From Sphingobium baderi (GTDB lineage Bacteria > Pseudomonadota > Alphaproteobacteria > Sphingomonadales > Sphingomonadaceae), in contig NZ_CP013264.1 of assembly GCF_001456115.1 (NCBI RefSeq), positions 1,100,001 through 1,164,000 on the forward strand: a stretch of 64,000 nt of DNA. The letters are read 5' to 3'. Under the pieces are notes generated by a model. It was not told the origin of the DNA, searched no databases, and was given only the letters and a program-made list of their open reading frames with translations. Positions 1 through 64,000 of the stretch are shown piece by piece (the stretch's first letter is position 1; each line of letters begins with the position of its first letter). Made by a program: the position numbers and the translations under genes.

Positions 1-501
1 ATGAACGGCGTCACGATCGTCCGGCAACAGCCACTGGACTATGCGGCGGAGGCCGACGCGGTCCTTATCGGCAGTGGCGTCAACACACGCCGGATCGCGA
101 CGGACGTCGACATGTTGCGCCGCATCCGGCTGGACCCGGCGCGCCAGTTGATTGGCGCGCAATGTTCCGGGGCGCTGCTGCTCGCCAAGCTCGGCCTGAT
201 CGGAAAACTCCCCGCCTGTACTGACCTCACCAGCAGGCCCTGGGTCGAGGATGCGGGTGTGGAAGTGATCGACGCGCCCTTCATTGCACATGGCAATGTG
301 GCGACGGCGGGCGGCTGCCTCGCCAGTCAGTATCTGGCGGCGTGGCTGATTCTGCGTCTGGCGGGACGCGCGGAGGCGGAAGCGGCGCTGCACTATGTCG
401 CGCCGGTGGGAGAGAAGGCGGCCTATGTCGAGCGGGCCATCGCCAATGTCCTGCCCTTCGTCAAGGACGCGCAGAGCGCCAGTTGGCGCCGGACGGGCTG
501 A
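1..501 (+). CDS. DJ-1/PfpI family protein (5' end probably outside the window)
   Basis: The 166-residue product has the second half of a class-I glutamine amidotransferase-like (DJ-1/PfpI) fold. The nucleophile elbow 'GAQCSGALLLA' places the likely catalytic Cys at residue 55 of the visible part. The stretch 'ADAVLIGSG' matches the strand before the elbow, and 'GNVATAGGCLASQYLAAWLI' matches the helix region that carries the family's His/Gly segment. Relatives are about 190-230 residues and start with an extra Rossmann-like strand that is missing here, so the ATG at base 1 is probably internal and the gene starts upstream. The substrate cannot be told: family members include chaperones, glyoxalases, isocyanide hydratases and AraC-linked regulators. 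It converges on the permease gene, with a hairpin between them. Confidence 0.7.
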   Translation: MNGVTIVRQQPLDYAAEADAVLIGSGVNTRRIATDVDMLRRIRLDPARQLIGAQCSGALLLAKLGLIGKLPACTDLTSRPWVEDAGVEVIDAPFIAHGNVATAGGCLASQYLAAWLILRLAGRAEAEAALHYVAPVGEKAAYVERAIANVLPFVKDAQSASWRRTG

Positions 502-505
502 CGGG

Positions 506-539
506 AAAAAGGGCGGGCCGCTAATGCTATCCCGCCCTT
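506..539 (-). terminator. Intrinsic terminator of the amino-acid permease gene
   Basis: A perfect 9-bp stem (AAGGGCGGG at 509-517 with CCCGCCCTT at 531-539) lies a few bases beyond the permease stop. Read on the minus strand it runs into a short T-tract at 506-510. It also sits just after the stop of the convergent DJ-1 gene, but there is no T-tract in that direction, so the minus-strand role is better supported. Confidence 0.7.
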
Positions 540-544
540 CTGGA

Positions 545-2161
545 TCAGGCGTCCTTGCCGCCGGGCGTATGTGCGCCGGGCATAGGCGGCACCGGCAGAG
601 GCGGCGCGTCGGCGTCATCTTCATGGATGTCTATAATGCCGCGCCCGACATGGCTCTTGCGATAGCCATAGAGGAAATAGAGCACCAGACCGAGACCGCC
701 CCAGACAGGCAGCACCAGTTGCGCGTCGAAGGGCAGATTGAGGAAGAGGAACACGCAGCCGATGGCGGCGGCCGGCGCGATCACCCAGACTAGCGGCGTG
801 CGGAAAGGCCGGTGGCGGCCTGCGTCTTTTACGCGGAGCACGAGTACGGCGATCGAAACCATGAAGAAAGCAAACAATGTTCCGGAGTTTGAAATGTCGG
901 CAAGCTGGCCGACCGGGAGCAGCGCGGCTCCTATCGCGACGAAGACGCCTGTGACCATGGTCACGACATGGGGCGTCCGAAAGCGCGGATGGATGCTGGC
1001 GAGTTTTTCCGGCAGCAGGCCGTCGCGGGCCATGACGAAGAAGATGCGGGTCTGGCCGAACATCATCATCAGGATGACGGAGGGCAAGGCCAGGTTGGCG
1101 GCGAGGCCCAGCGCATTTCCTACAACGGTCCAGTTGATCGCGCGCAGCACATGGGCCAGCGCTTCGTTGGAGCAGACCAGATCGCCCGCATGGGCGGCGG
1201 TGGCGCAGGTGGCCGCAAAACCGTGCGAGCCGGGGGCCACGGCAAGGCCGTCAGGGCCGAGCACCGGCTGCGCGCCGATCGCGCCGATCGCGCCAGCGGC
1301 GACGAAGAGGTAGAAGACGGTGCAGATCGCGAGGCTGCCGATCAGGCCGATGGGCACGTTGCGCTGGGGATTTTTGGTTTCCTCAGCCGCGGTCGAAACC
1401 GCGTCGAAGCCGACATAGGCGAAGAAGATGGAGGCGGCCGCGCCGACAATGCCCATGCCGCTGGTTCCGGGAGGCCCGAACCAGCCATTGGGCGCGAAGG
1501 GCGAGAAATTGCCGGTGTCGATCACCGGCAACGTCAGGGCGACGAAGGCGGTGAGCGCCGCCACCTTGATCGCGACGAGCACGGCGTTGACGCGCGCGCT
1601 TTCGGTCGTGCCGATCACCAGCAGCGCCGTCACCGCCAATGCGATCACGATAGCCGGAATGTTGATGAAGCCATGGGTGAAGTCTGCATGCGGGATCAGG
1701 CCGTTCATGGTCCATACGGGACCGGCGGATAAGGCCTGTGGCAGTTCCAGCCCCGTCACGCTTTTCAAAAGACCCATGAAATAGCCCGACCAGCCCACCG
1801 AAACGGCGCTGGCCGCGACCGCATATTCCAGGATGAGCGCCCAGCCCACCATCCAGGCGAGCAATTCGCCCACCACCGCATAGGTGTAGGTATAAGCGGA
1901 CCCGGAAACCGGCACCATCGAAGCCAGTTCGGAATAGCAGAGCGCCGCGAAGGCGCAGACCAGCCCCGCGATCACGAAGCTCCACATCATGCCCGGCCCG
2001 GCTTTTTGCGCGGCGGCGGCGGTCAAAACGAAAATGCCGGTGCCGATGATGGCCCCGACACCCAGAAGCGTCAGTTGGATCGGTCCCAATGTCCGGGCGA
2101 GAGATTTTTTCTCCGCCGTGGCCAATATGGCGTCCAGAGGCTTGATACGCCCGAAAATCAT
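545..2161 (-). CDS. APC-superfamily amino acid permease (cationic amino acid transporter type)
   Basis: The 538-residue integral membrane protein starts at 'MIFGRIKPLDAIL'. An in-frame extension of 41 residues upstream is unlike the family and was left out. The APC signature of helix 1 is clear ('LTLLGVGAIIGTGIFVL', about residues 30-46), followed by 'AGPGMMWSFVIAGLVCAFAALCYSELASMVPVSGSAYTY' split over helices 2 and 3. Some dozen hydrophobic segments follow, with 'FFAYVGFDAVSTAAEETKNPQRNVP' typical of the CAT/YfnA branch. It should act as a proton-coupled importer of amino acids at the inner membrane; the substrate is not readable from sequence. It is transcribed divergently from pgeF and is a single gene with its own terminator. 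Confidence 0.88.
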   Translation of the reverse strand: MIFGRIKPLDAILATAEKKSLARTLGPIQLTLLGVGAIIGTGIFVLTAAAAQKAGPGMMWSFVIAGLVCAFAALCYSELASMVPVSGSAYTYTYAVVGELLAWMVGWALILEYAVAASAVSVGWSGYFMGLLKSVTGLELPQALSAGPVWTMNGLIPHADFTHGFINIPAIVIALAVTALLVIGTTESARVNAVLVAIKVAALTAFVALTLPVIDTGNFSPFAPNGWFGPPGTSGMGIVGAAASIFFAYVGFDAVSTAAEETKNPQRNVPIGLIGSLAICTVFYLFVAAGAIGAIGAQPVLGPDGLAVAPGSHGFAATCATAAHAGDLVCSNEALAHVLRAINWTVVGNALGLAANLALPSVILMMMFGQTRIFFVMARDGLLPEKLASIHPRFRTPHVVTMVTGVFVAIGAALLPVGQLADISNSGTLFAFFMVSIAVLVLRVKDAGRHRPFRTPLVWVIAPAAAIGCVFLFLNLPFDAQLVLPVWGGLGLVLYFLYGYRKSHVGRGIIDIHEDDADAPPLPVPPMPGAHTPGGKDA

Positions 2162-2315
2162 GGTTGAAGCCCCTTGATCATCTTGTCCCCAGAAGCGGCG
2201 CAAGGCCACTTTTGCCGAAGTGGCATTGACACGGAAACTATCGCCTAATCTGTCCCGCGCAAGTATGTTGCGTATCCGGGACACGGATTTTCAACGGGCC
2301 GCGAGGGAAAACAGG

Positions 2316-3077
2316 ATGATAGAATTGCTGCGGGCACAGAGCCTGGCAGGCGTGAGGCATGGTTTCGCGGGCAGAAAGGGTGGCGTTTCGACGGGGGTGC
2401 ATAGCGGCCTGAATGTGGGGCTGGGGTCCGAAGACGAGCGGGAAGCGGTGTTGCAAAACCGCGATCTGGCGCGCGACGCGCTGTTGCCGGGAGGAACGCT
2501 GGTCACGGTGCGGCAGGTCCATTCGCCCGACGTCGTGACGGTCACCGGCCCGATTGCGGAAGAGGCGCGCCCATCCGCCGACGCCATGGTGACGGACAGG
2601 CCCGGCATCATATTGGGAATATTGACGGCCGATTGCGTGCCGGTGCTGTTCGCGGACAGGAAGGCCCGCGTGATCGGCGCGGCCCATGCCGGATGGAAGG
2701 GCGCCATTGCGGGCGTCACGGACAATGCCATCAGCGCGATGGAGGCGCTGGGCGCGACGCGGGCCAATATAGCCTGCGCCATCGGTCCCTGCATCGGCCG
2801 AGCATCCTATGAAGTGACGGCGGATTTCGCCGCGCGGTTCGAACAGGAAGAGCGGGCCAATGCGCGATTCTTTACGCCGGGGCGCGAGGGGCACTGCCAG
2901 TTCGACATCGCCGCCTATGTGGCGTCGCGGCTTGCCGATTCGGGCATTCGCACGATCGGGATGCTGGACGAGGACACCTATGGCCAGCCCGACCGCTTTT
3001 TCAGCTATCGCCGTTCCTGCCATCGCGGCGAAGCGGATTATGGCCGCCAGATTTCCATGATCGCGCTGACGGATTAA
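2316..3077 (+). CDS. pgeF: Purine nucleoside phosphorylase / polyphenol oxidase family protein PgeF
   Basis: The 253-residue cytosolic protein belongs to the YfiH/PgeF (DUF152) family. Experimentally studied members are zinc-dependent purine nucleoside phosphorylases and adenosine deaminases, or editing hydrolases of peptidoglycan precursors; older annotation calls them laccases. The metal ligands are visible: His69 in 'RQVHSPDVV', Cys107 in 'TADCVPVLF' and His124 in 'GAAHAGWKGAIAGV'. The family signature 'IGPCIGRASYEV' is at about residues 156-167. The ATG at 2316 was chosen because the 32 codons upstream look non-coding and 'MIELLRAQSLAGVRHGF' is the normal family start. The length is normal. 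The gene is divergent from the permease and stands about 120 bp before the deacetylase gene. Confidence 0.9.
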   Translation: MIELLRAQSLAGVRHGFAGRKGGVSTGVHSGLNVGLGSEDEREAVLQNRDLARDALLPGGTLVTVRQVHSPDVVTVTGPIAEEARPSADAMVTDRPGIILGILTADCVPVLFADRKARVIGAAHAGWKGAIAGVTDNAISAMEALGATRANIACAIGPCIGRASYEVTADFAARFEQEERANARFFTPGREGHCQFDIAAYVASRLADSGIRTIGMLDEDTYGQPDRFFSYRRSCHRGEADYGRQISMIALTD

Positions 3078-3199
3078 GGGATGCCCTTCCGCCGACCCGC
3101 CTGACCAATCCGTAGGAAAACAGACATCGGGCCGCAATATTACATGTCCTTAATATCTGGCTGCTAAAATCCTGCGTCACGCCCCGGACCGGACTGCCC

Positions 3200-4177
3200 A
3201 TGACCATGCTGCTCATCACCGTCGATACGGAATTGTCCGCCGCGCTTTACCAGCGCGGGGCGGGGTTGGAGGAGAATCTGCGCCGCTCCATCTGGGGCGA
3301 GGTGGACGGTCAGCCCTATGGCATAGGGTGGCAGATGACGCTGATGGAGCGGCACGGCATCAAGGGCGTCTTTTTCCTCGATCCCCTGCCCGCGCTGCTT
3401 TACGGCCCCGATTTTCTGAGGCCCATTGTCGATGCGGTTGTCGGGCGAGGCCATGACATTCAGCTCCATATCCATAGCGAATGGCTGCAATGGGCGAAAA
3501 CATCGCCGGTCGACGGACGGCAGGGCCGGAATATCGGTGATTTCTCCCTTGCCGACCAGACGTTGCTGCTGAGCCTTGGCAAGCGATTGCTGGAAGAGGC
3601 GGGGGCGCCCGCCGTCACCGCTTTTCGCGCCGGGAATTTCGGTGCGAACGACGATACGCTACGCGCCCTGGCCCAAATCGGCATCCGGTGGGACAGCAGC
3701 GTCAATCCCGCCTATCTGGGCGGGGATTGCGCCATTTCCATGCGCGGCCTTGCCGGGCCGCATCACCGGCTGGGCATTACCGAGGTGCCGGTTTCGGGCA
3801 TAGCGGATCGGCCGGGCCGATTCCGCCCCGCCCAGATTTGCGCCATGTCCGCCGCGGAAATGCGCGCGGGCCTGCGCCATGCCGCGCATGAACGGCATGA
3901 CGCCTTCGTCGTCGTCACGCACAGTTTCGAAATGCTTTCGCGCGATCGGACACGGCCCAACCGCGCTGTGATGCGCCGGTTCGAGCGGTTATGCAGGGAG
4001 GCGCAGCGGCTTCCCGGCATCAAGGCAGGAGGATTTGACGACCTTCCTCCCTTGCTGGCCGACCATAGGGCCTCCGCCTTCACGCTGGCGCGGCCCAATC
4101 GCGCGCGCACGGCATCGCGCATGATGCAGCAGCTTTGGGCCAATTGGCGCTATGAAAGAAAGCTGGCCCCTGCGTGA
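3200..4177 (+). CDS. Polysaccharide deacetylase-like protein (NodB-fold)
   Basis: The 325-residue protein resembles NodB-type carbohydrate esterases. It has an N-terminal 'LLITVDTE' strand (acidic residues 9 and 11), the segment 'GHDIQLHIHSEW' with candidate metal-binding His90 and His92, and 'AFRAGNFGANDDTLRALAQIGIRWDSS', which corresponds to the R-x-P/N motif region seen in WalW-like deacetylases. There is no signal peptide, so it probably acts in the cytoplasm or on a lipid-linked intermediate. Its stop overlaps the GTG start of the ATP-grasp gene by 4 nt, so the two are translationally coupled. With the phosphatase gene facing them, the set looks like an envelope or exopolysaccharide modification unit. 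Substrate unknown. Confidence 0.75.
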   Translation: MTMLLITVDTELSAALYQRGAGLEENLRRSIWGEVDGQPYGIGWQMTLMERHGIKGVFFLDPLPALLYGPDFLRPIVDAVVGRGHDIQLHIHSEWLQWAKTSPVDGRQGRNIGDFSLADQTLLLSLGKRLLEEAGAPAVTAFRAGNFGANDDTLRALAQIGIRWDSSVNPAYLGGDCAISMRGLAGPHHRLGITEVPVSGIADRPGRFRPAQICAMSAAEMRAGLRHAAHERHDAFVVVTHSFEMLSRDRTRPNRAVMRRFERLCREAQRLPGIKAGGFDDLPPLLADHRASAFTLARPNRARTASRMMQQLWANWRYERKLAPA

Positions 4178-5382
4178 CGCGCCATGCCGGTGCCATCGTG
4201 CTGGGCCTCGACAGCGCAATCGGCCTTACCATCATGCGGGAATTGGGAAGCCATGGCGTCCCGGTATATGGCGTCGGGCGGGCGGCGTCCGGCACGGCCG
4301 CCGCGTCGCGTTATTGCACGGCCGCGTTCGACCGGCCGCAGGGGCCGATTGCCGCATGGCTCCCCGACCTGATCGCGCGCACCGGGGCAGGAGCGCTGCT
4401 GGCGACATCGGAATCCGATCTGCTGGAACTGGCCGAACTGCCCGCGCGCATGGGGGATTGTCATCTGCTCGTTCCCCGGATCGACCGGTTGAGGAAGGTG
4501 ATCGACAAGAATTGCACGCTGGAAGCGGCGATGGCGGCGGGGCTGCGCGTGCCCCGGACATGGCAACCGATGGCGGCGGAGGATTTCGCGGACCGCATTG
4601 CGGCGCTTCGCTATCCGGTGGTCGTGAAATGGGCCAATCCGCCCGAGGCGATGGCGTTCCTGAGCGAATGTGGACTGGAATGGATCAAGGCGGAATATGT
4701 CCGCTCCGCCGATGAATTGCGACGGCTGCTCGAACGTTATCGCCCGGTGGGGCGCTGGCCGCTGATCCAGGAATATTGCGGTGGGGTGGGCCTTGGCCAG
4801 ATGCTCCATATGGAAGGCGCGCGCGCCACGCTGCGCTTCCAGCACCGGCGGTTGCACGAATGGCCGCCTGAAGGCGGGGTGTCGACGCTGTGCCGTGCGG
4901 AGCCGATGGATCGTCATGCGGCGCAGATGGCGCTCTCCGAAAAGCTGCTGCGCGCGCTCGATTGGCAAGGGCCGGCGATGGTCGAATATCGCTATGACGG
5001 CACGCATTACTGGCTGATGGAAGTGAACGGGCGCTTCTGGGGCAGCATGCCGCTGGCCTGGCATTGCGGCGCGCATTTCGCGTGGGAAGCCTATCGCCGG
5101 ACGGTGTTGGGGCAAAAGGACGCGGCCAGCCCGGCGCGCGGGCATTTGCGGGCGCGCTACATGGTGCCGGAGACGAAACGGCTCGCCCGGCTGCTGCTGG
5201 CGCCGCGCCGGATCAGCGATCCCTTCTTCGCCATTCGGCCGGTGCGGGAACTGATCGGCTATGTCCTGGCCTTTTTCGATCCGCGGACGCGCTATTATAT
5301 CTTCACCCTCTCCGATCCACGGCCATGGATGCGGGATATGGCGCAGATATTCAGGAAAGCCGTGCGCCGGGAAACCCCTTGA
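4174..5382 (+). CDS. ATP-grasp ligase (carbamoyl-phosphate-synthase-like)
   Basis: The 402-residue protein starts with GTG inside the deacetylase stop (GTGA overlap). The first hundred residues form a Rossmann-like pre-ATP-grasp domain ('AIVLGLDSAIGLTIMRELG'). The ATP-grasp core follows, with the nucleotide-binding lysine strand 'YPVVVKWANPPEAMAF' (Lys152) and the metal-binding pair in 'YWLMEVNGRFWGS' (Glu283 and Asn285). Such enzymes ligate a carboxylate to an amine or thiol; relatives next to deacetylases are found in envelope glycan loci. The last 32 bp overlap the 3' end of the convergent phosphatase gene. The exact substrates cannot be inferred. Confidence 0.78.
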   Translation: MTRHAGAIVLGLDSAIGLTIMRELGSHGVPVYGVGRAASGTAAASRYCTAAFDRPQGPIAAWLPDLIARTGAGALLATSESDLLELAELPARMGDCHLLVPRIDRLRKVIDKNCTLEAAMAAGLRVPRTWQPMAAEDFADRIAALRYPVVVKWANPPEAMAFLSECGLEWIKAEYVRSADELRRLLERYRPVGRWPLIQEYCGGVGLGQMLHMEGARATLRFQHRRLHEWPPEGGVSTLCRAEPMDRHAAQMALSEKLLRALDWQGPAMVEYRYDGTHYWLMEVNGRFWGSMPLAWHCGAHFAWEAYRRTVLGQKDAASPARGHLRARYMVPETKRLARLLLAPRRISDPFFAIRPVRELIGYVLAFFDPRTRYYIFTLSDPRPWMRDMAQIFRKAVRRETP

Positions 5383-5902
5383 CCAGCGCATCGACCGCGC
5401 CTTCGATGCGGCAAAGGCATTGCGCCATATAGCGATCATCCAGCCCATAGGGATCATGCAGATGCGGTAAAGCCGGGCGCGTCCACCGGCCCAGCAACAG
5501 GCGTGGCCGGTCCGCAAGGCGCGGGTCGGCCGCCAGCCGGTGAAGCTGGCGCACTTCCATGGCAAGCAGCAGGTCGCCGCTTTCCGGCACATAATCGCCG
5601 GCGTCCAGCGCCCGGTGCGCCGACAGATCATGGCCCAAGGCGGCGGCGGCGGCGATGGCCGGACCGTGCGCGCCCCGCCCGCTGGCCGCGGAAAGGCCGA
5701 AGGACGCGGCTCGCAGGCCTGCCGAACGGGCGGCGACCTCGGCAAAGGCGCTGCGGCAGATATTGCCCTGACACACGAAGACCAGACGCCGCACCTCCGC
5801 CGGGTCGGGCCGTCTTTCCTCGGCGAGGTGGAACAGCGCCTGCGGATAGGAAAGCGCCAGCCGGACCAGTCCGCGAAATGTGCCGAAACGCGATCGAATC
5901 AT
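5351..5902 (-). CDS. Low-molecular-weight protein-tyrosine-phosphatase-like protein
   Basis: The 183-residue protein carries the phosphatase P-loop 'VFVCQGNICRSAFAE', an intact C-x5-R-S motif. The distal 'LHDPYGLDDRY' supplies the general-acid Asp followed by Pro. About 35 extra residues precede the catalytic domain ('MIRSRFGTFRGLVRLALSYP...'), which is unusual for a family that normally starts at the P-loop strand. The ATG at 5902 was chosen because the alternative start lies inside the tRNA-like gene 17 bp upstream. In Gram-negatives such phosphatases often act on tyrosine autokinases of capsule/EPS export, which fits the adjacent deacetylase and ATP-grasp genes. Its 3' end overlaps the ATP-grasp gene by 32 bp, convergently. 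Confidence 0.82.
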   Translation of the reverse strand: MIRSRFGTFRGLVRLALSYPQALFHLAEERRPDPAEVRRLVFVCQGNICRSAFAEVAARSAGLRAASFGLSAASGRGAHGPAIAAAAALGHDLSAHRALDAGDYVPESGDLLLAMEVRQLHRLAADPRLADRPRLLLGRWTRPALPHLHDPYGLDDRYMAQCLCRIEGAVDALVKGFPGARLS

Positions 5903-5919
5903 ATCCAAAGCCGGAAAGA

Positions 5920-6011
5920 TGGCGGAGACGCCGGGATTCGAACCCATCGTGCCCCATTCAGGGCACGATGGTTTGGCAAACCGCTGGTTTCAGCCACTCA
6001 CTCACGTCTCC
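5920..6011 (-). tRNA. Degenerate tRNA-Ser-like gene with anticodon GCC
   Basis: This 92-nt gene, with encoded CCA, matches the tRNA-Ser(GCU) at 24195-24286 except at six positions. The acceptor stem GGAGACG/CGTCTCC, discriminator G, D-loop, T-loop TTCGAAT and a long type-II variable arm are kept. The changes matter. The anticodon loop reads TTGCCAA, so the anticodon is GCC (a glycine anticodon on a serine body). The anticodon stem has a C-A mismatch, the D-stem has an A-C pair, and the T-stem 5' side is ATGGG against CCCGG, giving two bad pairs. The substitutions lengthen the variable-arm hairpin into a near-perfect palindrome that invades the neighbouring stems. Probably a pseudo-tRNA or island attachment relic; a functional misreading tRNA is possible but unlikely. 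Confidence 0.75.
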
Positions 6012-6190
6012 GGCCTGCTAGAATTTTCTGTAATATACTGAATATATTATATATTTTCGATTATACGGGCTGCCCATTTCCTTTGCAAGAGAAACAATTT
6101 CCGGGTTTGCGTGGCGCGATCGATCGGATCGAAGCAAGTGAAATTTGCTTGATTGCGAGAGCCTGCGTCGTTTCGCGGCGGTGATCGGCT
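6012..6190. other. AT-rich intergenic stretch beside the tRNA relic
   Basis: The first hundred bases (about 6017-6110) are strikingly AT-rich for this genome, including a run of A/T around 6030-6060. No ORF with credible coding character is present. The segment separates the degenerate tRNA from the spermidine-synthase-like gene and marks one edge of the block bounded by the two tRNA-Ser copies. Confidence 0.5.
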
Positions 6191-6985
6191 TCAGCAGAGA
6201 AGTTGAAAAGACGAAGCTGACTCTAGCCCATGTGATGCGGTTGCGTTCCGTCCCGGGGTCACGGTCATAGCCGGTGCGGCGCCGACCACGCGCGGATATT
6301 GGAAGCTCGCCGCATCTCGGCTTGCCAGATAGACATGGTGGAAAGCGTCCACCCTGCCGCCGGTAAGAGCCACCGTATCGCAACGCCAGGTCCATGGCAG
6401 AGCATCCAGCCGCTTCTCGAACGGAGGGGACGGTTTCGAGGACCAGAAGGCGGCGATCCCTTCCGCAGTGAGGGCGCGCTCGACGGCCCTGATCCCGCAT
6501 TCCCGATAGATGTCGCCATTTTCCGTGCGGACCAGATGATCAGGGCCATTGTCGGTGTCCATGAGCACGACATCATAAGGTCCGTGCCCGTTTTCCAGCG
6601 TATGCCTTACATCTTCCACGCGGACCTCGACGCGCGGATCGTCAAGCGGATTGCCCGCAAGATGGCCGAGATAGCGTCTGTTCCAATGCACGATCTCTGG
6701 CACGATTTCCGAAACGACCACTTTGGCGCCATCATCAAGGAAGTTCAGCACCATCCTCAACGTATAGCCCAGGCCCAGACCGCCGATCAGAACCTTCCTG
6801 GCCGGCCGGCCCAGCAGGCGCAGGGCCTTTTCCGCGAGGAAATCTTCCGATTGATGGCAGGAACTGCTCATCAGTTCCATGCCGTTATACCGGATTTCAT
6901 AGAGATCATTTCTTCTCAGCAATAGGATTTCGTCACCGGCGGAAAGGCCGGTTCGTGCCACTTCGGTCCAGATATGCATGCCCAT
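6191..6985 (-). CDS. Spermidine synthase-like (SpeE-fold) protein
   Basis: The 264-residue protein has the polyamine-synthase/SAM-methyltransferase fold. The glycine-rich nucleotide loop is 'VLIGGLGLGYTLRM' (residues 65-78). It is followed by the acidic strand end 'VVVSEIVPEIV', the 'DPRVEVRVEDVRHTL' segment and 'YDVVLMDTDNGPDHL', where true spermidine synthases have the catalytic D-x-x-D/DPxGP region. The motif here ('DTDNGPDH') differs, so the aminopropyl-transfer activity is doubtful; many bacterial homologues are orphan 'spermidine synthase-like' proteins. The last 35 residues look low in conservation. It lies at the edge of the accessory block, upstream of the tRNA relic in the same direction. 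Confidence 0.72.
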   Translation of the reverse strand: MGMHIWTEVARTGLSAGDEILLLRRNDLYEIRYNGMELMSSSCHQSEDFLAEKALRLLGRPARKVLIGGLGLGYTLRMVLNFLDDGAKVVVSEIVPEIVHWNRRYLGHLAGNPLDDPRVEVRVEDVRHTLENGHGPYDVVLMDTDNGPDHLVRTENGDIYRECGIRAVERALTAEGIAAFWSSKPSPPFEKRLDALPWTWRCDTVALTGGRVDAFHHVYLASRDAASFQYPRVVGAAPAMTVTPGRNATASHGLESASSFQLLC

Positions 6986-7485
6986 CCCTAACGATCGCGA
7001 CGCGGCTGACGGCAGCCGGCGCGCTTCAAATTTCGCGTTAGATGATTTTCAGGGGTTGCCCGGCTTCAGAGCCGCGGCAACCCATGGGCATCGTCGGCCC
7101 TTGTCCCGACGATCAGCGGATAGATTGCGGAAATATTCACGGCCTGCATGGTCAGTATCGCAATCGGCATCCAAAGTTGCTGGCAAAGCTGCTGGAAAAA
7201 CATCCATGCTTTGTCGGGATCGGATTGTCCAGTGCAGGGCGGCAGGACATCGGCAGGATCAAGGTCTTTCCCGCAAAGCCGCTCCATGCATCGCCATTCC
7301 CATGGGATTGTCGACGCATGGAAACCCGTCGGCGGCCAATATGGAGCAGCGAATGGCCCCCCTTATGAGTGTTGGGAGCCATTCGGGCAAAATTGCGTCC
7401 GCGTCGCGCCCGCGCTGCTTTCTGCCAGCCGCAGGATTGCTGCATGCCCTGCCGGACGGGGCCTATGGGCCCGCGCTCAGCAGGT
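6986..7485. other. 500-bp intergenic region, possible gene remnant
   Basis: No convincing gene is present. A 73-codon minus-strand reading frame at 7066-7287 contains a hydrophobic segment ('LWMPIAILTMQAVNISAIYPLI') but has no family match I recognise and lacks a clear ribosome-binding site. It could be the decayed end of a membrane protein. Long empty stretches like this are rare elsewhere in the window, which fits decay inside an acquired block. Confidence 0.35.
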
Positions 7486-8449
7486 TCACGGAACGAGTAA
7501 GCTCGGCCCCCCAAACAGAGCGCGACCGATCATGGCAGGTGCGATATTGACGACAAAGAAGGTGATCTGGAAAAGCCCGATCATTATCCACAATCGCCTT
7601 GCTTCGCGCCTCCAACCCGCGGGAACGCCATGCACGCCGAAGCGACGCTCCACCGACATAAAACCGTCAATGCCACGATTTGCCAATATGCCGACGAACC
7701 AGCCTGCCCACAAAGCGATCAGCGCAGGGAACACGAGCGGCAATTGCCCTTTATCGCTTTCCAGCGTCGGGCCGACAATCGCATCATATGTCCACCAGCC
7801 GTTGGCGACGGAACTACCCTCGACATAGATTTGATAGGCAAAGAAGAGGGGAAAGGCGACGAGCATCGCCCAGGCTTGCACGGGCAGAAACCGGAGCCTG
7901 CGGCCCAGCACCATGACCAGCGACGTCAGCAGAGGCAGCGATACCGCAAACCACCAACCCCAACTGAACGGTATGAACAGCGGTTTTACCGGGGTGGTAA
8001 ATGCCATGTCCCCCCAGAAGGGCAGACGGGAAAAAGCGGGGTTCCAGGCCAGATAGGCACCCCAGTCACCGAAAAATTCCTGCCAAAAGGCGCTTGTCGC
8101 GGCGATCAGGACCAGACCGAACAACGGCAAGCGTCGATTTTTCAGGGTCAATGCCACAGCGGCCAGGACCAATATGCCCCACAACCAGATGCTGCCACTT
8201 TCCATGACCCACCGGTCAACCGGTTCCCCCATTTGCGATTGCATTTCCTGTATCCCCCCTCTTCCATACGAACGCTGTGCGGCCTGATGGCGCATATAAT
8301 AGCAAGGCAAAAAATCCGCCAAATAGAAAGCTGGTCCATTGCTCGGCATATCGCGCTGGATTGAACCCGCCGCCAGATAGGGCGCTTGCGCCGCTTCCAG
8401 GAGGAACAATCCCCAGCATGGGGCGTAAGCCTTTTGTCCCGCCTCTCAT
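7486..8449 (-). pseudogene. AveC-like multi-spanning membrane protein, apparent frameshift in a G6 run
   Basis: The main frame (from about 8250 to 7486) encodes a hydrophobic protein with several membrane spans and the segment 'WQEFFGDWGAYLAWNPAF' followed by a W-G and P-rich stretch. This resembles the spirocyclase AveC-like family found in actinobacteria and sphingomonads, whose role outside avermectin synthesis is unknown. Read alone, the frame opens at 8409 with an atypical N-terminus. A second frame from an ATG at 8449 gives a better start ('ARYAEQWTSFLFGGFFALLLYA', a first membrane helix) and stops at 8216. The two join in one frame if a single G is removed from the G6 run at 8254-8259. 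This is either a real frameshift, a sequencing error, or slippage expression. The AveC assignment is tentative. Confidence 0.5.
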
Positions 8450-8694
8450 TTGCCCCCCGAATGATAGAGGCGGGGCAACTCATTCCAGGCGCGTAGCCTT
8501 GGCGATAGCGGAGCATGTCGACCGGCGGATGGATGTTGGGCAGTTCGTCTGGTCGATGATCACGGCGCTCGAAGCGAGGTGGCGCGCCATGGTTGCCGAG
8601 CTTCAACGGGAGTCCGAGCCGCAAAATCCGTGGAACAGCGGGTTTGGAAGGTGTAGCCTCTCACGCTCTGTCCCAGCCTCTGGAGCGTACCGGA

Positions 8695-10962
8695 ATGGTC
8701 GAAAAACAGCCCCGTTATAAGGCATATGATCACCCGGCCGGTGGCTGGGGCGCGGCTGCGGCCACTGCGAAGGTTCTTCTGGAACAGAGCGTCGTCACCA
8801 AGGGATCGCGCGCGCTCCTCGCGATGAACCAGCCAGGCGGCTTCAAATGCCCGAGTTGCGCCTTTCCGGATGCGGACTGCAAAAAGACCCTCGAATTCTG
8901 CGAGAATGGCGCAAAGGCGCTCGCGCATGAAGCCACCAAGTTCCGCGTCACGCGTGAATTCTTCGCCCGGCATACCGTCGCCGAGCTTATGGAGAAATCG
9001 GATTATTGGCTTGAAATGCAGGGGCGCCTGACCGAGCCGATGCGCTACGACGCCGCGAGCGACACATATGTTCCCTGCTCCTGGGACGAGGCTTTCGCGC
9101 TCATCGGCAAGCATCTGCGCGCGCTCGACACCCCGCACGAGGCGGAGTTCTATACGTCGGGCCGCACGCCGAATGAAGCGGCCTTCCTCTATTCGATCTT
9201 CGTCCGCCAGTTCGGGACCAACAACTTCCCGGATTGCTCGAACATGTGCCACGAACCCACGAGCCGCGGCCTGCCGCCTGCGATCGGGGTCGGCAAGGGT
9301 ACTGTCGTGCTCGAGGACTTCGAGCATGCCGAGGCGATCTTCGTCATTGGCCATAATACGGGCACCAATGCGCCGCGCATGATGACCAATCTGGTGGAAG
9401 CCCGCAAACGTGGCGTGCCGATAGTGGCGGTCAATCCGATGCCGGAACGCGCGCTGATCCGCTTCACCGAGCCGCAGGATTTGGTGCAGATGGCGACTTT
9501 CGGATCGACGCCGATCGCCAGCGAGTTCGTGCACATCAGGATCGGCGGCGACCTTGCGCTCCTCAAGGGCATGATGAAGGTCATGTTCGAGCGCGAGGAG
9601 AAGGGCGAGACGATCCTCGATCACGACTTCCTCCGTCAGCATACGGCCGGCATGGAAGCGGTGCGCGACGAGGTCATGGCGCTCGACTGGGTCGACATCG
9701 TCGCAGCGTCCGGCATCGAGGAAGCGCAGATCCGGCGCTGCGCGGAGATCTACATCCGCTCGAAGGCGACCATCATCTGCTATGGCATGGGCCTCACCCA
9801 GCATCAGCAGGGATCGCGCCTTCTCCAGCAGGTCGCGGGGCTGCTTCTGCTCAAGGGCAATTACGGCAAGCCCGGCGCAGGCATCTCGCCGATCCGGGGC
9901 CATTCCAATGTGCAGGGCGACCGCACCGTCGGGATCGACGAGAGGCCCACCCAGGCCTATCTCGACCGGGTGCGTGACGTGTTCGGCTTCGAACCGCCGC
10001 GCGGATATGGTCATCACACCGTGGAATCGGTCGAGGCGATGCTCGACGGCACCGCCAAAGTCTTCATCGGCATGGGCGGCAATTTCGTGCGCGCCGTGCC
10101 CGATACGGATATCGCCTATGCAGCGATGCGTAAGCTTTCGCTCTCCGTCGGCATCGCCACCAAGCTCAACCGGGGCCATCTGGTTCATGGGCGGGACGCC
10201 CTCATTCTGCCCGTCATCGCGCGCTCGGAACGGATCGAGACTGCGCGCGGCGAGCAGTTCGTGACGATCGAGGATTCCATGTCCAACGTCACGGCTTCCC
10301 GCGGGGTACTCGCTCCGGCAAGCCCGGACCTGAAACCCGAGGTCGAGATTGTCTGCCGCATGGCGATGGCCGCGCTCCCGGACAGCCAGATTCCCTGGGA
10401 GAGCTACATCGACGACTACGACCTCATTCGCGACAAGATCGCTGCCGTCTATCCCGAGATCTATGCGGACTTCTCCGAACGGATCAAAGAGCCCAGAGGT
10501 TTCCATCTCGACGTTGCGCCGCGGCGGCTGGTCTGGCTGACCCCAAACGGCAAGGCCAATTTCCTGCCTCTGCCTGGCCTAGACGTGAATGACCGGGTCG
10601 ATGATCCGGCGATGCTGCGGCTTGCGACCGTACGCTCGCACGACCAGTTCAATACGACGATCTACAGCTATAACGATCGCTATCGCGGCGTATATAACGA
10701 CCGGATGATCCTATTCATGAACAAGGAGGATCGGATCGCTCGCGGACTGGAAACAGGGGCAAGAATCGCGCTCGAAACGATCAGCGGCGAGGGGATGAGA
10801 CGGCGCGTGGATGCGCTGACCATCATCGATTACCCGATGCCGCGCGGTGCGGTTGCGGGCTATTATCCGGAACTCAACCCACTCCTGCCGCTCGATTATT
10901 ATGATCGGATGAGCGGCACCCCGGCTGCCAAGTCGATCCCGGTTCGGGTCGTCGCGGTCTAG
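8695..10962 (+). CDS. FdhF/YdeP family molybdopterin oxidoreductase
   Basis: The 755-residue protein is the length of E. coli YdeP and carries the family signatures. There is an N-terminal cysteine cluster 'GGFKCPSCAFPDADC' (Cys52, Cys55, Cys62). The motif 'CSNMCHEPTSRGL' is at residues 181-193, and 'EDFEHAEAIFVIGHNTGTNAPRM' and 'GNYGKPGAGISPIRGHSNVQGDRTVGI' match the bis-molybdopterin-binding domains. The C-terminal MopB domain contains 'RSHDQFNTTIYSYNDRYRGVYNDR'. The start at 8695 was chosen because 'MVEKQPRYKAYDHPAGGWGA' is the usual family start; 34 codons upstream are unlike the family. Substrate and electron acceptor are unknown; YdeP itself is linked to acid resistance. The partner FdhD is not in the window. 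It is an isolated plus-strand gene ending in a hairpin. Confidence 0.87.
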   Translation: MVEKQPRYKAYDHPAGGWGAAAATAKVLLEQSVVTKGSRALLAMNQPGGFKCPSCAFPDADCKKTLEFCENGAKALAHEATKFRVTREFFARHTVAELMEKSDYWLEMQGRLTEPMRYDAASDTYVPCSWDEAFALIGKHLRALDTPHEAEFYTSGRTPNEAAFLYSIFVRQFGTNNFPDCSNMCHEPTSRGLPPAIGVGKGTVVLEDFEHAEAIFVIGHNTGTNAPRMMTNLVEARKRGVPIVAVNPMPERALIRFTEPQDLVQMATFGSTPIASEFVHIRIGGDLALLKGMMKVMFEREEKGETILDHDFLRQHTAGMEAVRDEVMALDWVDIVAASGIEEAQIRRCAEIYIRSKATIICYGMGLTQHQQGSRLLQQVAGLLLLKGNYGKPGAGISPIRGHSNVQGDRTVGIDERPTQAYLDRVRDVFGFEPPRGYGHHTVESVEAMLDGTAKVFIGMGGNFVRAVPDTDIAYAAMRKLSLSVGIATKLNRGHLVHGRDALILPVIARSERIETARGEQFVTIEDSMSNVTASRGVLAPASPDLKPEVEIVCRMAMAALPDSQIPWESYIDDYDLIRDKIAAVYPEIYADFSERIKEPRGFHLDVAPRRLVWLTPNGKANFLPLPGLDVNDRVDDPAMLRLATVRSHDQFNTTIYSYNDRYRGVYNDRMILFMNKEDRIARGLETGARIALETISGEGMRRRVDALTIIDYPMPRGAVAGYYPELNPLLPLDYYDRMSGTPAAKSIPVRVVAV

Positions 10963-10980
10963 CTGATCCACCGCACTGGC

Positions 10981-11004
10981 GGCCGCCGGACTCATCCGGC
11001 GGCC
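10981..11004. terminator. Hairpin between convergent genes
   Basis: A perfect 9-bp inverted repeat (GGCCGCCGG at 10981-10989 with CCGGCGGCC at 10996-11004, 6-nt loop) lies 18 bp after the molybdoenzyme stop and 11 bp before the stop of the convergent NTF2-like gene. There is no strong T-tract on either strand, so it may be a bidirectional pause or 3'-end stabiliser. Confidence 0.5.
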
Positions 11005-11014
11005 TCGCCTTCCG

Positions 11015-11461
11015 TTACGCGCCGCCGAGTTCCTCTGTTCCGGCGAAGTCCTGTGTGACGCCCATTTTTTTGGTGAGATCGGCCATGTCGAGATATTCGC
11101 GCCATTTGAGGATGCGCCCGTCACCGTCCAGCTCATAGACCGCGACCATTTGATGCGGGCAGAATTTGCCCATGATGTAGGCGGTGTCCGAGCGTTCCTG
11201 CATGACCATGGTGTCGCTGGAGAGGATATTCACCTCGTTGCACTTGTTATGGGTGGCGATCACGCTTTGATGCTCGATTTCCTTTCGGAGAGCCTCCTTG
11301 CCTTTGATGACCGGGCCGCCGGGCACCCAGAGCTGCCATTCGGCATCGTCCGCCATCATGGAGAGGATTTTCTCGACATCCGGCTTGGTTTCAGCCGTGC
11401 CATCGCCCCAGGCAGCGTGGAATTCGCGGATATAGTTTTCCTGTTTCAGGCCCATCGTCAT
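11015..11461 (-). CDS. SnoaL-like / limonene-1,2-epoxide hydrolase-type NTF2-fold protein
   Basis: The 148-residue protein has the cystatin-like alpha+beta fold of the LEH/SnoaL group: 'YIREFHAAWGDG' helix, 'DDAEWQLWVPGGPVIKGKEALRKEI' central segment, 'VMQERSDTAYIMG' strand and the final 'GRILKWREYLDMADL'. The R-x-D pair in 'QERSD' and the acidic residues in 'WREYLD' correspond to the catalytic Asp-Arg-Asp region of limonene-1,2-epoxide hydrolase. It starts at an ATG at 11461 just after an AGGAGG ribosome site; a second ATG 6 bp further in is equally possible. It is a paralogue in architecture of the protein at 18083-18499, with which it shares the same ending motif. Natural substrate unknown. 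Confidence 0.75.
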   Translation of the reverse strand: MTMGLKQENYIREFHAAWGDGTAETKPDVEKILSMMADDAEWQLWVPGGPVIKGKEALRKEIEHQSVIATHNKCNEVNILSSDTMVMQERSDTAYIMGKFCPHQMVAVYELDGDGRILKWREYLDMADLTKKMGVTQDFAGTEELGGA

Positions 11462-12054
11462 TCTCCTCCTAAAAGCTGCCGGTTTCAGCACTTGTGCGTA
11501 TCTTGCGGGTCACGCCGTTGAACAGAGCCGCCCGGCTCTCGCTCTCGCCCCATGAATTGACGATGCGGCATCGGCTTCGCTCATGATCGCAACCTTGTTC
11601 AGCGAGGCCCATGCCATCTCCCATGATCCGCCGTCTTTTTGATATTCGCGCGTTCAGCTTAATCCGGCGCATCGGGCGCCCCACCTATCTTTCGGCGGTT
11701 CATCGGATGCCGGTCGATGGCCAGAACAGGATCAAGACATTGCCGGGCTGATGATTGCAGGGCGGAGAAATTTGCATCCTTTGCTGGAGTTCTGCTCCCG
11801 GCACGCATGGATGATCCTCGCTCGACCGTCCGTTCCCACGGCCCGTCCGCGCCGGAGATGAGCAACCTGACCCATGGTAGGTGGTTCGGAAATCAGCCCG
11901 CTTAAACCGGTGCCCCGGAGATAAAGCCGGGCCGATGGGCGCGACGATGGGGGAGGGGCATGTCCAGAACCGAACCGAGTGGATATACTTCGCCCTGCTG
12001 TCGAGGTGCTGCGCGCCGTCGAAGGGATCATAGCGACGCGTCCGCCAATGGTGG
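11462..12054. other. 593-bp intergenic region without a supported gene
   Basis: Several short overlapping frames exist on both strands, but none has a family signature, sensible start or steady codon usage. The stretch separates the minus-strand NTF2-like gene from the plus-strand PQQ dehydrogenase, so it should hold two divergent promoters; I could not identify clear -35/-10 pairs. Its size in an otherwise compact genome suggests it is the scar of a lost gene. Confidence 0.4.
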
Positions 12055-14403
12055 ATGTTGCAAGTGACCGCTGGTGGCACGGCGGCGGCTTCGCGGTGGG
12101 CGAGCATCGGAATAAGCCGGATTCATGCGCTGTTGCTGGCCATATTCGGGTTGGCGCTCGCCGGGCCAGCGACAGCCCTGGCGCGAGTGGGCGGATCGCC
12201 CTGGTATATGCTGGCGGCGCTCGTGTCGCTCGTCACTGCCGTGCTGGTGTGGCGGCGTAGCGGCCGCGCGCCTGTCGTCTATGGTATCTTTCTGCTGGCG
12301 ACCTTGATCTGGTCAGTTTGGGAAGTGGGGTTCGAGCCCTGGGCGCTGTTGCCGCGTCTGGGCATGCCGATCATCCTCGGCCTGCCGTTTCTCGCAGGGG
12401 TCTGGCCACGCGGCCGCCGGGGCGCCGTTCTCGCCGGGGTCGGAGTTTTGCTGCTGGGCGTCGTCTGGGTTGAGGCGAGCGCGTGGCGCGCAGAGCCAAG
12501 CGTTCCGGACGGGATGGGAGCCAGTGCCGCGGTCTCCGGCGACTGGCGGCATTATGGTAACGACGCTGGCGGCACCCGCTTTTCACCGCTGGGGCAAATC
12601 GGCCCCATGAATGTCGCCGCGCTGGAGCCGGCATGGACGTTTCGTTTCGGTCCTTCGGCAGTGGCGGCGCCCGTCACGCTGGAAACCACGCCGCTTGCGG
12701 TGGCGGGGCGATTGTTCCTGTGCACCGGCGACAATGACGTGATCGCGCTCGACGGTGACAGTGGCCGTCAATTGTGGCGCTTTCGCGCGCACGCCGATGG
12801 CCGGGGTGTGCCGATCGCATCCTGCCGCGGCGTCGCCTACCATCGCCAGCCAAATGTCGCAGGTCCATGCGCCGAGCGGATATTGACCGCGACGATGGAT
12901 GCCCGATTGATCGCATTGGATGCCAGCAATGGCCGGCCTTGCGCCGGGTTCGGTATCGACGGTGCGGTCGACCTCCGCGCCGGGCTGGGCAGGGTCGACA
13001 AGGGCTATTATTTCGTCACCTCCCCGCCGCAGATCATCGGCAATCGCGCGGTCGTGGGCGGATGGGTGGTCGACGGCCAATATGTGGGTGAACCGTCGGG
13101 CGTGGTCCGTGCCTTCGATGTGCATTCCGGCGCTCTTGCCTGGGCCTTCGATGCAGGACGCCCGGACCGCCGCGGTCCGCCTCAACCCGGAGAGCAATAT
13201 ACGCCGGGGACGCCCAATAGCTGGGCACCGATGAGCGTCGACGAGGGCCTGGGCATGGTCTACGTACCGACCGGCAATGCGACGCCCGATTATTATGGCG
13301 CCAGCCGGCGACCGTTCGACGATCGTTTTTCGAGCGCGGTGGTGGCGCTGGATGCCGCGACCGGAACCGTGCGCTGGGTATTCCAGACGGTGCATCACGA
13401 TCTATGGGATTATGACGTCGCCAGCCAGCCCACGCTGACGGACATCAATGGCGTGCCCGCCCTGATCCAGCCGACCAAGCGCGGCGAGATTTTCGTGCTC
13501 GATCGACGCACGGGACGACCGATCGCCCCGGTGGAGGAGCGCGCGGTTCCCCGGAGCACCGTGCCCGGTGAGCGGGCAGCGCCCACGCAGCCCTTTTCCA
13601 GCGGAATGCCGAGCTTTGCCGGAGAGACGCTGACCGAGGCGGACATGTGGGGCCTGACGCCGATTGACCAGGCGCTGTGCCGCGCCGCTTTCCGCCGCGC
13701 CCGATATGACGGGCCATTGACGCCACCGGGACTGGACCGGCCGAGCCTGATCTATCCAGGCTATGGCGGCGGCATCAATTGGGGCGGGGTTTCGATAGAC
13801 GTCGCGCGCGGGATCATGATCGTGAACAGCAACCGCGTCGGCAATCTGGTGCAACTGATCACGCGGGATGCCGCCCGGCGGCGCGGGATTGTCCCGCTTT
13901 CGGTGAACAGTCATGGCGGCGCGGCGGGGGCGGTCGCGCAGGAAGGGCTCCCCTATGCAGCGGATCTGAAACCCCTGATCTCACCGATCGGCGTACCGTG
14001 CCAGAAGCCGCCCTGGGGGATGATCGCGGCAGTCGACCTGCAATCCCGACGGCTGCTCTGGAGCCGCCCGCTCGGCACCGGGCGGGACAGCGGTCCCTTC
14101 GGGATGGGATCGCAACTGCCGTTCACGATGGGGGTTCCCAATACCGGCGGATCGATCGCCACCGCATCGGGACTGACTTTTATCGGCGCGACGCACGATC
14201 GATATCTTCGCGCCATCGAGACGCGAACCGGGTGCGAACTGTGGCGTGGGCGGCTGCCCGCTGGGGGACAGGCGACGCCGATGATGTTTCGCTCGCCGCG
14301 CACCGGGCGGGAGTTCGTGGTCATCGCCGCGGGTGGCCATCCCGGACTGGGCACGAAAGGCGGCGACTATGTCATTGCCTATGCCCTTCCTCAGCGCAAA
14401 TAG
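12055..14403 (+). CDS. Membrane-bound PQQ-dependent dehydrogenase, glucose/quinate/shikimate family
   Basis: The 782-residue protein has the layout of Gcd. An N-terminal anchor of about five hydrophobic helices (residues 20-140) is followed by a periplasmic eight-bladed quinoprotein propeller. Repeats ending in 'DNDVIALDGDSGRQLWRF', 'DARLIALDASNGRP' and 'GVVRAFDVHSGALAWAF' are the beta-sheet blades with tryptophan-docking motifs. 'HHDLWDYDVASQPTL' and 'GGGINWGGVSIDVARGIMIVNSN' are diagnostic for the membrane GDH group. It would oxidise an aldose or polyol in the periplasm and reduce ubiquinone. No pqq synthesis genes are in the window, so cofactor supply is unknown. The N-terminus before 'RIHALLLAIFGLALAG' is uncertain; the true start may be up to 22 codons later. 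Stands alone on the plus strand. Confidence 0.9.
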   Translation: MLQVTAGGTAAASRWASIGISRIHALLLAIFGLALAGPATALARVGGSPWYMLAALVSLVTAVLVWRRSGRAPVVYGIFLLATLIWSVWEVGFEPWALLPRLGMPIILGLPFLAGVWPRGRRGAVLAGVGVLLLGVVWVEASAWRAEPSVPDGMGASAAVSGDWRHYGNDAGGTRFSPLGQIGPMNVAALEPAWTFRFGPSAVAAPVTLETTPLAVAGRLFLCTGDNDVIALDGDSGRQLWRFRAHADGRGVPIASCRGVAYHRQPNVAGPCAERILTATMDARLIALDASNGRPCAGFGIDGAVDLRAGLGRVDKGYYFVTSPPQIIGNRAVVGGWVVDGQYVGEPSGVVRAFDVHSGALAWAFDAGRPDRRGPPQPGEQYTPGTPNSWAPMSVDEGLGMVYVPTGNATPDYYGASRRPFDDRFSSAVVALDAATGTVRWVFQTVHHDLWDYDVASQPTLTDINGVPALIQPTKRGEIFVLDRRTGRPIAPVEERAVPRSTVPGERAAPTQPFSSGMPSFAGETLTEADMWGLTPIDQALCRAAFRRARYDGPLTPPGLDRPSLIYPGYGGGINWGGVSIDVARGIMIVNSNRVGNLVQLITRDAARRRGIVPLSVNSHGGAAGAVAQEGLPYAADLKPLISPIGVPCQKPPWGMIAAVDLQSRRLLWSRPLGTGRDSGPFGMGSQLPFTMGVPNTGGSIATASGLTFIGATHDRYLRAIETRTGCELWRGRLPAGGQATPMMFRSPRTGREFVVIAAGGHPGLGTKGGDYVIAYALPQRK

Positions 14404-14420
14404 CCAGTCTTGAAAAGCTG

Positions 14421-15371
14421 TCAGTCCCGGACGACCAGCACCGTTTTGCCGCGCGCATGACCACTTCCGAGCGCAGCCAGCGCATCGCCGAATTGTTCGA
14501 GCGGATAGATCGCCGTCACCACCGGCCGGATGGTTCCCTCAGCGACCACCTTCGCCATGTCCGGCCACGCGCCGGCACTGTCCGGGCCGCTCGCGACACG
14601 GCAGGCGATATCCTTGGCAGCCCAGCGTTCCGCAAAACCGGCAGAGGGTAAGCCGCGGAGCGCGACATAGCGGCCGCCGGAACGCACCTTTTCACAGAGA
14701 GTATCCGCGTTGCTGCCGTCCGCGCTATCCAGAACGCCATCGATCTGGCCAAGATCGTCCAGCCAGTCGGACGCCGCATAGTCTCGCGGTTCAGCGCCGA
14801 GCTGACGGACGAGATCGAGATTGCCCGCCGATGCCGTTCCGATCACCCGCGCTCCGCGCCATCGCGCGAGTTGTACCGCGACGCTGCCGATGCCGCCCGC
14901 TGCTCCGTTGATAAGGATCGTCTGCCCAGGTTGAACATCGAGGCCACGTGCCGTCGAGAACAGTCCGTCCCACGCCGCCATCAGCACATTGGGGAGAGAT
15001 GCGGCCTCGATGTGTGATAGCTTCTCCGGTTTCCTGGCGGCACGGTCGCAAGGGATCGTCACATAATCCGCGAATGTCCCTTCCGCGTCTGCCGCCGCCT
15101 GCCCAAAAACGGCGTCCCCTGTCCGGAACCCTGCGACTTCCTTGCCGACCGCTTCGACGACTCCTGAAAAATCACGGCCCAGAACCGCGGGAAGAGTGAA
15201 GGAGACGAAGGCATTGACATATCCTTCGACCGCGTAGCGATCGAAGGGATTGACGCCGGCGGCGTGCACGCGGACGAGCAGCGCTCCCGGATCGACCGGA
15301 GGGGTTGGGATATGGTCGATCCGGACTCCGGTCAAACCGCTATAATCATGAAAGCGCACTGCACGCATCAC
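14421..15371 (-). CDS. MDR-superfamily NADP-dependent quinone oxidoreductase-like protein
   Basis: The 316-residue zinc-independent medium-chain dehydrogenase has a GroES-like N-terminal domain ('VRVHAAGVNPFDRYAVEGY', 'PAVLGRDFSGVVEAVGKEVAGFRTGDAVFG'). The Rossmann NADPH-binding loop is 'TILINGAAGGIGSVAVQLARWRGARVIGTAS'. Structural-zinc cysteines are absent, placing it with quinone oxidoreductases or enoyl reductases (QOR/zeta-crystallin type). It may start at ATG 15371 or 15368. It lies at the downstream end of the minus-strand run that contains the Rieske oxygenase, so reduction of a quinone or enone product of that pathway is a reasonable inference. Its stop is 18 bp from the convergent PQQ dehydrogenase stop. 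Confidence 0.87.
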   Translation of the reverse strand: MMRAVRFHDYSGLTGVRIDHIPTPPVDPGALLVRVHAAGVNPFDRYAVEGYVNAFVSFTLPAVLGRDFSGVVEAVGKEVAGFRTGDAVFGQAAADAEGTFADYVTIPCDRAARKPEKLSHIEAASLPNVLMAAWDGLFSTARGLDVQPGQTILINGAAGGIGSVAVQLARWRGARVIGTASAGNLDLVRQLGAEPRDYAASDWLDDLGQIDGVLDSADGSNADTLCEKVRSGGRYVALRGLPSAGFAERWAAKDIACRVASGPDSAGAWPDMAKVVAEGTIRPVVTAIYPLEQFGDALAALGSGHARGKTVLVVRD

Positions 15372-15466
15372 CGCTTTCCTTTTTCAGGCCGCCAGATCAT
15401 GTTCAGGGACGGCGCGGGGCACCTGCCTTGAAGCAGGTATATTGTCGAGGCAGTTGGGGCGTGAGA

Positions 15467-16018
15467 TCAAGCGAGCATCCGGTCTACGGCATCGCGTTCG
15501 ACCGCCGTCACATCCATCAGCTTGCCGCCGAAAACATGTTCGCCCAGCATCAGCCGGCGCTCCACATCGATGGGATGGCTGCTCATCGAGCGCCATCGGA
15601 TAAAATAATACCCCTCCGGATCAAGCGGATAGGGTTGAATGTGAAGAGATTTTCCGCGGATGATCGCCGTGTTGATGCCCTCGAACATCATGCCCCAGTC
15701 GGCAAACGCCCAGCGCTCTTCTATAAATGGTCCTGCCATAGGCAGATCACCTTCGGCTGCGCCCTGATAAAGGGAACGGGCCTCTTCGGTCGTCTTGAAT
15801 TCCCAGTAATGGGGAATGAGAAGTCCGATTCCGTCAAAGCGGTATGTTACTTCCTTCTCCGGCAATGTTGTCATGATTGCCGCAAGGTCGTTCCGAACCT
15901 CGGCGATCCAGTGATCGCGGTACACTTCCAGCATGATACGGTCGCGTGGATTCTCCAGATCGCCAATATTTGCATTGATACGGCGCATCGCGTCGCTGAC
16001 GGTGGGAATTTCGATCAT
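15467..16018 (-). CDS. NTF2-fold protein of unknown function
   Basis: The 183-residue protein has the arrangement of SnoaL/NTF2-like proteins: long helices ('DHWIAEVRNDLAAIMTTL'), a mid-segment 'EVTYRFDGIGLLIPHYWEFKTTEEARSLYQGA' and C-terminal strands with 'WAFADWGMMFEGINTAIIRGKSL' and 'YYFIRWRSMSSHPI'. It is longer than the usual 130-150 residues because of an extra C-terminal helix ('LMDVTAVERDAVDRMLA'). No catalytic residues can be assigned. Members are often found with Rieske and MDR genes in sphingomonad and mycobacterial catabolic clusters. It is the second gene from the end of the minus-strand run. Confidence 0.6.
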   Translation of the reverse strand: MIEIPTVSDAMRRINANIGDLENPRDRIMLEVYRDHWIAEVRNDLAAIMTTLPEKEVTYRFDGIGLLIPHYWEFKTTEEARSLYQGAAEGDLPMAGPFIEERWAFADWGMMFEGINTAIIRGKSLHIQPYPLDPEGYYFIRWRSMSSHPIDVERRLMLGEHVFGGKLMDVTAVERDAVDRMLA

Positions 16019-16170
16019 TTGCGCTCTCTTTGTCAGGATTGGGATTTTTTCGTGCCTTCGACATCTGCATCATCCAGTGAGATTATATCCCGATGTCAAA
16101 ATGAACATTGAAACAACTGAACCCATCATTTCGGATATTGTCAGCATGACGAGTGAGAGCAGAACCACCG

Positions 16171-17535
16171 TCAAGGCACGAATGGTTGCAAGGCATATTG
16201 CGTGAGACGTTCCCGCGCCGGCAATGCCTCTGCCATGCGGTCATCGACCTGCCTCGCAAAATAGTCGAGCAAGATCGCATCATGGTCCGGCCCCGCTGTC
16301 TGGACGAAGTTCTCAACCGCGGCATCAGCCTCTCGCCAGTCCGCAGGACGATAGCCCAGGAACGCGGCAGCACGATCGAGATCGGCCGCGCCATGCTCTT
16401 GCCGCATCGCGGCTTCCGCTCGCGCCCATTGGACCAGCTTCTCCGCTGAGCACCTATCGTTCTCGCCAAGCTCGGAGTTTCCCGTATCGATCCTGGCGAC
16501 CGTTGCTTCCAGAATCTCCCACACGATCCGAGAGCGGCTGTCCGCAGGTTCGGGGGGAGCAGACGTGGGAATAGTGACGCCCATGTGCTCGGCAATGGCC
16601 CAGAGCAGCGCCCGACGGCATAGAATATCCCACACAATATATTCATATTGCATGTCCACCGGCCCCGGGTTCGCCATGGGAGCAGCCAGCGTCATGGACG
16701 AAGCGAGCATGAAAGTCGCGGTGTGATAGCTGAACGCCTTCTGATCAATCTCCATTCCAGTCGTGCGGGCATAGTGGCGAACCAGATGATTAGGATCAGC
16801 GCCCAGAGGCTCGGTCGGATGTCGCAGCCTAAGCGCTGCCAGATCATGCATGGGATCGCCAATGTGCGTGGCCTCGAAATCATACAGGGTAGTGATCTTG
16901 CCATTCTGGAAAAGGAACTGCCCCGGATCGCCATGCAAAACGCATGTTCGGGTGCGATGCTGCGGAACGTTTCGCTCTACCCAACGCAGAGCCCATTCCA
17001 TCATCGGCTGCGGCGTTTTCTTGAGCCGGCGAAAGATTGCTATGTTCGGGGTGAGATAGGAGAATGCGATCTCCCTTGGAGACTGGGGCTGAACCACGCC
17101 TGCCGCGACGAAAGGCGCGGTGTCCAGGCTGTGGATGCGCGCTAGGATCTCGACGCTTTCCTCGGCTATCCGCTGCGCTTCTGCGGCGTTGGCTGCTTCG
17201 GTGACATCCCGTGTTCCCGGGACGCGATCCATGATGATCCCCTCTGGATCGTGGCTCATGCCATAGACGTGAGGCACCGGAATGCCCCCTTGCTCAAGCA
17301 GCCGGAGAATCCCGGCCTCGCGCGCCAGGCCAGGAAATGTCTCCGCGTCGATTCCCTTGTCGCCGCGGACATAGAGCGGGATCGTGCGATCATCGCGACT
17401 GACCTCCGCATACCAGCTCGTACGCCATCGCGGTTGCCGATCCAGCATCGTCACGCTTCCGCCCACCAGCCGCTCGATCTGCCGTGTCAGCCGTTCGGTC
17501 ATGTCGTCCTTAACTATAGCATGGTTCATGTTCAT
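16171..17535 (-). CDS. Aminoglycoside-phosphotransferase-fold (APH/ACAD10-like) protein
   Basis: The 454-residue protein has a kinase-like fold. Motifs are the N-lobe strand 'IPLYVRGDKG', the hinge-like 'GIIMDRVPGT', the catalytic loop 'LHGDPGQFLF' (His201, Asp203) and the metal-binding 'LYDFEATHIGDPMHDLA' (Asp219). The expected H-x-D-x4-N motif is altered: no Asn follows at the normal spacing, and the loop seems two residues short. The 110-residue C-terminal tail (about 345-454) is outside the APH domain. Proteins of this group sit in acyl-CoA and steroid or terpenoid catabolic clusters and phosphorylate hydroxylated intermediates (ACAD10/11-like). The gene overlaps none of its neighbours and belongs to the minus-strand run. 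Confidence 0.78.
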   Translation of the reverse strand: MNMNHAIVKDDMTERLTRQIERLVGGSVTMLDRQPRWRTSWYAEVSRDDRTIPLYVRGDKGIDAETFPGLAREAGILRLLEQGGIPVPHVYGMSHDPEGIIMDRVPGTRDVTEAANAAEAQRIAEESVEILARIHSLDTAPFVAAGVVQPQSPREIAFSYLTPNIAIFRRLKKTPQPMMEWALRWVERNVPQHRTRTCVLHGDPGQFLFQNGKITTLYDFEATHIGDPMHDLAALRLRHPTEPLGADPNHLVRHYARTTGMEIDQKAFSYHTATFMLASSMTLAAPMANPGPVDMQYEYIVWDILCRRALLWAIAEHMGVTIPTSAPPEPADSRSRIVWEILEATVARIDTGNSELGENDRCSAEKLVQWARAEAAMRQEHGAADLDRAAAFLGYRPADWREADAAVENFVQTAGPDHDAILLDYFARQVDDRMAEALPARERLTQYALQPFVP

Positions 17536-17607
17536 CCCCGTCCCCGGATGAAGAGCGCGCCTTCATCGAGTGAGCTGCCATTTCCGGTCAGCAAAGAAGC
17601 GAGCCGC

Positions 17608-17982
17608 TCAAAGGTCAGGTGTCTGAGGCCAGAAGCGCGAATGCAGCGAGCCGTCCTCCCGAAACAAATATGTTTCAATCGACTCGAGTTCGATGGTCTT
17701 TCCGTCCTGAACCAGCTTGTGCGTGAAATAGGTCGCGGCTTCGCCATTGGCGACCATCGCGGACACAAGGCGGGATTGCACGTTGATGCCGTCCTCCCAC
17801 ATGCGATCGAGATGGTCCCAACCCTTGAAAACCTCCCCATTTGCCGGCCATTCGAGCGAGTAGCCGCCAGGTGCGATCTGGCGGTAAAGGGCCATGAAAT
17901 CGTCTTTGCGGCTCTTGTCGTTGAAGATCCGGGTCTGCTCGTCGAGGAAGCTGTGAATGGTCCTGGATGATGGGATGCTCAT
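17608..17982 (-). CDS. SnoaL-like polyketide-cyclase/NTF2-fold protein
   Basis: The 124-residue protein shows the short SnoaL layout: N-terminal helix 'IHSFLDEQTRIFNDKSRKDDFMALYRQIAPGGYSLEWP', then 'GWDHLDRMWEDGI', a strand pair 'RLVSAMVANGEAATYFTHKLVQDGK' and the closing strand 'ELESIETYLFREDGSLHSRFW'. It lacks the R-x-D pair of limonene-epoxide hydrolases, so a binding or isomerase role (ketosteroid-isomerase-like) is as likely as hydrolysis. It lies between the kinase-fold gene and a second NTF2-fold gene, all on the minus strand. Confidence 0.68.
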   Translation of the reverse strand: MSIPSSRTIHSFLDEQTRIFNDKSRKDDFMALYRQIAPGGYSLEWPANGEVFKGWDHLDRMWEDGINVQSRLVSAMVANGEAATYFTHKLVQDGKTIELESIETYLFREDGSLHSRFWPQTPDL

Positions 17983-18082
17983 GCTGGCTCCTTTGATGGG
18001 TCAGGGTCCGCGACGCTGCGATGTGCAGGAGAGGGAGATGGTCTTCCGTCAATAGAAAGGCGCCCGGCCCCGCATGGCAAGG

Positions 18083-18499
18083 CTAGCCGGCTATGACGGC
18101 TTCGGGTTTCATGCCGAGTTGCTTGCCCAGATCGGCTGTATCGAAATATTCTCTCCAGCTCACAATCTTGCCCTCTGCATCGAGATCATAAACGGCGACG
18201 AGGGCATGAGAGACGCGGACCCCGTGCATCGTGAAATAATCCAGGCGTTCGGTCATCACGGTCAATCCGGCAGAAACTAATTTAACGATCCCGCATTCCA
18301 TGAAGGTCGAGAACTCACGCTGGCGTTTGACTTCAGCATGGATTGCCTTTTGGCCCCGCACGACCTGGCCGGGCACCCACATGTGCCATTCCCCTTCCGT
18401 CGCGAAATAGCTGGCGATGATATCCGGGTCGGGCTTCTCGATCTTGCCCTCACCCCAGGCAGCGCAGAAATCGCGCACGATCTTTTCGGCATCAATCAT
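18083..18499 (-). CDS. Limonene-1,2-epoxide hydrolase-like NTF2-fold protein
   Basis: The 138-residue protein contains 'VRDFCAAWGEG', 'EGEWHMWVPGQVVRGQKAIHAEV', 'MTERLDYFTMHG' and 'GKIVSWREYFDTADLGKQLG'. The R-x-D pair in 'ERLDYF' and the acidic 'WREYFD' are positioned like the catalytic Arg/Asp residues of limonene-epoxide hydrolase. It is close in layout to the protein at 11015-11461 (shared 'WREY[FL]D.ADL.K..G' ending), so the two are likely paralogues about 7 kb apart in the same accessory block. The context, a Rieske oxygenase and TonB receptor just upstream, suggests action on an epoxide or similar intermediate of that pathway. Confidence 0.77.
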   Translation of the reverse strand: MIDAEKIVRDFCAAWGEGKIEKPDPDIIASYFATEGEWHMWVPGQVVRGQKAIHAEVKRQREFSTFMECGIVKLVSAGLTVMTERLDYFTMHGVRVSHALVAVYDLDAEGKIVSWREYFDTADLGKQLGMKPEAVIAG

Positions 18500-18603
18500 A
18501 TTATCCCTCTCCCATATTCGTCAGGTCCAAAATGCCTCGACGTTAAGCCTGTTGATATATGGACACGGTTTCGACCGCGATTGTCCTTAGCCTGTTTTGG
18601 CGA

Positions 18604-21030
18604 TCAGCTTCCGAAGCGGTAGCGAAGCTGCACGCCATACATGCGAGGTTCACCATATATCGCACTGGTGATGCCCAGCAGTGCCGATGTCACAGTGCCG
18701 CTGGCATAATATTTCTTGTTGAACAGATTACGCATGAAAACCCCAATATCCATGGGAAGGCCGCCAACATTGTTCAGATCAATCCGACCGTTGAAAAGGT
18801 CGTAGCCCGGCAGTTTAACGTCGGTAATAGGGACTTTGCTGGTATGGTAATAGTCCAGGCTCGCCGCCAGTTCACCGGCGCTGCCCAATTCTACGGCATA
18901 TCGAGCGCCGCCCGAGAAGGTAAACTTCGCCGTCAGGTTGAACGGCACCTCAGGGGATGCGAGGTAGGGCCGCAATACGGCCGGAAGCGTCAATTCCCGC
19001 GTTTTAGTGTCCAACAATGTTCCCGCCGCAGTGAACGACAATCCCTGTATCGGCGAAACAAGCGTATCGAAATCAATCCCGCTCACTCGAGTCTTACCGG
19101 CATTGACCAGCAGGGTTCCGCCGGTGGGATCGTTGCCAGGATCGCAATCCCCGTCTGGTGACAGCCCCGGCGCGGTGCCCCCCGGCGTTGTGGTGCTGCA
19201 GCCAGCCGCAGGCGTCGCCAGTCCTGACAGCGGGATTTGCACGCCATTGTACCAGCCGGAGAAGGCAGACACGTTCACCCGTCCCCGGACGTCACCGGCG
19301 CGCCATTCGGTCCTGGCGCCGATTTCGACATCAGTGACCTTTTCCGGCGCGAACGATTGATAAGGCGTGAGACGGCCTGCCAGCGTTGGGCTGTTGACGC
19401 CGCCGGTTCGATAGCCACGCCGCGTGACGGCATACAAGAACACGTCCTTCGTCGCCTGCCAATCGAGGCCGATCGTCCAGGTCGGTGCCTTGGATGATGT
19501 TCTCTGGACGCTTGCGTTCACGATGTTTGAGGCGCCGCGCGCGCAGTCCGCGGGTTTGACGTCTGGCCTGCTGGTGACGCCGCTGCCGACGCATGCCTCG
19601 ATCTTGTCCCAGGTATAACGAAAACCAGCGTTGAAACGAAGGCCTTCGACCACCGAGTCGAGCTTGAGCCCGATATTGGCGAACAGGGCCTTGCTGGTCT
19701 CGTCGTAGAAATTATAGGAGAAAGGGACGTCCGTGATGCCGGGAATGGTGAAGATCGGGACATAGGTGCCGCTCGGTCCTTTGGGCTTGCTCTTCAGGTA
19801 GAAGCCTCCGACCAGCCAGTCGAGATTGCCGTCCATCGCCTCACCACGCAATTGGACCTCGTCACTCAGTTGCTGGACATTCTGCGTCTGGCGGCCATTG
19901 ACCACGGTGACTGGCGTGCCGACTGGAAAAACGCCTGTGCCATCCGCCACAATGGTAGGCAGGCCATCGGAACTCGCGAAATAATCGAGCTTGTTACGGC
20001 GATAGCCAAAGATGTTGATGAGATGAATGTCGTCCGCCAGATCAATCTCCGTGCGATTGGTAAGGCCGCGGCGTGATACATTCTGGAACTGCCCGATATC
20101 GGTATCGACAACGCGCGGGCCACGGCGCTGCTGGGCTTCCAGAACATCCACGATCGGTTGAAGGAGGCCGAGTGTGGCGAGCAGCGGGGAGTTTCTGTCA
20201 ACATCGACCAGCACCGATGCATCGCCCGCCGTTCGGTTTCTCGAATAATCGTAGATCGTTGTGTTGGTAAACCCCTCCACCGGCTCAAGCAGAAGCGAAG
20301 CCCTGTAACCGCGGGAGTTGACGTTATCGGGGTCGCGTCCAACGCCGATCGTTCGGGTATAGCCGTCACGCTTCTGATATTGTCCGCTGAGGCGCAACGC
20401 GACCTTGTTTGCAACGATCGGAAGATTGAGCACGCCTTCGAACTGCCGATCGTCATAATTTCCGTATGCGCCCTGGATGTAACCACCCAGTTCATAGTTG
20501 GGGGCCGTTGGATAATATAAAATCGCGCCGCCCGTGGTGTTGCGGCCAAACAGGGTTCCTTGCGGCCCTTTCAATACCTGAACCGAGGACAGGTCGTAGG
20601 TAGGAATGCCGGCACCGACAACGGGTGAAGGAACCTCGGCGAAATAGGGGATCACGCCGGGGGCGCTATTGCCCGAGAGCGCCTTGGATTGCCCGCGAAT
20701 AGCGTAGATCGTGTTTTCACGTCCGCCGGACCCGGCCAGGAAGATGCCTGGCGTTTTCACGATCAAATCCTGGGTGTTCTGAATGGATGCCTGGCGGAGC
20801 ATGTCAGCGTTAAAGGCGGTGACGCTAACGGGTGTCGACTGGATGCTTTCCGCCGAGCGACGCGCGGTCACCACAATCTCGTCGAGCGATCCGGTTGAGG
20901 CCAGGGCATGGTCCGGTTCTTGAGCCCGTGACTGGCTTTCCCCGCTGGATTGAGCAAGTGCCGCGCCAGTCGTGGCCATGACAAGCAAGCCGGTTCCCAG
21001 CAATAGATATAATTTTTGCGATCCGCGCAT
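18604..21030 (-). CDS. TonB-dependent outer-membrane receptor
   Basis: The 808-residue protein has a signal peptide (residues 1-26, cleavage near 'GAALAQS') and a TonB-box-like 'DEIVVTARRSAESIQSTPVSV'. The plug domain contains 'LIVKTPGIFLAGSGGRENTIYAIRG' and 'VQVLKGPQGTLFGRNTTGGAI', and a 22-strand barrel ends in the aromatic 'YGVQLRYRFGS'. The plug style is that of the FecA-like sphingomonad receptors used for import of aromatic or terpenoid compounds as well as siderophores. It lies between the LEH-like gene and the Rieske gene on the same strand, so it probably imports that pathway's substrate. The 140 bp upstream of its start are exceptionally AT-rich. Confidence 0.93.
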   Translation of the reverse strand: MRGSQKLYLLLGTGLLVMATTGAALAQSSGESQSRAQEPDHALASTGSLDEIVVTARRSAESIQSTPVSVTAFNADMLRQASIQNTQDLIVKTPGIFLAGSGGRENTIYAIRGQSKALSGNSAPGVIPYFAEVPSPVVGAGIPTYDLSSVQVLKGPQGTLFGRNTTGGAILYYPTAPNYELGGYIQGAYGNYDDRQFEGVLNLPIVANKVALRLSGQYQKRDGYTRTIGVGRDPDNVNSRGYRASLLLEPVEGFTNTTIYDYSRNRTAGDASVLVDVDRNSPLLATLGLLQPIVDVLEAQQRRGPRVVDTDIGQFQNVSRRGLTNRTEIDLADDIHLINIFGYRRNKLDYFASSDGLPTIVADGTGVFPVGTPVTVVNGRQTQNVQQLSDEVQLRGEAMDGNLDWLVGGFYLKSKPKGPSGTYVPIFTIPGITDVPFSYNFYDETSKALFANIGLKLDSVVEGLRFNAGFRYTWDKIEACVGSGVTSRPDVKPADCARGASNIVNASVQRTSSKAPTWTIGLDWQATKDVFLYAVTRRGYRTGGVNSPTLAGRLTPYQSFAPEKVTDVEIGARTEWRAGDVRGRVNVSAFSGWYNGVQIPLSGLATPAAGCSTTTPGGTAPGLSPDGDCDPGNDPTGGTLLVNAGKTRVSGIDFDTLVSPIQGLSFTAAGTLLDTKTRELTLPAVLRPYLASPEVPFNLTAKFTFSGGARYAVELGSAGELAASLDYYHTSKVPITDVKLPGYDLFNGRIDLNNVGGLPMDIGVFMRNLFNKKYYASGTVTSALLGITSAIYGEPRMYGVQLRYRFGS

Positions 21031-21169
21031 GACTATCCCCTCAATTTATATATTTAACTCTATGATATTGTATTTTTTTATTATAAATTGGTCGAATACT
21101 TTATCATTTTAATTGAAAAATATAATTTTGTATAGTAAATTGTATCAGTCATTTCTTGGTGGTAACAGG
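21031..21169. promoter_or_regulatory. AT-rich upstream region of the TonB receptor gene
   Basis: This 139-bp gap is very rich in A and T (long T and A runs around 21045-21140), unlike the rest of the window. It presumably holds the receptor's promoter, and its composition is suggestive of imported DNA and of H-NS-like (MucR/Ros-type) silencing, though neither can be shown from sequence alone. Confidence 0.4.
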
Positions 21170-21517
21170 CTATTCGCTACCAGATTGCGTCCAGATTGTA
21201 TCGATATGGTGCGGATAGGGTGCATTCTTGACGCGCGGCGCGCCGAAAATTTCGACAGCCTGCATCACTTCGCTGAGCCCCATGACAGTGCGGTACAAGC
21301 GCGCTTCGGCTTCCGGCAGGTCGCCGTCCGGGAAACTGTCGAGATAGGTGAAAATCTCGTCCAGCCGGTTGGCCGCAGCATCGTGAAATGTGCGTAGCTC
21401 GTCCATCGTTAGCGACTGGCGCAGCAGATATCGCTCAGAGGCCGTTTCCAATTGACCCCATTTCTCTGCAAATGGCTCAAGCGCTGAAAACTGGTCGGGA
21501 AGCTTCGTAATACTCAT
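21170..21517 (-). CDS. Small uncharacterised protein linked to the Rieske oxygenase
   Basis: The 115-residue protein is predicted to be helical ('FSALEPFAEKWGQLETASERYLLRQSLTMDELRTFHDAAANRLDEIFTYL' in two helices), acidic, and without membrane segments or cysteines. I have no named family for it, but it follows the Rieske gene by 30 bp and is transcribed with it. It is not a typical ring-hydroxylating beta subunit (those are about 160-180 residues with an NTF2 fold). It could be an accessory or stability factor for the oxygenase. Confidence 0.6.
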   Translation of the reverse strand: MSITKLPDQFSALEPFAEKWGQLETASERYLLRQSLTMDELRTFHDAAANRLDEIFTYLDSFPDGDLPEAEARLYRTVMGLSEVMQAVEIFGAPRVKNAPYPHHIDTIWTQSGSE

Positions 21518-21546
21518 CTTTCCACCCCCATCGACCTATCATATCG

Positions 21547-22842
21547 TTATTCAGCGGCGAGACGCTCCGGCTCTCCGCCCAGTCGGTTATCCACCGCCGC
21601 CTGCATGATGCCCGACATGTGCCGCAGAAGAATTTCCGGATAGCCGAAATAAACCTGCTCCAGCGCGCCGGATGCCAGCCCCTGATGCTGGCCGTTAATA
21701 CTGAAATTATCTTCCGTCAGTACATCGCGGTACATCGCCATCATGCATTCCTGGGCGAAGCGCTGACGACGCGTTTTCGGCGCACAGAAATACCATCGTG
21801 CGTACCAGCGGGATTTGTCGACTGCCACTGGCCAGTAGCTGTTAAACCACCAGCCATTGGGGAACACGCCAATCTGGCCCGTAGGGAAAAGAAAAAAGCC
21901 GTCGCCGCCCCAATTCTTCGCCTTTGGCCGATTGAGATCGGGGTGGTCGCTAAAGCTGGGTTGCGCTTCCTGATCCGGCGCATCGTCCGAATTGGACGTG
22001 ATCTGCGCCTGATTCATGAATGCGAATGCCTGGATCGGACGCGCGGTCAGATCGACCGTGAAATCGGGGTTGGACGGCAGCGTCGTGATGAGGTGCGGGC
22101 CCACCTGTTCCCAACCGAGGGAATGCGAATGGGGATTGTCCTCCGGCAATGCCCAACCCTTGGCGGATTTCCGGTGGAGGGACGAGACATGATAACCTTC
22201 GCCCGAAGCTTCATTGCCGAGCTTCCAGTTCGCGTCCATTGGTGAAGTGAGGGATGCCGAGCGCGGATATGCGTCGAATGGCGCATCGATCAGCTTGTTC
22301 GAAATAGGGCCGAGAAACTGCTCCAGCGTCTGCTGCGGGTGCGGATCCAGGTTGATGAAGAGAAAACCGGCCCAACTGTCGACGCTGACCGGTTTCAGCT
22401 TTTGTTCGCGTTTGCAGACTTGCGGGAAATTCTCCTCATCGGGCAGTGCCTTGAGGGTGCCATCGGTGGCAAAACTCCAGGCGTGATAAGGGCAGGTGAA
22501 CAGTCCGTTATGGCCGCGCGGTTCCCACAGGAGCTTCATTCCGCGATGCAGGCAGACATTGTGAAATGCTTTGATGCCTTCGCTTCGATCGTTGACGATG
22601 ATCACGGATGCATCGCAAATTTCCACATCCTTGACGAACCAGTCCCCCGGCTGGGCGACCTCTTCCACCCGACCCGCAAATAGCCACACCTTGCTGAAAA
22701 TTTCGCGCTCTGCATCGAAGCGTTCGGGGGAGAAATAGACGTCAGCCGGCGCGATGCCGTTCTCCACCGTCTCGCGCTTTGGTAAGGTTGGGCCGAAGCC
22801 GATGTCGAAAGGAGATAGCAAGGGTTCGTCGAAGGATCTCAC
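21547..22842 (-). CDS. Rieske non-heme iron oxygenase, large (alpha) subunit
   Basis: The Rieske domain shows 'CLHRGMK' and 'CPYHAW' (C-x-H then C-x2-H). The catalytic domain shows 'NEASGEGYHVSSLH', where two His and a Glu stand in place of the usual Asp-x2-His-x4-His. The reading frame is open to a TTG at 22926, but a GTG at 22842 ('MRSFDEPLLSPF') follows a GGGGA-type ribosome site and a 16-bp palindrome, so I chose it (431 residues). Such oxygenases hydroxylate or demethylate aromatics, steroids or betaine-like compounds, using electrons from a separate ferredoxin/reductase. No reductase, ferredoxin or beta subunit is in the window, so it likely works as a homotrimer with electron partners encoded elsewhere. 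Confidence 0.88.
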   Translation of the reverse strand: MRSFDEPLLSPFDIGFGPTLPKRETVENGIAPADVYFSPERFDAEREIFSKVWLFAGRVEEVAQPGDWFVKDVEICDASVIIVNDRSEGIKAFHNVCLHRGMKLLWEPRGHNGLFTCPYHAWSFATDGTLKALPDEENFPQVCKREQKLKPVSVDSWAGFLFINLDPHPQQTLEQFLGPISNKLIDAPFDAYPRSASLTSPMDANWKLGNEASGEGYHVSSLHRKSAKGWALPEDNPHSHSLGWEQVGPHLITTLPSNPDFTVDLTARPIQAFAFMNQAQITSNSDDAPDQEAQPSFSDHPDLNRPKAKNWGGDGFFLFPTGQIGVFPNGWWFNSYWPVAVDKSRWYARWYFCAPKTRRQRFAQECMMAMYRDVLTEDNFSINGQHQGLASGALEQVYFGYPEILLRHMSGIMQAAVDNRLGGEPERLAAE

Positions 22843-22860
22843 GGCATTCCCCAACGCATG

Positions 22861-22876
22861 TAATTCATATGAATTA
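22861..22876. promoter_or_regulatory. Palindromic operator candidate before the Rieske gene
   Basis: TAATTCATATGAATTA is a perfect 16-bp palindrome located 19 bp upstream of the chosen GTG start. A looser relative with the same TTCA...TATGAA shape is at about 22946-22957. Position and symmetry fit a repressor site, and the nearest candidate regulator is the TetR-family gene at 23152-23805. Confidence 0.5.
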
Positions 22877-23151
22877 TCTAGGTCGGCGATATGGTGCAAC
22901 CCAGGCAATGTCAAGCTTTGCTCCAAGGCGTTGCGGCCTGATACAGTTCACATATGAAAATCCCGGCAGGTCGTGGTTCGTCGCGCTTATGGGTGTTTGT
23001 GACAGTTCTGTGCCCGGGGGACGCTTGACCCAAGGGTGTGAGGAAAAGCCGATAGCGGCGGCATGTCTCTCATCTGGCGCGCAAAATCGCGTGCGCGGCC
23101 ATCTAGCGATTCCGATGAGCGTGAGGTCGGCATGGTTGCGGACCAGCAACT

Positions 23152-23805
23152 TCAAGGATTCAATGCGATTTGCCGGGGAGGGTAGGGCATGAGGAAGATG
23201 GCGACAACCGCCTGCAATATATCCTGCCAATAAATGGATCCGGCATCATAGGGCGGGTGCTGGCGAACTTTGGGCGGTTCCGGATAGGCCACCGCTATCA
23301 GAAATATATTCGCGGCTAGCCGAAAGCGCCGTTCGATGACATCCGCAGGCATGTCGGGCCAGAAATTCATAATGCGGCGGTTTATCTCGGCCGATGCCGG
23401 CGAGTTGAACTGGGTGATAAAGAAGGGCTGTTCGGCGAGAGGTAGCGGCATCAGGGCCAGCATGAACCGCGAATAGGTTTCGCGCTCCAGTTCAGGCATG
23501 AGGATGATGGGCAATAACAGGGCGCCTATCAGATCCTCAAAGCTGATTTGAGGCTGTATCAGGAGGCGGTCCAGATGCGCCTTCCGGGCCGCTTCGATCA
23601 TGGGCAGACGCATTTCGTAGACAGCCTGTATCAAACCAGCCTTAGATCCGAAATGATGATGCACCGCCGAACTGTTTGCATGTCTTGCGGCAACCGAAAT
23701 CTGGCGAAGCGAAACTCCATCCAAGCCATGTTGCCCAAAGAGCTTTTCGGCAGTGACGAGCAGGCGCTGTCCACCCTTGCTATAGGTTTCGAGACTTTTG
23801 AGCAT
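23152..23805 (-). CDS. TetR/AcrR-family transcriptional regulator
   Basis: The 217-residue protein has an N-terminal helix-turn-helix ('RLLVTAEKLFGQHGLDGVSLRQISVAARHANSSAVHHHFGSKAGLIQAVYEMRL', about residues 13-65 with the recognition helix near 'NSSAVHHHFG'). A ligand-binding helical domain follows, with the C-terminal dimerisation helices. The ATG at 23805 was chosen because the 43 codons upstream are not TetR-like. It shares 'A.....N..AVHHHFG.K.GLI.A....RLP..E..R..HL' with the TetR at 34211-34828, so the two are of the same subfamily. It is upstream of and codirectional with the Rieske gene; I infer that it controls the minus-strand catabolic run. Confidence 0.85.
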   Translation of the reverse strand: MLKSLETYSKGGQRLLVTAEKLFGQHGLDGVSLRQISVAARHANSSAVHHHFGSKAGLIQAVYEMRLPMIEAARKAHLDRLLIQPQISFEDLIGALLLPIILMPELERETYSRFMLALMPLPLAEQPFFITQFNSPASAEINRRIMNFWPDMPADVIERRFRLAANIFLIAVAYPEPPKVRQHPPYDAGSIYWQDILQAVVAIFLMPYPPRQIALNP

Positions 23806-24194
23806 GAGAACGTCATGCTGCCATTTCCTGTACGTGCCAAGTCCATTGATGTCGCGGTCGACTCCATGTGGCGCTCGGTATGAGAACGGGAAATATGGAT
23901 ATATCCCGTTCACGCGAATTGAGGACGCAACCATAATGCTTTGCGAGGGCAGGCTTGCAGGCGGGAAGATCTGCCTTTGCTGGCAAGGAATTCGCGCCTG
24001 TAGGGCGTCACAAGAAAATTTCTGCCTTCCAGCAGTACGAAAAAGCTATTTCCGTTCTCCCGCGATTTCTTCTCTTCCGATCTAGCGGGGGCATCAAAGT
24101 TCGCGGCAGACGCCTTTGTCCGTGCCGTCGTGGCCTTAGCCCGGCATTGGGCCAGTCTAGAGATAGGGAGGATTACGGCTCTTTTCGAAGAGCT
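23806..24194. other. Gene-free stretch between the TetR gene and tRNA-Ser
   Basis: About 390 bp hold no supported ORF. Visible items are a quasi-palindrome at about 23887-23908 (CGGGA...TCCCG around an ATAT core), probably in the TetR promoter region, and a perfect hairpin GCTCTT-TTCG-AAGAGC at 24178-24193, one base from the encoded CCA end of the tRNA. The latter may aid tRNA 3' processing or termination, although no T-tract follows it. Confidence 0.45.
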
Positions 24195-24286
24195 TGGCGG
24201 AGACGCCGGGATTCGAACCCGGGGTGCCCCATTCAGGGCACGACGGTTTAGCAAACCGCTGGTTTCAGCCACTCACCCACGTCTCC
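24195..24286 (-). tRNA. tRNA-Ser (anticodon GCT)
   Basis: Read on the minus strand, the 92-nt gene folds as a type-II tRNA. It has acceptor stem GGAGACG/CGTCTCC with discriminator G and encoded CCA, and D-stem GGT/ACC. The anticodon stem GCGGT/ACCGT encloses loop TTGCTAA (anticodon GCT). The long variable arm pairs GTGCCC with GGGCAC, and the T-stem CCGGG/CCCGG encloses TTCGAAT. All stems pair fully (G-U at 27-43). It reads AGC/AGU serine codons. It is the intact relative of the degenerate copy at 5920-6011 and lies at the other edge of the accessory block. Confidence 0.95.
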
Positions 24287-24517
24287 GCAATCATGCCCAC
24301 CGCAAAAAGGCGGGCAGTGGCTTGGCTGGAACCGGCCTATAGCGATGCTCCAGCCTTGTGGCAACGGCCATATTTGCGATCTCCGCGATCAGAAAAACGG
24401 GCCGGATTCGTTCCGGCGCAGAATCGACTCAGGTGGGCGTTCGTTCATTGCCGTTTCAGCTTCGATGCTGATAATCTGCGGAATGGATAAATGCGGGAAT
24501 GCGGGGAGCCTTAAGGC

Positions 24518-25321
24518 ATGATCGGGACTTTGGCGCGGGTCGTGACCCGCTTTGCGCGCGGCGGCACGCTTGTCGCGGCAATGGCGGGTATGGCGCTGAC
24601 GCCGCTTGCCGCGCAGGCACAGATCCGCACTGTGGACCCCAACACGGCGATCGATGCCGATCTCGCCCCGCCGCCCCCGGCCAGCAACGCGCCGACCGAT
24701 CCGGGCGTGGACACCACGGTCGCCCCCGACAGCGGCGTCTATAACGACCAGACCGGCGGCAACGCCTCCACCACCGCCGCCACCGCGACGGGCGCCCCTG
24801 TCACGGCCAATTCTCCTCCACCCGCGCCTTCGCCCAGCGATTCCTATCAGGAGGACGACCTGATCGGCGCGGCCGAGGGCGTTTTCGGCAAGGGCGCCGA
24901 AGGGTTGGCTGGACTCATCGAAAAAATCCTGAAGGATCAGGGCCGTCCCAATGCCTATATCGCAGGGCGCGAAGCGTCGGGCGCGCTGGTGGTCGGGCTG
25001 CGCTATGGATCAGGCACGCTCAATCACAAGATCGAGGGCAAGCGGGAAGTTTACTGGACCGGGCCGTCGATCGGCTTCGATGTCGGCGGCAATGCGGGTA
25101 ACACCTTCGTGCTAGTCTATAATCTCTACGACACGCAGGACCTTTACCACCGCTTCCCCGCGGCCGAAGGCACGGCCTATCTGGTCGGGGGTTTCAATGC
25201 CAGCTATCTGCGCTGGGGCAGCGTCGTGCTGATCCCGATCCGCATGGGCGTGGGATACCGGCTGGGCATCAACGCGGGCTATATGAAGTTCACGGAAAAG
25301 CGGAATTGGCTGCCCTTCTGA
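24518..25321 (+). CDS. eipA: EipA-family (DUF1134) periplasmic envelope protein
   Basis: The 267-residue protein has a signal peptide (residues 1-35, ending 'AAQAQ'). A low-complexity Pro/Ala/Thr-rich linker (about 36-110) precedes the DUF1134 domain: 'YIAGREASGALVVGLRYGSGTL', 'VYWTGPSIGFDVGGNAGNTFVLVYNLYD', 'YHRFPAAEGTAYLVGGFNASYL', 'IPIRMGVGYRLGINAGYMKFT' and a terminal 'WLPF'. These blocks match EipA (envelope integrity protein A) of Brucella and Caulobacter, a small periplasmic beta-barrel needed for envelope homeostasis and controlled by CenR in those species. The linker is longer than I would expect for the family. It is the first gene beyond the tRNA-Ser edge on the conserved side. Confidence 0.85.
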   Translation: MIGTLARVVTRFARGGTLVAAMAGMALTPLAAQAQIRTVDPNTAIDADLAPPPPASNAPTDPGVDTTVAPDSGVYNDQTGGNASTTAATATGAPVTANSPPPAPSPSDSYQEDDLIGAAEGVFGKGAEGLAGLIEKILKDQGRPNAYIAGREASGALVVGLRYGSGTLNHKIEGKREVYWTGPSIGFDVGGNAGNTFVLVYNLYDTQDLYHRFPAAEGTAYLVGGFNASYLRWGSVVLIPIRMGVGYRLGINAGYMKFTEKRNWLPF

Positions 25322-25328
25322 ACGGGTT

Positions 25329-26411
25329 TCAAAGGGCGAGGGCGAGTTGATCGCCCTCTTCCGCATCGCCTTCCAGATTATGCACGCCCAGCCCCAGCAA
25401 ACGCGCGCCCATTCGTAGCGGGAGCTGGGCGCGCAGCAACATGCGCCCCGTTTCGGCCAGCAGGTCCGCCGAGCGCAGGGCAGACGGAAAGCTGCGGGAC
25501 CGGGTGATGATGCGGAAATCGGCGAATTTGATCTTGAGCACCACGGTCCGGCCATAGCCGCCGGATTTCTCGACCCGGCTCCAGAGATTGGCCGCGATCC
25601 GATCCATCTCCTCGATCAGCCGCGCTTCCTCTGTCAGATCGTCGAAGAAGGTGTCCTCGACGCTGACGGACTTGCGTCCCTGCCGTTCATGGACTGGACG
25701 GTCGTCCTGACCGCGCGCCGCCCGATAATAGAACAGCGCCGCGCTGCCGAAATGCGCCTGAAGGAAAGCAAGGTCGCGCGCCCGCAGATCCGCGCCGGTT
25801 TCGATGCCCAGCGCCTGCATCCGCCGGGCCGTGACCGGGCCGATGCCGTGTATTCGCCGGACCGGCATCTTCGCGATAAAGGCCGCGCCCTCCTGCGGAC
25901 GGACCACGCACAGGCCATCGGGTTTGTTCTGGTCCGACGCGAGCTTGGCGATCAGCTTGTTGTAGGACACGCCCGCCGAAGCGGTAAGGCCGGTTTCCTC
26001 GCGGATGATGCGGCGGATTTCCTCCGCCACGCGCGTGGCGGAGGCGATGCCCGGCTTGTTCGCGGTGACGTCCAGATAGGCTTCGTCCAGCGAGAGCGGC
26101 TGGACGACGTCGGTGAAGCGGAAAAATATGTCCCGCACCTGCCCGGAAACGGCGCGATAGGCTTCGAAACGGGGCGGCACGAAAATGAGACCGGGGCATA
26201 GCCGCCGCGCCCGCGCGCCAGGCATGGCGGAGCGCACGCCGAAGGTTCGCGCTTCATAGCTGGCGGTTGCCACCACGCCGCGCGGACCGCCTCCGCCGAC
26301 CGCGATCGGCTTGCCCCGGAGCGTGGGATCGTCGCGCTGTTCAACCGACGCGTAAAAGGCATCCATGTCGATATGGATGATCTTGCGCGGCTGTGGCGGC
26401 GAGGATTCCAT
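25329..26411 (-). CDS. dinB: DNA polymerase IV (Y-family, DinB)
   Basis: The 360-residue protein has the Y-family palm motifs 'IIHIDMDAFYASVEQRDDP' (Asp15 and Asp17, catalytic metal ligands) and 'PLSLDEAYLDVT' (catalytic Asp-Glu). 'TASAGVSYNKLIAKLASDQNKPDGL' and the helix-hairpin-helix 'RRIHGIGPVTARRMQALGIETGADL' follow, and the little-finger domain is 'GRTVVLKIKFADF'. The length fits DinB. No C-terminal beta-clamp consensus was identified with certainty; 'LALAL' at the extreme C-terminus resembles a QL(S/A)L-type clamp peptide (the tail reads 'GDQLALAL'). It carries out error-prone translesion synthesis. It is convergent with eipA, 7 bp between stops. Confidence 0.94.
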   Translation of the reverse strand: MESSPPQPRKIIHIDMDAFYASVEQRDDPTLRGKPIAVGGGGPRGVVATASYEARTFGVRSAMPGARARRLCPGLIFVPPRFEAYRAVSGQVRDIFFRFTDVVQPLSLDEAYLDVTANKPGIASATRVAEEIRRIIREETGLTASAGVSYNKLIAKLASDQNKPDGLCVVRPQEGAAFIAKMPVRRIHGIGPVTARRMQALGIETGADLRARDLAFLQAHFGSAALFYYRAARGQDDRPVHERQGRKSVSVEDTFFDDLTEEARLIEEMDRIAANLWSRVEKSGGYGRTVVLKIKFADFRIITRSRSFPSALRSADLLAETGRMLLRAQLPLRMGARLLGLGVHNLEGDAEEGDQLALAL

Positions 26412-26453
26412 GGCGCGACCTTATGCCATGCCGGGAACGAAAGGGAAACAGAG

Positions 26454-26999
26454 TCAGTCGGTCACGACCCGCAAATTGTCGAGCATCCATTCGAGATGAG
26501 CGCGGCTGATCCGGCTCCACACATTATAGGTGCACCGCTGCCCCGCGATCCGCATATAGGCAAGCGATTGCAGGGCCACGCCTTCGCGGTTTGCGGCGGG
26601 ATAAGGTTCCGCCCCTTCCTGTCCATAGCCCGCGAAGGAAGCGCCGGGAAATTGCGCGAGGTCGCGGAAATAGGGCCACTGGCGATAGAGCCTGTCCCGC
26701 TGGACAGCCACGTCCGCGTCATCGTCCGGCAAAAGGCCCGTACCCGCGAAGCCATAGGCGCTACGCTGGTCTGGCAGGTCGAAGGCGACACCCCAGCCTC
26801 CACCGAAGTAAGCGGAGCGTGGAGCGCCTTCCGGCTGGCTCGATGCCGCCAGCGCCAGCGGGGCGCAGTCCTTGCGGTTTTCCGCTTTCGCCCATTCGAC
26901 GCGCGCGCGCCTTTCGCCGATCAGGGTGGACGGTTCGGCGGCCAGAGCGGGCAGCACGAAGCCGGGCAGGAACAGGGCCGCAGAAAGGAACGCCTTCAT
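26454..26999 (-). CDS. Secreted protein of unknown function
   Basis: The 181-residue protein starts at 'MKAFLSAALFLPGFVLPALAAEP', a clear Sec signal peptide (cleavage after 'ALA'). The mature part has two cysteines ('RKDCAPL' and 'GQRCTYNVWS') that could form a disulfide, the segment 'GGGWGVAFDLPDQRSAYGFAGTG' and a C-terminal 'HLEWMLDNLRVV'. I recognise no family. Its ATG overlaps the yceD stop by 4 nt, so it is translationally coupled to yceD and is the last gene of the cbp3-yceD unit. This genetic link suggests a role in the envelope rather than in translation, but there is no direct evidence. Confidence 0.7.
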   Translation of the reverse strand: MKAFLSAALFLPGFVLPALAAEPSTLIGERRARVEWAKAENRKDCAPLALAASSQPEGAPRSAYFGGGWGVAFDLPDQRSAYGFAGTGLLPDDDADVAVQRDRLYRQWPYFRDLAQFPGASFAGYGQEGAEPYPAANREGVALQSLAYMRIAGQRCTYNVWSRISRAHLEWMLDNLRVVTD

Positions 27000-27529
27000 T
27001 CCTTGGCGCCCTTGATCGAGAGAAGGGCCGCGAAGGGACTGGCCTGCTCCTCCGACATGACACCCGCTTCGCGCAGATGGATGTCTGCCTGCGGCGAGCG
27101 GGGATAGGGCGTCATCGCCAGCGCCACCGTTTCCGCGACTGCTTCGCCCATGTCGATGACGTTGCCTGTATAGCCGATGGTGTCGCAATCCTCCGCATCG
27201 AGTTCCAGTTCCTCGCCTTCGGGCTGCATCTGGTCCTCGGCCACGAAGCGCAGCAGGAAATCGCTGTCGATCGTCTCTGGCACCGGCACGCCAGTGGCGA
27301 CGCAGGGCTGAGCCAGATCGGCCTTCACATGACCCCGCGCGATGATCGCGCCATCCTCTTGCGCCAGCGCATAATCCGCTTCCAGCCGGTCGAGCGCGAG
27401 CAGGTTGAAACGGCGCGCCAATGCTTCGCGTTCCGCCTCGTTCGCGACGATGGCCGTGGGATCGGCGTGGCGACCAAGCTGATCGAGCCGTACGGGCCGC
27501 GAAAATTCAGGTGCCGGGTTGTCGTTCAT
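26996..27529 (-). CDS. YceD family protein (DUF177)
   Basis: The 177-residue protein begins 'MNDNPAPEFSRPVRLDQLG' and carries the DUF177 features: 'LARRFNLLALDRLEADYAL', 'GHVKADLAQPCVATGVPVPETIDSDFLLRFV' (the conserved C-V/x-x-x-x-P loop) and the acidic 'DCDTIGYTGNVIDMGEAVAETVALAMTPYPRSP'. In most bacteria YceD is encoded beside rpmF-plsX and affects 23S rRNA accumulation; in alphaproteobacteria it is often next to the ubiquinol-cytochrome c chaperone, as here. Start and stop each overlap a neighbour by 4 nt, so three genes are translated as a coupled set. Confidence 0.85.
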   Translation of the reverse strand: MNDNPAPEFSRPVRLDQLGRHADPTAIVANEAEREALARRFNLLALDRLEADYALAQEDGAIIARGHVKADLAQPCVATGVPVPETIDSDFLLRFVAEDQMQPEGEELELDAEDCDTIGYTGNVIDMGEAVAETVALAMTPYPRSPQADIHLREAGVMSEEQASPFAALLSIKGAKE

Positions 27530-28053
27530 CCAAGGTCTCCCGTCAGCAGCGCATCGCGGGACAGGCAGCCCAGCCGTATCCAGCGTTCGCGCAATGCGCC
27601 CTCGACATGGGCGAGGGCATCGGTCGAAGGCTCGGCCCCGCGATAGAGGTTGCGGCGCAACGCTTCGCCAAGGTCGCCGTCCCCTTCCAACGCGGCGCGA
27701 TAGGCCGCCAGGCGCCCACCCAGCGCGCTCACCATGCGGCCGATATGCTTGCCGACGACGACGTCGCCTATCCCTTCCTGCCGGAGCTGGCCGTCCATGT
27801 CGTCCACGAACAATTCGGTCAGCCACACGCTTTCCTGCTTGGCCCCCTGCTGCTCCAGCCGGATCAGCACCTGCGCCAATATGGCGACGATCATATCGAA
27901 ACGTCCGTCCAGCGTATCGGGAACCGCGCCTTTCGCATACCAGTGCGGCTGGCGGCCCTCCGCCACGACGGCGTGATAAAGCGGCATCAGCCCTTCTTTG
28001 GGATCGCGCCGCCCGAACAGGCGCTGGAGGAAGGACGGGGCGGGTATGGACAT
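27526..28053 (-). CDS. Ubiquinol-cytochrome c chaperone family protein (Cbp3-like)
   Basis: The 175-residue protein matches the bacterial Cbp3/UQCC1 group: 'LYHAVVAEGRQPHWYAKGAVPDTLDGRFDMIVAILAQVLIRLEQQG' split across two helices, then 'LTELFVDDMDGQLRQEGIGDVVVGKHIGRMVSALGGRLAAYRAAL'. In mitochondria this family assists cytochrome b synthesis and assembly of the bc1 complex; in alphaproteobacteria the same role is inferred. The ATG at 28053 was chosen because 'MSIPAPSFLQRLFGRR' is the natural start. It leads the unit cbp3-yceD-secreted protein and is divergent from bamE with about 160 bp between them. Confidence 0.85.
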   Translation of the reverse strand: MSIPAPSFLQRLFGRRDPKEGLMPLYHAVVAEGRQPHWYAKGAVPDTLDGRFDMIVAILAQVLIRLEQQGAKQESVWLTELFVDDMDGQLRQEGIGDVVVGKHIGRMVSALGGRLAAYRAALEGDGDLGEALRRNLYRGAEPSTDALAHVEGALRERWIRLGCLSRDALLTGDLG

Positions 28054-28216
28054 GATCTGCCTGCTTTTCACGATCGGTTGAAAGGCGGTTTTTAGCCGCC
28101 CGTGCTGCGGCCCCTTGCCGAGGCCCATGCATTTCCATATTGATCGGCGCGCCGCCCGATGCAATGGCGGCTTGATGTTTCTTGGGTTTGGGGGCCGATC
28201 CCCGCAGGAGAAGTTC

Positions 28217-28732
28217 ATGCGCCAGTTCAGCCGCCAATCCCGCAGCGGGCGGATCATGCTCGCGGTCGGCCTTTGCGCGCTGCTTCTGGGCACGTCGGGC
28301 TGCACGCGGATTCGTACGCATCAGGGGTATCAGGTCGACAAACTGCTGGTCGATTCGGTGCAGCCGGGCATCGACAACCGCGCATCGGTGGAAGGCACTT
28401 TGGGCCGCCCCAGCTTCGCGGCGCAGTTCGGCGATCAGGACTGGTATTATGTGTCCCGCGATATGCGGTCGCTGGCCTTTTCCAATCCCAAGCCTGTGGC
28501 GCAGACCGTCCTGCATGTGCGATTCGACCCGGCCGGCAACGTCGTGGCGGTCGACCGGATGGGCCTTGAAGATGTGGCGAAGGTGAAGCCCTGGGGTGAA
28601 AAGACCCCGACGCTGGGCCGTCATCGCAGCCTGTTCCAGGAAATCTTCGGCAATATCGGGGCGGTGGGCGCTGGCGGCATGGGCGGCGGCGGCGGCGCGA
28701 CCAGTCCGGGCGGTGGCCCTAACGGTAGCTGA
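28217..28732 (+). CDS. bamE: Outer-membrane assembly lipoprotein BamE (SmpA/OmlA)
   Basis: The 171-residue protein has a lipoprotein signal ('MLAVGLCALLLGTSGC', lipobox Cys near residue 29). The BamE domain follows: 'HQGYQVDKLLVDSVQPGIDNRASVEGTLGRPSFAAQFGDQDWYYVSRDMRS'. It ends in a glycine-rich tail ('GAGGMGGGGGATSPGGGPNGS') not needed for the fold and common in sphingomonads. It anchors the Bam complex that inserts beta-barrels into the outer membrane. The start at 28217 follows an AGGAG site 6 bp upstream; in-frame codons further upstream are not conserved. Confidence 0.92.
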   Translation: MRQFSRQSRSGRIMLAVGLCALLLGTSGCTRIRTHQGYQVDKLLVDSVQPGIDNRASVEGTLGRPSFAAQFGDQDWYYVSRDMRSLAFSNPKPVAQTVLHVRFDPAGNVVAVDRMGLEDVAKVKPWGEKTPTLGRHRSLFQEIFGNIGAVGAGGMGGGGGATSPGGGPNGS

Positions 28733-28777
28733 GCTGCCGCGGCCTCGATGCCATCATGACAGGCGTCGTTCGCGCGC

Positions 28778-29329
28778 CTAGCCGATCTTTTCCGCTTCGC
28801 GCCATTGGCCCTGTCCAATTCCATCGAGCGTCCAGTCGCCGATACGCCAGCGCACCAGCCGCAGCGTCGGATGTCCGACTGCTGCCGTCATGCGCCGCAC
28901 TTGCCGGTTGCGCCCTTCGCGGATCGTCAGTCGCAGCCAGCAATCCGGCACGGTCTTGCGAAACCGAACCGGTGGATCGCGCGGCCAGAGCGCCGGTTCT
29001 TCGATGCGTTCGACCTGAGCTGGCAAAGTCGGGCCATCCTTGAGGCGCAGGCCGCCCCGCAATGATTCCAGCGCAGCCTTGTCGGGATCACCTTCAACCT
29101 GCACCAGATAGGTTTTCGGCACCTTGAAGCGGGGATCGGCGATCCGCGCCTGTAACCGGCCATCGTCGGTCAGCAGCAACAACCCTTCGCTGTCGAGGTC
29201 CAGCCGCCCGGCGGGATAGACGCCCGGCATGTCGATGAACGCGGCCAGCGTCGGACGTGGCGGGCCGGTGCTTTCGTCGGTGAACTGGCACAACACGCCA
29301 TAGGGCTTGTTGAACAGGATGAGCGTCAT
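28778..29329 (-). CDS. 23S rRNA pseudouridine synthase of the RluE type
   Basis: The 183-residue protein lacks an S4 domain and has the RsuA/RluE catalytic motif '[20 protein letters not shown]' with the catalytic Asp in 'GRLDLDSEG'. Other matches are 'KTYLVQVEG', '[33 protein letters not shown]', and the early '[13 protein letters not shown]'. Length and absence of S4 fit RluE, which modifies U2457 of 23S rRNA; the target is inferred. It lies 6 bp downstream of the cupin oxygenase gene and is codirectional with it, so the two ribosome-modifying genes probably share a transcript. Confidence 0.85.
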
Positions 29330-29335
29330 CGCGCC

Positions 29336-30484
29336 TCAGTCCTCGTCATCAAACGCCAGGCTGCCCTGGTCGATCAGGGCCGCAATCAGCACAGCGGCAG
29401 GAGCCGATGCGGCAAGGGCCGGGTCCATTATGGTCGATCCCGCGCATAACCGTTCGGCCAGCAAGGCCGTATCGCCCGCGCAGTCGAAGCAATGGCCGTC
29501 CACGAATAGCAGGAGCGTTTCTTCCTTCTGCCGGATGAAGGAAAAGCGGCTGGCCGGGTTGCGGCTGAGCGGTACGCTTTCGGCCAGCAGCGCGCGCACG
29601 GCCTGCTGCCCGATCGCCTCTTCCGGCCGCCAGTCCGTTTCGGCATATTTGGGCAGGCTGTTGTAAAGCCCGAACCAACGGGCGAAGGCATCGCGATCGG
29701 ACAGAGCCTCCATCACCATTTCGTGCAGACGGTCGATGGCCGACGTGGCGATTTCGCCGGGATTGGCCTGTAGCGTCAGGTCGGGATCGGTATAGCGATC
29801 CTCATCCGGCAATCCGTCGGCCTGATGCTCGCACCAGCTTTCGATCAGCTCGGCGCGCGACGGTGCGCGAAAACCGATTGAATAGGTCATGCAATCGTCG
29901 CTGACCGCCACCCCTTCATGTGCGAAACAGGGCGGGACATAGAGAATATCGCCGGGTTCGAGTATCCAGTCGCCCGTCGCTTCGAAATCGGCAATCAGGC
30001 GCAGGTCGTCGTGCGGCAGCAGCGGCGTCGCGGAATCGCATCGCGGTCCTACGCGCCATCGCCGCTTGCCCAGTCCCTGCACCAGAAACACGTCATATTG
30101 GTCGTAATGCGGCCCGACCCCGCCTCCGTCCGTGGCATAGCTGACCATCACATCGTCGATGCGCCAGTCAGGCACGAAACGGAACGGTTCGACCAGTTCG
30201 GCTACCTCGGGCGCATGATGGTCCACGGCCTGCACCAGCAGCGTCCAGGGGTTGCTGTCGAGTTCGCCGAAGCGGGTTTCGGCCAGCGGACCGCTTTCCG
30301 CCGCCAGACGGCCTGCGTCGCGTGTGATGAGGCGTGATTCCACGCCCTCTTCGCAGGCGAGGCCCGCCAATTCGTCCGGGTCGAGCGGATTACGCCACTC
30401 TTTCCATGGGTTGCGGATCAGCAGCGGGCGTTTCTGCCAATGGTCGCGCAGGAACAGGTCGACGTCGAAATCGGCAATTTGCAT
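29336..30484 (-). CDS. JmjC/cupin 2-oxoglutarate oxygenase, ribosomal protein L16 arginine hydroxylase-like (RoxA/YcfD)
   Basis: The 382-residue protein shows the YcfD layout: 'DHWQKRPLLIRNPWKEW' start, the Fe(II) motif 'GVGPHYDQYDVFLVQGLGKRRWRVG' with His126-x-Asp128, and the distal ligand His189 in 'YVPPCFAHEGVAVSDD'. Dimerisation and winged-helix regions follow ('AIDRLHEMVMEAL...'). E. coli YcfD hydroxylates Arg81 of L16 using 2-oxoglutarate and O2; the same activity is inferred here. The C-terminal extension ('SFIRQKEETLLLFVDGHCFDCAGDTALLAERL') is the winged-helix domain. It is grouped with the pseudouridine synthase, both acting on the large ribosomal subunit. Confidence 0.87.
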   Translation of the reverse strand: MQIADFDVDLFLRDHWQKRPLLIRNPWKEWRNPLDPDELAGLACEEGVESRLITRDAGRLAAESGPLAETRFGELDSNPWTLLVQAVDHHAPEVAELVEPFRFVPDWRIDDVMVSYATDGGGVGPHYDQYDVFLVQGLGKRRWRVGPRCDSATPLLPHDDLRLIADFEATGDWILEPGDILYVPPCFAHEGVAVSDDCMTYSIGFRAPSRAELIESWCEHQADGLPDEDRYTDPDLTLQANPGEIATSAIDRLHEMVMEALSDRDAFARWFGLYNSLPKYAETDWRPEEAIGQQAVRALLAESVPLSRNPASRFSFIRQKEETLLLFVDGHCFDCAGDTALLAERLCAGSTIMDPALAASAPAAVLIAALIDQGSLAFDDED

Positions 30485-30615
30485 GCCTCGCCCATGCGCC
30501 CATAGGCGTCCGCTGTCAAAAATCTATCGCTTTCCCGGGGGGCGACCAGAACTGCCAGGGCGCGCGGCGAGGCCTGTTCCTTCCCGATTTCAAGACCAGA
30601 TATTCTCCGGCTTTC

Positions 30616-31566
30616 TCAACGCACTACGCATCGGAATCCGATATGAGAAGTGGAGGTGTCGATTGTCTGGGGATAGCGCGCCGCAGGGCGATAGCGCTGG
30701 CAATAATTTTCCGCGCAGAGATGCGACCCGCCCTTGAGGGTTTTGCGGGGAAAGGCTGCTCCGGGATCGGAAGGATCATGGCTGCCCCTTTCATCCCCAC
30801 CGCGCGGGTTGCTGGGAATGCAACAGGATGGCGAATCCTTTCCCTTGGCGCCGGCGCTGTACCAGTCGGCTGTCCATTCCCAGACATTGCCGATCATGTC
30901 GTAAAGCCCATAGCCATTGGGTGGAAAGGCGCCCACCGGAGATGTCCCGGCATAGCCATCGGTCATGAGATTTTCCGTTGGAAAGGCCCCTTGCCAATAA
31001 TTGGCCATCATCTTTCCGTCCGGCGTCAGTGCATCGCCCCAGGCAAAAGCCGCGCGATCCAGCCCGCCGCGCGCGGCAAATTCCCATTCGGCCTCAGTTG
31101 GCAGATCCTTACCCACCCATGTCGCATAGGCGCTGGCATCAGCATAGGCGATATGGACGACCGGATGGTCGAGCAATGCGTCGATCGAACTGTCCGGTCC
31201 AGCGGGATGCCGCCAATCCGCGCCAAAGCAAAAGGTCCACCATTGCAGGCTGTTGGATAAGCTTACCTTTTTTTCAGGAGGAACGAATAGCGATGAGCCG
31301 GCCCGCAACATATGGGGTGAGGCATCAGGATAATCCGCTGGGTCGGGGGCCATTTCCGCAAGCGTTACATAGCCTGTGGTCGCCACGAATTGCTTGAACT
31401 GCCGATTGGTCACAGGCAGGGTGTCGATCCAGAAATCATCGACGCGAACCTGACGGGCGGGCGCCTCTTCAGGATAATGTTCGTCCGAGCCCATCCAAAA
31501 GGCGTCCCCCGCAATGAAGGTCATGCCGGGCCTGTCGTTGGCTTGCGGCTCAATTTGAACAGGCAT
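30616..31566 (-). CDS. Formylglycine-generating enzyme (sulfatase-modifying factor)
   Basis: The 316-residue protein has the FGE-sulfatase fold: 'FWMGSDEHYPEEAPARQVRVDDFWID', 'DHPVVHIAYADASAYATWVGKDLPTEAEWEFAARGG', 'GLYDMIGNVWEWTADWY' and the C-terminal 'KGGSHLCAENYCQRYRPAAR'. The two copper-binding active-site cysteines are Cys284 and Cys289, so it should be active. FGE oxidises the Cys of C-x-P-x-R motifs in sulfatases to formylglycine in the cytoplasm before export. The gene directly follows the arylsulfatase gene on the same strand (140 bp gap), whose motif 'CSPTR' is its natural target. Length is normal and there is no signal peptide. Confidence 0.93.
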   Translation of the reverse strand: MPVQIEPQANDRPGMTFIAGDAFWMGSDEHYPEEAPARQVRVDDFWIDTLPVTNRQFKQFVATTGYVTLAEMAPDPADYPDASPHMLRAGSSLFVPPEKKVSLSNSLQWWTFCFGADWRHPAGPDSSIDALLDHPVVHIAYADASAYATWVGKDLPTEAEWEFAARGGLDRAAFAWGDALTPDGKMMANYWQGAFPTENLMTDGYAGTSPVGAFPPNGYGLYDMIGNVWEWTADWYSAGAKGKDSPSCCIPSNPRGGDERGSHDPSDPGAAFPRKTLKGGSHLCAENYCQRYRPAARYPQTIDTSTSHIGFRCVVR

Positions 31567-31706
31567 TATTCATTCCGTCACAGGCTTTCGCATAAGTGGG
31601 GCTGATGCAACCGTAGGTCAGAACCGCCGCATCGGGCAATCTATCCTGGAACAGGCGCCGCCACCCATTCCAAAGGCTGACCCTGTTCTTCGACGCCGCT
31701 CCCGAT

Positions 31707-34061
31707 TCACTGCTTCATGCCCAGAGTGATGCCGATGCGTTCAATGCGTCCGTCAAAATGCGGTGTTCCTGCATAATCGGTTACCGGGCGGCCACGATCG
31801 TCACCCACATCGAAGGTTTCACCGGGGCCAGCGGGCATCATGCCGACCCGGTCGATCCGGCCCTGGCCGATAGTGCGGCCATTGGCGGCGATGGTGAGAA
31901 GGCCGGGGGCTCCCGGTCTGGGCGCATCCGGCACGAAAGAGAATGTCAGGGTCTGCTTTCCGGCCGGGAGAGGAGAGGTGGCAGTGATACGATACTGGTC
32001 CGCTTCCGCGCTGGATGCGGCGTGGATGGCGAAGGGGATGCCCTTGTCCAGGCCAAAGGACCAACCGCCCAGGTTGCTGCCGGTGGCGACAAGCGCGCCA
32101 TTGGAAGCGTTGGACAGCGTGACATCGCAGTCGATCGTGAAGCCGCGAGCCAGCATCGGTTGCTTCGCCCAGGGCAGACTCAGCTCTCCCCAGAAGACAT
32201 AGTTCAATCTTGGGGTTTCCGGCCGCCGCATGCGCGCGGATTCGACCGGGTCCAGATTGGCGCGCAAGGGATAGACATTGTTGCGACGCGCTTCCGCATC
32301 GAACAGCGCCTGCATCTCGGCCAGCCGCTTCGGTTCGGTTGCCGCCAGGTCCTTTGCCTGCGCGAAATCGCTTTTGAGATTATAGAGCGACCATGTGAAG
32401 TCTTGCGGTTCGGTGGCCGATTTCTGCTGCCAAGGCATCCGGCCCGGATTGGTCGCCGCCAGCCATCCGTCACGATAGATTGCGCGATTGCCCAATAATT
32501 CGAAATATTGGACGGCATGGCGGCTGGGGAGGGAGGGGCCCGTAAAGCTGTAGGCCATGCTTACCCCGTCCAGGCTATGCTGAGGGGCGCCGTCGACGAA
32601 TTTCGGCGCCGGTATGCCGGTAGCCTCCAGCACGGTCGGCAGGATGTCGTTGACGTGATGGAACTGCTCGCGCATTTGCTGCGGCTGGCCGATATGATTG
32701 GGCCATGCAACGACCAGTCCATTGCGCGTGCCGCCCAGATGGGAAGCGATCTGCTTGAACAGGGGGAAGGGGGCGTTCATGGCCCAAGCCCAGCCGGCCG
32801 GATAGACCTGATAGCTGTCGGGGCCTCCAAGCTTGTCGATATTGCGGAGCTGTTCCTCGAAGCTCTGGTCCGGCTGTCCGGTCAGCTTGGCGAGTTCGTT
32901 GACGCTGCCTTCGGGGCCGCCTTCGCCGCTGGCTCCATTGTCGCCCTCGATGAAGATGATCAATGTATTGGCAAGCGTGCCGGTGCGCTCCAATTCGTCC
33001 AGCAATCGCCCAAATTCATGGTCCTGATAGGCCAGCATGGCCGCATAGGCTTCCATATAGCGGCCATAGAGGCGCTGATGATCGGCGTCGAGACTGTCCC
33101 ATGCTGGCAGCGCCTGAGGGCGGGGTGACACCGCCGTCCCCTTGGGAATGATGCCCATCTCTTGCTGCCGCGCGACCGTTCTGGCGCGTTCTGCATCCCA
33201 GCCATCGTTGAACTTGCCCTTGAACCGGGCCATCCATTCGGGAGGCGCCTGATGAGGCGCGTGGGCGGAACCGGGTGCATAATAGAGAAAGAAGGGCTTG
33301 TCGGGCGTGGCGGCCTGTTGGCTGTGCAGCCAGCCGATCGCATGGTCGATCAAATCCCGGTCCAGCAGCATCGTCGGATCGCGGCCTTCCAGGCTGACCG
33401 GTTGGGTTCCGTGATAGAGCGTCGGGCGGAATTGGTCCGTCTCTGGTCCCACGAAGCCATAAAACTCCTCGAAACCCAGGCCCGTCGGCCAGCGCGTGAA
33501 GGGGCCGGTTTCGCCCGATTCGTCGCCCGGCACATTGTGGTGCTTGCCAAACCAGGCCGTGCTGTAACCATTGCCTTGCAATATGCGGCCAATCGTGGCG
33601 GAGGTCGCAGGCAGTTCGCCATTATAACCCGGAAAGCCCATGGCGATGTCGGTCAACGCGCCAGTGCCCACGCCATGATGATTGCGTCCCGTCAGCAACG
33701 CCGCGCGCGTCGGCGAGCACATGGCGGTGGTATGGAAATTATTATAACGCGCGCCTTGTTTCGCCAGCCGGTCGAGATTGGGGGTCGGAATCGGCCCGCC
33801 GAAGGTACTGGACGCGCCGAAACCGACATCGTCGGTCAGCACCAACAGGATATTGGGCGCGCCTGCGGGCGCCTTGACCTTGTCCGCCCAGACCGGTTTC
33901 GATTCCCTGAGCGAAGGTTCCATGGTCCCGCTGAAGGACGGGACGGGAACAGGCAGGATATCGCGCGACGCCGTATCTGATGAGGTGGCATGGGCCGTGC
34001 CTACCATGCCCGGCGCGCTCGCCAGGGTCATTGCCATCGCCAGCATCGACGTTCGCATCAT
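31707..34061 (-). CDS. Arylsulfatase (type I, formylglycine-dependent), secreted
   Basis: The 784-residue protein has a signal peptide (residues 1-25) and the alkaline-phosphatase superfamily core. 'ILLVLTDDVGFGASSTFGG' supplies the metal-binding Asp pair. 'CSPTRAALLTGRNHHG' is the formylglycine site (Cys115, C-x-P-x-R). 'DKPFFLYYAPGSAHAPHQAP' and 'IIFIEGDNGASGEGGPEGSVNEL' provide further ligands (Asp-Asn). A distinct 200-residue C-terminal domain (about 600-784) is beta-rich and matches the size of the large type-I sulfatases related to Pseudomonas AtsA. The periplasmic substrate is unknown. The FGE downstream completes the maturation pair, and a TetR gene is divergent upstream, which suggests ligand-controlled expression. 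Confidence 0.93.
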   Translation of the reverse strand: MMRTSMLAMAMTLASAPGMVGTAHATSSDTASRDILPVPVPSFSGTMEPSLRESKPVWADKVKAPAGAPNILLVLTDDVGFGASSTFGGPIPTPNLDRLAKQGARYNNFHTTAMCSPTRAALLTGRNHHGVGTGALTDIAMGFPGYNGELPATSATIGRILQGNGYSTAWFGKHHNVPGDESGETGPFTRWPTGLGFEEFYGFVGPETDQFRPTLYHGTQPVSLEGRDPTMLLDRDLIDHAIGWLHSQQAATPDKPFFLYYAPGSAHAPHQAPPEWMARFKGKFNDGWDAERARTVARQQEMGIIPKGTAVSPRPQALPAWDSLDADHQRLYGRYMEAYAAMLAYQDHEFGRLLDELERTGTLANTLIIFIEGDNGASGEGGPEGSVNELAKLTGQPDQSFEEQLRNIDKLGGPDSYQVYPAGWAWAMNAPFPLFKQIASHLGGTRNGLVVAWPNHIGQPQQMREQFHHVNDILPTVLEATGIPAPKFVDGAPQHSLDGVSMAYSFTGPSLPSRHAVQYFELLGNRAIYRDGWLAATNPGRMPWQQKSATEPQDFTWSLYNLKSDFAQAKDLAATEPKRLAEMQALFDAEARRNNVYPLRANLDPVESARMRRPETPRLNYVFWGELSLPWAKQPMLARGFTIDCDVTLSNASNGALVATGSNLGGWSFGLDKGIPFAIHAASSAEADQYRITATSPLPAGKQTLTFSFVPDAPRPGAPGLLTIAANGRTIGQGRIDRVGMMPAGPGETFDVGDDRGRPVTDYAGTPHFDGRIERIGITLGMKQ

Positions 34062-34210
34062 TGCTATCCTCCCTTATGACGGCGATTTTTCATCTGATCG
34101 GCAAATCAATCGACCGTCTATTTTTTCAGGCATATGCCTTAATAATTGACAGTCTGCTAATATTGGGATCAGGAAGAGTCAAGCATTGCTGGATAGGCGC
34201 TGAGAGACAT

Positions 34211-34828
34211 ATGGCCCGTTTGCCCCTTAAGAAAAAAAGCGGCAGCGCGGCGGATGATATCATCCGCGCGGCGGAACGCCTCTTCGGTGAGGAGGGGGTG
34301 TCCTCCATATCGTTGCGTCACATCGCGACCGCCGCCAGCCAGGTGAACAATTTCGCCGTCCAATATCATTTCGGCGACAAGGACGGGCTGATCCGGGCGA
34401 TATTCGAACGGCGCCTTCCCTTTGTGGAAAACCGTCGCCGGCATATGCTGGAAGCAGCCCGGCCTGCTGGTTTTGATCTGGAAAAGCTGATCGAGGCGAC
34501 CTTTCGGCCCATCATCGAAGAAGTCGACGAAAATGGGCGTCGCAGCTATGCGCGTTTCCTGGCGCAGATCGTCAACGACAAGCGGTCGGCCCATCACTGG
34601 ACGGAGGTGCGCTCGCTCGTGCCTTCCGTGGCGGAAATCACCCAGGAACAGGCCCGGCTTTGCCCGGCGCTGAGCAAGGAAAAGCTCGTTTTCCGGCTCC
34701 AGCTCGTGAATATATTGATGCTGCAAGCCATATATCTGGCCGACGAGGATGGATGCGACGCCCGCGCCTTTGAAGCGAAATTCATGGATGCGGTACGCAT
34801 GGCCGCCGCCGCGCTGGGAGCCCCTTGA
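34211..34828 (+). CDS. TetR/AcrR-family transcriptional regulator
   Basis: The 205-residue protein has an N-terminal helix-turn-helix ('AADDIIRAAERLFGEEGVSSISLRHIATAASQVNNFAVQYHFGDKDGLIRAIFERRLPFVENRR', recognition helix around 'NNFAVQYHFG'). An all-helical ligand domain follows. It is of the same subfamily as the TetR at 23152-23805. The ATG at 34211 was chosen; the frame is open further upstream into the sulfatase promoter, without TetR-like sequence. It is transcribed divergently from the arylsulfatase gene (150 bp between starts), the usual arrangement for a local repressor of sulfatase and FGE. Confidence 0.87.
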   Translation: MARLPLKKKSGSAADDIIRAAERLFGEEGVSSISLRHIATAASQVNNFAVQYHFGDKDGLIRAIFERRLPFVENRRRHMLEAARPAGFDLEKLIEATFRPIIEEVDENGRRSYARFLAQIVNDKRSAHHWTEVRSLVPSVAEITQEQARLCPALSKEKLVFRLQLVNILMLQAIYLADEDGCDARAFEAKFMDAVRMAAAALGAP

Positions 34829-34880
34829 GTTAGCGGATTCCCCGGCATTTCGTGGTTTCAGCGGTTCTTGGCCGCAGCTT

Positions 34881-35666
34881 TCATTCGGTTGTGCAATATA
34901 GGTGCTTGCCCACCTCATGCTCCTGCGTGAAGCCCGCAACGGCTTCGCCGATCAGCAGCAGCGTTGGATCTTCATCGCTGATCGTCGCGACGAGGAAGGC
35001 AAGTGCCGAGAGCTTGCCCCGGATAAGCCGTTCATTGGGTAGCGACACATTGACTGCCACCATCACTGGCGTTTCGGGATTGCGTCCGGCGGCGATCAGG
35101 GAACGGCTGATCTCGCTCGCGGCCGCGCGGCCCATATAGATGCCCAGCGTGCCGCCGGCGCGCGCCAGCACGTCCCAGTCGAGTTGCAGCGGTTCGCCCG
35201 CCTTGAGATGCGCCGTCACCAGCGTCAGTCCGCGCGCCACACCCCGCAAGGTAAGCGAGGCGTTGCCGCTTGCCGCCGCCGCGCTGGCGGTGGTGATGCC
35301 GGGACAGATGCGGACCGGAATCCCTTCCTCCGCCAAATATGCCATTTCTTCCGCCGACCGTCCGAAGACCGATGGATCGCCGCCCTTGAGGCGCACGACG
35401 CGCTTGCCCGCTTTCGCCGCGACAAGCAGCAGGTCATTGATGCTTTCCTGTGCCTTGCTGTGACGGCCGGAGCGTTTGCCGACGCTCACCACTTCCGTGC
35501 TGTCCGGCACGAGGTCCAGCACGCCTGGTCCCACCAGCGCGTCGTAAAAGACAATCTCCGCCGCCACGATCAGCTTTTCGGCTTTTCGGGTGAGCAGGTC
35601 CGGGTCGCCCGGTCCGGCGCCGACCAGCCAGACCTCACCGGGGGCGATAAGCTCATTCTGCTGCAT
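34881..35666 (-). CDS. cobA: Uroporphyrinogen-III C-methyltransferase (SUMT)
   Basis: The 261-residue protein has the SAM-dependent tetrapyrrole methylase motifs 'VWLVGAGPGDPDLLTRKAEKLI', 'VVRLKGGDPSVFGRSAEEMAYL', 'PGITTASAAAASGNASLTLRG' and 'LGIYMGRAAASEI'. It lacks the CysG oxidase/chelatase domain, so it makes only precorrin-2, the first step to siroheme and to cobalamin. The context, last gene of the nitrite-reductase operon, shows that its job is to supply siroheme to NirB. Its start overlaps the nasA stop by 14 nt. The remaining steps (dehydrogenase and ferrochelatase) are not encoded in the window. Confidence 0.93.
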   Translation of the reverse strand: MQQNELIAPGEVWLVGAGPGDPDLLTRKAEKLIVAAEIVFYDALVGPGVLDLVPDSTEVVSVGKRSGRHSKAQESINDLLLVAAKAGKRVVRLKGGDPSVFGRSAEEMAYLAEEGIPVRICPGITTASAAAASGNASLTLRGVARGLTLVTAHLKAGEPLQLDWDVLARAGGTLGIYMGRAAASEISRSLIAAGRNPETPVMVAVNVSLPNERLIRGKLSALAFLVATISDEDPTLLLIGEAVAGFTQEHEVGKHLYCTTE

Positions 35667-38262
35667 GGAGCGTCTCCTGCTTGCTTTGGGCGAGGATGCT
35701 GGCGAGCGCCGGGCGGCAGGAGCCGCAATTGGTCCCCGCGCCCAACGCTTTGCCGATTGCGGGCACATCGACCAGCTGCTTTTCGCGGATGGCCGCCACG
35801 ATCTGATTAAGGCCGATGTCGAAACAGACGCAGATGGTTGCGCCCTTGTCCGGCTGGTTCCCCGGCCCCCGCGCGGCGAGGACCGAAGCGCCGACGGCGG
35901 GCGCCTGAAGCTGGTCGATCAGCCAGTCGCGCGAAGGGAGGATGCCGCTGCGTGTGACGAACAGCACGCCAGTCAGTTGCCCATCGCTGATAATGGCCAC
36001 ACGGCGGGTGCCGCGCGTAACGTCGATGGCTTCCACCCTGTCGCCTTTGGGCAAGCATGCCTCCAACCGCGAGGGATCGCCATTGCCCGCGACCTCGTAT
36101 AGCGCACCGGATGGCACGGTGACGCGCGTCGCCCAGAGGCAGGGGAGGCGCACCGGGTCTGTGCCGCGAAGGATGAGGAAGCCTTTCCATTCCACCGCCT
36201 GCCGTTCGACGCGGGCAGGCGTCGACTTGAAGCCGGGCTGGCCGGAATGAGGGTCGGTGAGTGGGCGCGGCAACAGGCCGGTGCGGCCGCCGGTCGATGT
36301 CTGGTCGGTCCAGTGGATCGGCGTGAATATCTCGCCGGGTCGCTGGCCTTCGTTGAACATCACGCGAAACAGGCTGTCGCCTTGCGGCGTGGAGACGCGA
36401 GCGAGGTCGCCTTCCTCCAGTGCGAGCGCCCGTGCGTCCTGCGGATGGATTTCGACCAGCGGTTCTTCCCGATGCCGGGCCAATTTGGGGGAAAGGCCGG
36501 TGCGGGTCATCGTGTGCCACTGATCGCGATAGCGCCCGGTGTTGAGCGTCATCGGCCAGTCCTTGAGCGGCGCCTGCACGTCCATCTGCCTGACCGGCAC
36601 CAGCCGCGCCTTGCCGTCGGTCGTGGGAAAGCGGCCATCGGCGAAAGCTGCGCCGCCCCAGCGGAACGGTTCCATCGCTTCATAGGCATCATTGCCGATG
36701 GTGGCATGGGATCGCAGGTTCAGCACGCGCGCGCCGTCATTCTGATAAGCGGTCAGGCGCGCATGTTCGCGCCAGATTTCGGCTGGCCGGTCATAGGCGA
36801 AAGCATTGCGCCAACCCATGCGGCGGGCGACCTCCTTGATGATCCACCAGTCTGGCCTTGCCTCGCCGGGGAGCGTCAGGAAGGGACGCTGGCGGCTGAT
36901 CGTGCGGTCCGAATTGGTGACGGTGCCGTCCTTTTCCCCCCATCCTGCGGCGGGAAGGCGGACATCGGCATAAGCGCTGGTGTCGGTGTCGGCGATCACA
37001 TCCGACACGACCACGAAGGGGCAGGATTCCAGCGCCTCGCGCACGCGGCCGGCGTCGGGCAGCGAGACGGCGGGATTGGTTGCCATCACCCAGAGCGCCT
37101 TGATCCGGCCCTCGCCCATCGCACGGAACAGGTCGACGGCTTTCAGGCCCGGCTTGGCCGCCATGGCGGGCGCGGCCCAGAAGCGGCCGACCCGTTCCAC
37201 ATTCTCCGGCGCGAAGTCCATATGCGCCGCCAATGTCGATGCGAGGCCCCCGACTTCGCGCCCGCCCATGGCGTTGGGCTGTCCGGTGATCGAAAATGGC
37301 GCCGCGCCGGGCTTGCCGATGCGTCCCGTGGCGAGGTGGACGTTGATGATCGCATTGACCTGATCGGTGCCGCGGATCGACTGGTTGATGCCCTGGCTGA
37401 ACAGGGTGACGGTGCGCGGGGTCGCGGCGAACAGCTCGAAAAACTGCTGGAGCAGAGCAGGGGCGATGTCGCATGTTTTCGCGACGGTCCACAGATCGTG
37501 ACCGGTGCGGATATGTTCCCAGAAGTCTTCTGGTGCGTTGACATGTCCGGCCAGGAAAGCGGGGTCGGTGACGCCCGCCTGATCCACCCAGGCGAGCAGC
37601 CCGTTCATCAGCGCCACATCGGTGCCGGGCTTCACGGGCAGATGCAGGTCCGCGCCTTCGCAGGTTTCGGTACGGCGCGGGTCGATCACCACCAGTTTCG
37701 TGCCACGCGCGGCGCGGGCGGCCTGGATGCGCTGATAGACGATCGGATGGCACCATGCGGTGTTGGAGCCGACCAGGACGATCAGGTCTGCTTCCGCCAG
37801 ATCGCCATAGCTGGCGGGCACGACATCCTCGCCGAAAGCGCGGGTATGGCCCGCGACTGCGCTCGACATGCACAAGCGCGAATTGGTGTCGATATTAGCC
37901 GAGCCGATGAAGCCCTTCATCAGCTTGTTGGCGACATAATAATCCTCGGTCAGCAACTGGCCGGAGACATAGAAGGCCACGCTGTCGGGGCCGTGGCGGT
38001 CGATCGTTTCGCGAAAGCGTTTAGCCACAAGGTCCAGCGCCTTGTCCCAGCTTGCCCGCCTTTGGCCGATCATCGGATGGAGCAGGCGGCCTTGCAGGCT
38101 CACCGTTTCGCCCAGATGCGTGCCCTTGGAACATAGCCGCCCGGCATTGGCCGGATGCGCCTCATCCCCCTTGATCTGCACGGACCGCGGGCCGGTCGGC
38201 GTGGCCGATATGCCGCAGCCGACACCGCAATAGGCGCAAGTGGTGCGGATCGGTTGCCCCAT
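35653..38262 (-). CDS. nasA: Assimilatory nitrate reductase, catalytic subunit
   Basis: The 869-residue molybdoenzyme starts at 'MGQPIRTTCAYCGVGCGI'. The N-terminal [4Fe-4S] ligands are Cys9, Cys12, Cys16 and Cys44 ('GRLCSKG'). The MGD-binding core follows with 'SANIDTNSRLCMSSAVAGHTRAFGEDVVPASYGDL', 'LIVLVGSNTAWCHPIVYQRI' and 'GQPNAMGGREVGGLA'. The C-terminus (about 785-869) carries a BFD-like [2Fe-2S] domain, 'CVCFDIGLNQIVAAIREKQ...GTNCGSCRP', as in NasC/NasA of Klebsiella and Bacillus. It reduces nitrate to nitrite in the cytoplasm, taking electrons from NAD(P)H through a partner or from ferredoxin; no separate flavoprotein gene is in the locus. It is 5 bp after nirD and co-transcribed with it. 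Confidence 0.95.
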   Translation of the reverse strand: MGQPIRTTCAYCGVGCGISATPTGPRSVQIKGDEAHPANAGRLCSKGTHLGETVSLQGRLLHPMIGQRRASWDKALDLVAKRFRETIDRHGPDSVAFYVSGQLLTEDYYVANKLMKGFIGSANIDTNSRLCMSSAVAGHTRAFGEDVVPASYGDLAEADLIVLVGSNTAWCHPIVYQRIQAARAARGTKLVVIDPRRTETCEGADLHLPVKPGTDVALMNGLLAWVDQAGVTDPAFLAGHVNAPEDFWEHIRTGHDLWTVAKTCDIAPALLQQFFELFAATPRTVTLFSQGINQSIRGTDQVNAIINVHLATGRIGKPGAAPFSITGQPNAMGGREVGGLASTLAAHMDFAPENVERVGRFWAAPAMAAKPGLKAVDLFRAMGEGRIKALWVMATNPAVSLPDAGRVREALESCPFVVVSDVIADTDTSAYADVRLPAAGWGEKDGTVTNSDRTISRQRPFLTLPGEARPDWWIIKEVARRMGWRNAFAYDRPAEIWREHARLTAYQNDGARVLNLRSHATIGNDAYEAMEPFRWGGAAFADGRFPTTDGKARLVPVRQMDVQAPLKDWPMTLNTGRYRDQWHTMTRTGLSPKLARHREEPLVEIHPQDARALALEEGDLARVSTPQGDSLFRVMFNEGQRPGEIFTPIHWTDQTSTGGRTGLLPRPLTDPHSGQPGFKSTPARVERQAVEWKGFLILRGTDPVRLPCLWATRVTVPSGALYEVAGNGDPSRLEACLPKGDRVEAIDVTRGTRRVAIISDGQLTGVLFVTRSGILPSRDWLIDQLQAPAVGASVLAARGPGNQPDKGATICVCFDIGLNQIVAAIREKQLVDVPAIGKALGAGTNCGSCRPALASILAQSKQETLHAAE

Positions 38263-38267
38263 CGTCT

Positions 38268-38636
38268 TCAGGCCGCCTTCCTCGTCGTCCGGGCCGGTAT
38301 CACCGCATCGCGCAGCAGGTAGATGCGGCCAGCGTCGACCTTGAGCGGGATGGTCGGCACGCACCCTTCGTCGCTGCCCAGCGCCTCGCCGGTTTTGAGC
38401 GAGATGTTCCAGTTGTGCAGCGGACAGGCGACGACATTGCCATGGACGATGCCCTGGCTCAGCGGTCCCTGTTTGTGCGGGCATTTGTTGACCAGCGCAT
38501 AAAATTGGTTGTCCAGCGTGTGGAATATCGCGATCTCCTCCCCGCCGCGCACCGGCAGGGTCCGGGCGTTGCCGGGCGAAATCTGGCTCACCGGGCCGAT
38601 ATCCAGCCAATCTCCGACATTGTTCGAGACGGTCAT
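38268..38636 (-). CDS. nirD: Nitrite reductase small subunit (Rieske-type)
   Basis: The 122-residue protein has a Rieske fold with intact ligands Cys52-x-His54 ('KCPHKQ') and Cys71-x2-His74 ('CPLHNW'). Many NirD proteins, including that of E. coli, have lost these residues, so this one probably does carry a [2Fe-2S] cluster. It partners NirB in NADH-dependent reduction of nitrite to ammonium. The start overlaps the nirB stop by 4 nt, so synthesis is coupled. The C-terminus ('IPARTTRKAA') is basic and extends a little past the usual end. Confidence 0.93.
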   Translation of the reverse strand: MTVSNNVGDWLDIGPVSQISPGNARTLPVRGGEEIAIFHTLDNQFYALVNKCPHKQGPLSQGIVHGNVVACPLHNWNISLKTGEALGSDEGCVPTIPLKVDAGRIYLLRDAVIPARTTRKAA

Positions 38637-41152
38637 GCGGCAAACTCCATGGGGCGCACTTCGGCGAGGTGTTGATGCAGTTCGGCGTCTTCGCCCGCGG
38701 CGCGGCGCGCCCAGGGGTCTTCCTGACTGAAGCTTTGGGAGAAGAGGAAGCGGGCACGAAGCGCCTCGCGGCCTTCCTCGTCATCGACGATGCGGCTCTT
38801 TACATAGTCGACGCCGACGCGTTCGATCCACGGCGCGGTGCGTTCGAGGTAACGCGCTTCCTCGCGGTAGAGCTGGATGAAGGCGGCGCAGTAATCGAGC
38901 GCCTCCTGCTCGGTCGCGACCTTGCAGAGCAGGTCGGTGGCGCGGACATGGATGCCGCCATTGCCGCCGACATGCAGTTCATAGCCGCTATCCACGCAGA
39001 CCACGCCGAAGTCCTTGATCGTCGCCTCCGCGCAGTTGCGAGGGCAGCCCGATGCCGCGATCTTGAACTTGTGGGGCATCCACGAACCCCAGGTCATCCG
39101 CTCGATCTTGACGCCAAGGCCGGTCGAATCCTGCGTGCCGAAGCGGCACCATTCACTGCCCACGCACGTCTTCACCGTGCGGAGCGACTTGCCATAGGCA
39201 TGGCCCGACACCATGCCCGCGGCATTGAGATCGGCCCAGACGGCGGGCAGGTCTTCCTTCCTGATGCCGAAAATGTCGAGCCGCTGGCCGCCGGTCACTT
39301 TCACCATGGGGGCGTTATATTTCTCAACTACATCGGCGATCGCGCGCAACTCGCGAGGGTTGGTGAGACCGCCCCACATGCGCGGCACGACCGAATAGGT
39401 GCCATCCTTTTGGATATTGGCGTGCATCCGTTCATTGACGAAGCGGCTCTGCTGGTCGTCCTCATAATCGCCGGGCAGCGCGCAGAGCAGATAGTAATTG
39501 AGCGCTGGACGGCAGGAGGAGCAGCCATCGGGCGTCGACCAATGCAGCTTCTGCATGATTTCCGGGATCGACTTCATGCCCTGCGCGACGATTTCGCGGC
39601 GGACATCGTCATGGCCGAAGCTGGTGCATTTACAGACCGTCCTGGTGGCGCGCTCCCCCGAATAATCGTCGCCCAGCGTCACCGCGAGCAGGGTTTCGAC
39701 AAGGCCGGTGCAGGAGCCGCAGCTTGCAGATGCCTTGCAGGTTGCGCGCACCGCGTCCAGCGTGCCATTGCCCGCCTCGACGCAGGCGACGACCTGCCCC
39801 TTGCTGACGCCGTTGCAGCCGCAGATCTCGGCATCATCCGAGAGCGCCGCAACGGCCGCCTTAGGGTCCGCCTGCCCACCCCCGGAGGCGAAAGCCTGAC
39901 CGAAGATCAGCAGGTCGCGAATTTCGGAGACGTCATCGCCTTTCCTGAGCAGGTCGAAATACCAACCGCCGTCCGCCGTGTCGCCATAGAGCACCGCCCC
40001 CACGATCCGGTCGTCCCTGACGATGACCCGCTTATAGACCCCGCGCGAAGCGTCGCGCAGGACGATATCCTCGCAGCCTTCCCCGCCGGAGAAGTCGCCA
40101 GCGGAGAAAACGTCGAGGCCTGCGACCTTCAGCTTGGTCGACGTGACCGAACCCTTATAGCCCGTGTGCTGATCGGTCAGGCCGTCGGCGAGGCTGCGGC
40201 ACATGTCCCACAGCGGCGCGACAAGGCCGTAGACATTGCCGTCATGTTCAACGCATTCGCCGACGGCGAGGATGTCGGGGTCGCTCGTCACCATATGATC
40301 GTCGACCTTGATGCCGCGCCCGATATCGAGCCCCGCCTCACGCGCCAGAGCGACCGAGGGACGGATGCCCACCGCCATCACCACCAGATTTGCCGGGATT
40401 TCGCGGCCGTCCTTCAGGCGAACGCCCTCGACCTTGCCGTCGCCATAGATTTCAGCGGTATCCGCGCCGGTCAGGATGGTCTGGCCGCGTTCTTCCAGCG
40501 CGGTCTTGAGCAACCAGCCCGCCGCCTCGTCCAACTGGCGCTCCATCAGCGTGGGCATCAAATGGATGACCGTCACCTTCATGCCGCGCAGCGTCAGGCC
40601 GTGCGCCGCTTCAAGGCCGAGCAGGCCGCCGCCGATCACCACCGCGCCGCCGCCATTCGCAGCGGCTTCCAGCATGGTGTCGACATCCTTCATGTCGCGG
40701 AAGCTGATGACGCCGGGCAGATCCTTCCCCGGCACCGGGATGATGAAGGGGTCCGATCCGGTAGCGATCAGCAGCTTGTCATAGCCGACGGCGCGGCCCG
40801 ACTGGCTGGTGACGGTCCTGCCGGCGCGGTCGATGGCCATCACCGGATCGCCCGCGATCAGTTCGATGCCATTGTCATCATACCATTGGCGGCTGTTGAT
40901 AATGATGTCGTCGAACGTCTTTTCGCCCGCCAGAACCGGCGAAAGCATGATCCGGTTATAGTTCACATAAGGCTCTGCGCCGAAGATGGTGACGCGATAA
41001 CGCCCCGCATCCCGCGCCAGCAGTTCCTCGACCGCGCGGCAACCGGCCATGCCGTTGCCCACGACGACCAGATGTTCCCGATCATCATGCGGCGGCATGA
41101 AGATGTTTTCTTCATTCTCCGCCGCCGGACTGATCCCGTCCTGAAATTCCAT
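38633..41152 (-). CDS. nirB: NADH-dependent assimilatory nitrite reductase, large subunit
   Basis: The 839-residue protein contains, in order, an FAD/NAD-binding reductase ('LVVVGNGMAGCRAVEELLARDAG', 'KLLIATGSDPFI'), a BFD-like [2Fe-2S] domain ('CGCNGVSKGQVVACVEAGNG') and the ferredoxin-like siroheme domain. The siroheme-[4Fe-4S] cysteines are seen in 'KTCVGSEWCRFGTQDSTGLG' and 'AASGCPRNCAEATIKDFGVV'. The start at 41152 follows GGAG nine bases upstream; an internal ATG 18 codons in is possible. It reduces nitrite to ammonium with six electrons from NADH, with NirD. An attenuator with NasT-type hairpins lies immediately upstream. First gene of nirB-nirD-nasA-cobA. Confidence 0.95.
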   Translation of the reverse strand: MEFQDGISPAAENEENIFMPPHDDREHLVVVGNGMAGCRAVEELLARDAGRYRVTIFGAEPYVNYNRIMLSPVLAGEKTFDDIIINSRQWYDDNGIELIAGDPVMAIDRAGRTVTSQSGRAVGYDKLLIATGSDPFIIPVPGKDLPGVISFRDMKDVDTMLEAAANGGGAVVIGGGLLGLEAAHGLTLRGMKVTVIHLMPTLMERQLDEAAGWLLKTALEERGQTILTGADTAEIYGDGKVEGVRLKDGREIPANLVVMAVGIRPSVALAREAGLDIGRGIKVDDHMVTSDPDILAVGECVEHDGNVYGLVAPLWDMCRSLADGLTDQHTGYKGSVTSTKLKVAGLDVFSAGDFSGGEGCEDIVLRDASRGVYKRVIVRDDRIVGAVLYGDTADGGWYFDLLRKGDDVSEIRDLLIFGQAFASGGGQADPKAAVAALSDDAEICGCNGVSKGQVVACVEAGNGTLDAVRATCKASASCGSCTGLVETLLAVTLGDDYSGERATRTVCKCTSFGHDDVRREIVAQGMKSIPEIMQKLHWSTPDGCSSCRPALNYYLLCALPGDYEDDQQSRFVNERMHANIQKDGTYSVVPRMWGGLTNPRELRAIADVVEKYNAPMVKVTGGQRLDIFGIRKEDLPAVWADLNAAGMVSGHAYGKSLRTVKTCVGSEWCRFGTQDSTGLGVKIERMTWGSWMPHKFKIAASGCPRNCAEATIKDFGVVCVDSGYELHVGGNGGIHVRATDLLCKVATEQEALDYCAAFIQLYREEARYLERTAPWIERVGVDYVKSRIVDDEEGREALRARFLFSQSFSQEDPWARRAAGEDAELHQHLAEVRPMEFAA

Positions 41153-41172
41153 CCCCGGTTTCTCCAGAAAAG

Positions 41173-41229
41173 AAAAAGGCCGCCATCCGGACCCCGGGAT
41201 TTGAAACCCGAAGTCTGGATGGCGGCCTT
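41173..41229 (-). terminator. Attenuator terminator in the nirB leader
   Basis: A long stem (AAGGCCGCCATCC with GGATGGCGGCCTT, plus inner pairs around GGG/CCC) is followed by a five-T run, 20 bp before the nirB start. Its 5' arm is made from the loop and 3' arm of the hairpin at 41218-41235, so the two structures exclude each other. This is the geometry of ANTAR-controlled antitermination. Confidence 0.85.
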
Positions 41230-41265
41230 GCCATCATTCGCGCCTGGACGGCCCGCCGATGGACC
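41218..41265 (-). promoter_or_regulatory. Two-hairpin ANTAR (NasT) recognition element in the nirB leader
   Basis: On the minus strand the first hairpin (41250-41265) is GGTCC-ATCGGC-GGGCC and the second (41218-41235) is GATGGC-AAGGCC-GCCATC. Both loops have six bases with A at position 1 and G at position 4, which is the known recognition feature for ANTAR antiterminators. They are 14 nt apart. The second overlaps the attenuator. The likely reader is NasT, encoded at 45315-45896. Confidence 0.82.
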
Positions 41266-41351
41266 GCTTTGGCTATGAAATAAGAGGACTACCCTGTCCT
41301 TTGCATCGCAGCATATGCCGAATCGCTTTGCGGTCAAGCGATTCCTGCGCC

Positions 41352-42557
41352 TTAGAGACTCCAGTCGACCTGGAACCAGAATTTGTCGGTATCGCTAGCC
41401 AGATCATCGGCCTCATAATGTGCGTAGCGGATCGAAAACGCGGTCTTTTCGATCTTCGCGGATGCGAGAAGATTGATCTCATCGCCATAATGCAGGCTTA
41501 GCCGATCACTGTCGAACCGATGCCATGTTGCTTGCAGCGCCACGGCGGAAAGCGGCCCCAGCTGTTTCCAGCCATAGCCGCCGCCAACATGGAAATCGCG
41601 CACGCCGTTAGGCGGAGTCGTCAGCAACTTGTCCGCCCAGCCCTGAAATTTGAAGTTGCTGCCGAGCGGCGTCTGGAAACTGGTGAGCGCCGCGCCCCTG
41701 TCGGCGCCCAGCACCTCATATCCGACGTTGAGTTTCCATCCCTCTACGTCCAGCGTCGCGTCGGCCAGCCAATAATCCGCCGCATAGCGACTGGGATTGG
41801 CGCGATAGTCGGATTGCCGCGCATAGCTGAACTGATAGCCGATCTTTGCGATGCTTGAGAGGGCGCGGCTTCCCGCCAGCCGCGCGCCATAGGTCTGGCT
41901 GGACAGGCGAAAACCCTGCACCGCCGCTTCATCCTGATCGATCAGATAGGCAAAGCCCGTCAGCGTGCCGACCGGCGTGACATAGGACAGGTTGGCAAGG
42001 ATATTATCGTCGCTCACCGCCTGTTGCCGCGCCCCATTGCCGTCAATGCCCCAGATCGACCGCACGCTCCAGGCATAGGCGACATCCAGCTTCAGTTTCG
42101 GCAGAGGCATGAGTTCCACTCGGATGGCATCGAAGGTCTGGGCATTGTCGCGGAAGGGAACATTGCCGACGAAGCGTTCATCATCCAGAGCGATCTTCTG
42201 CCGTCCCGCGGTCAACGTCAGGTCTTTCGTCGCATATTGAAGCTGCGCGATGACGAGCGCCACATTCTGCGGATCGGCCACCAGCGGCCGGGTCGGAGCG
42301 CCGTTCAACCCGTCATGATAATGGTCGATCATGGCCAGCGTTCCCTGCCCGACCATTGTTGCGCTGACCGCGCCGCTGCTGGCGGCCAGTCCTGCCCGCG
42401 CGCGGACAGTGAGCGCGTCTGCTTGTCTGGCAAGGTCGTCCTGATCGACATGCTCATAACGCAGCCGGGCTTCGGCGATGGGCCTCAGCGTCAGTTGCTG
42501 GGCGCAAGCGGGGCCTGCGACGGCCAGCGCGGCCGCCGATGCAAGAAACAGTTTCAT
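41352..42557 (-). CDS. Alginate-export-family outer-membrane porin
   Basis: The 401-residue protein has a signal peptide (cleavage after 'AGPACAQ') and the beginning 'LTLRPIAEARLRYEHVDQDDLARQADALTVRARAGL', which is the start of the Alginate_exp/porin barrel family. Strand-like repeats follow ('LTLTAGRQKIALDDERFVGNVPFRDNAQTFDAIRVEL', 'WHRFDSDRLSLHYGDEINLLASAKI'), with a terminal aromatic strand ending 'FWFQVDWSL'. Members act as anion-selective channels in the outer membrane; here, between narK and nirB, the natural inference is nitrate or nitrite passage. It is codirectional with narK (82 bp gap containing a hairpin) and about 200 bp upstream of nirB. Confidence 0.85.
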   Translation of the reverse strand: MKLFLASAAALAVAGPACAQQLTLRPIAEARLRYEHVDQDDLARQADALTVRARAGLAASSGAVSATMVGQGTLAMIDHYHDGLNGAPTRPLVADPQNVALVIAQLQYATKDLTLTAGRQKIALDDERFVGNVPFRDNAQTFDAIRVELMPLPKLKLDVAYAWSVRSIWGIDGNGARQQAVSDDNILANLSYVTPVGTLTGFAYLIDQDEAAVQGFRLSSQTYGARLAGSRALSSIAKIGYQFSYARQSDYRANPSRYAADYWLADATLDVEGWKLNVGYEVLGADRGAALTSFQTPLGSNFKFQGWADKLLTTPPNGVRDFHVGGGYGWKQLGPLSAVALQATWHRFDSDRLSLHYGDEINLLASAKIEKTAFSIRYAHYEADDLASDTDKFWFQVDWSL

Positions 42558-42591
42558 GGAAGATTGTCCCCCTTCGGACGATGTGATGCAT

Positions 42592-42629
42592 GGGAAGGGC
42601 GGCCGCCCTCATGGGCCGCCGCCTTTCCC
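42592..42629 (-). other. Intercistronic hairpin between narK and the porin gene
   Basis: GGGAAAGGCGGC and GCCGCCCTTCCC (minus strand) pair with one mismatch across 38 bp, starting 10 bp after the narK stop. No T-tract follows, so it is not an intrinsic terminator; a role in mRNA processing or differential stability of the narK and porin segments is likely. Confidence 0.5.
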
Positions 42630-42638
42630 TCTCCCATT

Positions 42639-43883
42639 TCAGATTCGCGCGCCGCTGCTCCAGGTCGCGCGCCAGCGGCCGCGCACCATGGCGATGCCGA
42701 GGAAAGCCAGCACGGCCAACGCTGCGAAGATCAGGAAACCCGCCGCGAAACTGCCCGTCATCTGCTTGGCGATGCCGAGCGACGAGGCGAGATAGAAACC
42801 GCCTATCCCGCCCGCCATGCCGACAAGGCCGGTCATGACGCCGATTTCCTCCTGGAACCGCTGCGGGACGAGCTGGAACACCGCGCCGTTGCCCACGCCC
42901 AGCGCCAGCATCGCCGCCACGAAGAAGCAAAGCGCGGCCGCCAATGTCGAAGCATAAGCGACGGCGGACAGCGCCAGCGCTGCGACCAGATAGACGATCA
43001 TCAAAGCCCGCACTCCGCCGATCCGGTCGGCCAGCGCGCCGCCCATGGGCCGCACCAACGATCCCGCGAAAACGCATGCTGCGGTGCAATATCCAGCGGT
43101 GACGGGGCTCAATCCGAACTGGTCGGTGAAATAGATCGGCAGCGATGCCGCCAAACCCACGAAACCGCCGAATGTGACGGCATAGAAGGCCATCAGCCAC
43201 CAGGCGTCGGCGGTTTTGAGGGGGTGGAAATAATCGGCCAGCCGCTTGGGCGGCGGTGCGTTGGGCGCGTCTTTCGCCATCACCATATACACCACGAACA
43301 CGATCGAAAGCGGGATGCAGGCAAGCCCCAGCACCGCGTTCCAGCCGAACAGCTTGGCCAGCCCCGGCGCGAAGAGCGAGGCGAGCACCGTGCCCGAATT
43401 GCCCATGCCGGCAAGGCCCATCGCCTTGCCCTGATGTTCGGGCGGATACCAGCGGCTCGCCAGCGGCAGCGCGATGGCGAAGCTTGCCCCCGCAAAGCCA
43501 AGGATCACGCCCAGCGCCAGCGTGCCGCCGAAGCTGTTGACGCCCATCATCCAGGCGGTAAACAGTCCGGCGATGACGATGATCTGGCTGATCGCGCCCG
43601 ACCGTTTCGGCCCGATCCGATCGACCAGCAGGCCGTTCACGACACGCAGAAGCGCGCCCATCAGCGTGGGCGTCGCGACCATCAGCCCCTTTTCGGCGGG
43701 GGTCAGCGCCAGCGCACTGGCGATGGAGGGAGCAAGCGGTCCCAGCAGCACCCAGACCATGAAAGCCAGATCGAAATAGAGAAAGGCGGCGATCAGGGTC
43801 GGCGTATGACCGGCTTTCCAGAAGCTGGTCGGGCTGGCTTCCCCTTCGCCGTCGGACGGGCGATCCCAATAAGCAGTTGCCAT
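42639..43883 (-). CDS. narK: Nitrate/nitrite transporter, major facilitator superfamily (NarK type)
   Basis: The 414-residue protein has twelve predicted membrane helices and the NNP-family motifs: 'LAFMVWVLLGPLAPSIA', 'PTLMGALLRVVNGLLVDRIGPKRS' (an R in helix 2 followed by the MFS loop motif) and 'GFAGASFAIALPLASRWYPPEHQGKAMGLAGMGNSGTVLASLF', which contains the nitrate-signature glycine-rich helix. The ATG at 43883 has a good AAGGA site 8 bp upstream; a TTG 15 bp further back is less likely. It imports nitrate, or exchanges it for nitrite, at the inner membrane. It is the first gene of the nitrate-assimilation transcript and is preceded by its own attenuator. Confidence 0.92.
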   Translation of the reverse strand: MATAYWDRPSDGEGEASPTSFWKAGHTPTLIAAFLYFDLAFMVWVLLGPLAPSIASALALTPAEKGLMVATPTLMGALLRVVNGLLVDRIGPKRSGAISQIIVIAGLFTAWMMGVNSFGGTLALGVILGFAGASFAIALPLASRWYPPEHQGKAMGLAGMGNSGTVLASLFAPGLAKLFGWNAVLGLACIPLSIVFVVYMVMAKDAPNAPPPKRLADYFHPLKTADAWWLMAFYAVTFGGFVGLAASLPIYFTDQFGLSPVTAGYCTAACVFAGSLVRPMGGALADRIGGVRALMIVYLVAALALSAVAYASTLAAALCFFVAAMLALGVGNGAVFQLVPQRFQEEIGVMTGLVGMAGGIGGFYLASSLGIAKQMTGSFAAGFLIFAALAVLAFLGIAMVRGRWRATWSSGARI

Positions 43884-43916
43884 GATGACGTCCTTCAATC
43901 TTGTGAAATGGACACG

Positions 43917-43967
43917 AAAAAAGCCGCTCTCCGAACCTCGTTTTTTCGAAGTCCGGCCAGCGGCTTT
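43917..43967 (-). terminator. Attenuator terminator in the narK leader
   Basis: On the minus strand AAAGCCGCT (43959-43967) pairs with AGCGGCTTT, and the inner CCGGACTTCG pairs with CGAGGTTCGG around a six-A loop; the stem is followed by a run of T's (43917-43922). The terminator ends about 35 bp before the narK start. Its 5' arm overlaps the second ANTAR hairpin (43958-43971), so only one of the two can form. Confidence 0.87.
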
Positions 43968-44009
43968 GCTGCAAAATATTAGGGGGAGAGCTTAGTCCCG
44001 GCGTTGGGA
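43958..44009 (-). promoter_or_regulatory. Two-hairpin ANTAR (NasT) recognition element in the narK leader
   Basis: Hairpin 1 (43996-44009) is TCCC-AACGCC-GGGA and hairpin 2 (43958-43971) is CAGC-AAAGCC-GCTG, 24 nt apart. Both six-base loops have A1 and G4, as required for ANTAR recognition, and even share the A-A-x-G-C-C pattern. Hairpin 2 competes with the attenuator. Together with nasS and nasT directly upstream this indicates nitrate-induced antitermination. Confidence 0.82.
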
Positions 44010-44063
44010 GGGCTCGTCCTGTAAAAACACGCTTCGTCGCGCGACTCTTATCTTATCTCGCGA

Positions 44064-44080
44064 TTGCAACCATGTTGCAA
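44064..44080. promoter_or_regulatory. Inverted repeat upstream of the narK leader
   Basis: TTGCAAC-CAT-GTTGCAA is a perfect 7-bp inverted repeat with a 3-bp spacer, lying between the nasS stop (44089) and the leader hairpins. It is placed where the narK promoter should be and could bind a dimeric regulator such as a nitrogen-control protein. No matching regulator gene is in the window. Confidence 0.4.
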
Positions 44081-44088
44081 GGCACAAT

Positions 44089-45318
44089 TTACGGGGCGAA
44101 ATCTTGCCGCGCCGCATCAAAACCGGCGAGAAAATCGTCGATTCGTTCCGGGTCGAAGACGCGCCCATCAAAGAAGCGGTCCGGTCCCAGAGTCAGTTCC
44201 CCGCGCTTCGATCCCACCGCTAACGGCGTATTGACCGCCCCTTCGACCTTCATGCTGGCGCCGGGCAAGGCGACGTCGCTGTCCGCCAGCGCACGGCGGA
44301 AGACGTCCGGGCGGAAAACGCCCGCCGCGTTCGCCATATTGGCGGGGCTGTGGTCGACCATCTTCCAGCGCACCAGCTGGGAATAGATCCACAGCGCCTG
44401 ACTGCGCCATGGAAAGGCAGTCGCTTCCCGCGAAAAGAGCATGAAATCGGGCATGGAGAGCGGCGCCATGCCCATCCGGGCGACAATTTGCCCGGACAGG
44501 GCGCGCTGGATCAGCTCCGCAGGCTGATCGACATAGCGCGGATCGGATAGCAGATGCGCCAGCGCCGCGTGATTGGAGGCGTCGTCGCACCAGGCGGCCG
44601 ACCTTGCGAGCGCACGCAGCAGCCGATCCGCGATGGCGGGATTTGCCTCCAGCCAATCCGTGCGGAAGGTCAGCACTTTCTCCACGCCCCGCTGCCAGAT
44701 ACGTTCGCCGACGGCCACCGCTTCAGCCAGACCAACCTCGACCGCCGCGCTGCCCCATGGCTCACCGGCGATAAAGCCGTCAATTTCCCCGGCTCTCATC
44801 GCTTCAGTCGTCAGCGACGGCGGCAGCACCCGCAATATGACATCGCGATCCGGGTCGACGCCCGCGCTCGCCAGCCAATAGCGGAGCATGATCGCGTGAC
44901 TGGAAAAGCGGTGGACGACGCCGATCACCGGTTTGCGCCGCCAAAGGCCGATGGCGGCGGCAAAATCATGGGCGGTGCCCAGCGGATCGTGGAGACGCCG
45001 GGCGATGTCCGGGTCCAGCGCCTGCGCGAAATCGCGTGCCATCACCAGCATGTTGCCGTTGACGCTGAGTTTATAGGGCGCGGCCAGAGATGCGCCCTGC
45101 TGGCTGAGGCCCAATGTCACCGCCACGGCCAGCGGAGCCAGCATATGCGCCGCCTGCACTTGGCCGAAGACCAGCCGGTCGCGCAATGTTGCCCAGCTGG
45201 TCGTGCGGACGAGGTCGAGCGAAATGCCTTCTTCTTCGGCAAAGCCCCGTTCCCGCGCGACAGCCAGCACGGCGACATCGGTCAGGGGCAGGAATGCGAT
45301 ACGCAGCGTCGTCATCAT
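44089..45318 (-). CDS. nasS: NasS-like nitrate sensor (NrtA/CmpA-type binding protein without signal peptide)
   Basis: The 409-residue protein belongs to the NMT1/NrtA-like periplasmic-binding family but has no signal peptide ('MMTTLRIAFLPLTDVAVLAVARERGFAEEEG...'), so it is cytoplasmic. 'TSWATLRDRLVFGQVQAAHMLAPLAVAVTLG' and 'FIAGEPWGSAAVE' are characteristic of NasS. In Azotobacter, Paracoccus and Bradyrhizobium NasS binds NasT in the absence of nitrate or nitrite and releases it on ligand binding. Here the start codon overlaps the nasT stop (ATGA-type coupling), giving a fixed ratio of the pair. Confidence 0.9.
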   Translation of the reverse strand: MMTTLRIAFLPLTDVAVLAVARERGFAEEEGISLDLVRTTSWATLRDRLVFGQVQAAHMLAPLAVAVTLGLSQQGASLAAPYKLSVNGNMLVMARDFAQALDPDIARRLHDPLGTAHDFAAAIGLWRRKPVIGVVHRFSSHAIMLRYWLASAGVDPDRDVILRVLPPSLTTEAMRAGEIDGFIAGEPWGSAAVEVGLAEAVAVGERIWQRGVEKVLTFRTDWLEANPAIADRLLRALARSAAWCDDASNHAALAHLLSDPRYVDQPAELIQRALSGQIVARMGMAPLSMPDFMLFSREATAFPWRSQALWIYSQLVRWKMVDHSPANMANAAGVFRPDVFRRALADSDVALPGASMKVEGAVNTPLAVGSKRGELTLGPDRFFDGRVFDPERIDDFLAGFDAARQDFAP

Positions 45319-45896
45319 GCCGATCCCCCGAGCAGATCGCTGGCGGTGACGAGAGCCTGGGCGACATCCACGATCTTCTTCCCCTGATTCATCGCGCTGG
45401 TCCGCAGCAGTGCATAGGCATCCGGTTCGCTGAGGCCGCGTTGGTGCATCAATATGGATTTGGCCCGGTCGATGATCTTGCGGTCGGACAGGGCGGTGCG
45501 TGCTTCCTCCAACTCGGTCTGTATGCGAGCAAAGGCGTTGAAGCGCCGGACCGCCAGTTCCAACACCGGCTTCACCCGTTCCTTCCGAAGCCCGTCGACC
45601 ACATAGGCGGATATGCCAGCATCGATGGCCGCGCCGATCATTGCTTCGTCCGATTGGTCCACGAACATGGCGATAGGACGGGCGAGGGCGCGGCTGACCG
45701 TCAACATCTCCTCCAGCGTATCGCGGCTCGGGCTGCCAAGATCCATCAGGACAACATCGGGCGCCATGCGTTCAAGACGCGCGACAAAAGCGCCGCGCGG
45801 TGGGACGATGTGAATGTCGTCATAGCCCGCTTCGCGCAGTCCTTCTTCCAGGACCGTGGCCCGCAACCCGCTGTCATCGATGATGACGATTCTCAT
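45315..45896 (-). CDS. nasT: NasT, ANTAR-domain antitermination regulator
   Basis: The 193-residue protein has an N-terminal pseudo-receiver ('MRIVIIDDSGLRATVLEEGLREAGY', Asp pair at 7-8, 'PDVVLMDLGSPS') and a C-terminal ANTAR RNA-binding domain ('ALSDRKIIDRAKSILMHQRGLSEPDAYALLRTSAMNQGKKIVDVAQALV'). NasT binds two-hairpin leaders and prevents terminator formation; free NasT is released when NasS senses nitrate. Two matching leaders are found at 41173-41265 and 43917-44009, so this one regulator most likely controls both transcripts of the locus. It is the first gene of nasT-nasS. Confidence 0.93.
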   Translation of the reverse strand: MRIVIIDDSGLRATVLEEGLREAGYDDIHIVPPRGAFVARLERMAPDVVLMDLGSPSRDTLEEMLTVSRALARPIAMFVDQSDEAMIGAAIDAGISAYVVDGLRKERVKPVLELAVRRFNAFARIQTELEEARTALSDRKIIDRAKSILMHQRGLSEPDAYALLRTSAMNQGKKIVDVAQALVTASDLLGGSA

Positions 45897-46038
45897 CCAG
45901 CCACACCCTGTCGCCCCTGTGACGCAATTGCCGACAGTCCTTCCCCCGTCAATGCCCCGCGATTGTTACCGGAACATTCATGTAGGCGTGTGGGGCGCAG
46001 CGATGGCATGACAGGCCCGAACGACCGCGATGGACCGT

Positions 46039-47235
46039 CTAGTTCCCGGCGGCCATCCCGGATAGCTGTTCGCGCTCCTTGCGCTTTCCCGCGCTCAGTA
46101 GCAGCGCATAGCCTGCCAGTGCGGACAGGAGCGATCCACCGAGCACGCCGATTTTCACTTCATCCATCAATATGGGATCGGGAAAGGCCAGTCCGCCAAT
46201 GAACAGGCTCATGGTGAAACCGATGCCGCACAGGACGCATACGCCATAGATCTGCGTCCAGTTCGCGCCGCTTGGCTTGCCAGCCAGCCCGGAACGAACG
46301 CATAGCCAGAGAGCGGCAAAGACTCCTGCCTGCTTGCCCAGGAACAGTCCTGCGGCAACGCCGAGAGGCAAGGGCGCTATCAGGTCGCCCATGCCAAGAC
46401 CCGCGAACGCAACGCCCGCATTGGCAAAGCCGAACAAGGGAATGATGCCATAAGCGACATAAGGATGCAGCCCGTGTTCCAGCCGGTGAAGCGGGGAATC
46501 GGCGGCGTCCGGGGCGCCAGGCGTGGCGCGGATCGGGATGAGGGCGGCGGCCAGCACCCCGGCGATGGTGGCATGAACGCCGGACAGCAGCACCGCTAGC
46601 CACAACAGGAAAGCCAGTATCAGATAGGGCCAGAGCTGTTTTACCCCCACCCGGTTGAGAATGAACATGGCCCCCATGACGAGAGCGGCCGAAAGCAGGG
46701 CAAGGCCCCGGATCTCATTTGTATAGGCGAGCGCTATGATCGCCACGGCGCCCATGTCGTCCACTATGGCGACGGTGGTCAGGAACAGCTTGAGCGAGGT
46801 GGGAACCCGTGATCCCAGCAGGGCCATGACACCGATGGCGAAGGCTATATCTGTGGCCGCCGGTATGGCCCAGCCTCTCGCCAGGCCCGGCGTCGACCCG
46901 GCAAAGGCTAGATAGACCAGAGCCGGTACCGCCATGCCGCCCGCAGCCGCGATGGCGGGAAGCGCCCGGTCCGACCAGCTTGCCAGATGCCCGTCGACAA
47001 ATTCCCGCTTGATCTCCAGCCCGACGAGCAGGAAAAAAAGCATCATCAGCCCGTCATTGATCCAGTGCAGCACGGACATCGGGCCGATCTTGACATGCAG
47101 GACATGGAAATAGCCGTCGGCAAGCGGGCTGTTGGCCACGATCATCGCCAATGCCGCCGCCGCCATCAGGATGATGCCTCCGGCAGCTTCGCTCTGAAGG
47201 AAATTCCGCAGTGCCGAAGGGCGCGTGACCCTCAT
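46039..47235 (-). CDS. nhaA: Na+/H+ antiporter NhaA
   Basis: The 398-residue protein matches NhaA throughout: 'FLQSEAAGGIILMAAAALAMIVANSPLADGYF', 'DGLMMLFFLLVGLEIKREF', and 'GWAIPAATDIAFAIGVMALLGSRVP', where the Asp of 'ATDIAFA' and the following 'TVAIVDDMGAVAIIALAY' (paired Asp) form the ion-binding site. Length and order are normal. It exchanges cytoplasmic Na+ for protons at the inner membrane. The gene has a 215-bp upstream gap that contains a structured element at 47318-47356 and the hut terminator, and it is transcribed in the same direction as the hut genes but as a separate unit. Confidence 0.95.
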   Translation of the reverse strand: MRVTRPSALRNFLQSEAAGGIILMAAAALAMIVANSPLADGYFHVLHVKIGPMSVLHWINDGLMMLFFLLVGLEIKREFVDGHLASWSDRALPAIAAAGGMAVPALVYLAFAGSTPGLARGWAIPAATDIAFAIGVMALLGSRVPTSLKLFLTTVAIVDDMGAVAIIALAYTNEIRGLALLSAALVMGAMFILNRVGVKQLWPYLILAFLLWLAVLLSGVHATIAGVLAAALIPIRATPGAPDAADSPLHRLEHGLHPYVAYGIIPLFGFANAGVAFAGLGMGDLIAPLPLGVAAGLFLGKQAGVFAALWLCVRSGLAGKPSGANWTQIYGVCVLCGIGFTMSLFIGGLAFPDPILMDEVKIGVLGGSLLSALAGYALLLSAGKRKEREQLSGMAAGN

Positions 47236-47317
47236 GGCCGAGTGCCCGTCGTGACGGCTGGGAAGGGCGCGCGAAATGACGGGCCGATGGAAGGAAGTGA
47301 TTTGTCAGGCATGTCCA

Positions 47318-47356
47318 CGTTACCGGGAAGAGGAGGGGAAGCCCCTTTTTGTAACG
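47318..47356 (-). ncRNA. Structured leader candidate upstream of nhaA
   Basis: On the minus strand CGTTAC and GTAACG form an outer stem enclosing an A5 stretch, a GGGG-CTT-CCCC mini-hairpin and a pyrimidine-rich strand. It starts about 120 nt and ends about 83 nt before the nhaA ATG. Cation-sensing leaders are known upstream of nhaA genes in bacteria, but I cannot match this one to a known motif, so it is offered only as a candidate. Confidence 0.35.
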
Positions 47357-47384
47357 ATATACAGGGACTTTTCCATCCTTGTAT

Positions 47385-47415
47385 GAATAAATCCACGGCG
47401 TGCGCCGCCGTGGAT
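47385..47415 (-). terminator. Terminator of the hutIHGU operon
   Basis: A perfect 10-bp stem ATCCACGGCG/CGCCGTGGAT (47391-47415, 5-nt loop) lies 35 bp beyond the hutU stop. On the minus strand it runs into a T-rich tail (TTTATTCAT). It separates the hut operon from nhaA. Confidence 0.85.
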
Positions 47416-47450
47416 GGATATTGAGGGCGAATAGTCCGCCTTTCCCGTTC

Positions 47451-49115
47451 CTACAGGATGGCCGGCAGGTCCAGTCCCTTGTCCACCGCACAATCGCGTG
47501 CGATTTCATACCCCGCATCAGCGTGCCGCATCACGCCCGTCGCCGGATCGTTCCACAACACCCGCTCCAGCCGCTCTGCCGCTTTCGCCGTGCCGTCGGC
47601 AACGATGACCATGCCGCTATGTTGGGAAAAACCCATCCCCACGCCTCCGCCATGGTGCACCGATACCCAGGTCGCGCCCGAAGCGGTGTTGAGCAATGCG
47701 TTGAGTAGCGGCCAGTCGCTGACGGCGTCGCTACCGTCCTTCATCGCTTCCGTTTCGCGATTGGGGGAAGCGACCGATCCGCTGTCCAGATGGTCGCGTC
47801 CGATGACCACCGGCGCCTTCAACTCCCCCTTCGCCACCATCTCGTTGAAGGCAAGGCCCAGCCGGTGCCGGTCGCCCAGCCCCACCCAGCAAATGCGCGC
47901 GGGCAGGCCCTGAAACCGGATTTTCTCTCGCGCCATGTCGAGCCAGTTGTGGAGATGGGTATTGTCGGGCAGCAATTCCTTCACCCTGGCGTCGGTTCGA
48001 TAGATATCCTCCGGATCGCCTGACAGGGCCGCCCAGCGAAAAGGCCCTATGCCCCGGCAGAATAGCGGCCGGATATAGGCGGGCACGAAGCCGGGAAAGT
48101 CGAAGGCATTCTCCACGCCCTCATCTTTCGCCATCTGCCGGATGTTGTTGCCATAGTCGGTGGTCGGCACGCCCGCCGCCTGGAAGTCGAGCATGGCGCG
48201 GACATGAACGGCCATGGAGGCTTTCGCCGCCTTCGCCACGGCTGCGGGCTCGCGCTCGCGCCGCTCGATCCATTGCGCGACGGTCCAGTCGATAGGGAGG
48301 TAGCCGTTCACCGGATCATGCGCGCTGGTCTGGTCGGTGAGCAGGTCCGGCCGGATACCGCGCCGGTAAAGCTCCGGCAGGATTTCCGCTGCATTGCCTA
48401 GCAGGCCGACCGACACCGGCTTCCTGCCGGCGCAGCTTTCCCCGATGATCGCCATCGCCTCCTCAATGGTGGAGGCGACGACATCCAGATAGCCCGTCCG
48501 CAGGCGCATATCGATCCGGCTCGGCTGGCATTCGATGGCCAGGCAGGATGCGCCGGCCATCACGGCGGCGAGCGGTTGTGCGCCGCCCATGCCGCCCAGA
48601 CCCGCCGTCAGCAGCCATTTGCCGCCAAGGTCGCCGCCATAATGCTGGCGGCCCATCTCGACGAAGGTTTCATAGGTTCCCTGCACGATGCCCTGCGTGC
48701 CGATATAAATCCATGAGCCTGCCGTCATCTGTCCGTACATGGCGAGGCCCCGCTTATCGAGTTCGTTGAAATGCTCCCAATTCGCCCAGTGCGGGACGAG
48801 GTTGGAGTTGGCGATGAGGACGCGGGGCGCATCTTCATGCGTGCGGAACACGCCCACAGGCTTGCCTGACTGGATGAGCAGGGTCTGGTCGTCCTCCAGC
48901 CGCTTCAGAGTCTCGATAATCCGGTCATAGCTCTCCCAGTCGCGTGCGGCCCGGCCGATGCCGCCATAGACGACCAATTCCTCCGGCCGTTCCGCCACGT
49001 CGGGATGGAGGTTGTTCATCAGCATCCGCAGCGGTGCTTCGGTCAGCCAGCTTTTGGCGGAAAGCGCCATACCGGTCGGAGCCTTGATGATGCGGCTGTT
49101 GTCGATGCGGGTCAT
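47451..49115 (-). CDS. hutU: Urocanate hydratase
   Basis: The 554-residue protein carries the urocanase motifs: '[42 protein letters not shown]', '[19 protein letters not shown]' (the NAD+-binding region) and '[19 protein letters not shown]', plus the conserved '[22 protein letters not shown]' near the active-site Cys in 'RICW'. It converts urocanate to imidazolonepropionate with tightly bound NAD+. The start at 49115 overlaps the hutG stop by 4 nt; the frame is open further upstream, inside hutG. It is the last gene of the operon. Confidence 0.96.
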
Positions 49116-49930
49116 GATCTGGATTCCTGCTGGGCGAAGGTGATGCAGGCCTGCAATATGCGGGTGAGGATCGGGGCGATGGCGGCGGCGCGCGCCGGAT
49201 TGAAAGGGGGCGGCCAATTGCCCTCATCGAGAATATCCGGCTCATCCATGTAGCCGCGCATGGCCAGTTCCATCTGGATCGCGTGGACGCCGTTTTCGGG
49301 GCGGCCATAATGGCGCGTCGTCCACCCGCCCCGGAAACGCCCGTTCAGCACATGGCTGAAGGGGCCTTCCGCGCAAATGCCCGTCACCGCTGCCTCCAGC
49401 GCAGGATCGCAAGTGACGCCGCCATTGGTGCCGATATTGAATTGTGGCAATTCGCCATCGAACAGGCGCGGGACATGGCTGCGGACCGAATGGGCGTCAT
49501 AGAGGACGATGCGCGGATGCAGCGTTCGCAGCCGAACGATTTCTCCTTCCAGTGCCGCATGATAGGGGGCGAACCAGATGGCCCTGCGCCGCGCGATCTC
49601 CGCATCGCCGGGCGTCGTGCCGGTATAAAGCGGATCGCCGTCGAAGGTCGAGGTCGGGCAAAGCTCTGTCGTCGTCTGTCCCGGATAAAGCGAGACGCCG
49701 GAAGGGTCGCGATTGAGGTCGATCACGCTGCGGGAAATGCGGCTGCGAACGGTCGTCGCGCCCAATCCCCGCGCAAAGCCGTAAAGCCGGTCCACCCACC
49801 AGTCGGCATCCCGCCGCGCCAGCCATGGCGACCGGAAAGCTCCCTCCACATCGGCCAATTCCATACCTGTATGGGGAAAGGCGACGATCAGCGGCGCGTC
49901 GCCCCGCGTGATTTCCAGCCAATCAGTCAT
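49112..49930 (-). CDS. hutG: N-formylglutamate deformylase
   Basis: The 272-residue protein shows '[11 protein letters not shown]' near the N-terminus (His, metal ligand), '[13 protein letters not shown]' (a Asp-x-N-R-D-P block diagnostic for the family), and '[34 protein letters not shown]'. The 'YDAHS' Asp and His complete the metal site. It cleaves N-formylglutamate to glutamate and formate, the last step of the pathway that goes through HutF. Both ends overlap neighbours by 4 nt. Confidence 0.95.
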
Positions 49931-51453
49931 GCAACCCCCGGCAAATCATGGACGACGGCAAGCAGCGCGCCTGATCGGATCAGCGCGTTGGCCCGCTCCA
50001 TGACCGGATGGAAATGCCGGTCGTCGGTCAGCGTCGGCACCTCGTTTCGCAAGCAGGCGCGAGCGGCTTCCAACGGTTCGCTTGATGCCAGCGGCGCATG
50101 GAAATCCACGCCCTGCGCGGCGGCGAGCCATTCGATCCCGATCACCGCCATCGCATTCTCCGTCATGTCCAGCAGGCGGCGCGCGCCATGGGCGGCCATG
50201 GATACATGATCCTCCTGATTGGCCGATGTCGGGATGGAATCGACGCTGGCAGGAGTGGCGCGCTGCTTGTTCTCGGAAACGAGGGCAGCCGCCGTCACCT
50301 GCGGGATCATGAAACCCGAATTGAGGCCGGGTCTGGGCGTCAGGAAAGCAGGCAGGCCCGACAGTGCCGGGTCCACCAGCATGGCGATGCGCCGCTCCGC
50401 GATGGAGCCGATCTCGCAGATCGCCAGCGCAATCATGTCAGCGGCGAAAGCGACCGGCTCGGCATGGAAATTGCCGCCCGATAGCGCCTCATCGGTATCG
50501 GGGAAGATCAGCGGATTGTCCGAAACGCCGTTCGCTTCGATCTCCAGCGTGGCTGCCGCCTGCCGCAGCACGTCCAGTGCCGCGCCCATCACCTGCGGCT
50601 GGCAGCGCAGGCAATAGGGGTCCTGCACCCGCGCGTCGCCTTCCAGATGGCTCGCGCGGATCGGCGATCCGGCCATCAGCGCACGCAGGGTCGCGGCGAC
50701 CTCAATCTGTCCCCTGTGTCGACGAAGATCATGGATGCGCGGGTCGAAAGGCGTGTCGGAACCCCTGGCCGCCTCGGTCGAAAGCGCGCCTGTCACCAGC
50801 GCGGACTGGAACAGCCGTTCCGCCTCGAACAGTCCGGCCAGCGCAAGGCTGCAAGAAAACTGCGTCCCATTGAGCAGCGCCAGCCCCTCCTTCGGCCCCA
50901 GTTCGACTGGTGAGAGCCCTGCCTGCCTCAAGGCGTCGGAAGCAGGCATCCGAACGCCATCGGCGAAAATCTCGCCCACGCCGATCATCGTCGCGGCCAT
51001 ATGCGCCAGCGGCGCAAGGTCGCCGCTTGCCCCCACCGAACCCTGTGCGGGAACTACCGGCGTCAGTCCCTGGGCCAGCATAGCCTCCAGCAGCGCGACC
51101 GTTTCCGGTCGCACGCCCGAAGCGCCCTGCGCCAGACTGGCGAGCTTCAGCGCCATCATCAGCCGCACCACCGGCACAGGCGCGGGCGCGCCCACGCCCG
51201 CCGCATGGCTCAGCACGATATTACGCTGTAACCTCGCCAGATCGTCGTCGCCGATGCGGACGCTGGCGAGCTTTCCGAAGCCGGTATTGATGCCATAGAC
51301 CGGATCGCCCTTCGCCAATATGCGCGCCACCGCCGCCGCGCTTTCTGCCACGCGCTCGGCATGGGCCGGGTCGAGCCGCACCGCCGCGCCGCGATAGATT
51401 GCGCGCCATTCCGCCAGGGCTACGTCGCCGGGGCAAAGCAGGACATCGATCAT
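49927..51453 (-). CDS. hutH: Histidine ammonia-lyase
   Basis: The 508-residue protein has the MIO-forming Ala142-Ser143-Gly144 in '[15 protein letters not shown]' and the catalytic Tyr53 in '[13 protein letters not shown]'. '[21 protein letters not shown]' and '[21 protein letters not shown]' belong to the active-site region. It deaminates histidine to urocanate with the self-formed MIO group. The ATG at 51453 was chosen as it overlaps the hutI stop by 4 nt; longer frames run into hutI. Normal length. Second gene of the operon. Confidence 0.97.
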
Positions 51454-52622
51454 TGACCACTCCAGATGCGGGCATGGAGGGGGTTGAACCCCATGCGATA
51501 GGCAAGTTCGGCGGGGCTTTCGATGTCCCAGATGGCAAGGTCGCAACTCTTGCCGGCCTCGATGGTGCCGATCCGGTTGCCCAGCCCCAATGCCCGGGCG
51601 GCGTTGCGGGTGACGCCCGCCAGACATTCCGCGACCGTCAGCCGGAACAGCGTCGCCCCCATATTCATTACCAGCAGCAGCGAGGTGAGTGGCGAGGTGC
51701 CCGGATTGCAGTCCGTCGCCAGCGCGATCGGTACGCCCGCCCGGCGCAGTCCTTCAATCGGCGGCAGATTCGTCTCCCGCATGAAATAATAAGCGCCGGG
51801 CAGCAACGTGGCGACCGTCCCGACCCGCGCCATCGCTGTGATCCCGTCCTCGTCCAGATATTCCAGATGATCGGCGGACAGCGCGCCGAACTCCGCCGCC
51901 AGCGCCGCGCCGTGCAGGTTGGAAAGCTGCTCGGCATGAAGCTTCACCGGCAGTTCGAACCGCGTGGCCGCCTCGAACAGCCGCCGCGTCTGCTCCGGCG
52001 TGAAACCGATGTTCTCGCAAAAAGCGTCCACCGCGTCGGCCAGTCCACTCGCAGCCACTTGCGGTATCACTTCCTCGCACAGCATGGCGATATAGCCGTC
52101 CGCATCGCCTGCAAATTCCGGCGGCAGCGCATGAGCGCCCAGAAAGCTCGTCTCGACCCGCACCAGCCTTTCCGCACCCAGTCGCCGCGCCGCGCGCAGC
52201 ATCCGGATCTCCGTTCCGGGGTCGAGACCATATCCCGACTTCACCTCGATCGTGGTCACGCCCTCGGCTATCAGCGCATCCAGCCGGGGGAGGGCGGACG
52301 CCACCAACTCCGCCTCGCTTGCCGCGCGCGTCGCCTTCATGGTGGAGATAATGCCGCCGCCTGCCCGCGCGATCTCCTCATAAGACGCGCCTTCCAGCCG
52401 CATTTCGAACTCACGCGCGCGATTGCCGCCGTGGATCAGGTGCGTGTGGCAGTCGATCAATCCCGGCGTGGCCCAGCGGCCGTGGCAGTCGATGATCTCC
52501 TTTGCGTCCGGCGCGTCGGCGGCAGGCCCTACAAAGGCGATGTTTCCTTCGACCGCGCCCACCGCGCCGCGCTCGATGTAGCCCAGGCCCGGTGCGTCCG
52601 CGCGCAATGTCGCGATCCGCAT
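51450..52622 (-). CDS. hutI: Imidazolonepropionase
   Basis: The 390-residue amidohydrolase has '[24 protein letters not shown]' (H-x-H metal motif), '[16 protein letters not shown]', '[13 protein letters not shown]' (metal-binding His), '[13 protein letters not shown]' and '[15 protein letters not shown]' (catalytic Asp). It opens imidazolone-propionate to N-formimidoyl-glutamate. The ATG at 52622 has the better family start ('[14 protein letters not shown]'); the frame continues 20 codons further up without support. It is the first gene of hutI-hutH-hutG-hutU, all four joined by 4-nt overlaps, and is divergent from hutF across a 114-bp control region. Confidence 0.95.
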
Positions 52623-52683
52623 GTTGGTCCAGATCCTGTCACATAGCACGGCCCGGTCCTTTTGCCTCTGGCGCCGACTCAAT

Positions 52684-52697
52684 AATGTATATACTTA
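52684..52697. promoter_or_regulatory. HutC operator candidate
   Basis: The divergent hutI/hutF spacer holds the 8-bp palindrome GTATATAC (52687-52694) within an AATGTATATACTTA context. This resembles the TGTATATACA-type core bound by HutC in pseudomonads. Its central position would let one HutC dimer govern both hut transcripts. A weaker inverted repeat, GGACA...TGTCC, follows at 52701-52720. Confidence 0.6.
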
Positions 52698-52736
52698 ATT
52701 GGACAGGTCAGCGCTTGTCCAGACGGAAGGGAAAGA

Positions 52737-54092
52737 ATGCGGCTTTGGTTCGAAGCGGCCCTGTTGCCTGAAGGGTGGCGGGATCATGTCCGGGTCACGG
52801 TGGCGGACGGCCTGATCGTGCAGGTTTTGCCGGACACGCTCCCGGCTCCAGATGACGAACGCCATGGCCCAGCGATTCCTGGCCTTGCCAATCTGCACAG
52901 CCATGCTTTCCAGCGCGGCATCGCGGGTCTGACCGAGCGGGCGGGAAGCGGCTCCGACAGTTTCTGGACATGGCGGGAGGCCATGTATCGCTTCGTCGAC
53001 CGGCTCGATCCGGAAGGGCTGCGCGCCATCGCTGCTCTTGCCTATGTCGAGATGCTGGAAAGCGGCTTCACCCGTGTTGGCGAGTTCCATTATCTGCACC
53101 ATGATCGCGACGGCCAACGCTATGCCGACCGTGCAGCCATGTCCTGCGTCATCGCCGAGGCGGCGCGCGAAAGCGGCATTGCGCTGACGCTGCTCCCCGT
53201 ATTCTACGCGCATGCAGGGTTTGGCGGGACGCCGCCCACGCAGGGGCAGAGGCGCTTCGTCCACGACCTCGACGGCTATGCCACCCTGCTGGAGGCGGCG
53301 GGTAAGGTGATCGCCGACCTTGAAGGCGCGGTGCTGGGCGTCGCGCCGCATAGCCTGCGCGCCGTCCTGCCGGAGGAACTCTCCCAGATTACGGCGCTGC
53401 TTCTGCAAGGCCCGGTCCACATCCACATCGCCGAGCAGATGGCGGAGGTGGACGACTGCCTTGCGTGGAGCGGCCAGCGTCCGGTGGAATGGCTGTTCGA
53501 CCATGCATCGGTGGACAGGCGCTGGTGCCTTGTCCACGCAACCCATGTTACGCCCGAAGAACTGGGCCGGATCGCCGATAGGCAAGCGGTCGTCGGTCTG
53601 TGTCCCATTACCGAGGCCAATCTGGGCGATGGCATCTTTCCCGCACGCGCCTTCCTAAACAAGGGCGGGCGGATCGGCGTTGGCTCCGATTCCAATGTGG
53701 AGATCGATGCGGCAGCGGAACTACGCCTGCTCGAATATGGCCAGCGCCTCCAGCATCGGGGCCGCAACCTTCTGGCGGGAGGGCCGGGCCAGTCCACCGG
53801 CGGCAGCCTCTTTCGCGCCGTTCAAGGCGGCGGAGCACAGGCCAGCGGGCAACAGCCGCATGGACTGGCGGTGGGCGCGCCCGCCGACATCGTCGCCTTC
53901 CGGCCGGACCATAGCGTGTTGGTGGAACGCCGCGAGGATGCGATCCTCGACAGCTGGATTTTTGCGGGCGGGAAGGCGCTGGTCGATAGCGTCTGGCGTC
54001 ATGGCCGCAGGCGCGTTAGCGAAGGCCGCCATCTGGCGCGCCCCGCGATCGAGGCACGCTATCGCCGGACATTGGGGGCCTATCTGGATTGA
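52737..54092 (+). CDS. hutF: Formimidoylglutamate deiminase
   Basis: The 451-residue amidohydrolase has the 'GLANLHSHAFQRGIAGL' metal motif (H-x-H), 'FHYLHHDRDGQRY', 'HIHIAEQMAEVDDCLAW' (His, metal ligand), 'WCLVHATHV' and 'RIGVGSDSNVEID' (catalytic Asp). It hydrolyses N-formimidoyl-glutamate to N-formyl-glutamate and ammonia, which HutG then cleaves. The start at 52737 follows a GGAAGGGAAAG ribosome site. Its stop overlaps the TTG start of hutC. Confidence 0.94.
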   Translation: MRLWFEAALLPEGWRDHVRVTVADGLIVQVLPDTLPAPDDERHGPAIPGLANLHSHAFQRGIAGLTERAGSGSDSFWTWREAMYRFVDRLDPEGLRAIAALAYVEMLESGFTRVGEFHYLHHDRDGQRYADRAAMSCVIAEAARESGIALTLLPVFYAHAGFGGTPPTQGQRRFVHDLDGYATLLEAAGKVIADLEGAVLGVAPHSLRAVLPEELSQITALLLQGPVHIHIAEQMAEVDDCLAWSGQRPVEWLFDHASVDRRWCLVHATHVTPEELGRIADRQAVVGLCPITEANLGDGIFPARAFLNKGGRIGVGSDSNVEIDAAAELRLLEYGQRLQHRGRNLLAGGPGQSTGGSLFRAVQGGGAQASGQQPHGLAVGAPADIVAFRPDHSVLVERREDAILDSWIFAGGKALVDSVWRHGRRRVSEGRHLARPAIEARYRRTLGAYLD

Positions 54093-54808
54093 CGGAGCAG
54101 AAGAACAAAAGCGCGCAAGCGATCCACAGCCGTATCCGGCAGGATATCGAAACGCGCATCATGTCGGGTGAATGGCGCCCGGGCCACCGCATTCCTTATG
54201 AACATGAGTGGATGGCGCTTTACGGTTGTTCCCGCATGACGGTGAACAAGGCGCTGCGCTCGCTGGTCCAGGCGGGGCTTCTGGAAAGCCGCAGACGCGC
54301 GGGCACTTTTGTCGCGGCGCCCCGCTTCCACCGCGCCGCGCTCGAAATTCCCGACATCCGCGCTGAAGTGGCTGAGCAGGGATTGGCCTATCGCATCGAA
54401 CTCATCCGCTGCGAGCGCCGTCATGCCGATGACGGGGACAAGGCGCTGCTTCAGGTTTCAGGCGGCGACATCCTCGCCATAAAATGTCGCCATTTCGCGG
54501 ATGACCAACCCTATGCGTTGGAACATCGCCTCATCAACCTTGATGCCGTGCCCGAGGCGGCTGGAGTCGATTTTTCCACTGAACCGCCCGGTTCGTGGCT
54601 GCTGGGCCATGTCCCGTGGACGGAGGCCGAACATCGTATCACCGCGATCAACGTGGATGCCGCCGCTGCCGCGCAACTGGGTGTCGCCACGGGCCACGCC
54701 TGCATCTCGCTCGAACGCTGGACGTGGCGCGGGGATGAACGGATTACCTATGCGCGACAGGTTTATCCAGGCGAACGCTATGCGCTGGTCGCGCATTTTC
54801 GGGCATAA
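54089..54808 (+). CDS. hutC: Histidine utilisation repressor, GntR family
   Basis: The 239-residue protein has an N-terminal winged helix ('IRQDIETRIMSGEWRPGHRIPYEHEWMALYGCSRMTVNKALRSLVQAGLLESRRRAGTFVA') and a C-terminal UTRA ligand domain ('AYRIELIRCERRH', 'YALEHRLINLDAVPEAAGVDF', 'ERWTWRGDERITYARQVYPGERYALVAHF'). It begins with TTG, overlapping the hutF stop by 4 nt (TTGA). HutC releases DNA when it binds urocanate. It probably represses both hut transcripts through the site at 52684-52697 and so its own synthesis. Confidence 0.94.
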   Translation: MTEQKNKSAQAIHSRIRQDIETRIMSGEWRPGHRIPYEHEWMALYGCSRMTVNKALRSLVQAGLLESRRRAGTFVAAPRFHRAALEIPDIRAEVAEQGLAYRIELIRCERRHADDGDKALLQVSGGDILAIKCRHFADDQPYALEHRLINLDAVPEAAGVDFSTEPPGSWLLGHVPWTEAEHRITAINVDAAAAAQLGVATGHACISLERWTWRGDERITYARQVYPGERYALVAHFRA

Positions 54809-54847
54809 CATTTTCCTGTGCTCCTGCTTTCGCGGGAACAGGGTACG

Positions 54848-55321
54848 TCAATCTTGACGTTCCAGCAGCTTTTCCACCAAGTTGGCCGCTGCTATCGTCA
54901 CATCGCTCCACGTCACATCGAACCCCTCCGCATCGCCGAAATAGGGATCGGTTACGTTCGTCCCCTCCCGCCCCGGCACAAGGTCCATCAACAGCGCTAG
55001 ATGCGCCGTTCCGTCCGCCGGGCGAATGCGGCGCAGGTCGCGCAGATTTTCTCCGTCGAGCGCGAAAATATGCTCGAAGCGATAGAAATCCTCTGCCTGC
55101 ACCTGCCGCCCGCGATAGGTGCTGATGTCGATCCCATGACGCAGCGCCACCGCCTGCGCGCGCGGATCAGGGGGCGACCCAATATGCCAGTCGCCTGTTC
55201 CGGCCGAATCCGCCTCCGCTGCCAGCCGCGCCAGTGCTGCCTGTTCGCGGAACGCGGCTTCGGCAAGCGGCGAACGGCAGATATTGCCAAGGCACACGAA
55301 CAGGACGGAAGGCTTGCTCAT
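54848..55321 (-). CDS. Low-molecular-weight protein-tyrosine phosphatase
   Basis: The 157-residue protein is a complete LMW-PTP: P-loop 'LFVCLGNICRSPLAEAAF' (Cys near residue 10, Arg at 16), 'GTGDWHIGSPPDPRAQAVALRHGIDI' and the general-acid motif 'NVTDPYFGDAEGFD' (Asp-Pro). Unlike the phosphatase at 5351-5902 it has the standard start and length. It overlaps the ATPase gene upstream by 4 nt and is therefore coupled to it. The function of this pairing is not known; the substrate may be a tyrosine-phosphorylated protein or a small phosphate ester. Confidence 0.93.
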   Translation of the reverse strand: MSKPSVLFVCLGNICRSPLAEAAFREQAALARLAAEADSAGTGDWHIGSPPDPRAQAVALRHGIDISTYRGRQVQAEDFYRFEHIFALDGENLRDLRRIRPADGTAHLALLMDLVPGREGTNVTDPYFGDAEGFDVTWSDVTIAAANLVEKLLERQD

Positions 55322-56772
55322 CCTTCCGCCGCCGCTGTCGAAAGTCCGAGTTGCGGCACGCCGATGGACCGCCGCCCGCCAAAATCCGTCCGCGCCACGA
55401 TCACGCCCAGCTTCTCCATATAGTCGATCAGCCGCCGCACCCGACCCGGCGAACTGGTGCCATAGGCTCGCGCCAGCTCCGCGTCATCGGGGCAGGGTAG
55501 CCCCTGCATCGCCGCACGCGCGATCAGAAGGAAGGGGGCCAGCATATCCTCCGGCAGAGGGTCGGCCGCCCGCAGCGCATCCTCCCAGCGTGGGTCGGCG
55601 GCATCGGCCATCCCCGCCTGCGCCATGGCGAAGCGCTTGCGGAAGGCGGGCAGATCGATGGGCGCGCGCTTCAGTCCCTTCATCCGGCAGCGCACGGTGA
55701 AGTCCTGATAGAGCGTCGACACGCTTGGCTGCGCTTCCCCAAGGTCGGCGACGATATCCTCCAGCACCGCGACGATGACGCCGTCGGATTCGCCCATGTC
55801 GAACTCCGGCTCCACCGGCTTGGCGGAAGGCGCGGCGGCAAGGGCGCGCATCACTTCCTCCGCAGGCAGCGGCGCGGGTTCGGGCCGGGACGGCGGCGGG
55901 GGGAGCGCGCTCTCCTCCTCCACCTGTGCGAACAACAATTCCTGCATGTCGCCGGTCGCGGCGGCGGGCGGCGGCATCAGCTTGTGCGTGCCGCCGCGCG
56001 TGCTGGTCTTGACCGAACCGATCTTGACTGCGACCGGACGGCGGCAGATCGCCGGACCCAGCGCGAGAAACCGTCCGCGTTCCAGATCACGAATCTGCTC
56101 CGCCTGCCGCCGCTCCATGCCGAGCAGGTCGGCGGCGCGCGCCATGTCGATGTCGAGGAAGGTGCGCCCCATCAGGAAGTTCGACGCTTCGGCCGCCACA
56201 TTCTTGGCGAGCTTCGCCAGCCGCTGCGTCGCGATCACGCCAGCCAGCCCGCGCTTGCGCCCCCGGCACATGAGGTTTGTCATCGCCGCCAGCGACAGTC
56301 GCCGCGCCTCGTCCGATACGTCGCCTGCGGCCACCGGCGCGAACATCTGCGCTTCATCGACCACGACGAGCGCGGGATACCAATGATCGCGCGGCGCGTC
56401 GAACAGGGTGGACAGGAATGTCGCGGCGCATTTCATCTGCGCTTCCAGCTCCAGCGATTCGAGACTGAGCACGACGGAAGCGCGATGTTCGCGAATCCGG
56501 GTCGCCATCGTGACGATCTCGCGCTCATTATAGTCGCCCGCATCGATCACCACATGGCCATATTCATCGGCCAGCGTGACGAAATCGCCCTCCGGATCGA
56601 TCACCACCTGCTGCACCAGCGGGGCGCTTTCCTCCAGCAGCCGGCGCAGCAGATGCGACTTGCCCGACCCCGAATTGCCTTGCACGAGCAGGCGGGTGGC
56701 GAGCAATTCTTCCACATCGACCAGCACGGGGTTTCCCGAGCCGTCTGTTCCTATGCTGATACTGGCGGTCAC
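55318..56772 (-). CDS. HerA-like (DUF87) ATPase
   Basis: The 484-residue protein starts with GTG at 56772 ('MTASISIGTDGSGNPVLVDVEELL'). It has Walker A 'GNSGSGKS' (residues 32-39), Walker B 'ALVVVDEAQMF' and 'GRKRGLAGVIATQRLAKLAKNVAAEASNFLMGRTFLDIDMARAADLLG' with the arginine-finger region. The C-terminal 200 residues contain a Pro/Ala-rich linker and a winged-helix-like end ('LARAYGTSSPGRVRRLIDYMEKLGVIV'). HerA-type ATPases are hexameric DNA translocases, but no NurA-type nuclease is nearby, so the role is open. It is divergent from ppc. Confidence 0.82.
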   Translation of the reverse strand: MTASISIGTDGSGNPVLVDVEELLATRLLVQGNSGSGKSHLLRRLLEESAPLVQQVVIDPEGDFVTLADEYGHVVIDAGDYNEREIVTMATRIREHRASVVLSLESLELEAQMKCAATFLSTLFDAPRDHWYPALVVVDEAQMFAPVAAGDVSDEARRLSLAAMTNLMCRGRKRGLAGVIATQRLAKLAKNVAAEASNFLMGRTFLDIDMARAADLLGMERRQAEQIRDLERGRFLALGPAICRRPVAVKIGSVKTSTRGGTHKLMPPPAAATGDMQELLFAQVEEESALPPPPSRPEPAPLPAEEVMRALAAAPSAKPVEPEFDMGESDGVIVAVLEDIVADLGEAQPSVSTLYQDFTVRCRMKGLKRAPIDLPAFRKRFAMAQAGMADAADPRWEDALRAADPLPEDMLAPFLLIARAAMQGLPCPDDAELARAYGTSSPGRVRRLIDYMEKLGVIVARTDFGGRRSIGVPQLGLSTAAAEG

Positions 56773-56882
56773 GCATGTCCTTTGGCCCAGCCTGCGTCCC
56801 CGGCGCAAGCCCTGCCGCATCGAAGGGACATAAAGGGATGTTTCCCTTGACCCGCCCCATGGTGCGATGCAGCATCCCTTCC

Positions 56883-59585
56883 ATGGCGACTCCTGTATCT
56901 TCGACGGGCGCTCCGGCGATCACGCAAAACCCCGATATCCGCTATCTTGGCCGTTTGCTGGGCGATGTCATCCGCGCTTATGGCGGGGACAAGCTTTACA
57001 AGCAGACCGAATATATCCGCTCCGCCTCGGTGGACCGGGCGCGGGGGATTCAGGGCGCGGATGTCACCGACACTGGCCTCGATGCCTTGAGCCTGGACGA
57101 TACGCTCTCCTTCGTGCGCGGTTTCATGCTGTTTTCGATGCTCGCCAATCTGGCAGAGGACAGGCAGGGCGTCGCCGCAGAGCCGGGCGCGGATGTCGCC
57201 TCCGCCCTCAAGCGGCTGGAAAGTGAGGGCATCGGCCATGATGCCGTGATGAAGCTGCTGGATCATGCGCTGGTCGTGCCGGTGCTGACCGCGCATCCGA
57301 CCGAGGTGCGGCGCAAGAGCATGATCGACCATCGCAACCGCATCGCCGACCTCATGCGCCTGCGCGACGCGGGGCGCGCCGAAACCGACGAGGGCGAAAA
57401 TCTGGATGAGGCGATCTTCCGCCAGATCGCCCTGCTGTGGCAGACGCGCCCGCTGCGCCGGGAAAAGCTGTTCGTCGCGGACGAGATCGAAAATGTCCTG
57501 ACCTATCTGCGCGACATCTTCCTTCCCACCTTGCCAGCGCTCTACGCCCGGTGGGAGCGGGTGTTGGAGGGGCGTCCGCACAGTTTCCTGCGCGTGGGAT
57601 CGTGGATCGGCGGCGACCGCGACGGCAATCCCTTTGTCCAGGCGCCGCAGCTTCGCTTCGCCCTGTCGCGCGCCTGCCAGGCGGCGCTGGGCTATTATCT
57701 GGAAGCCATGCATGCGTTGGGCGCGGAACTCTCGCTCTCCACTGAACTCGCCCATGTGCCCCAGCCGGTGCTGGACCTGGCGCAAGCGAGCGGCGACGAT
57801 TCCCCCAGCCGGCAAGATGAACCCTATCGCCGCGCCATTTCCGGCATCTATGCTCGTCTTGCCGCGACCTATGCCGCGCATATGGGTCATGCGCCGCCGC
57901 GCCCTTCGACGCTGAGCGGCGATCCCTATGCCAGCCCCGCCGAACTGCGCCGCGATCTCGTCACCGTCGCGCAGGGCCTTGCGAGCGAAGGCGATGGCGC
58001 GCTGGCGACCGGCGGTGCGCTGGGCCGCCTGATCCGGGCGGTCGAGACGTTCGGTTTCCACCTCGCCACGCTCGACATGCGGCAGAATAGCGACGTGCAT
58101 CAGCGCGTCGTCGCGGAATTGTTGAAGAAGGCGGGCGTCGAGGACGACTATGGAAATCTCGACGAATTTGCGCGCATCGCCCTCTTGCGCCGGGAACTGG
58201 CGAGCAACCGTCCGCTCGGCACCCGCTTTTCCGACTATTCGGAGGAAACCGCTTCCGAACTCGCCATCGTGGAGGCGGCGGCGGAGGCGCACCGCATCTA
58301 CGGCCCGCAATGCATCACCCACTATATCATTTCCAAGGCGGAAAGCGTTTCGGACCTGCTGGAGGTCAATATCCTCCTGAAGGAGGCGGGCCTCTGGCGC
58401 GTGGGCGCGGACGGTGATCCCCCACAGGCCGCCATCATGGCGGTGCCGTTGTTCGAAACCATCGCCGACCTTGAAGCCGCGCCCAAGATCATGTCCGCCT
58501 ATTTCGGTCTGCCGGAGATTTCCGGCGTGGTGCAGGCGCGCGGCCATCAGGAAGTGATGATCGGCTATTCGGACAGCAACAAGGACGGCGGCTACATCAC
58601 CTCCACCTGGGGCCTGTTCAAGGCGAGCAAGGCGCTGGAGCCGGTCTTCGCGCAGGCGGGCGCGGCGATGCAGCTTTTCCATGGCCGGGGCGGCGCGGTC
58701 GGGCGCGGTGGCGGCTCCTCCTTCGCCGCCATTCAGGCCCAGCCCAGGGGCACGGTGCAGGGCCGCATCCGCATCACCGAACAGGGCGAGGTGATTGCCG
58801 CCAAATATGGCACGCGCGACGTCGCCATGGCCAATCTGGAGGCGATGACCAGCGCGACCCTGCTTGCCAGCCTGGAGCCGGAGGGCATTTCCCGGCGCGA
58901 TGCAGCCCGCTTCGCTGCCGCGATGGACGAACTGTCGCAGATGGCTTTCACCGCCTATCGTGACCTTGTTTACAAAACAGAGGGGTTCAAGGAATTTTTC
59001 CGCGAGCTGACGCCCATTCAGGAAATCTCCGGGCTCAAGATCGGCTCCCGCCCTGCCAGCCGCACCCAGAGCACGCGGATCGAGGATCTGCGCGCCATCC
59101 CCTGGGTGTTCAGCTGGTCGCAGGCGCGGGTGATGCTGCCGGGCTGGTATGGCGTCGGTCACGCGCTTGCCGCGTTCGAGGACAAGGCGCTGCTCGCCGA
59201 TATGGCGCAAAGCTGGTCTTTCCTCGATTCCGCTTTCGACAATCTGGAGATGGTGCTGGCGAAATCCGATCTTGGCATCGCCGCGCGCTATCTGCCGCTG
59301 GTCGAGGATCAGGCAAGGGCCGCGACGATTTTCGCCCGCATCCGCGATGGCTGGGCTATGACCCATGACGGCCTGCTCGCTGCCACCGGTCAGTCGCGTC
59401 TGCTGGAAAAGAATCCGAAGCTTGACGAATCCATCCGTCTACGCCTGCCTTATATCGAGCCGCTGAACCTGCTTCAGGTAGAACTGCTGAAACGCCATCG
59501 CGCCGGAGAAGAAGATCCCCGCATCAGGGAAGGCATCGAATTGTCGATCAACGCGATCGCGACCGCGCTCCGCAACAGCGGTTGA
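56883..59585 (+). CDS. ppc: Phosphoenolpyruvate carboxylase
   Basis: The 900-residue protein has the two PEPC signatures: 'VLTAHPTEVRRKSMIDHRNRIADLMRLRD' with catalytic His138, and 'MIGYSDSNKDGGYITSTWGLFKASKALEPVF' with the substrate-binding Lys. 'LFHGRGGAVGRGGGSS' is the glycine-rich active loop. The C-terminus ('NAIATALRNSG') has the conserved x-N-[TS]-G end. It carboxylates PEP to oxaloacetate to refill the TCA cycle. The ATG at 56883 was chosen; 36 codons upstream are not part of the family. It is transcribed alone and followed by hairpins. Confidence 0.96.
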   Translation: MATPVSSTGAPAITQNPDIRYLGRLLGDVIRAYGGDKLYKQTEYIRSASVDRARGIQGADVTDTGLDALSLDDTLSFVRGFMLFSMLANLAEDRQGVAAEPGADVASALKRLESEGIGHDAVMKLLDHALVVPVLTAHPTEVRRKSMIDHRNRIADLMRLRDAGRAETDEGENLDEAIFRQIALLWQTRPLRREKLFVADEIENVLTYLRDIFLPTLPALYARWERVLEGRPHSFLRVGSWIGGDRDGNPFVQAPQLRFALSRACQAALGYYLEAMHALGAELSLSTELAHVPQPVLDLAQASGDDSPSRQDEPYRRAISGIYARLAATYAAHMGHAPPRPSTLSGDPYASPAELRRDLVTVAQGLASEGDGALATGGALGRLIRAVETFGFHLATLDMRQNSDVHQRVVAELLKKAGVEDDYGNLDEFARIALLRRELASNRPLGTRFSDYSEETASELAIVEAAAEAHRIYGPQCITHYIISKAESVSDLLEVNILLKEAGLWRVGADGDPPQAAIMAVPLFETIADLEAAPKIMSAYFGLPEISGVVQARGHQEVMIGYSDSNKDGGYITSTWGLFKASKALEPVFAQAGAAMQLFHGRGGAVGRGGGSSFAAIQAQPRGTVQGRIRITEQGEVIAAKYGTRDVAMANLEAMTSATLLASLEPEGISRRDAARFAAAMDELSQMAFTAYRDLVYKTEGFKEFFRELTPIQEISGLKIGSRPASRTQSTRIEDLRAIPWVFSWSQARVMLPGWYGVGHALAAFEDKALLADMAQSWSFLDSAFDNLEMVLAKSDLGIAARYLPLVEDQARAATIFARIRDGWAMTHDGLLAATGQSRLLEKNPKLDESIRLRLPYIEPLNLLQVELLKRHRAGEEDPRIREGIELSINAIATALRNSG

Positions 59586-59590
59586 TATGA

Positions 59591-59684
59591 AGAGGACGAG
59601 CCAGCCTGCAGTCCAAATGGCTGACCCGTCCTCAACTCCTCCGGAGAGGAAGGGGGTGGGCGGACGCAAGGGAATGTCCGCCCA
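59591..59684 (+). terminator. Hairpins downstream of ppc
   Basis: Two strong inverted repeats lie between the convergent ppc and outer-membrane protein genes. GAGGACG...CGTCCTC (59591-59634) starts six bases after the ppc stop, and TGGGCGGAC...GTCCGCCCA (59657-59684, perfect 9 bp) stands just before the other gene's end. Neither has a long T-tract, so they are candidate, probably bidirectional, terminators. Confidence 0.5.
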
Positions 59685-59704
59685 AACCTTATGCGCTGTT
59701 CAGA

Positions 59705-60259
59705 TCAGAATTTGGCGACCACGCCCGCCATCGGACGGATGGAACGGAAATTCCCCAGAGTGTCGGCCTGGAAACGCAGGCGGATGGGGCTGCTCGTCGC
59801 CGTGCTGCCAAGGTCGGCGGCCGACAACTCCACGCCCGCGCCATAGGTGGTGCCGTGAAAGTCCGGGCTGTCGGAACCCAGCGCGTCGAAATTGACCCAG
59901 CGATAGCCGACCTTGCCGAAGATCAGGCTGTCCTTGCCCGCCTTCACGCCTGCGCGGCCAGCCACGCCATATTCCCAGTCGACATCGCCGCTGACGCCCT
60001 TGGACGCCGTGCCTTCGACGCCGATGACGATCGGCCCGGCGACATTATAGTTCACGCCCGCGACGCCTTCGACCATCCGGCCCTTATAGCCGACGGGCGG
60101 AATGCCCTCTTTGCCGGTTTCGCTGTCATAGTTATCCACGCCGCCCATTACGCCGACATAGGGTTCGATGCGGCGGGTGGAGCCTGCGTCGTCCTGGGCC
60201 ATGGCGGCAGCGGGAATGAAGGACGCAACGGCGACCGCCGCGAAAAGCAGTTTGTTCAT
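59705..60259 (-). CDS. Outer-membrane beta-barrel protein (OmpA-like small barrel)
   Basis: The 184-residue protein has a signal peptide (residues 1-22, ending 'AAAMAQ'). Alternating strands follow ('RIEPYVGVMGGVDNYD', 'MVEGVAGVNYNVAGPIVIGVEGTASKG', 'LIFGKVGYRWVNFDAL', 'HGTTYGAGVELSA', 'LRLRFQADTLGNFRS'), ending in 'MAGVVAKF', a C-terminal Phe typical of Bam substrates. Size and layout fit the 8-stranded porin-family/Omp25-like barrels common in alphaproteobacteria. Likely role is envelope stability. It is convergent with ppc and has a long upstream region shared with the lipoprotein gene. Confidence 0.85.
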   Translation of the reverse strand: MNKLLFAAVAVASFIPAAAMAQDDAGSTRRIEPYVGVMGGVDNYDSETGKEGIPPVGYKGRMVEGVAGVNYNVAGPIVIGVEGTASKGVSGDVDWEYGVAGRAGVKAGKDSLIFGKVGYRWVNFDALGSDSPDFHGTTYGAGVELSAADLGSTATSSPIRLRFQADTLGNFRSIRPMAGVVAKF

Positions 60260-60570
60260 GGGTGACCCTTTTTGTTGTTGGTGAAAAAATCGCGTCCGGG
60301 GTTTGGACCCCCGTCGTGCCCGGTGCGCTCAAAGCGGCCAAGGGCACATAAGGAAATCCGCCAGAGGCCTTGAAAGTTTCCTGAACAAACGCAAAATCCG
60401 GTCGATCCACCGAAATTGCGGCACAAATACAACGGTTTCTGTCAGCCCGGTGAACGGAGTGCGGTTTTTCTGAACCTCCGATAAATAACTCTTCGATCTG
60501 CCGGCCCATTCACAACCAATTCAACCAACGCGCGTTAGGGTGTTGGCAATATTGTTTAAGGAGAAAGGCG
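60260..60570. promoter_or_regulatory. Divergent control region between omp and lipoprotein genes
   Basis: This 311-bp spacer contains the promoters of both the outer-membrane protein and the lipoprotein. A GGGG...CCCC hairpin (CCGGGGTTTGGACCCCCG, about 60297-60314) sits in the omp leader just upstream of its T-rich and A-rich segment. An AAGGAGAAAGG ribosome site precedes the lipoprotein ATG. No gene is evident. Confidence 0.5.
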
Positions 60571-61149
60571 ATGGCCTTGTTTAAACGGCCTTTGCTCGCG
60601 GCGATGAGCCTTGCCGGAGCCCTCATGGTGGCTGGCTGTGCCTATGATGATGGCTATTATGGCGGCGTCGGTGTCGGCAGTGGCTATTATGGCGGCGACT
60701 ATTGGGATTCCGGTTATTATGGCTCAGGCTATGGATATGGCTGGAATGACGGCTATTATTATCCGGGCAGCGGCTATTATGTCTATGATCGCGGCGGCAA
60801 GCGCCACCGCTGGAATGACGGACAGCGCCGCTATTGGGAAAAGCGCCATGCTGAGCATCGCAACGATGACCGGTGGCGTGGCCAGGATCGCGATCGCTGG
60901 CAGGGGGGCAACCGGGATCGTTGGCAGAATCGCGACCGTGACGGGCGTCGGGATGGTAACTGGAACAATCGGCCCCAACGCCCGCAGACCACGCGCCCGC
61001 AAACGAATGACGGCGATCGAGGCCGTTGGCGCGGCGGCCGGGATGCCGTAACCTCGCCCCGGCCGCAAGCGCGTCCGGAAGCGCGGGTGCCCCGCTCCGA
61101 TGGAGGCCAACGCCAGCCGCGTGCCGGAAGAAGGCAGAATCCGAACTGA
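60571..61149 (+). CDS. Tyr/Gly-rich, Arg-rich lipoprotein
   Basis: The 192-residue protein has a lipoprotein signal ('LAGALMVAGCAYDDGYYGG', lipobox Cys23). A Tyr/Gly repeat region of GYYGG-like units (about 24-75) is followed by a basic domain with 'DRGGKRHRWNDGQRRYWEKRHAEHR' and Arg/Asp/Trp repeats (RDRWQ units, about 100-135). The end is a Pro/Gln/Arg tail. The design, an acidic or neutral tyrosine-rich part joined to a strongly basic part, suggests a surface or peptidoglycan-associated protein. No named family recognised. The next lipoprotein gene starts 23 bp downstream. Confidence 0.75.
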   Translation: MALFKRPLLAAMSLAGALMVAGCAYDDGYYGGVGVGSGYYGGDYWDSGYYGSGYGYGWNDGYYYPGSGYYVYDRGGKRHRWNDGQRRYWEKRHAEHRNDDRWRGQDRDRWQGGNRDRWQNRDRDGRRDGNWNNRPQRPQTTRPQTNDGDRGRWRGGRDAVTSPRPQARPEARVPRSDGGQRQPRAGRRQNPN

Positions 61150-61172
61150 ATAATATGGAGAGCGACGGACTG

Positions 61173-61853
61173 ATGGGATGGCAAAAGGGAACGGTTCTTT
61201 TTCTGGGAGTTATGGCGCTGGCCGCCTGTGACGGGCGTGAGGAAAGCGCGATCGACAATCTGGCGAACGGCGCCAATGCGGCGCAGGTGCAGAATAATGT
61301 AAGGGCTGAAGCGCAGGCGCTGATGGAACCGCTGGCCCCGCCGCTGCCCGGATCACCCGGCGGCCTTCCCGTCCTCTCGGAACCGCCGATCGACGAGGAC
61401 GCCATCGATCCCGACAGCGCGCAGGGCGCAGCGCAGGTCGTGCAGGGCTATTACGGCCTGCTGGAGGAAAAGCGGTATAATGACGCGCAGGATCTCTGGA
61501 ACGAGAACGGCGCGATCGGATCGGAGGAAGATGTTCTTTTCGCTGCCCGTTTCCGGGGATTTAGCGAAATTCATGCCAATGTCGGCGCGCCCGGCGAAGC
61601 GGAGGGCGCGGCAGGCTCCCTCTATGTGACGGTCCCGGTGCAGGTCTATGGCCGCGTCGCCGCCACCGGCAAGCCCTGGTATACCTTGCGGCAGGTGACG
61701 CTGCGCCGCGTCAACGACGTGCCCGGATCGTCGGAAGCCGACCGCCGCTGGCACATCGAATCGATCGGGCCTTATACCGCGCCCGAAGAACCGGCGGGGG
61801 AAGCGGCGGCCAACGCCATCTCCCCCACCGACGGCATGGTCAGGAAACCATAG
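61173..61853 (+). CDS. Hypothetical lipoprotein
   Basis: The 226-residue protein starts 'MGWQKGTVLFLGVMALAACDG' with lipobox Cys19 ('LAAC'); an ATG 18 bp upstream is an alternative. A linker with prolines ('LMEPLAPPLPGSPGGLPVLSEPP') is followed by a domain with 'AAQVVQGYYGLLEEKRYNDAQDLW' and 'LYVTVPVQVYGRVAATGKPWYTLRQVTLRRVNDVPG', which resembles an NTF2-like scaffold ('WHIESIGPY' end). Function unknown. It follows the Tyr/Gly-rich lipoprotein closely and its last 14 bp overlap the end of the convergent cyclophilin gene. Confidence 0.75.
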   Translation: MGWQKGTVLFLGVMALAACDGREESAIDNLANGANAAQVQNNVRAEAQALMEPLAPPLPGSPGGLPVLSEPPIDEDAIDPDSAQGAAQVVQGYYGLLEEKRYNDAQDLWNENGAIGSEEDVLFAARFRGFSEIHANVGAPGEAEGAAGSLYVTVPVQVYGRVAATGKPWYTLRQVTLRRVNDVPGSSEADRRWHIESIGPYTAPEEPAGEAAANAISPTDGMVRKP

Positions 61854-62292
61854 CCTTCACGATCTTGCCGGGGGTTGCCGGCGGCTCGCCCTTGGGCAGG
61901 GCGTCGACATGCTCCATGCCGGACGTGACTTCGCCCCAGACGGTATATTGCCCGTCGAGGAAGGTCGCGTCGTCGAAGCAGATGAAGAACTGGCTGTTGG
62001 CGCTGTTCGGGTTCGTCGCGCGGGCCATGGAGCAAACGCCGCGAACATGCGGTTCACGGCTGAACTCGGCCTTGATGTCGGGCAGCTTGGACCCGCCCAT
62101 GCCGGTGCCGGTCGGATCGCCGCCCTGCGCCATGAAGCCGGGGATGACGCGGTGGAACACCACGCCGTCGTAAAAGCCGTCCTTGGCGAGCGACGTGATG
62201 CGCTCCACATGGCCCGGGGCCAGATCGGGGCGCAGCTTGATGACGACGTCGCCGCCGCTGTCGAGGGTGAGGGTAAGCGTTTCGTCGGCCAT
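61840..62292 (-). CDS. Peptidyl-prolyl cis-trans isomerase, cyclophilin type
   Basis: The 150-residue cytosolic protein shows 'DGFYDGVVFHRVIPGFMAQGGDPTGTGMGG' (catalytic Arg in 'FHRVIPGFMAQGG'), 'GVCSMARATNPNSANSQFFICFDDATFLDGQYTVWGEV' and 'KGEPPATPGKI'. There is no signal peptide, so it is the cytoplasmic PpiB type. It catalyses isomerisation of Xaa-Pro bonds in folding. The start is well defined ('MADETLTLTLDSG'). Its 3' end overlaps the convergent lipoprotein gene by 14 bp. Confidence 0.95.
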   Translation of the reverse strand: MADETLTLTLDSGGDVVIKLRPDLAPGHVERITSLAKDGFYDGVVFHRVIPGFMAQGGDPTGTGMGGSKLPDIKAEFSREPHVRGVCSMARATNPNSANSQFFICFDDATFLDGQYTVWGEVTSGMEHVDALPKGEPPATPGKIVKAMVS

Positions 62293-62461
62293 GATGTCCT
62301 CTTTGTAGGGAAGGGTCGATGGCCGTCATATAAAGGCTTGAGACCGGGATGGAAGCATTTAGGGACATGACGCTCCGTTCCTCCCCCGAACCCCATTGCA
62401 ATTCGATTCCGCATGAGCGAAAGCGGCCGGATGTTACAGGAACCGGACAGTAGGGGACGCG

Positions 62462-63901
62462 ATGAGCGAGCACGGCGACGTGGCCGAACCCCGGCCGGAC
62501 GAGCAGCCTATTGACGAAACGACCGTCGATCAGGCGGATTCCCGTCATGACGAGGATGACCGGCTGAAAACCGACTTCGTATCCGCCGTGCTCGACGCGG
62601 TGGAAGAGGGCGAGAGCGAACGTGCGCGCGAACTCGTGTCGCCACTGCACCCGGCCGATATTGCCGACCTTCTGGAACTCACCCCCTCCGAACGGCGCGG
62701 GGAAGTCGCCGCAGCGCTGGGCGACCTTGTCGGCGCGGAGGTGCTTTCCGAGCTCAACGACTATGTGCGCGACGATCTGCTCGATTCGCTCGCGCCCGAA
62801 CAGGTCGCCGAATTTGCGTCCGAACTGGATACCGACGACGCCGTCGCCATCATCGAGGACATGGACGACGCCGATCAGCAGGCCGTCCTCGACGCGCTCG
62901 ATCCCGAAGATCGCGCCGCCATCGAAAACGCGCTTTCCTATCCGGAGGAATCAGCCGGTCGCCTGATGCAGCGCGACCTGATCGCGGTGCCCGAGCATAT
63001 GACGGTCGGGCAGGTGATCGACTACCTCCGCGACAATAGCGACCTCACCACCGATTTCTGGGAAATCTTCGTGGTGGACGAGCAGCACAAGCCTATCGGC
63101 ACTTGCCAGCTTTCGTGGATTCTCACCTGCCCGCGTTCCGTCGCCATGTCGGACCTCATGAAGCGGGAGCAGACACTGATCCCGGTCGATATGGATCAGG
63201 AGGAAGTGGCGCTACGCTTCCAGAAATATGCGCTGATCTCCGCCGCGGTGGTGGATGGCAGCGGACGGCTGGTGGGCATGATAACGGTCGATGACATCGT
63301 CCACATCATTTCCGAGGAAGCGGGCGAGGACATCCTGCGCCTGTCGGGCGCGGGCGAAGGCGACATCAACGAGCCCGTGATGGACAGCTATCGCGCTAGA
63401 GTGCGCTGGCTGCTCACCAATCTGCTGACCGCGCTGGTCGCCTCCACCATCATCGGCATTTTCGAAGGCACGATCGAAAAGATGGTGGCGCTCGCCACGC
63501 TGATGCCGATCGTCGCGGGCGTGGGCGGCAATGCGGGCAGCCAGACCATGGCCGTTACCGTCCGCGCGCTTGCCACCAACCAGATCACCGGGACCAACAC
63601 GCGCCGCACCATATTGCGCGAGATCCGCGTGGCGCTGCTCAATGGCGCGACCGTGGCGGTCGTGCTGGGCATCGGCGTCGCGCTGGTGTTCCAAAACGTC
63701 CATCTGGGGGGCGTGATCGCGGCGGCGATGATGACCAACATATTGACGGCGGGTTTTGCCGGGGCGGCGGTGCCTTTGGCCTTCGACCGGATGAACCTCG
63801 ATCCGGCGGTGGCATCCTCCATCTTTGTCACCATGATTACTGATTCGATGGGCTTTCTCGCTTTCCTGGGCCTGGCGACGGCAGCGGGATTGACGGGCTG
63901 A
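62462..63901 (+). CDS. mgtE: Magnesium transporter MgtE
   Basis: The 479-residue protein has the MgtE layout: an acidic N-domain of superhelical repeats ('LHPADIADLLELTPSERRGEVAAALG' ... 'DALDPEDRAAIENALSYPEESAGRLMQRD'), two CBS domains (about 150-275, with 'VAMSDLMKREQTLIPVDMDQEEVALRFQKYALISAAVVDGSGRLVGMITVDDIV' as the second) and a five-helix channel domain containing 'LMPIVAGVGGNAGSQTMAV' (pore motif) and 'MTNILTAGFAGAAVPLAF'. It is a homodimeric Mg2+ channel gated by cytoplasmic Mg2+ binding to the CBS/N domains. Normal length. Confidence 0.95.
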   Translation: MSEHGDVAEPRPDEQPIDETTVDQADSRHDEDDRLKTDFVSAVLDAVEEGESERARELVSPLHPADIADLLELTPSERRGEVAAALGDLVGAEVLSELNDYVRDDLLDSLAPEQVAEFASELDTDDAVAIIEDMDDADQQAVLDALDPEDRAAIENALSYPEESAGRLMQRDLIAVPEHMTVGQVIDYLRDNSDLTTDFWEIFVVDEQHKPIGTCQLSWILTCPRSVAMSDLMKREQTLIPVDMDQEEVALRFQKYALISAAVVDGSGRLVGMITVDDIVHIISEEAGEDILRLSGAGEGDINEPVMDSYRARVRWLLTNLLTALVASTIIGIFEGTIEKMVALATLMPIVAGVGGNAGSQTMAVTVRALATNQITGTNTRRTILREIRVALLNGATVAVVLGIGVALVFQNVHLGGVIAAAMMTNILTAGFAGAAVPLAFDRMNLDPAVASSIFVTMITDSMGFLAFLGLATAAGLTG

Positions 63902-63923
63902 GTTTCGCGCCCATCTTGACGAT

Positions 63924-64000
63924 ATGTCCCTTCACCTCACCAAGATCGCCTTTGGCGCTGAAAGTCCCGCCACCCTGCGCGCCTGGCTGGAAAGCCAGGC
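63924..64000 (+). CDS. DUF1489 family protein (5' end only)
   Basis: Only 25 codons are visible before the window ends, starting 'MSLHLTKIAFGAESPATLRAWLE'. The opening 'LHLTKIAFGAES...L..W' matches the start of DUF1489 proteins, small alphaproteobacterial proteins of unknown function. It starts 22 bp after the mgtE stop and in the same direction, so the two may share a transcript. Confidence 0.6.
   Translation, partial: MSLHLTKIAFGAESPATLRAWLESQ

Follow-up and report, generated by a model that had tools for sequence, protein, structure and literature searches.

In Sphingobium fuliginis, the mobile element pPDL2 uses the 3′ end of a seryl-tRNA gene for its recombination (PMC3516476), and Islander-type islands have an intact tRNA gene at one boundary and, at the opposite one, a displaced copy facing the same way (PMC4383910). 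Both resemble a locus in the window, the 64,000-nucleotide stretch of Sphingobium baderi DNA analysed here, in which two serine tRNA genes on the reverse strand, a degenerate full-length copy with anticodon GCC (copy 1, 5920..6011) and an intact tRNA-Ser(GCU) (copy 2, 24195..24286), enclose an insertion of about 18.2 kb (6012..24194). The likeness to pPDL2 lies in a sphingomonad mobile element that uses a seryl-tRNA 3′ end as attB, whereas the insertion here is without an integrase module and the passages of that paper used here leave the type of seryl-tRNA unstated. The likeness to the islands, as far as the portions of the Islander paper considered here describe them, includes the occupation of the same site by integrase elements in relatives; their displaced copy, however, is a fragment, whereas here it is a whole 92-nt gene with a promoter. 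Since the Islander definition requires an integrase and none was detected in this insertion, we do not class it as an integrase-bearing tRNA island.

Copy 1 itself recalls two further systems, each compared through excerpts of the respective paper. Template switching that completes RNA stems has been described (PMC8794818), and copy 1 likewise bears a cluster of adjacent changes that completes a stem and was seemingly copied from the opposite arm, but the described mutations maintain stems, while the change here weakens a functional T-stem in a redundant gene. Engineered yeast serine tRNAs with foreign anticodons (PMC6827378) share with copy 1 a serine body, another anticodon and weakening mutations, but they are engineered and active, whereas copy 1 is natural and is not predicted to form a cloverleaf. 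Taken together, our analysis indicates that copy 1 is very probably the decayed, displaced copy of the target site, marking the far boundary of a genomic insertion at tRNA-Ser(GCU), and as such a natural example of the fate of a redundant tRNA after the insertion of foreign DNA.

Two tRNA-Ser copies and the insertion between them

ARAGORN called 5920-6011(-) as tRNA-Gly(gcc) and 24195-24286(-) as tRNA-Ser(gct), and alignment of the two 92-mers on the tRNA strand gave six mismatches (copy 2 to copy 1: G10A, T37C, G43A, C64G, C65A and C66T), which confirms the six differences, one of them creating a GCC anticodon, that had been read from the sequence beforehand. T37C, at 5975, turns the anticodon GCT into the GCC of copy 1 (5975..5977, reverse strand), and positions 64-66 change from CCC to GAT. 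Copy 1 retains the acceptor stem, the G discriminator and CCA, and the similarity of the copies drops to chance level outside both gene ends. An assembly error is an unlikely source of the six substitutions. An automatic tRNA finder can thus label a decayed serine tRNA as “tRNA-Gly(GCC).”

The direction of change was read from the genus, in which a search of 94 genomes, this one included, found a tRNA-Ser match in 92 and yielded sequences from 91 relatives. The sequence of copy 2 recurs letter for letter in five of these 91. Counts by position refer to the 81 relatives with a 92-nt gene, that is, without nine 93-nt genes and one 91-nt gene (L015): in all 81, positions 10, 37, 43 and 64 are invariant, and four of the six changes of copy 1 fall on them. 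T-stem bases 65-66 read GA in 71 and CC in 10, with bases 80-81 matching accordingly, in two compensated T-stem types (GA/TC, 71/81; CC/GG, 10/81), and A65 and T66 occur in none of the 81. The five identical relatives and the invariance of the changed positions argue that copy 2 is ancestral and copy 1 derived. Separately, the tRNA-Ser(GCU) of L015 (genome G039, 1501-1591) lacks one T-stem base, which reflects either an assembly error or a damaged gene.

The empty site is preserved in relatives. A single tRNA-Ser with the EipA gene upstream and the low-molecular-weight phosphatase-like gene (LMWPc) downstream was found within the extracted stretch in 11 of 91 relatives, EipA alone in 61 and neither flanking gene in 19; EipA, located here at 24518..25321 on the forward strand, is thus the upstream neighbour of tRNA-Ser in 72 of 91. 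In five relatives (L010, L013, L016, L021 and L031), DNA matching about 4429-6012 joins DNA matching 24194 onward at one tRNA. Because relatives carry one tRNA-Ser between the same flanking genes, we regard 6012-24194 as an insertion, with an empty site in relatives and a displaced tRNA in direct orientation. A simple tandem duplication is ruled out by the same empty site, and of the duplication proposed in the sequence-only reading, the duplicate copy stands while its origin by simple gene duplication does not, the copies being the two ends of an insertion. That reading had also held that the absence of a second copy in relatives would refute duplication, and this absence is nearly complete: in the same-genus relatives searched, no second full-length match exceeds 71% identity, and a single relative (G059) has a partial displaced copy (tRNA positions 33-92) 8 kb from its own tRNA. 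The duplication stands nonetheless, since this near-absence of second copies is accounted for by the unoccupied site together with the short tRNA fragments displaced in relatives.

The insertion carries chiefly metabolic genes. Its GC content is 59.4%, compared with 65.0% before copy 1 and 63.8% after copy 2, and forms a mosaic of 51-68% per kb. Pfam domains in its cargo include a spermidine-synthase domain, a molybdopterin oxidoreductase, a PQQ-dependent dehydrogenase, an alcohol dehydrogenase, an APH-family phosphotransferase, two SnoaL/epoxide-hydrolase-like proteins, a TonB-receptor plug, a Rieske oxygenase and a TetR regulator. None of the 35 PF00589 integrase matches of the genome lies in the insertion, and Pfam showed no recombinase or transposase domain among the 42 frames of 120 aa or longer in 6012-24194; the mode of insertion proposed below is accordingly an inference. 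One end (6012-8600) gave a single strong match, of about 1 kb in G089 and away from the tRNA of that genome, together with five short weak matches, and the other (21000-24190) was matched elsewhere only in part, over no more than 422 bases at 65%.

In relatives, the same site is repeatedly occupied. Within the extracted downstream DNA, an integrase-like match follows tRNA-Ser in 15 of 91 relatives; in 14 the frame begins 144-217 nt after the tRNA (one of them, L103, spanning 70 residues), and the fifteenth match (L151) is weak, 23 residues long and located at 1432 nt. On one viral contig, a tyrosine integrase comes after tRNA-Ser. A strong phosphatase match (E ≤1e-57) was obtained in 47 relatives, and 29 of these loci were examined: the phosphatase gene lies within 167 bases of the tRNA in nine and 2.6-36 kb downstream on the same strand in ten, while the others have the two genes on opposite strands of the same contig (four), on another contig (five) or show no tRNA match (one). 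Directly before the phosphatase gene, 10 of the 29 loci carry a displaced tRNA 3′ end of 13-22 nt, and within the ten same-strand loci at 2.6-36 kb, five keep a tRNA remnant and five are without one at the threshold used. The downstream integrase-like frames and the displaced tRNA 3′ ends mark this tRNA-Ser site as a hotspot. Among these junctions, copy 1 stands out: the displaced tRNA is entire and preceded by a tRNA-type promoter, against the short ends of relatives. Across the genus, the distance from the tRNA to a same-strand phosphatase gene behind it ranges from about 20 bases to 36 kb, and this tRNA-Ser/phosphatase pair with its repeated insertions offers a comparative system for promoter retention when a gene downstream of a tRNA is cut off.

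The course of events that we favor would begin with the entry of the insertion between the tRNA-Ser(GCU) gene and the phosphatase gene behind it. The simplest account of a full-length displaced tRNA is a circular incoming DNA that included an entire tRNA-Ser together with a promoter for it and that may have recombined with the chromosomal gene; such an event would leave a full tRNA gene at both ends. Copy 2, which retains the native upstream side, would have remained the working gene, and the redundant copy 1 would have decayed, with G10A, T37C and G43A as ordinary transitions. After G43A, a single template switch within the variable arm, a quasi-palindrome, may then have turned CCC into GAT with the opposite arm as template. 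The promoter of copy 1 may still serve the phosphatase gene, in which case copy 1 would be part of its leader.

The perfected hairpin of copy 1

The variable-arm region of copy 1 (5944..5971, reverse strand) was characterized by alignment, repeat search and simulation. Here tRNA positions 41-51 and 58-68 pair perfectly over 11 bp around a loop of 6 nt, with the changed triplet at 5946-5948 and G43A at 5969. The corresponding arms of copy 2 are interrupted by two mismatches (44-65 and 45-64), with G-C at 43-66, and perfect repeats with a loop of 3-12 nt reach no more than 6 bp in that copy. The sequence-only reading had described the repeat of copy 1 as longer and nearly perfect; longer it is, and it is in fact perfect at 11 of 11 bp. 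Its placement of the triplet on the T-stem side holds for positions 65 and 66, the first two T-stem bases, and not for 64, the final base of the variable region.

A template switch had been proposed as the cause of the triplet, and one inverted copy does fit CCC to GAT, though only after G43A. The pair 43-66 is G-C in the ancestor and A-T in copy 1, and because it was already paired in the ancestor, the triplet at 64-66 looks templated only if G43A came before; given A43, a single 11-nt inverted copy of 41-51 into 58-68 explains 64-66. The ancestral sequence is present in five relatives, and no intermediate state was seen among the relatives.

The rarity of such an outcome was gauged by simulations that were framed post hoc, with the data already seen: of 100,000 runs with six random substitutions, 18 or 63 (according to the transition bias) ended with this 11-bp arm perfect, and any perfect repeat of at least 11 bp arose in 1 of 4000, while 205 of 50,000 random triplet replacements could be explained by an inverted copy of at least 9 nt. 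We consider it rather probable that a template switch made CCC to GAT, this being likelier than independent point mutations. The lengthening of the hairpin by such point mutations, an alternative to this one step of the account only, is possible and on balance unlikely. A redundant copy would be free to mutate, and G10A, T37C and G43A resemble ordinary transitions, but an account of this kind must accommodate a run of three changed bases, each matched by its partner in the opposite arm, an outcome that was rare among the simulated substitutions and among the simulated triplets alike. Copy 1 offers a candidate for a bacterial template switch observed while the relic is still young.

Promoter and phosphatase neighbour

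A promoter-like TTGCAA-17-TATAAT lies 48 nt before copy 1 (6060..6088, reverse strand) and a native promoter-like TTGCCA-17-TATAGG 49 nt before copy 2 (24336..24364, reverse strand). Among the tRNA-Ser promoters of the relatives, TTGnnn-17-TATAnn is universal, standing 39-54 nt upstream of the gene in all 91. The spacing and distance of the copy 1 site fall inside this range, and shuffled upstream DNA of copy 1 showed such a site there (spacing 16-18) in 87 of 20,000 trials. A search for 6012-6231 in 93 same-genus genomes reported no match.

The phosphatase-like gene (LMWPc, 5351..5902, reverse strand) follows copy 1 immediately. Its start comes 18 coordinates after the end of copy 1, and in 10 of the 11 empty-site relatives it comes 18-27 coordinates after the end of the tRNA. 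No terminator-like site was found in 5700-6300, and together with the conserved spacing this makes it plausible that the tRNA promoter drives the phosphatase gene. Promoters of stable RNAs under stringent control typically have GC-rich discriminators. The DNA after the −10 box is mostly GC-rich in the native genes and AT-rich in copy 1, which would therefore fit an mRNA promoter.

These observations bear on a reading that is compatible with an insertion-end relic, namely that copy 1 has been retained as the leader, promoter and hairpin, of the phosphatase mRNA, as an exapted tRNA. We hold it as tentative and doubtful. It is favoured by the 10 of 11 empty-site relatives in which tRNA-Ser immediately precedes the phosphatase gene, and by the arrangement at copy 1 itself, with the spacing kept, a promoter-like site at a tRNA-typical distance and no terminator-like site in 5700-6300. 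Against it stand the 10 of 29 phosphatase loci that have only a short tRNA remnant upstream, which indicate that a full tRNA leader is not required. A fuller version, in which the incoming serine-tRNA transcription unit replaced the lost promoter of the phosphatase gene and the tRNA then decayed, partly by template switch, into a hairpin leader behind a promoter with AT-rich rather than GC-rich DNA after its −10 box, is more speculative still and appears improbable. If true, this fuller version would amount to the conversion of a tRNA gene into an mRNA leader by way of an inserted island.

Probable loss of tRNA function in copy 1

The state of copy 1 as a tRNA was examined with a covariance model built from 20 distinct tRNA-Ser sequences of relatives, that of copy 2 included; L015 was excluded from the model and searched nonetheless. 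Copy 1 scored 93.7 bits, compared with 116.8 for copy 2 and 106-118.3 for the 91 relatives, whose high scores are partly by construction, since 20 of their sequences, that of copy 2 among them, are in the model; the lowest-scoring relative is L015 (106 bits), with its missing T-stem base. On the same GCU-type model, the other tRNA-Ser genes of the genome score below copy 1, at 84.8, 81.7 and 75.1 bits. At the Rfam gathering score, copy 2 is listed and copy 1 is absent; at a lax threshold, the best match of copy 1 is tRNA-Sec, at 29.9 bits and under the family cut-off of 47.

Copy 1 has lost three cloverleaf pairs (10-26, 29-43 and 65-81) and has a G-U wobble at 66-80; it shows neither the paired D, anticodon and T stems of a functional tRNA-Ser nor a genus-like score. 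The predicted energy gap between the cloverleaf and the minimum-energy fold is 20.6 kcal/mol for copy 1, 4.8 for copy 2 and 2.7-7.2 for the 20 distinct native sequences, and the triplet change with G43A alone gives 21.6; since these energies ignore modified bases and the cloverleaf is not the best fold even for the natives (the same 2.7-7.2), only the contrast between copy 1 and the natives counts. The RNA of copy 1, if made, would probably adopt the predicted long hairpin, and a working tRNA is not expected. The genome already encodes an ordinary tRNA-Gly(GCC) and tRNA-Ser with anticodons TGA, CGA, GGA and GCT. The earlier judgement that copy 1 is more probably a pseudo-tRNA is borne out by the covariance score, the broken pairs, the fold energy and the lack of any need for copy 1.

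That the mismatched stems arose as a chimera of two different working tRNA-Ser genes, one of the host and one incoming, is very unlikely. The genus does have two compensated T-stem types, and elements do exchange tRNA parts at this tRNA-Ser site, but C26, C29, G80 and G81 are common to both copies, so that A10, A43 and A65 would be pairless in either parent and T66 would have only a wobble partner. Because the partner bases are shared in this way, the broken pairs did not come from recombining two sound tRNAs, barring later gene conversion. A65 and T66, moreover, are the bases found in 0 of 81 relatives, and among the 48 loci of the genome searched, a set covering its 48 Rfam tRNA matches as well as copy 1, GATGGGTTC occurs in no tRNA but copy 1. 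Conversion of copy 1 by another tRNA of the genome was considered as a separate candidate and rejected after a search of the genome's tRNA loci.

The least probable reading of all, and one that we give hardly any credence, is that copy 1 decodes GGC as a functional serine tRNA, with a low and tolerated rate of serine-for-glycine substitution and with the stem mutations damping its activity. Serine identity does not rest on the anticodon (PMC9976931, in the portions drawn on here), which makes serine at GGC sound in principle, and in yeast, according to the passages of PMC6827378 used here, serine tRNAs with foreign anticodons are tolerated given a secondary mutation that lowers their activity. 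Copy 1 further keeps its acceptor stem, G discriminator, CCA and a correctly placed promoter-like site, and its 93.7 bits exceed the 75.1-84.8 of the genome's other tRNA-Ser on the GCU-type model. Set against this are the predicted fold, which departs from the cloverleaf, the three broken pairs and the use of GGC for 290 of the 496 glycine codons in ten genes of the window, a frequency at which misreading would be costly.

The working-tRNA reading also finds no GCC relative in the pattern scans. In a collection of genome contigs that may omit this genome, neither the exact GCC-plus-hairpin pattern nor the GCC form of the serine anticodon arm with a long variable arm had a match; the second pattern is insensitive, as its GCT form, run as a control with a different tool, found 26 of 59 family genomes, this one included, and would thus overlook many serine tRNAs by missing more than half. 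The GCC-plus-hairpin pattern had no match in viral contigs. A looser pattern matched 4 of 397 family genomes, with GCC in this genome only. Among the papers listed by literature searches, none was recognised as describing a bacterial serine tRNA with a glycine anticodon, which does not prove its absence. Overall, insertion of serine at glycine codons by copy 1 is unlikely, and the predicted structure is consistent with the preferred interpretation of copy 1 as a decayed insertion end.

Further tRNA calls and fragments were noted in the course of this work. In the window, ARAGORN called a tRNA-Ala(tgc) at 51957-52055 that has no Rfam support at the gathering score and is probably a false call. 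Elsewhere in this genome (G000), the 3′ two thirds of a tRNA-Arg(CCT) (L098, G000:C1:3874299-3874363; 54 nt aligned, 5 mismatches) lie about 10 kb from the intact tRNA-Arg(CCT) and beside a PF00589 integrase at 3874464-3875030, which probably represents another tRNA island with an ordinary displaced fragment. A partial tRNA-Arg(CCG) (L097, G000:C1:2542504-2542571), comprising the first 45 nt with 3 mismatches, lies about 145 bp from the intact gene. Integrase matches at C1:674040-674462 and C1:2989360-2989875, near tRNA-Leu(CAG) and tRNA-Glu(CTC), respectively, mark further candidate tRNA islands of this genome.
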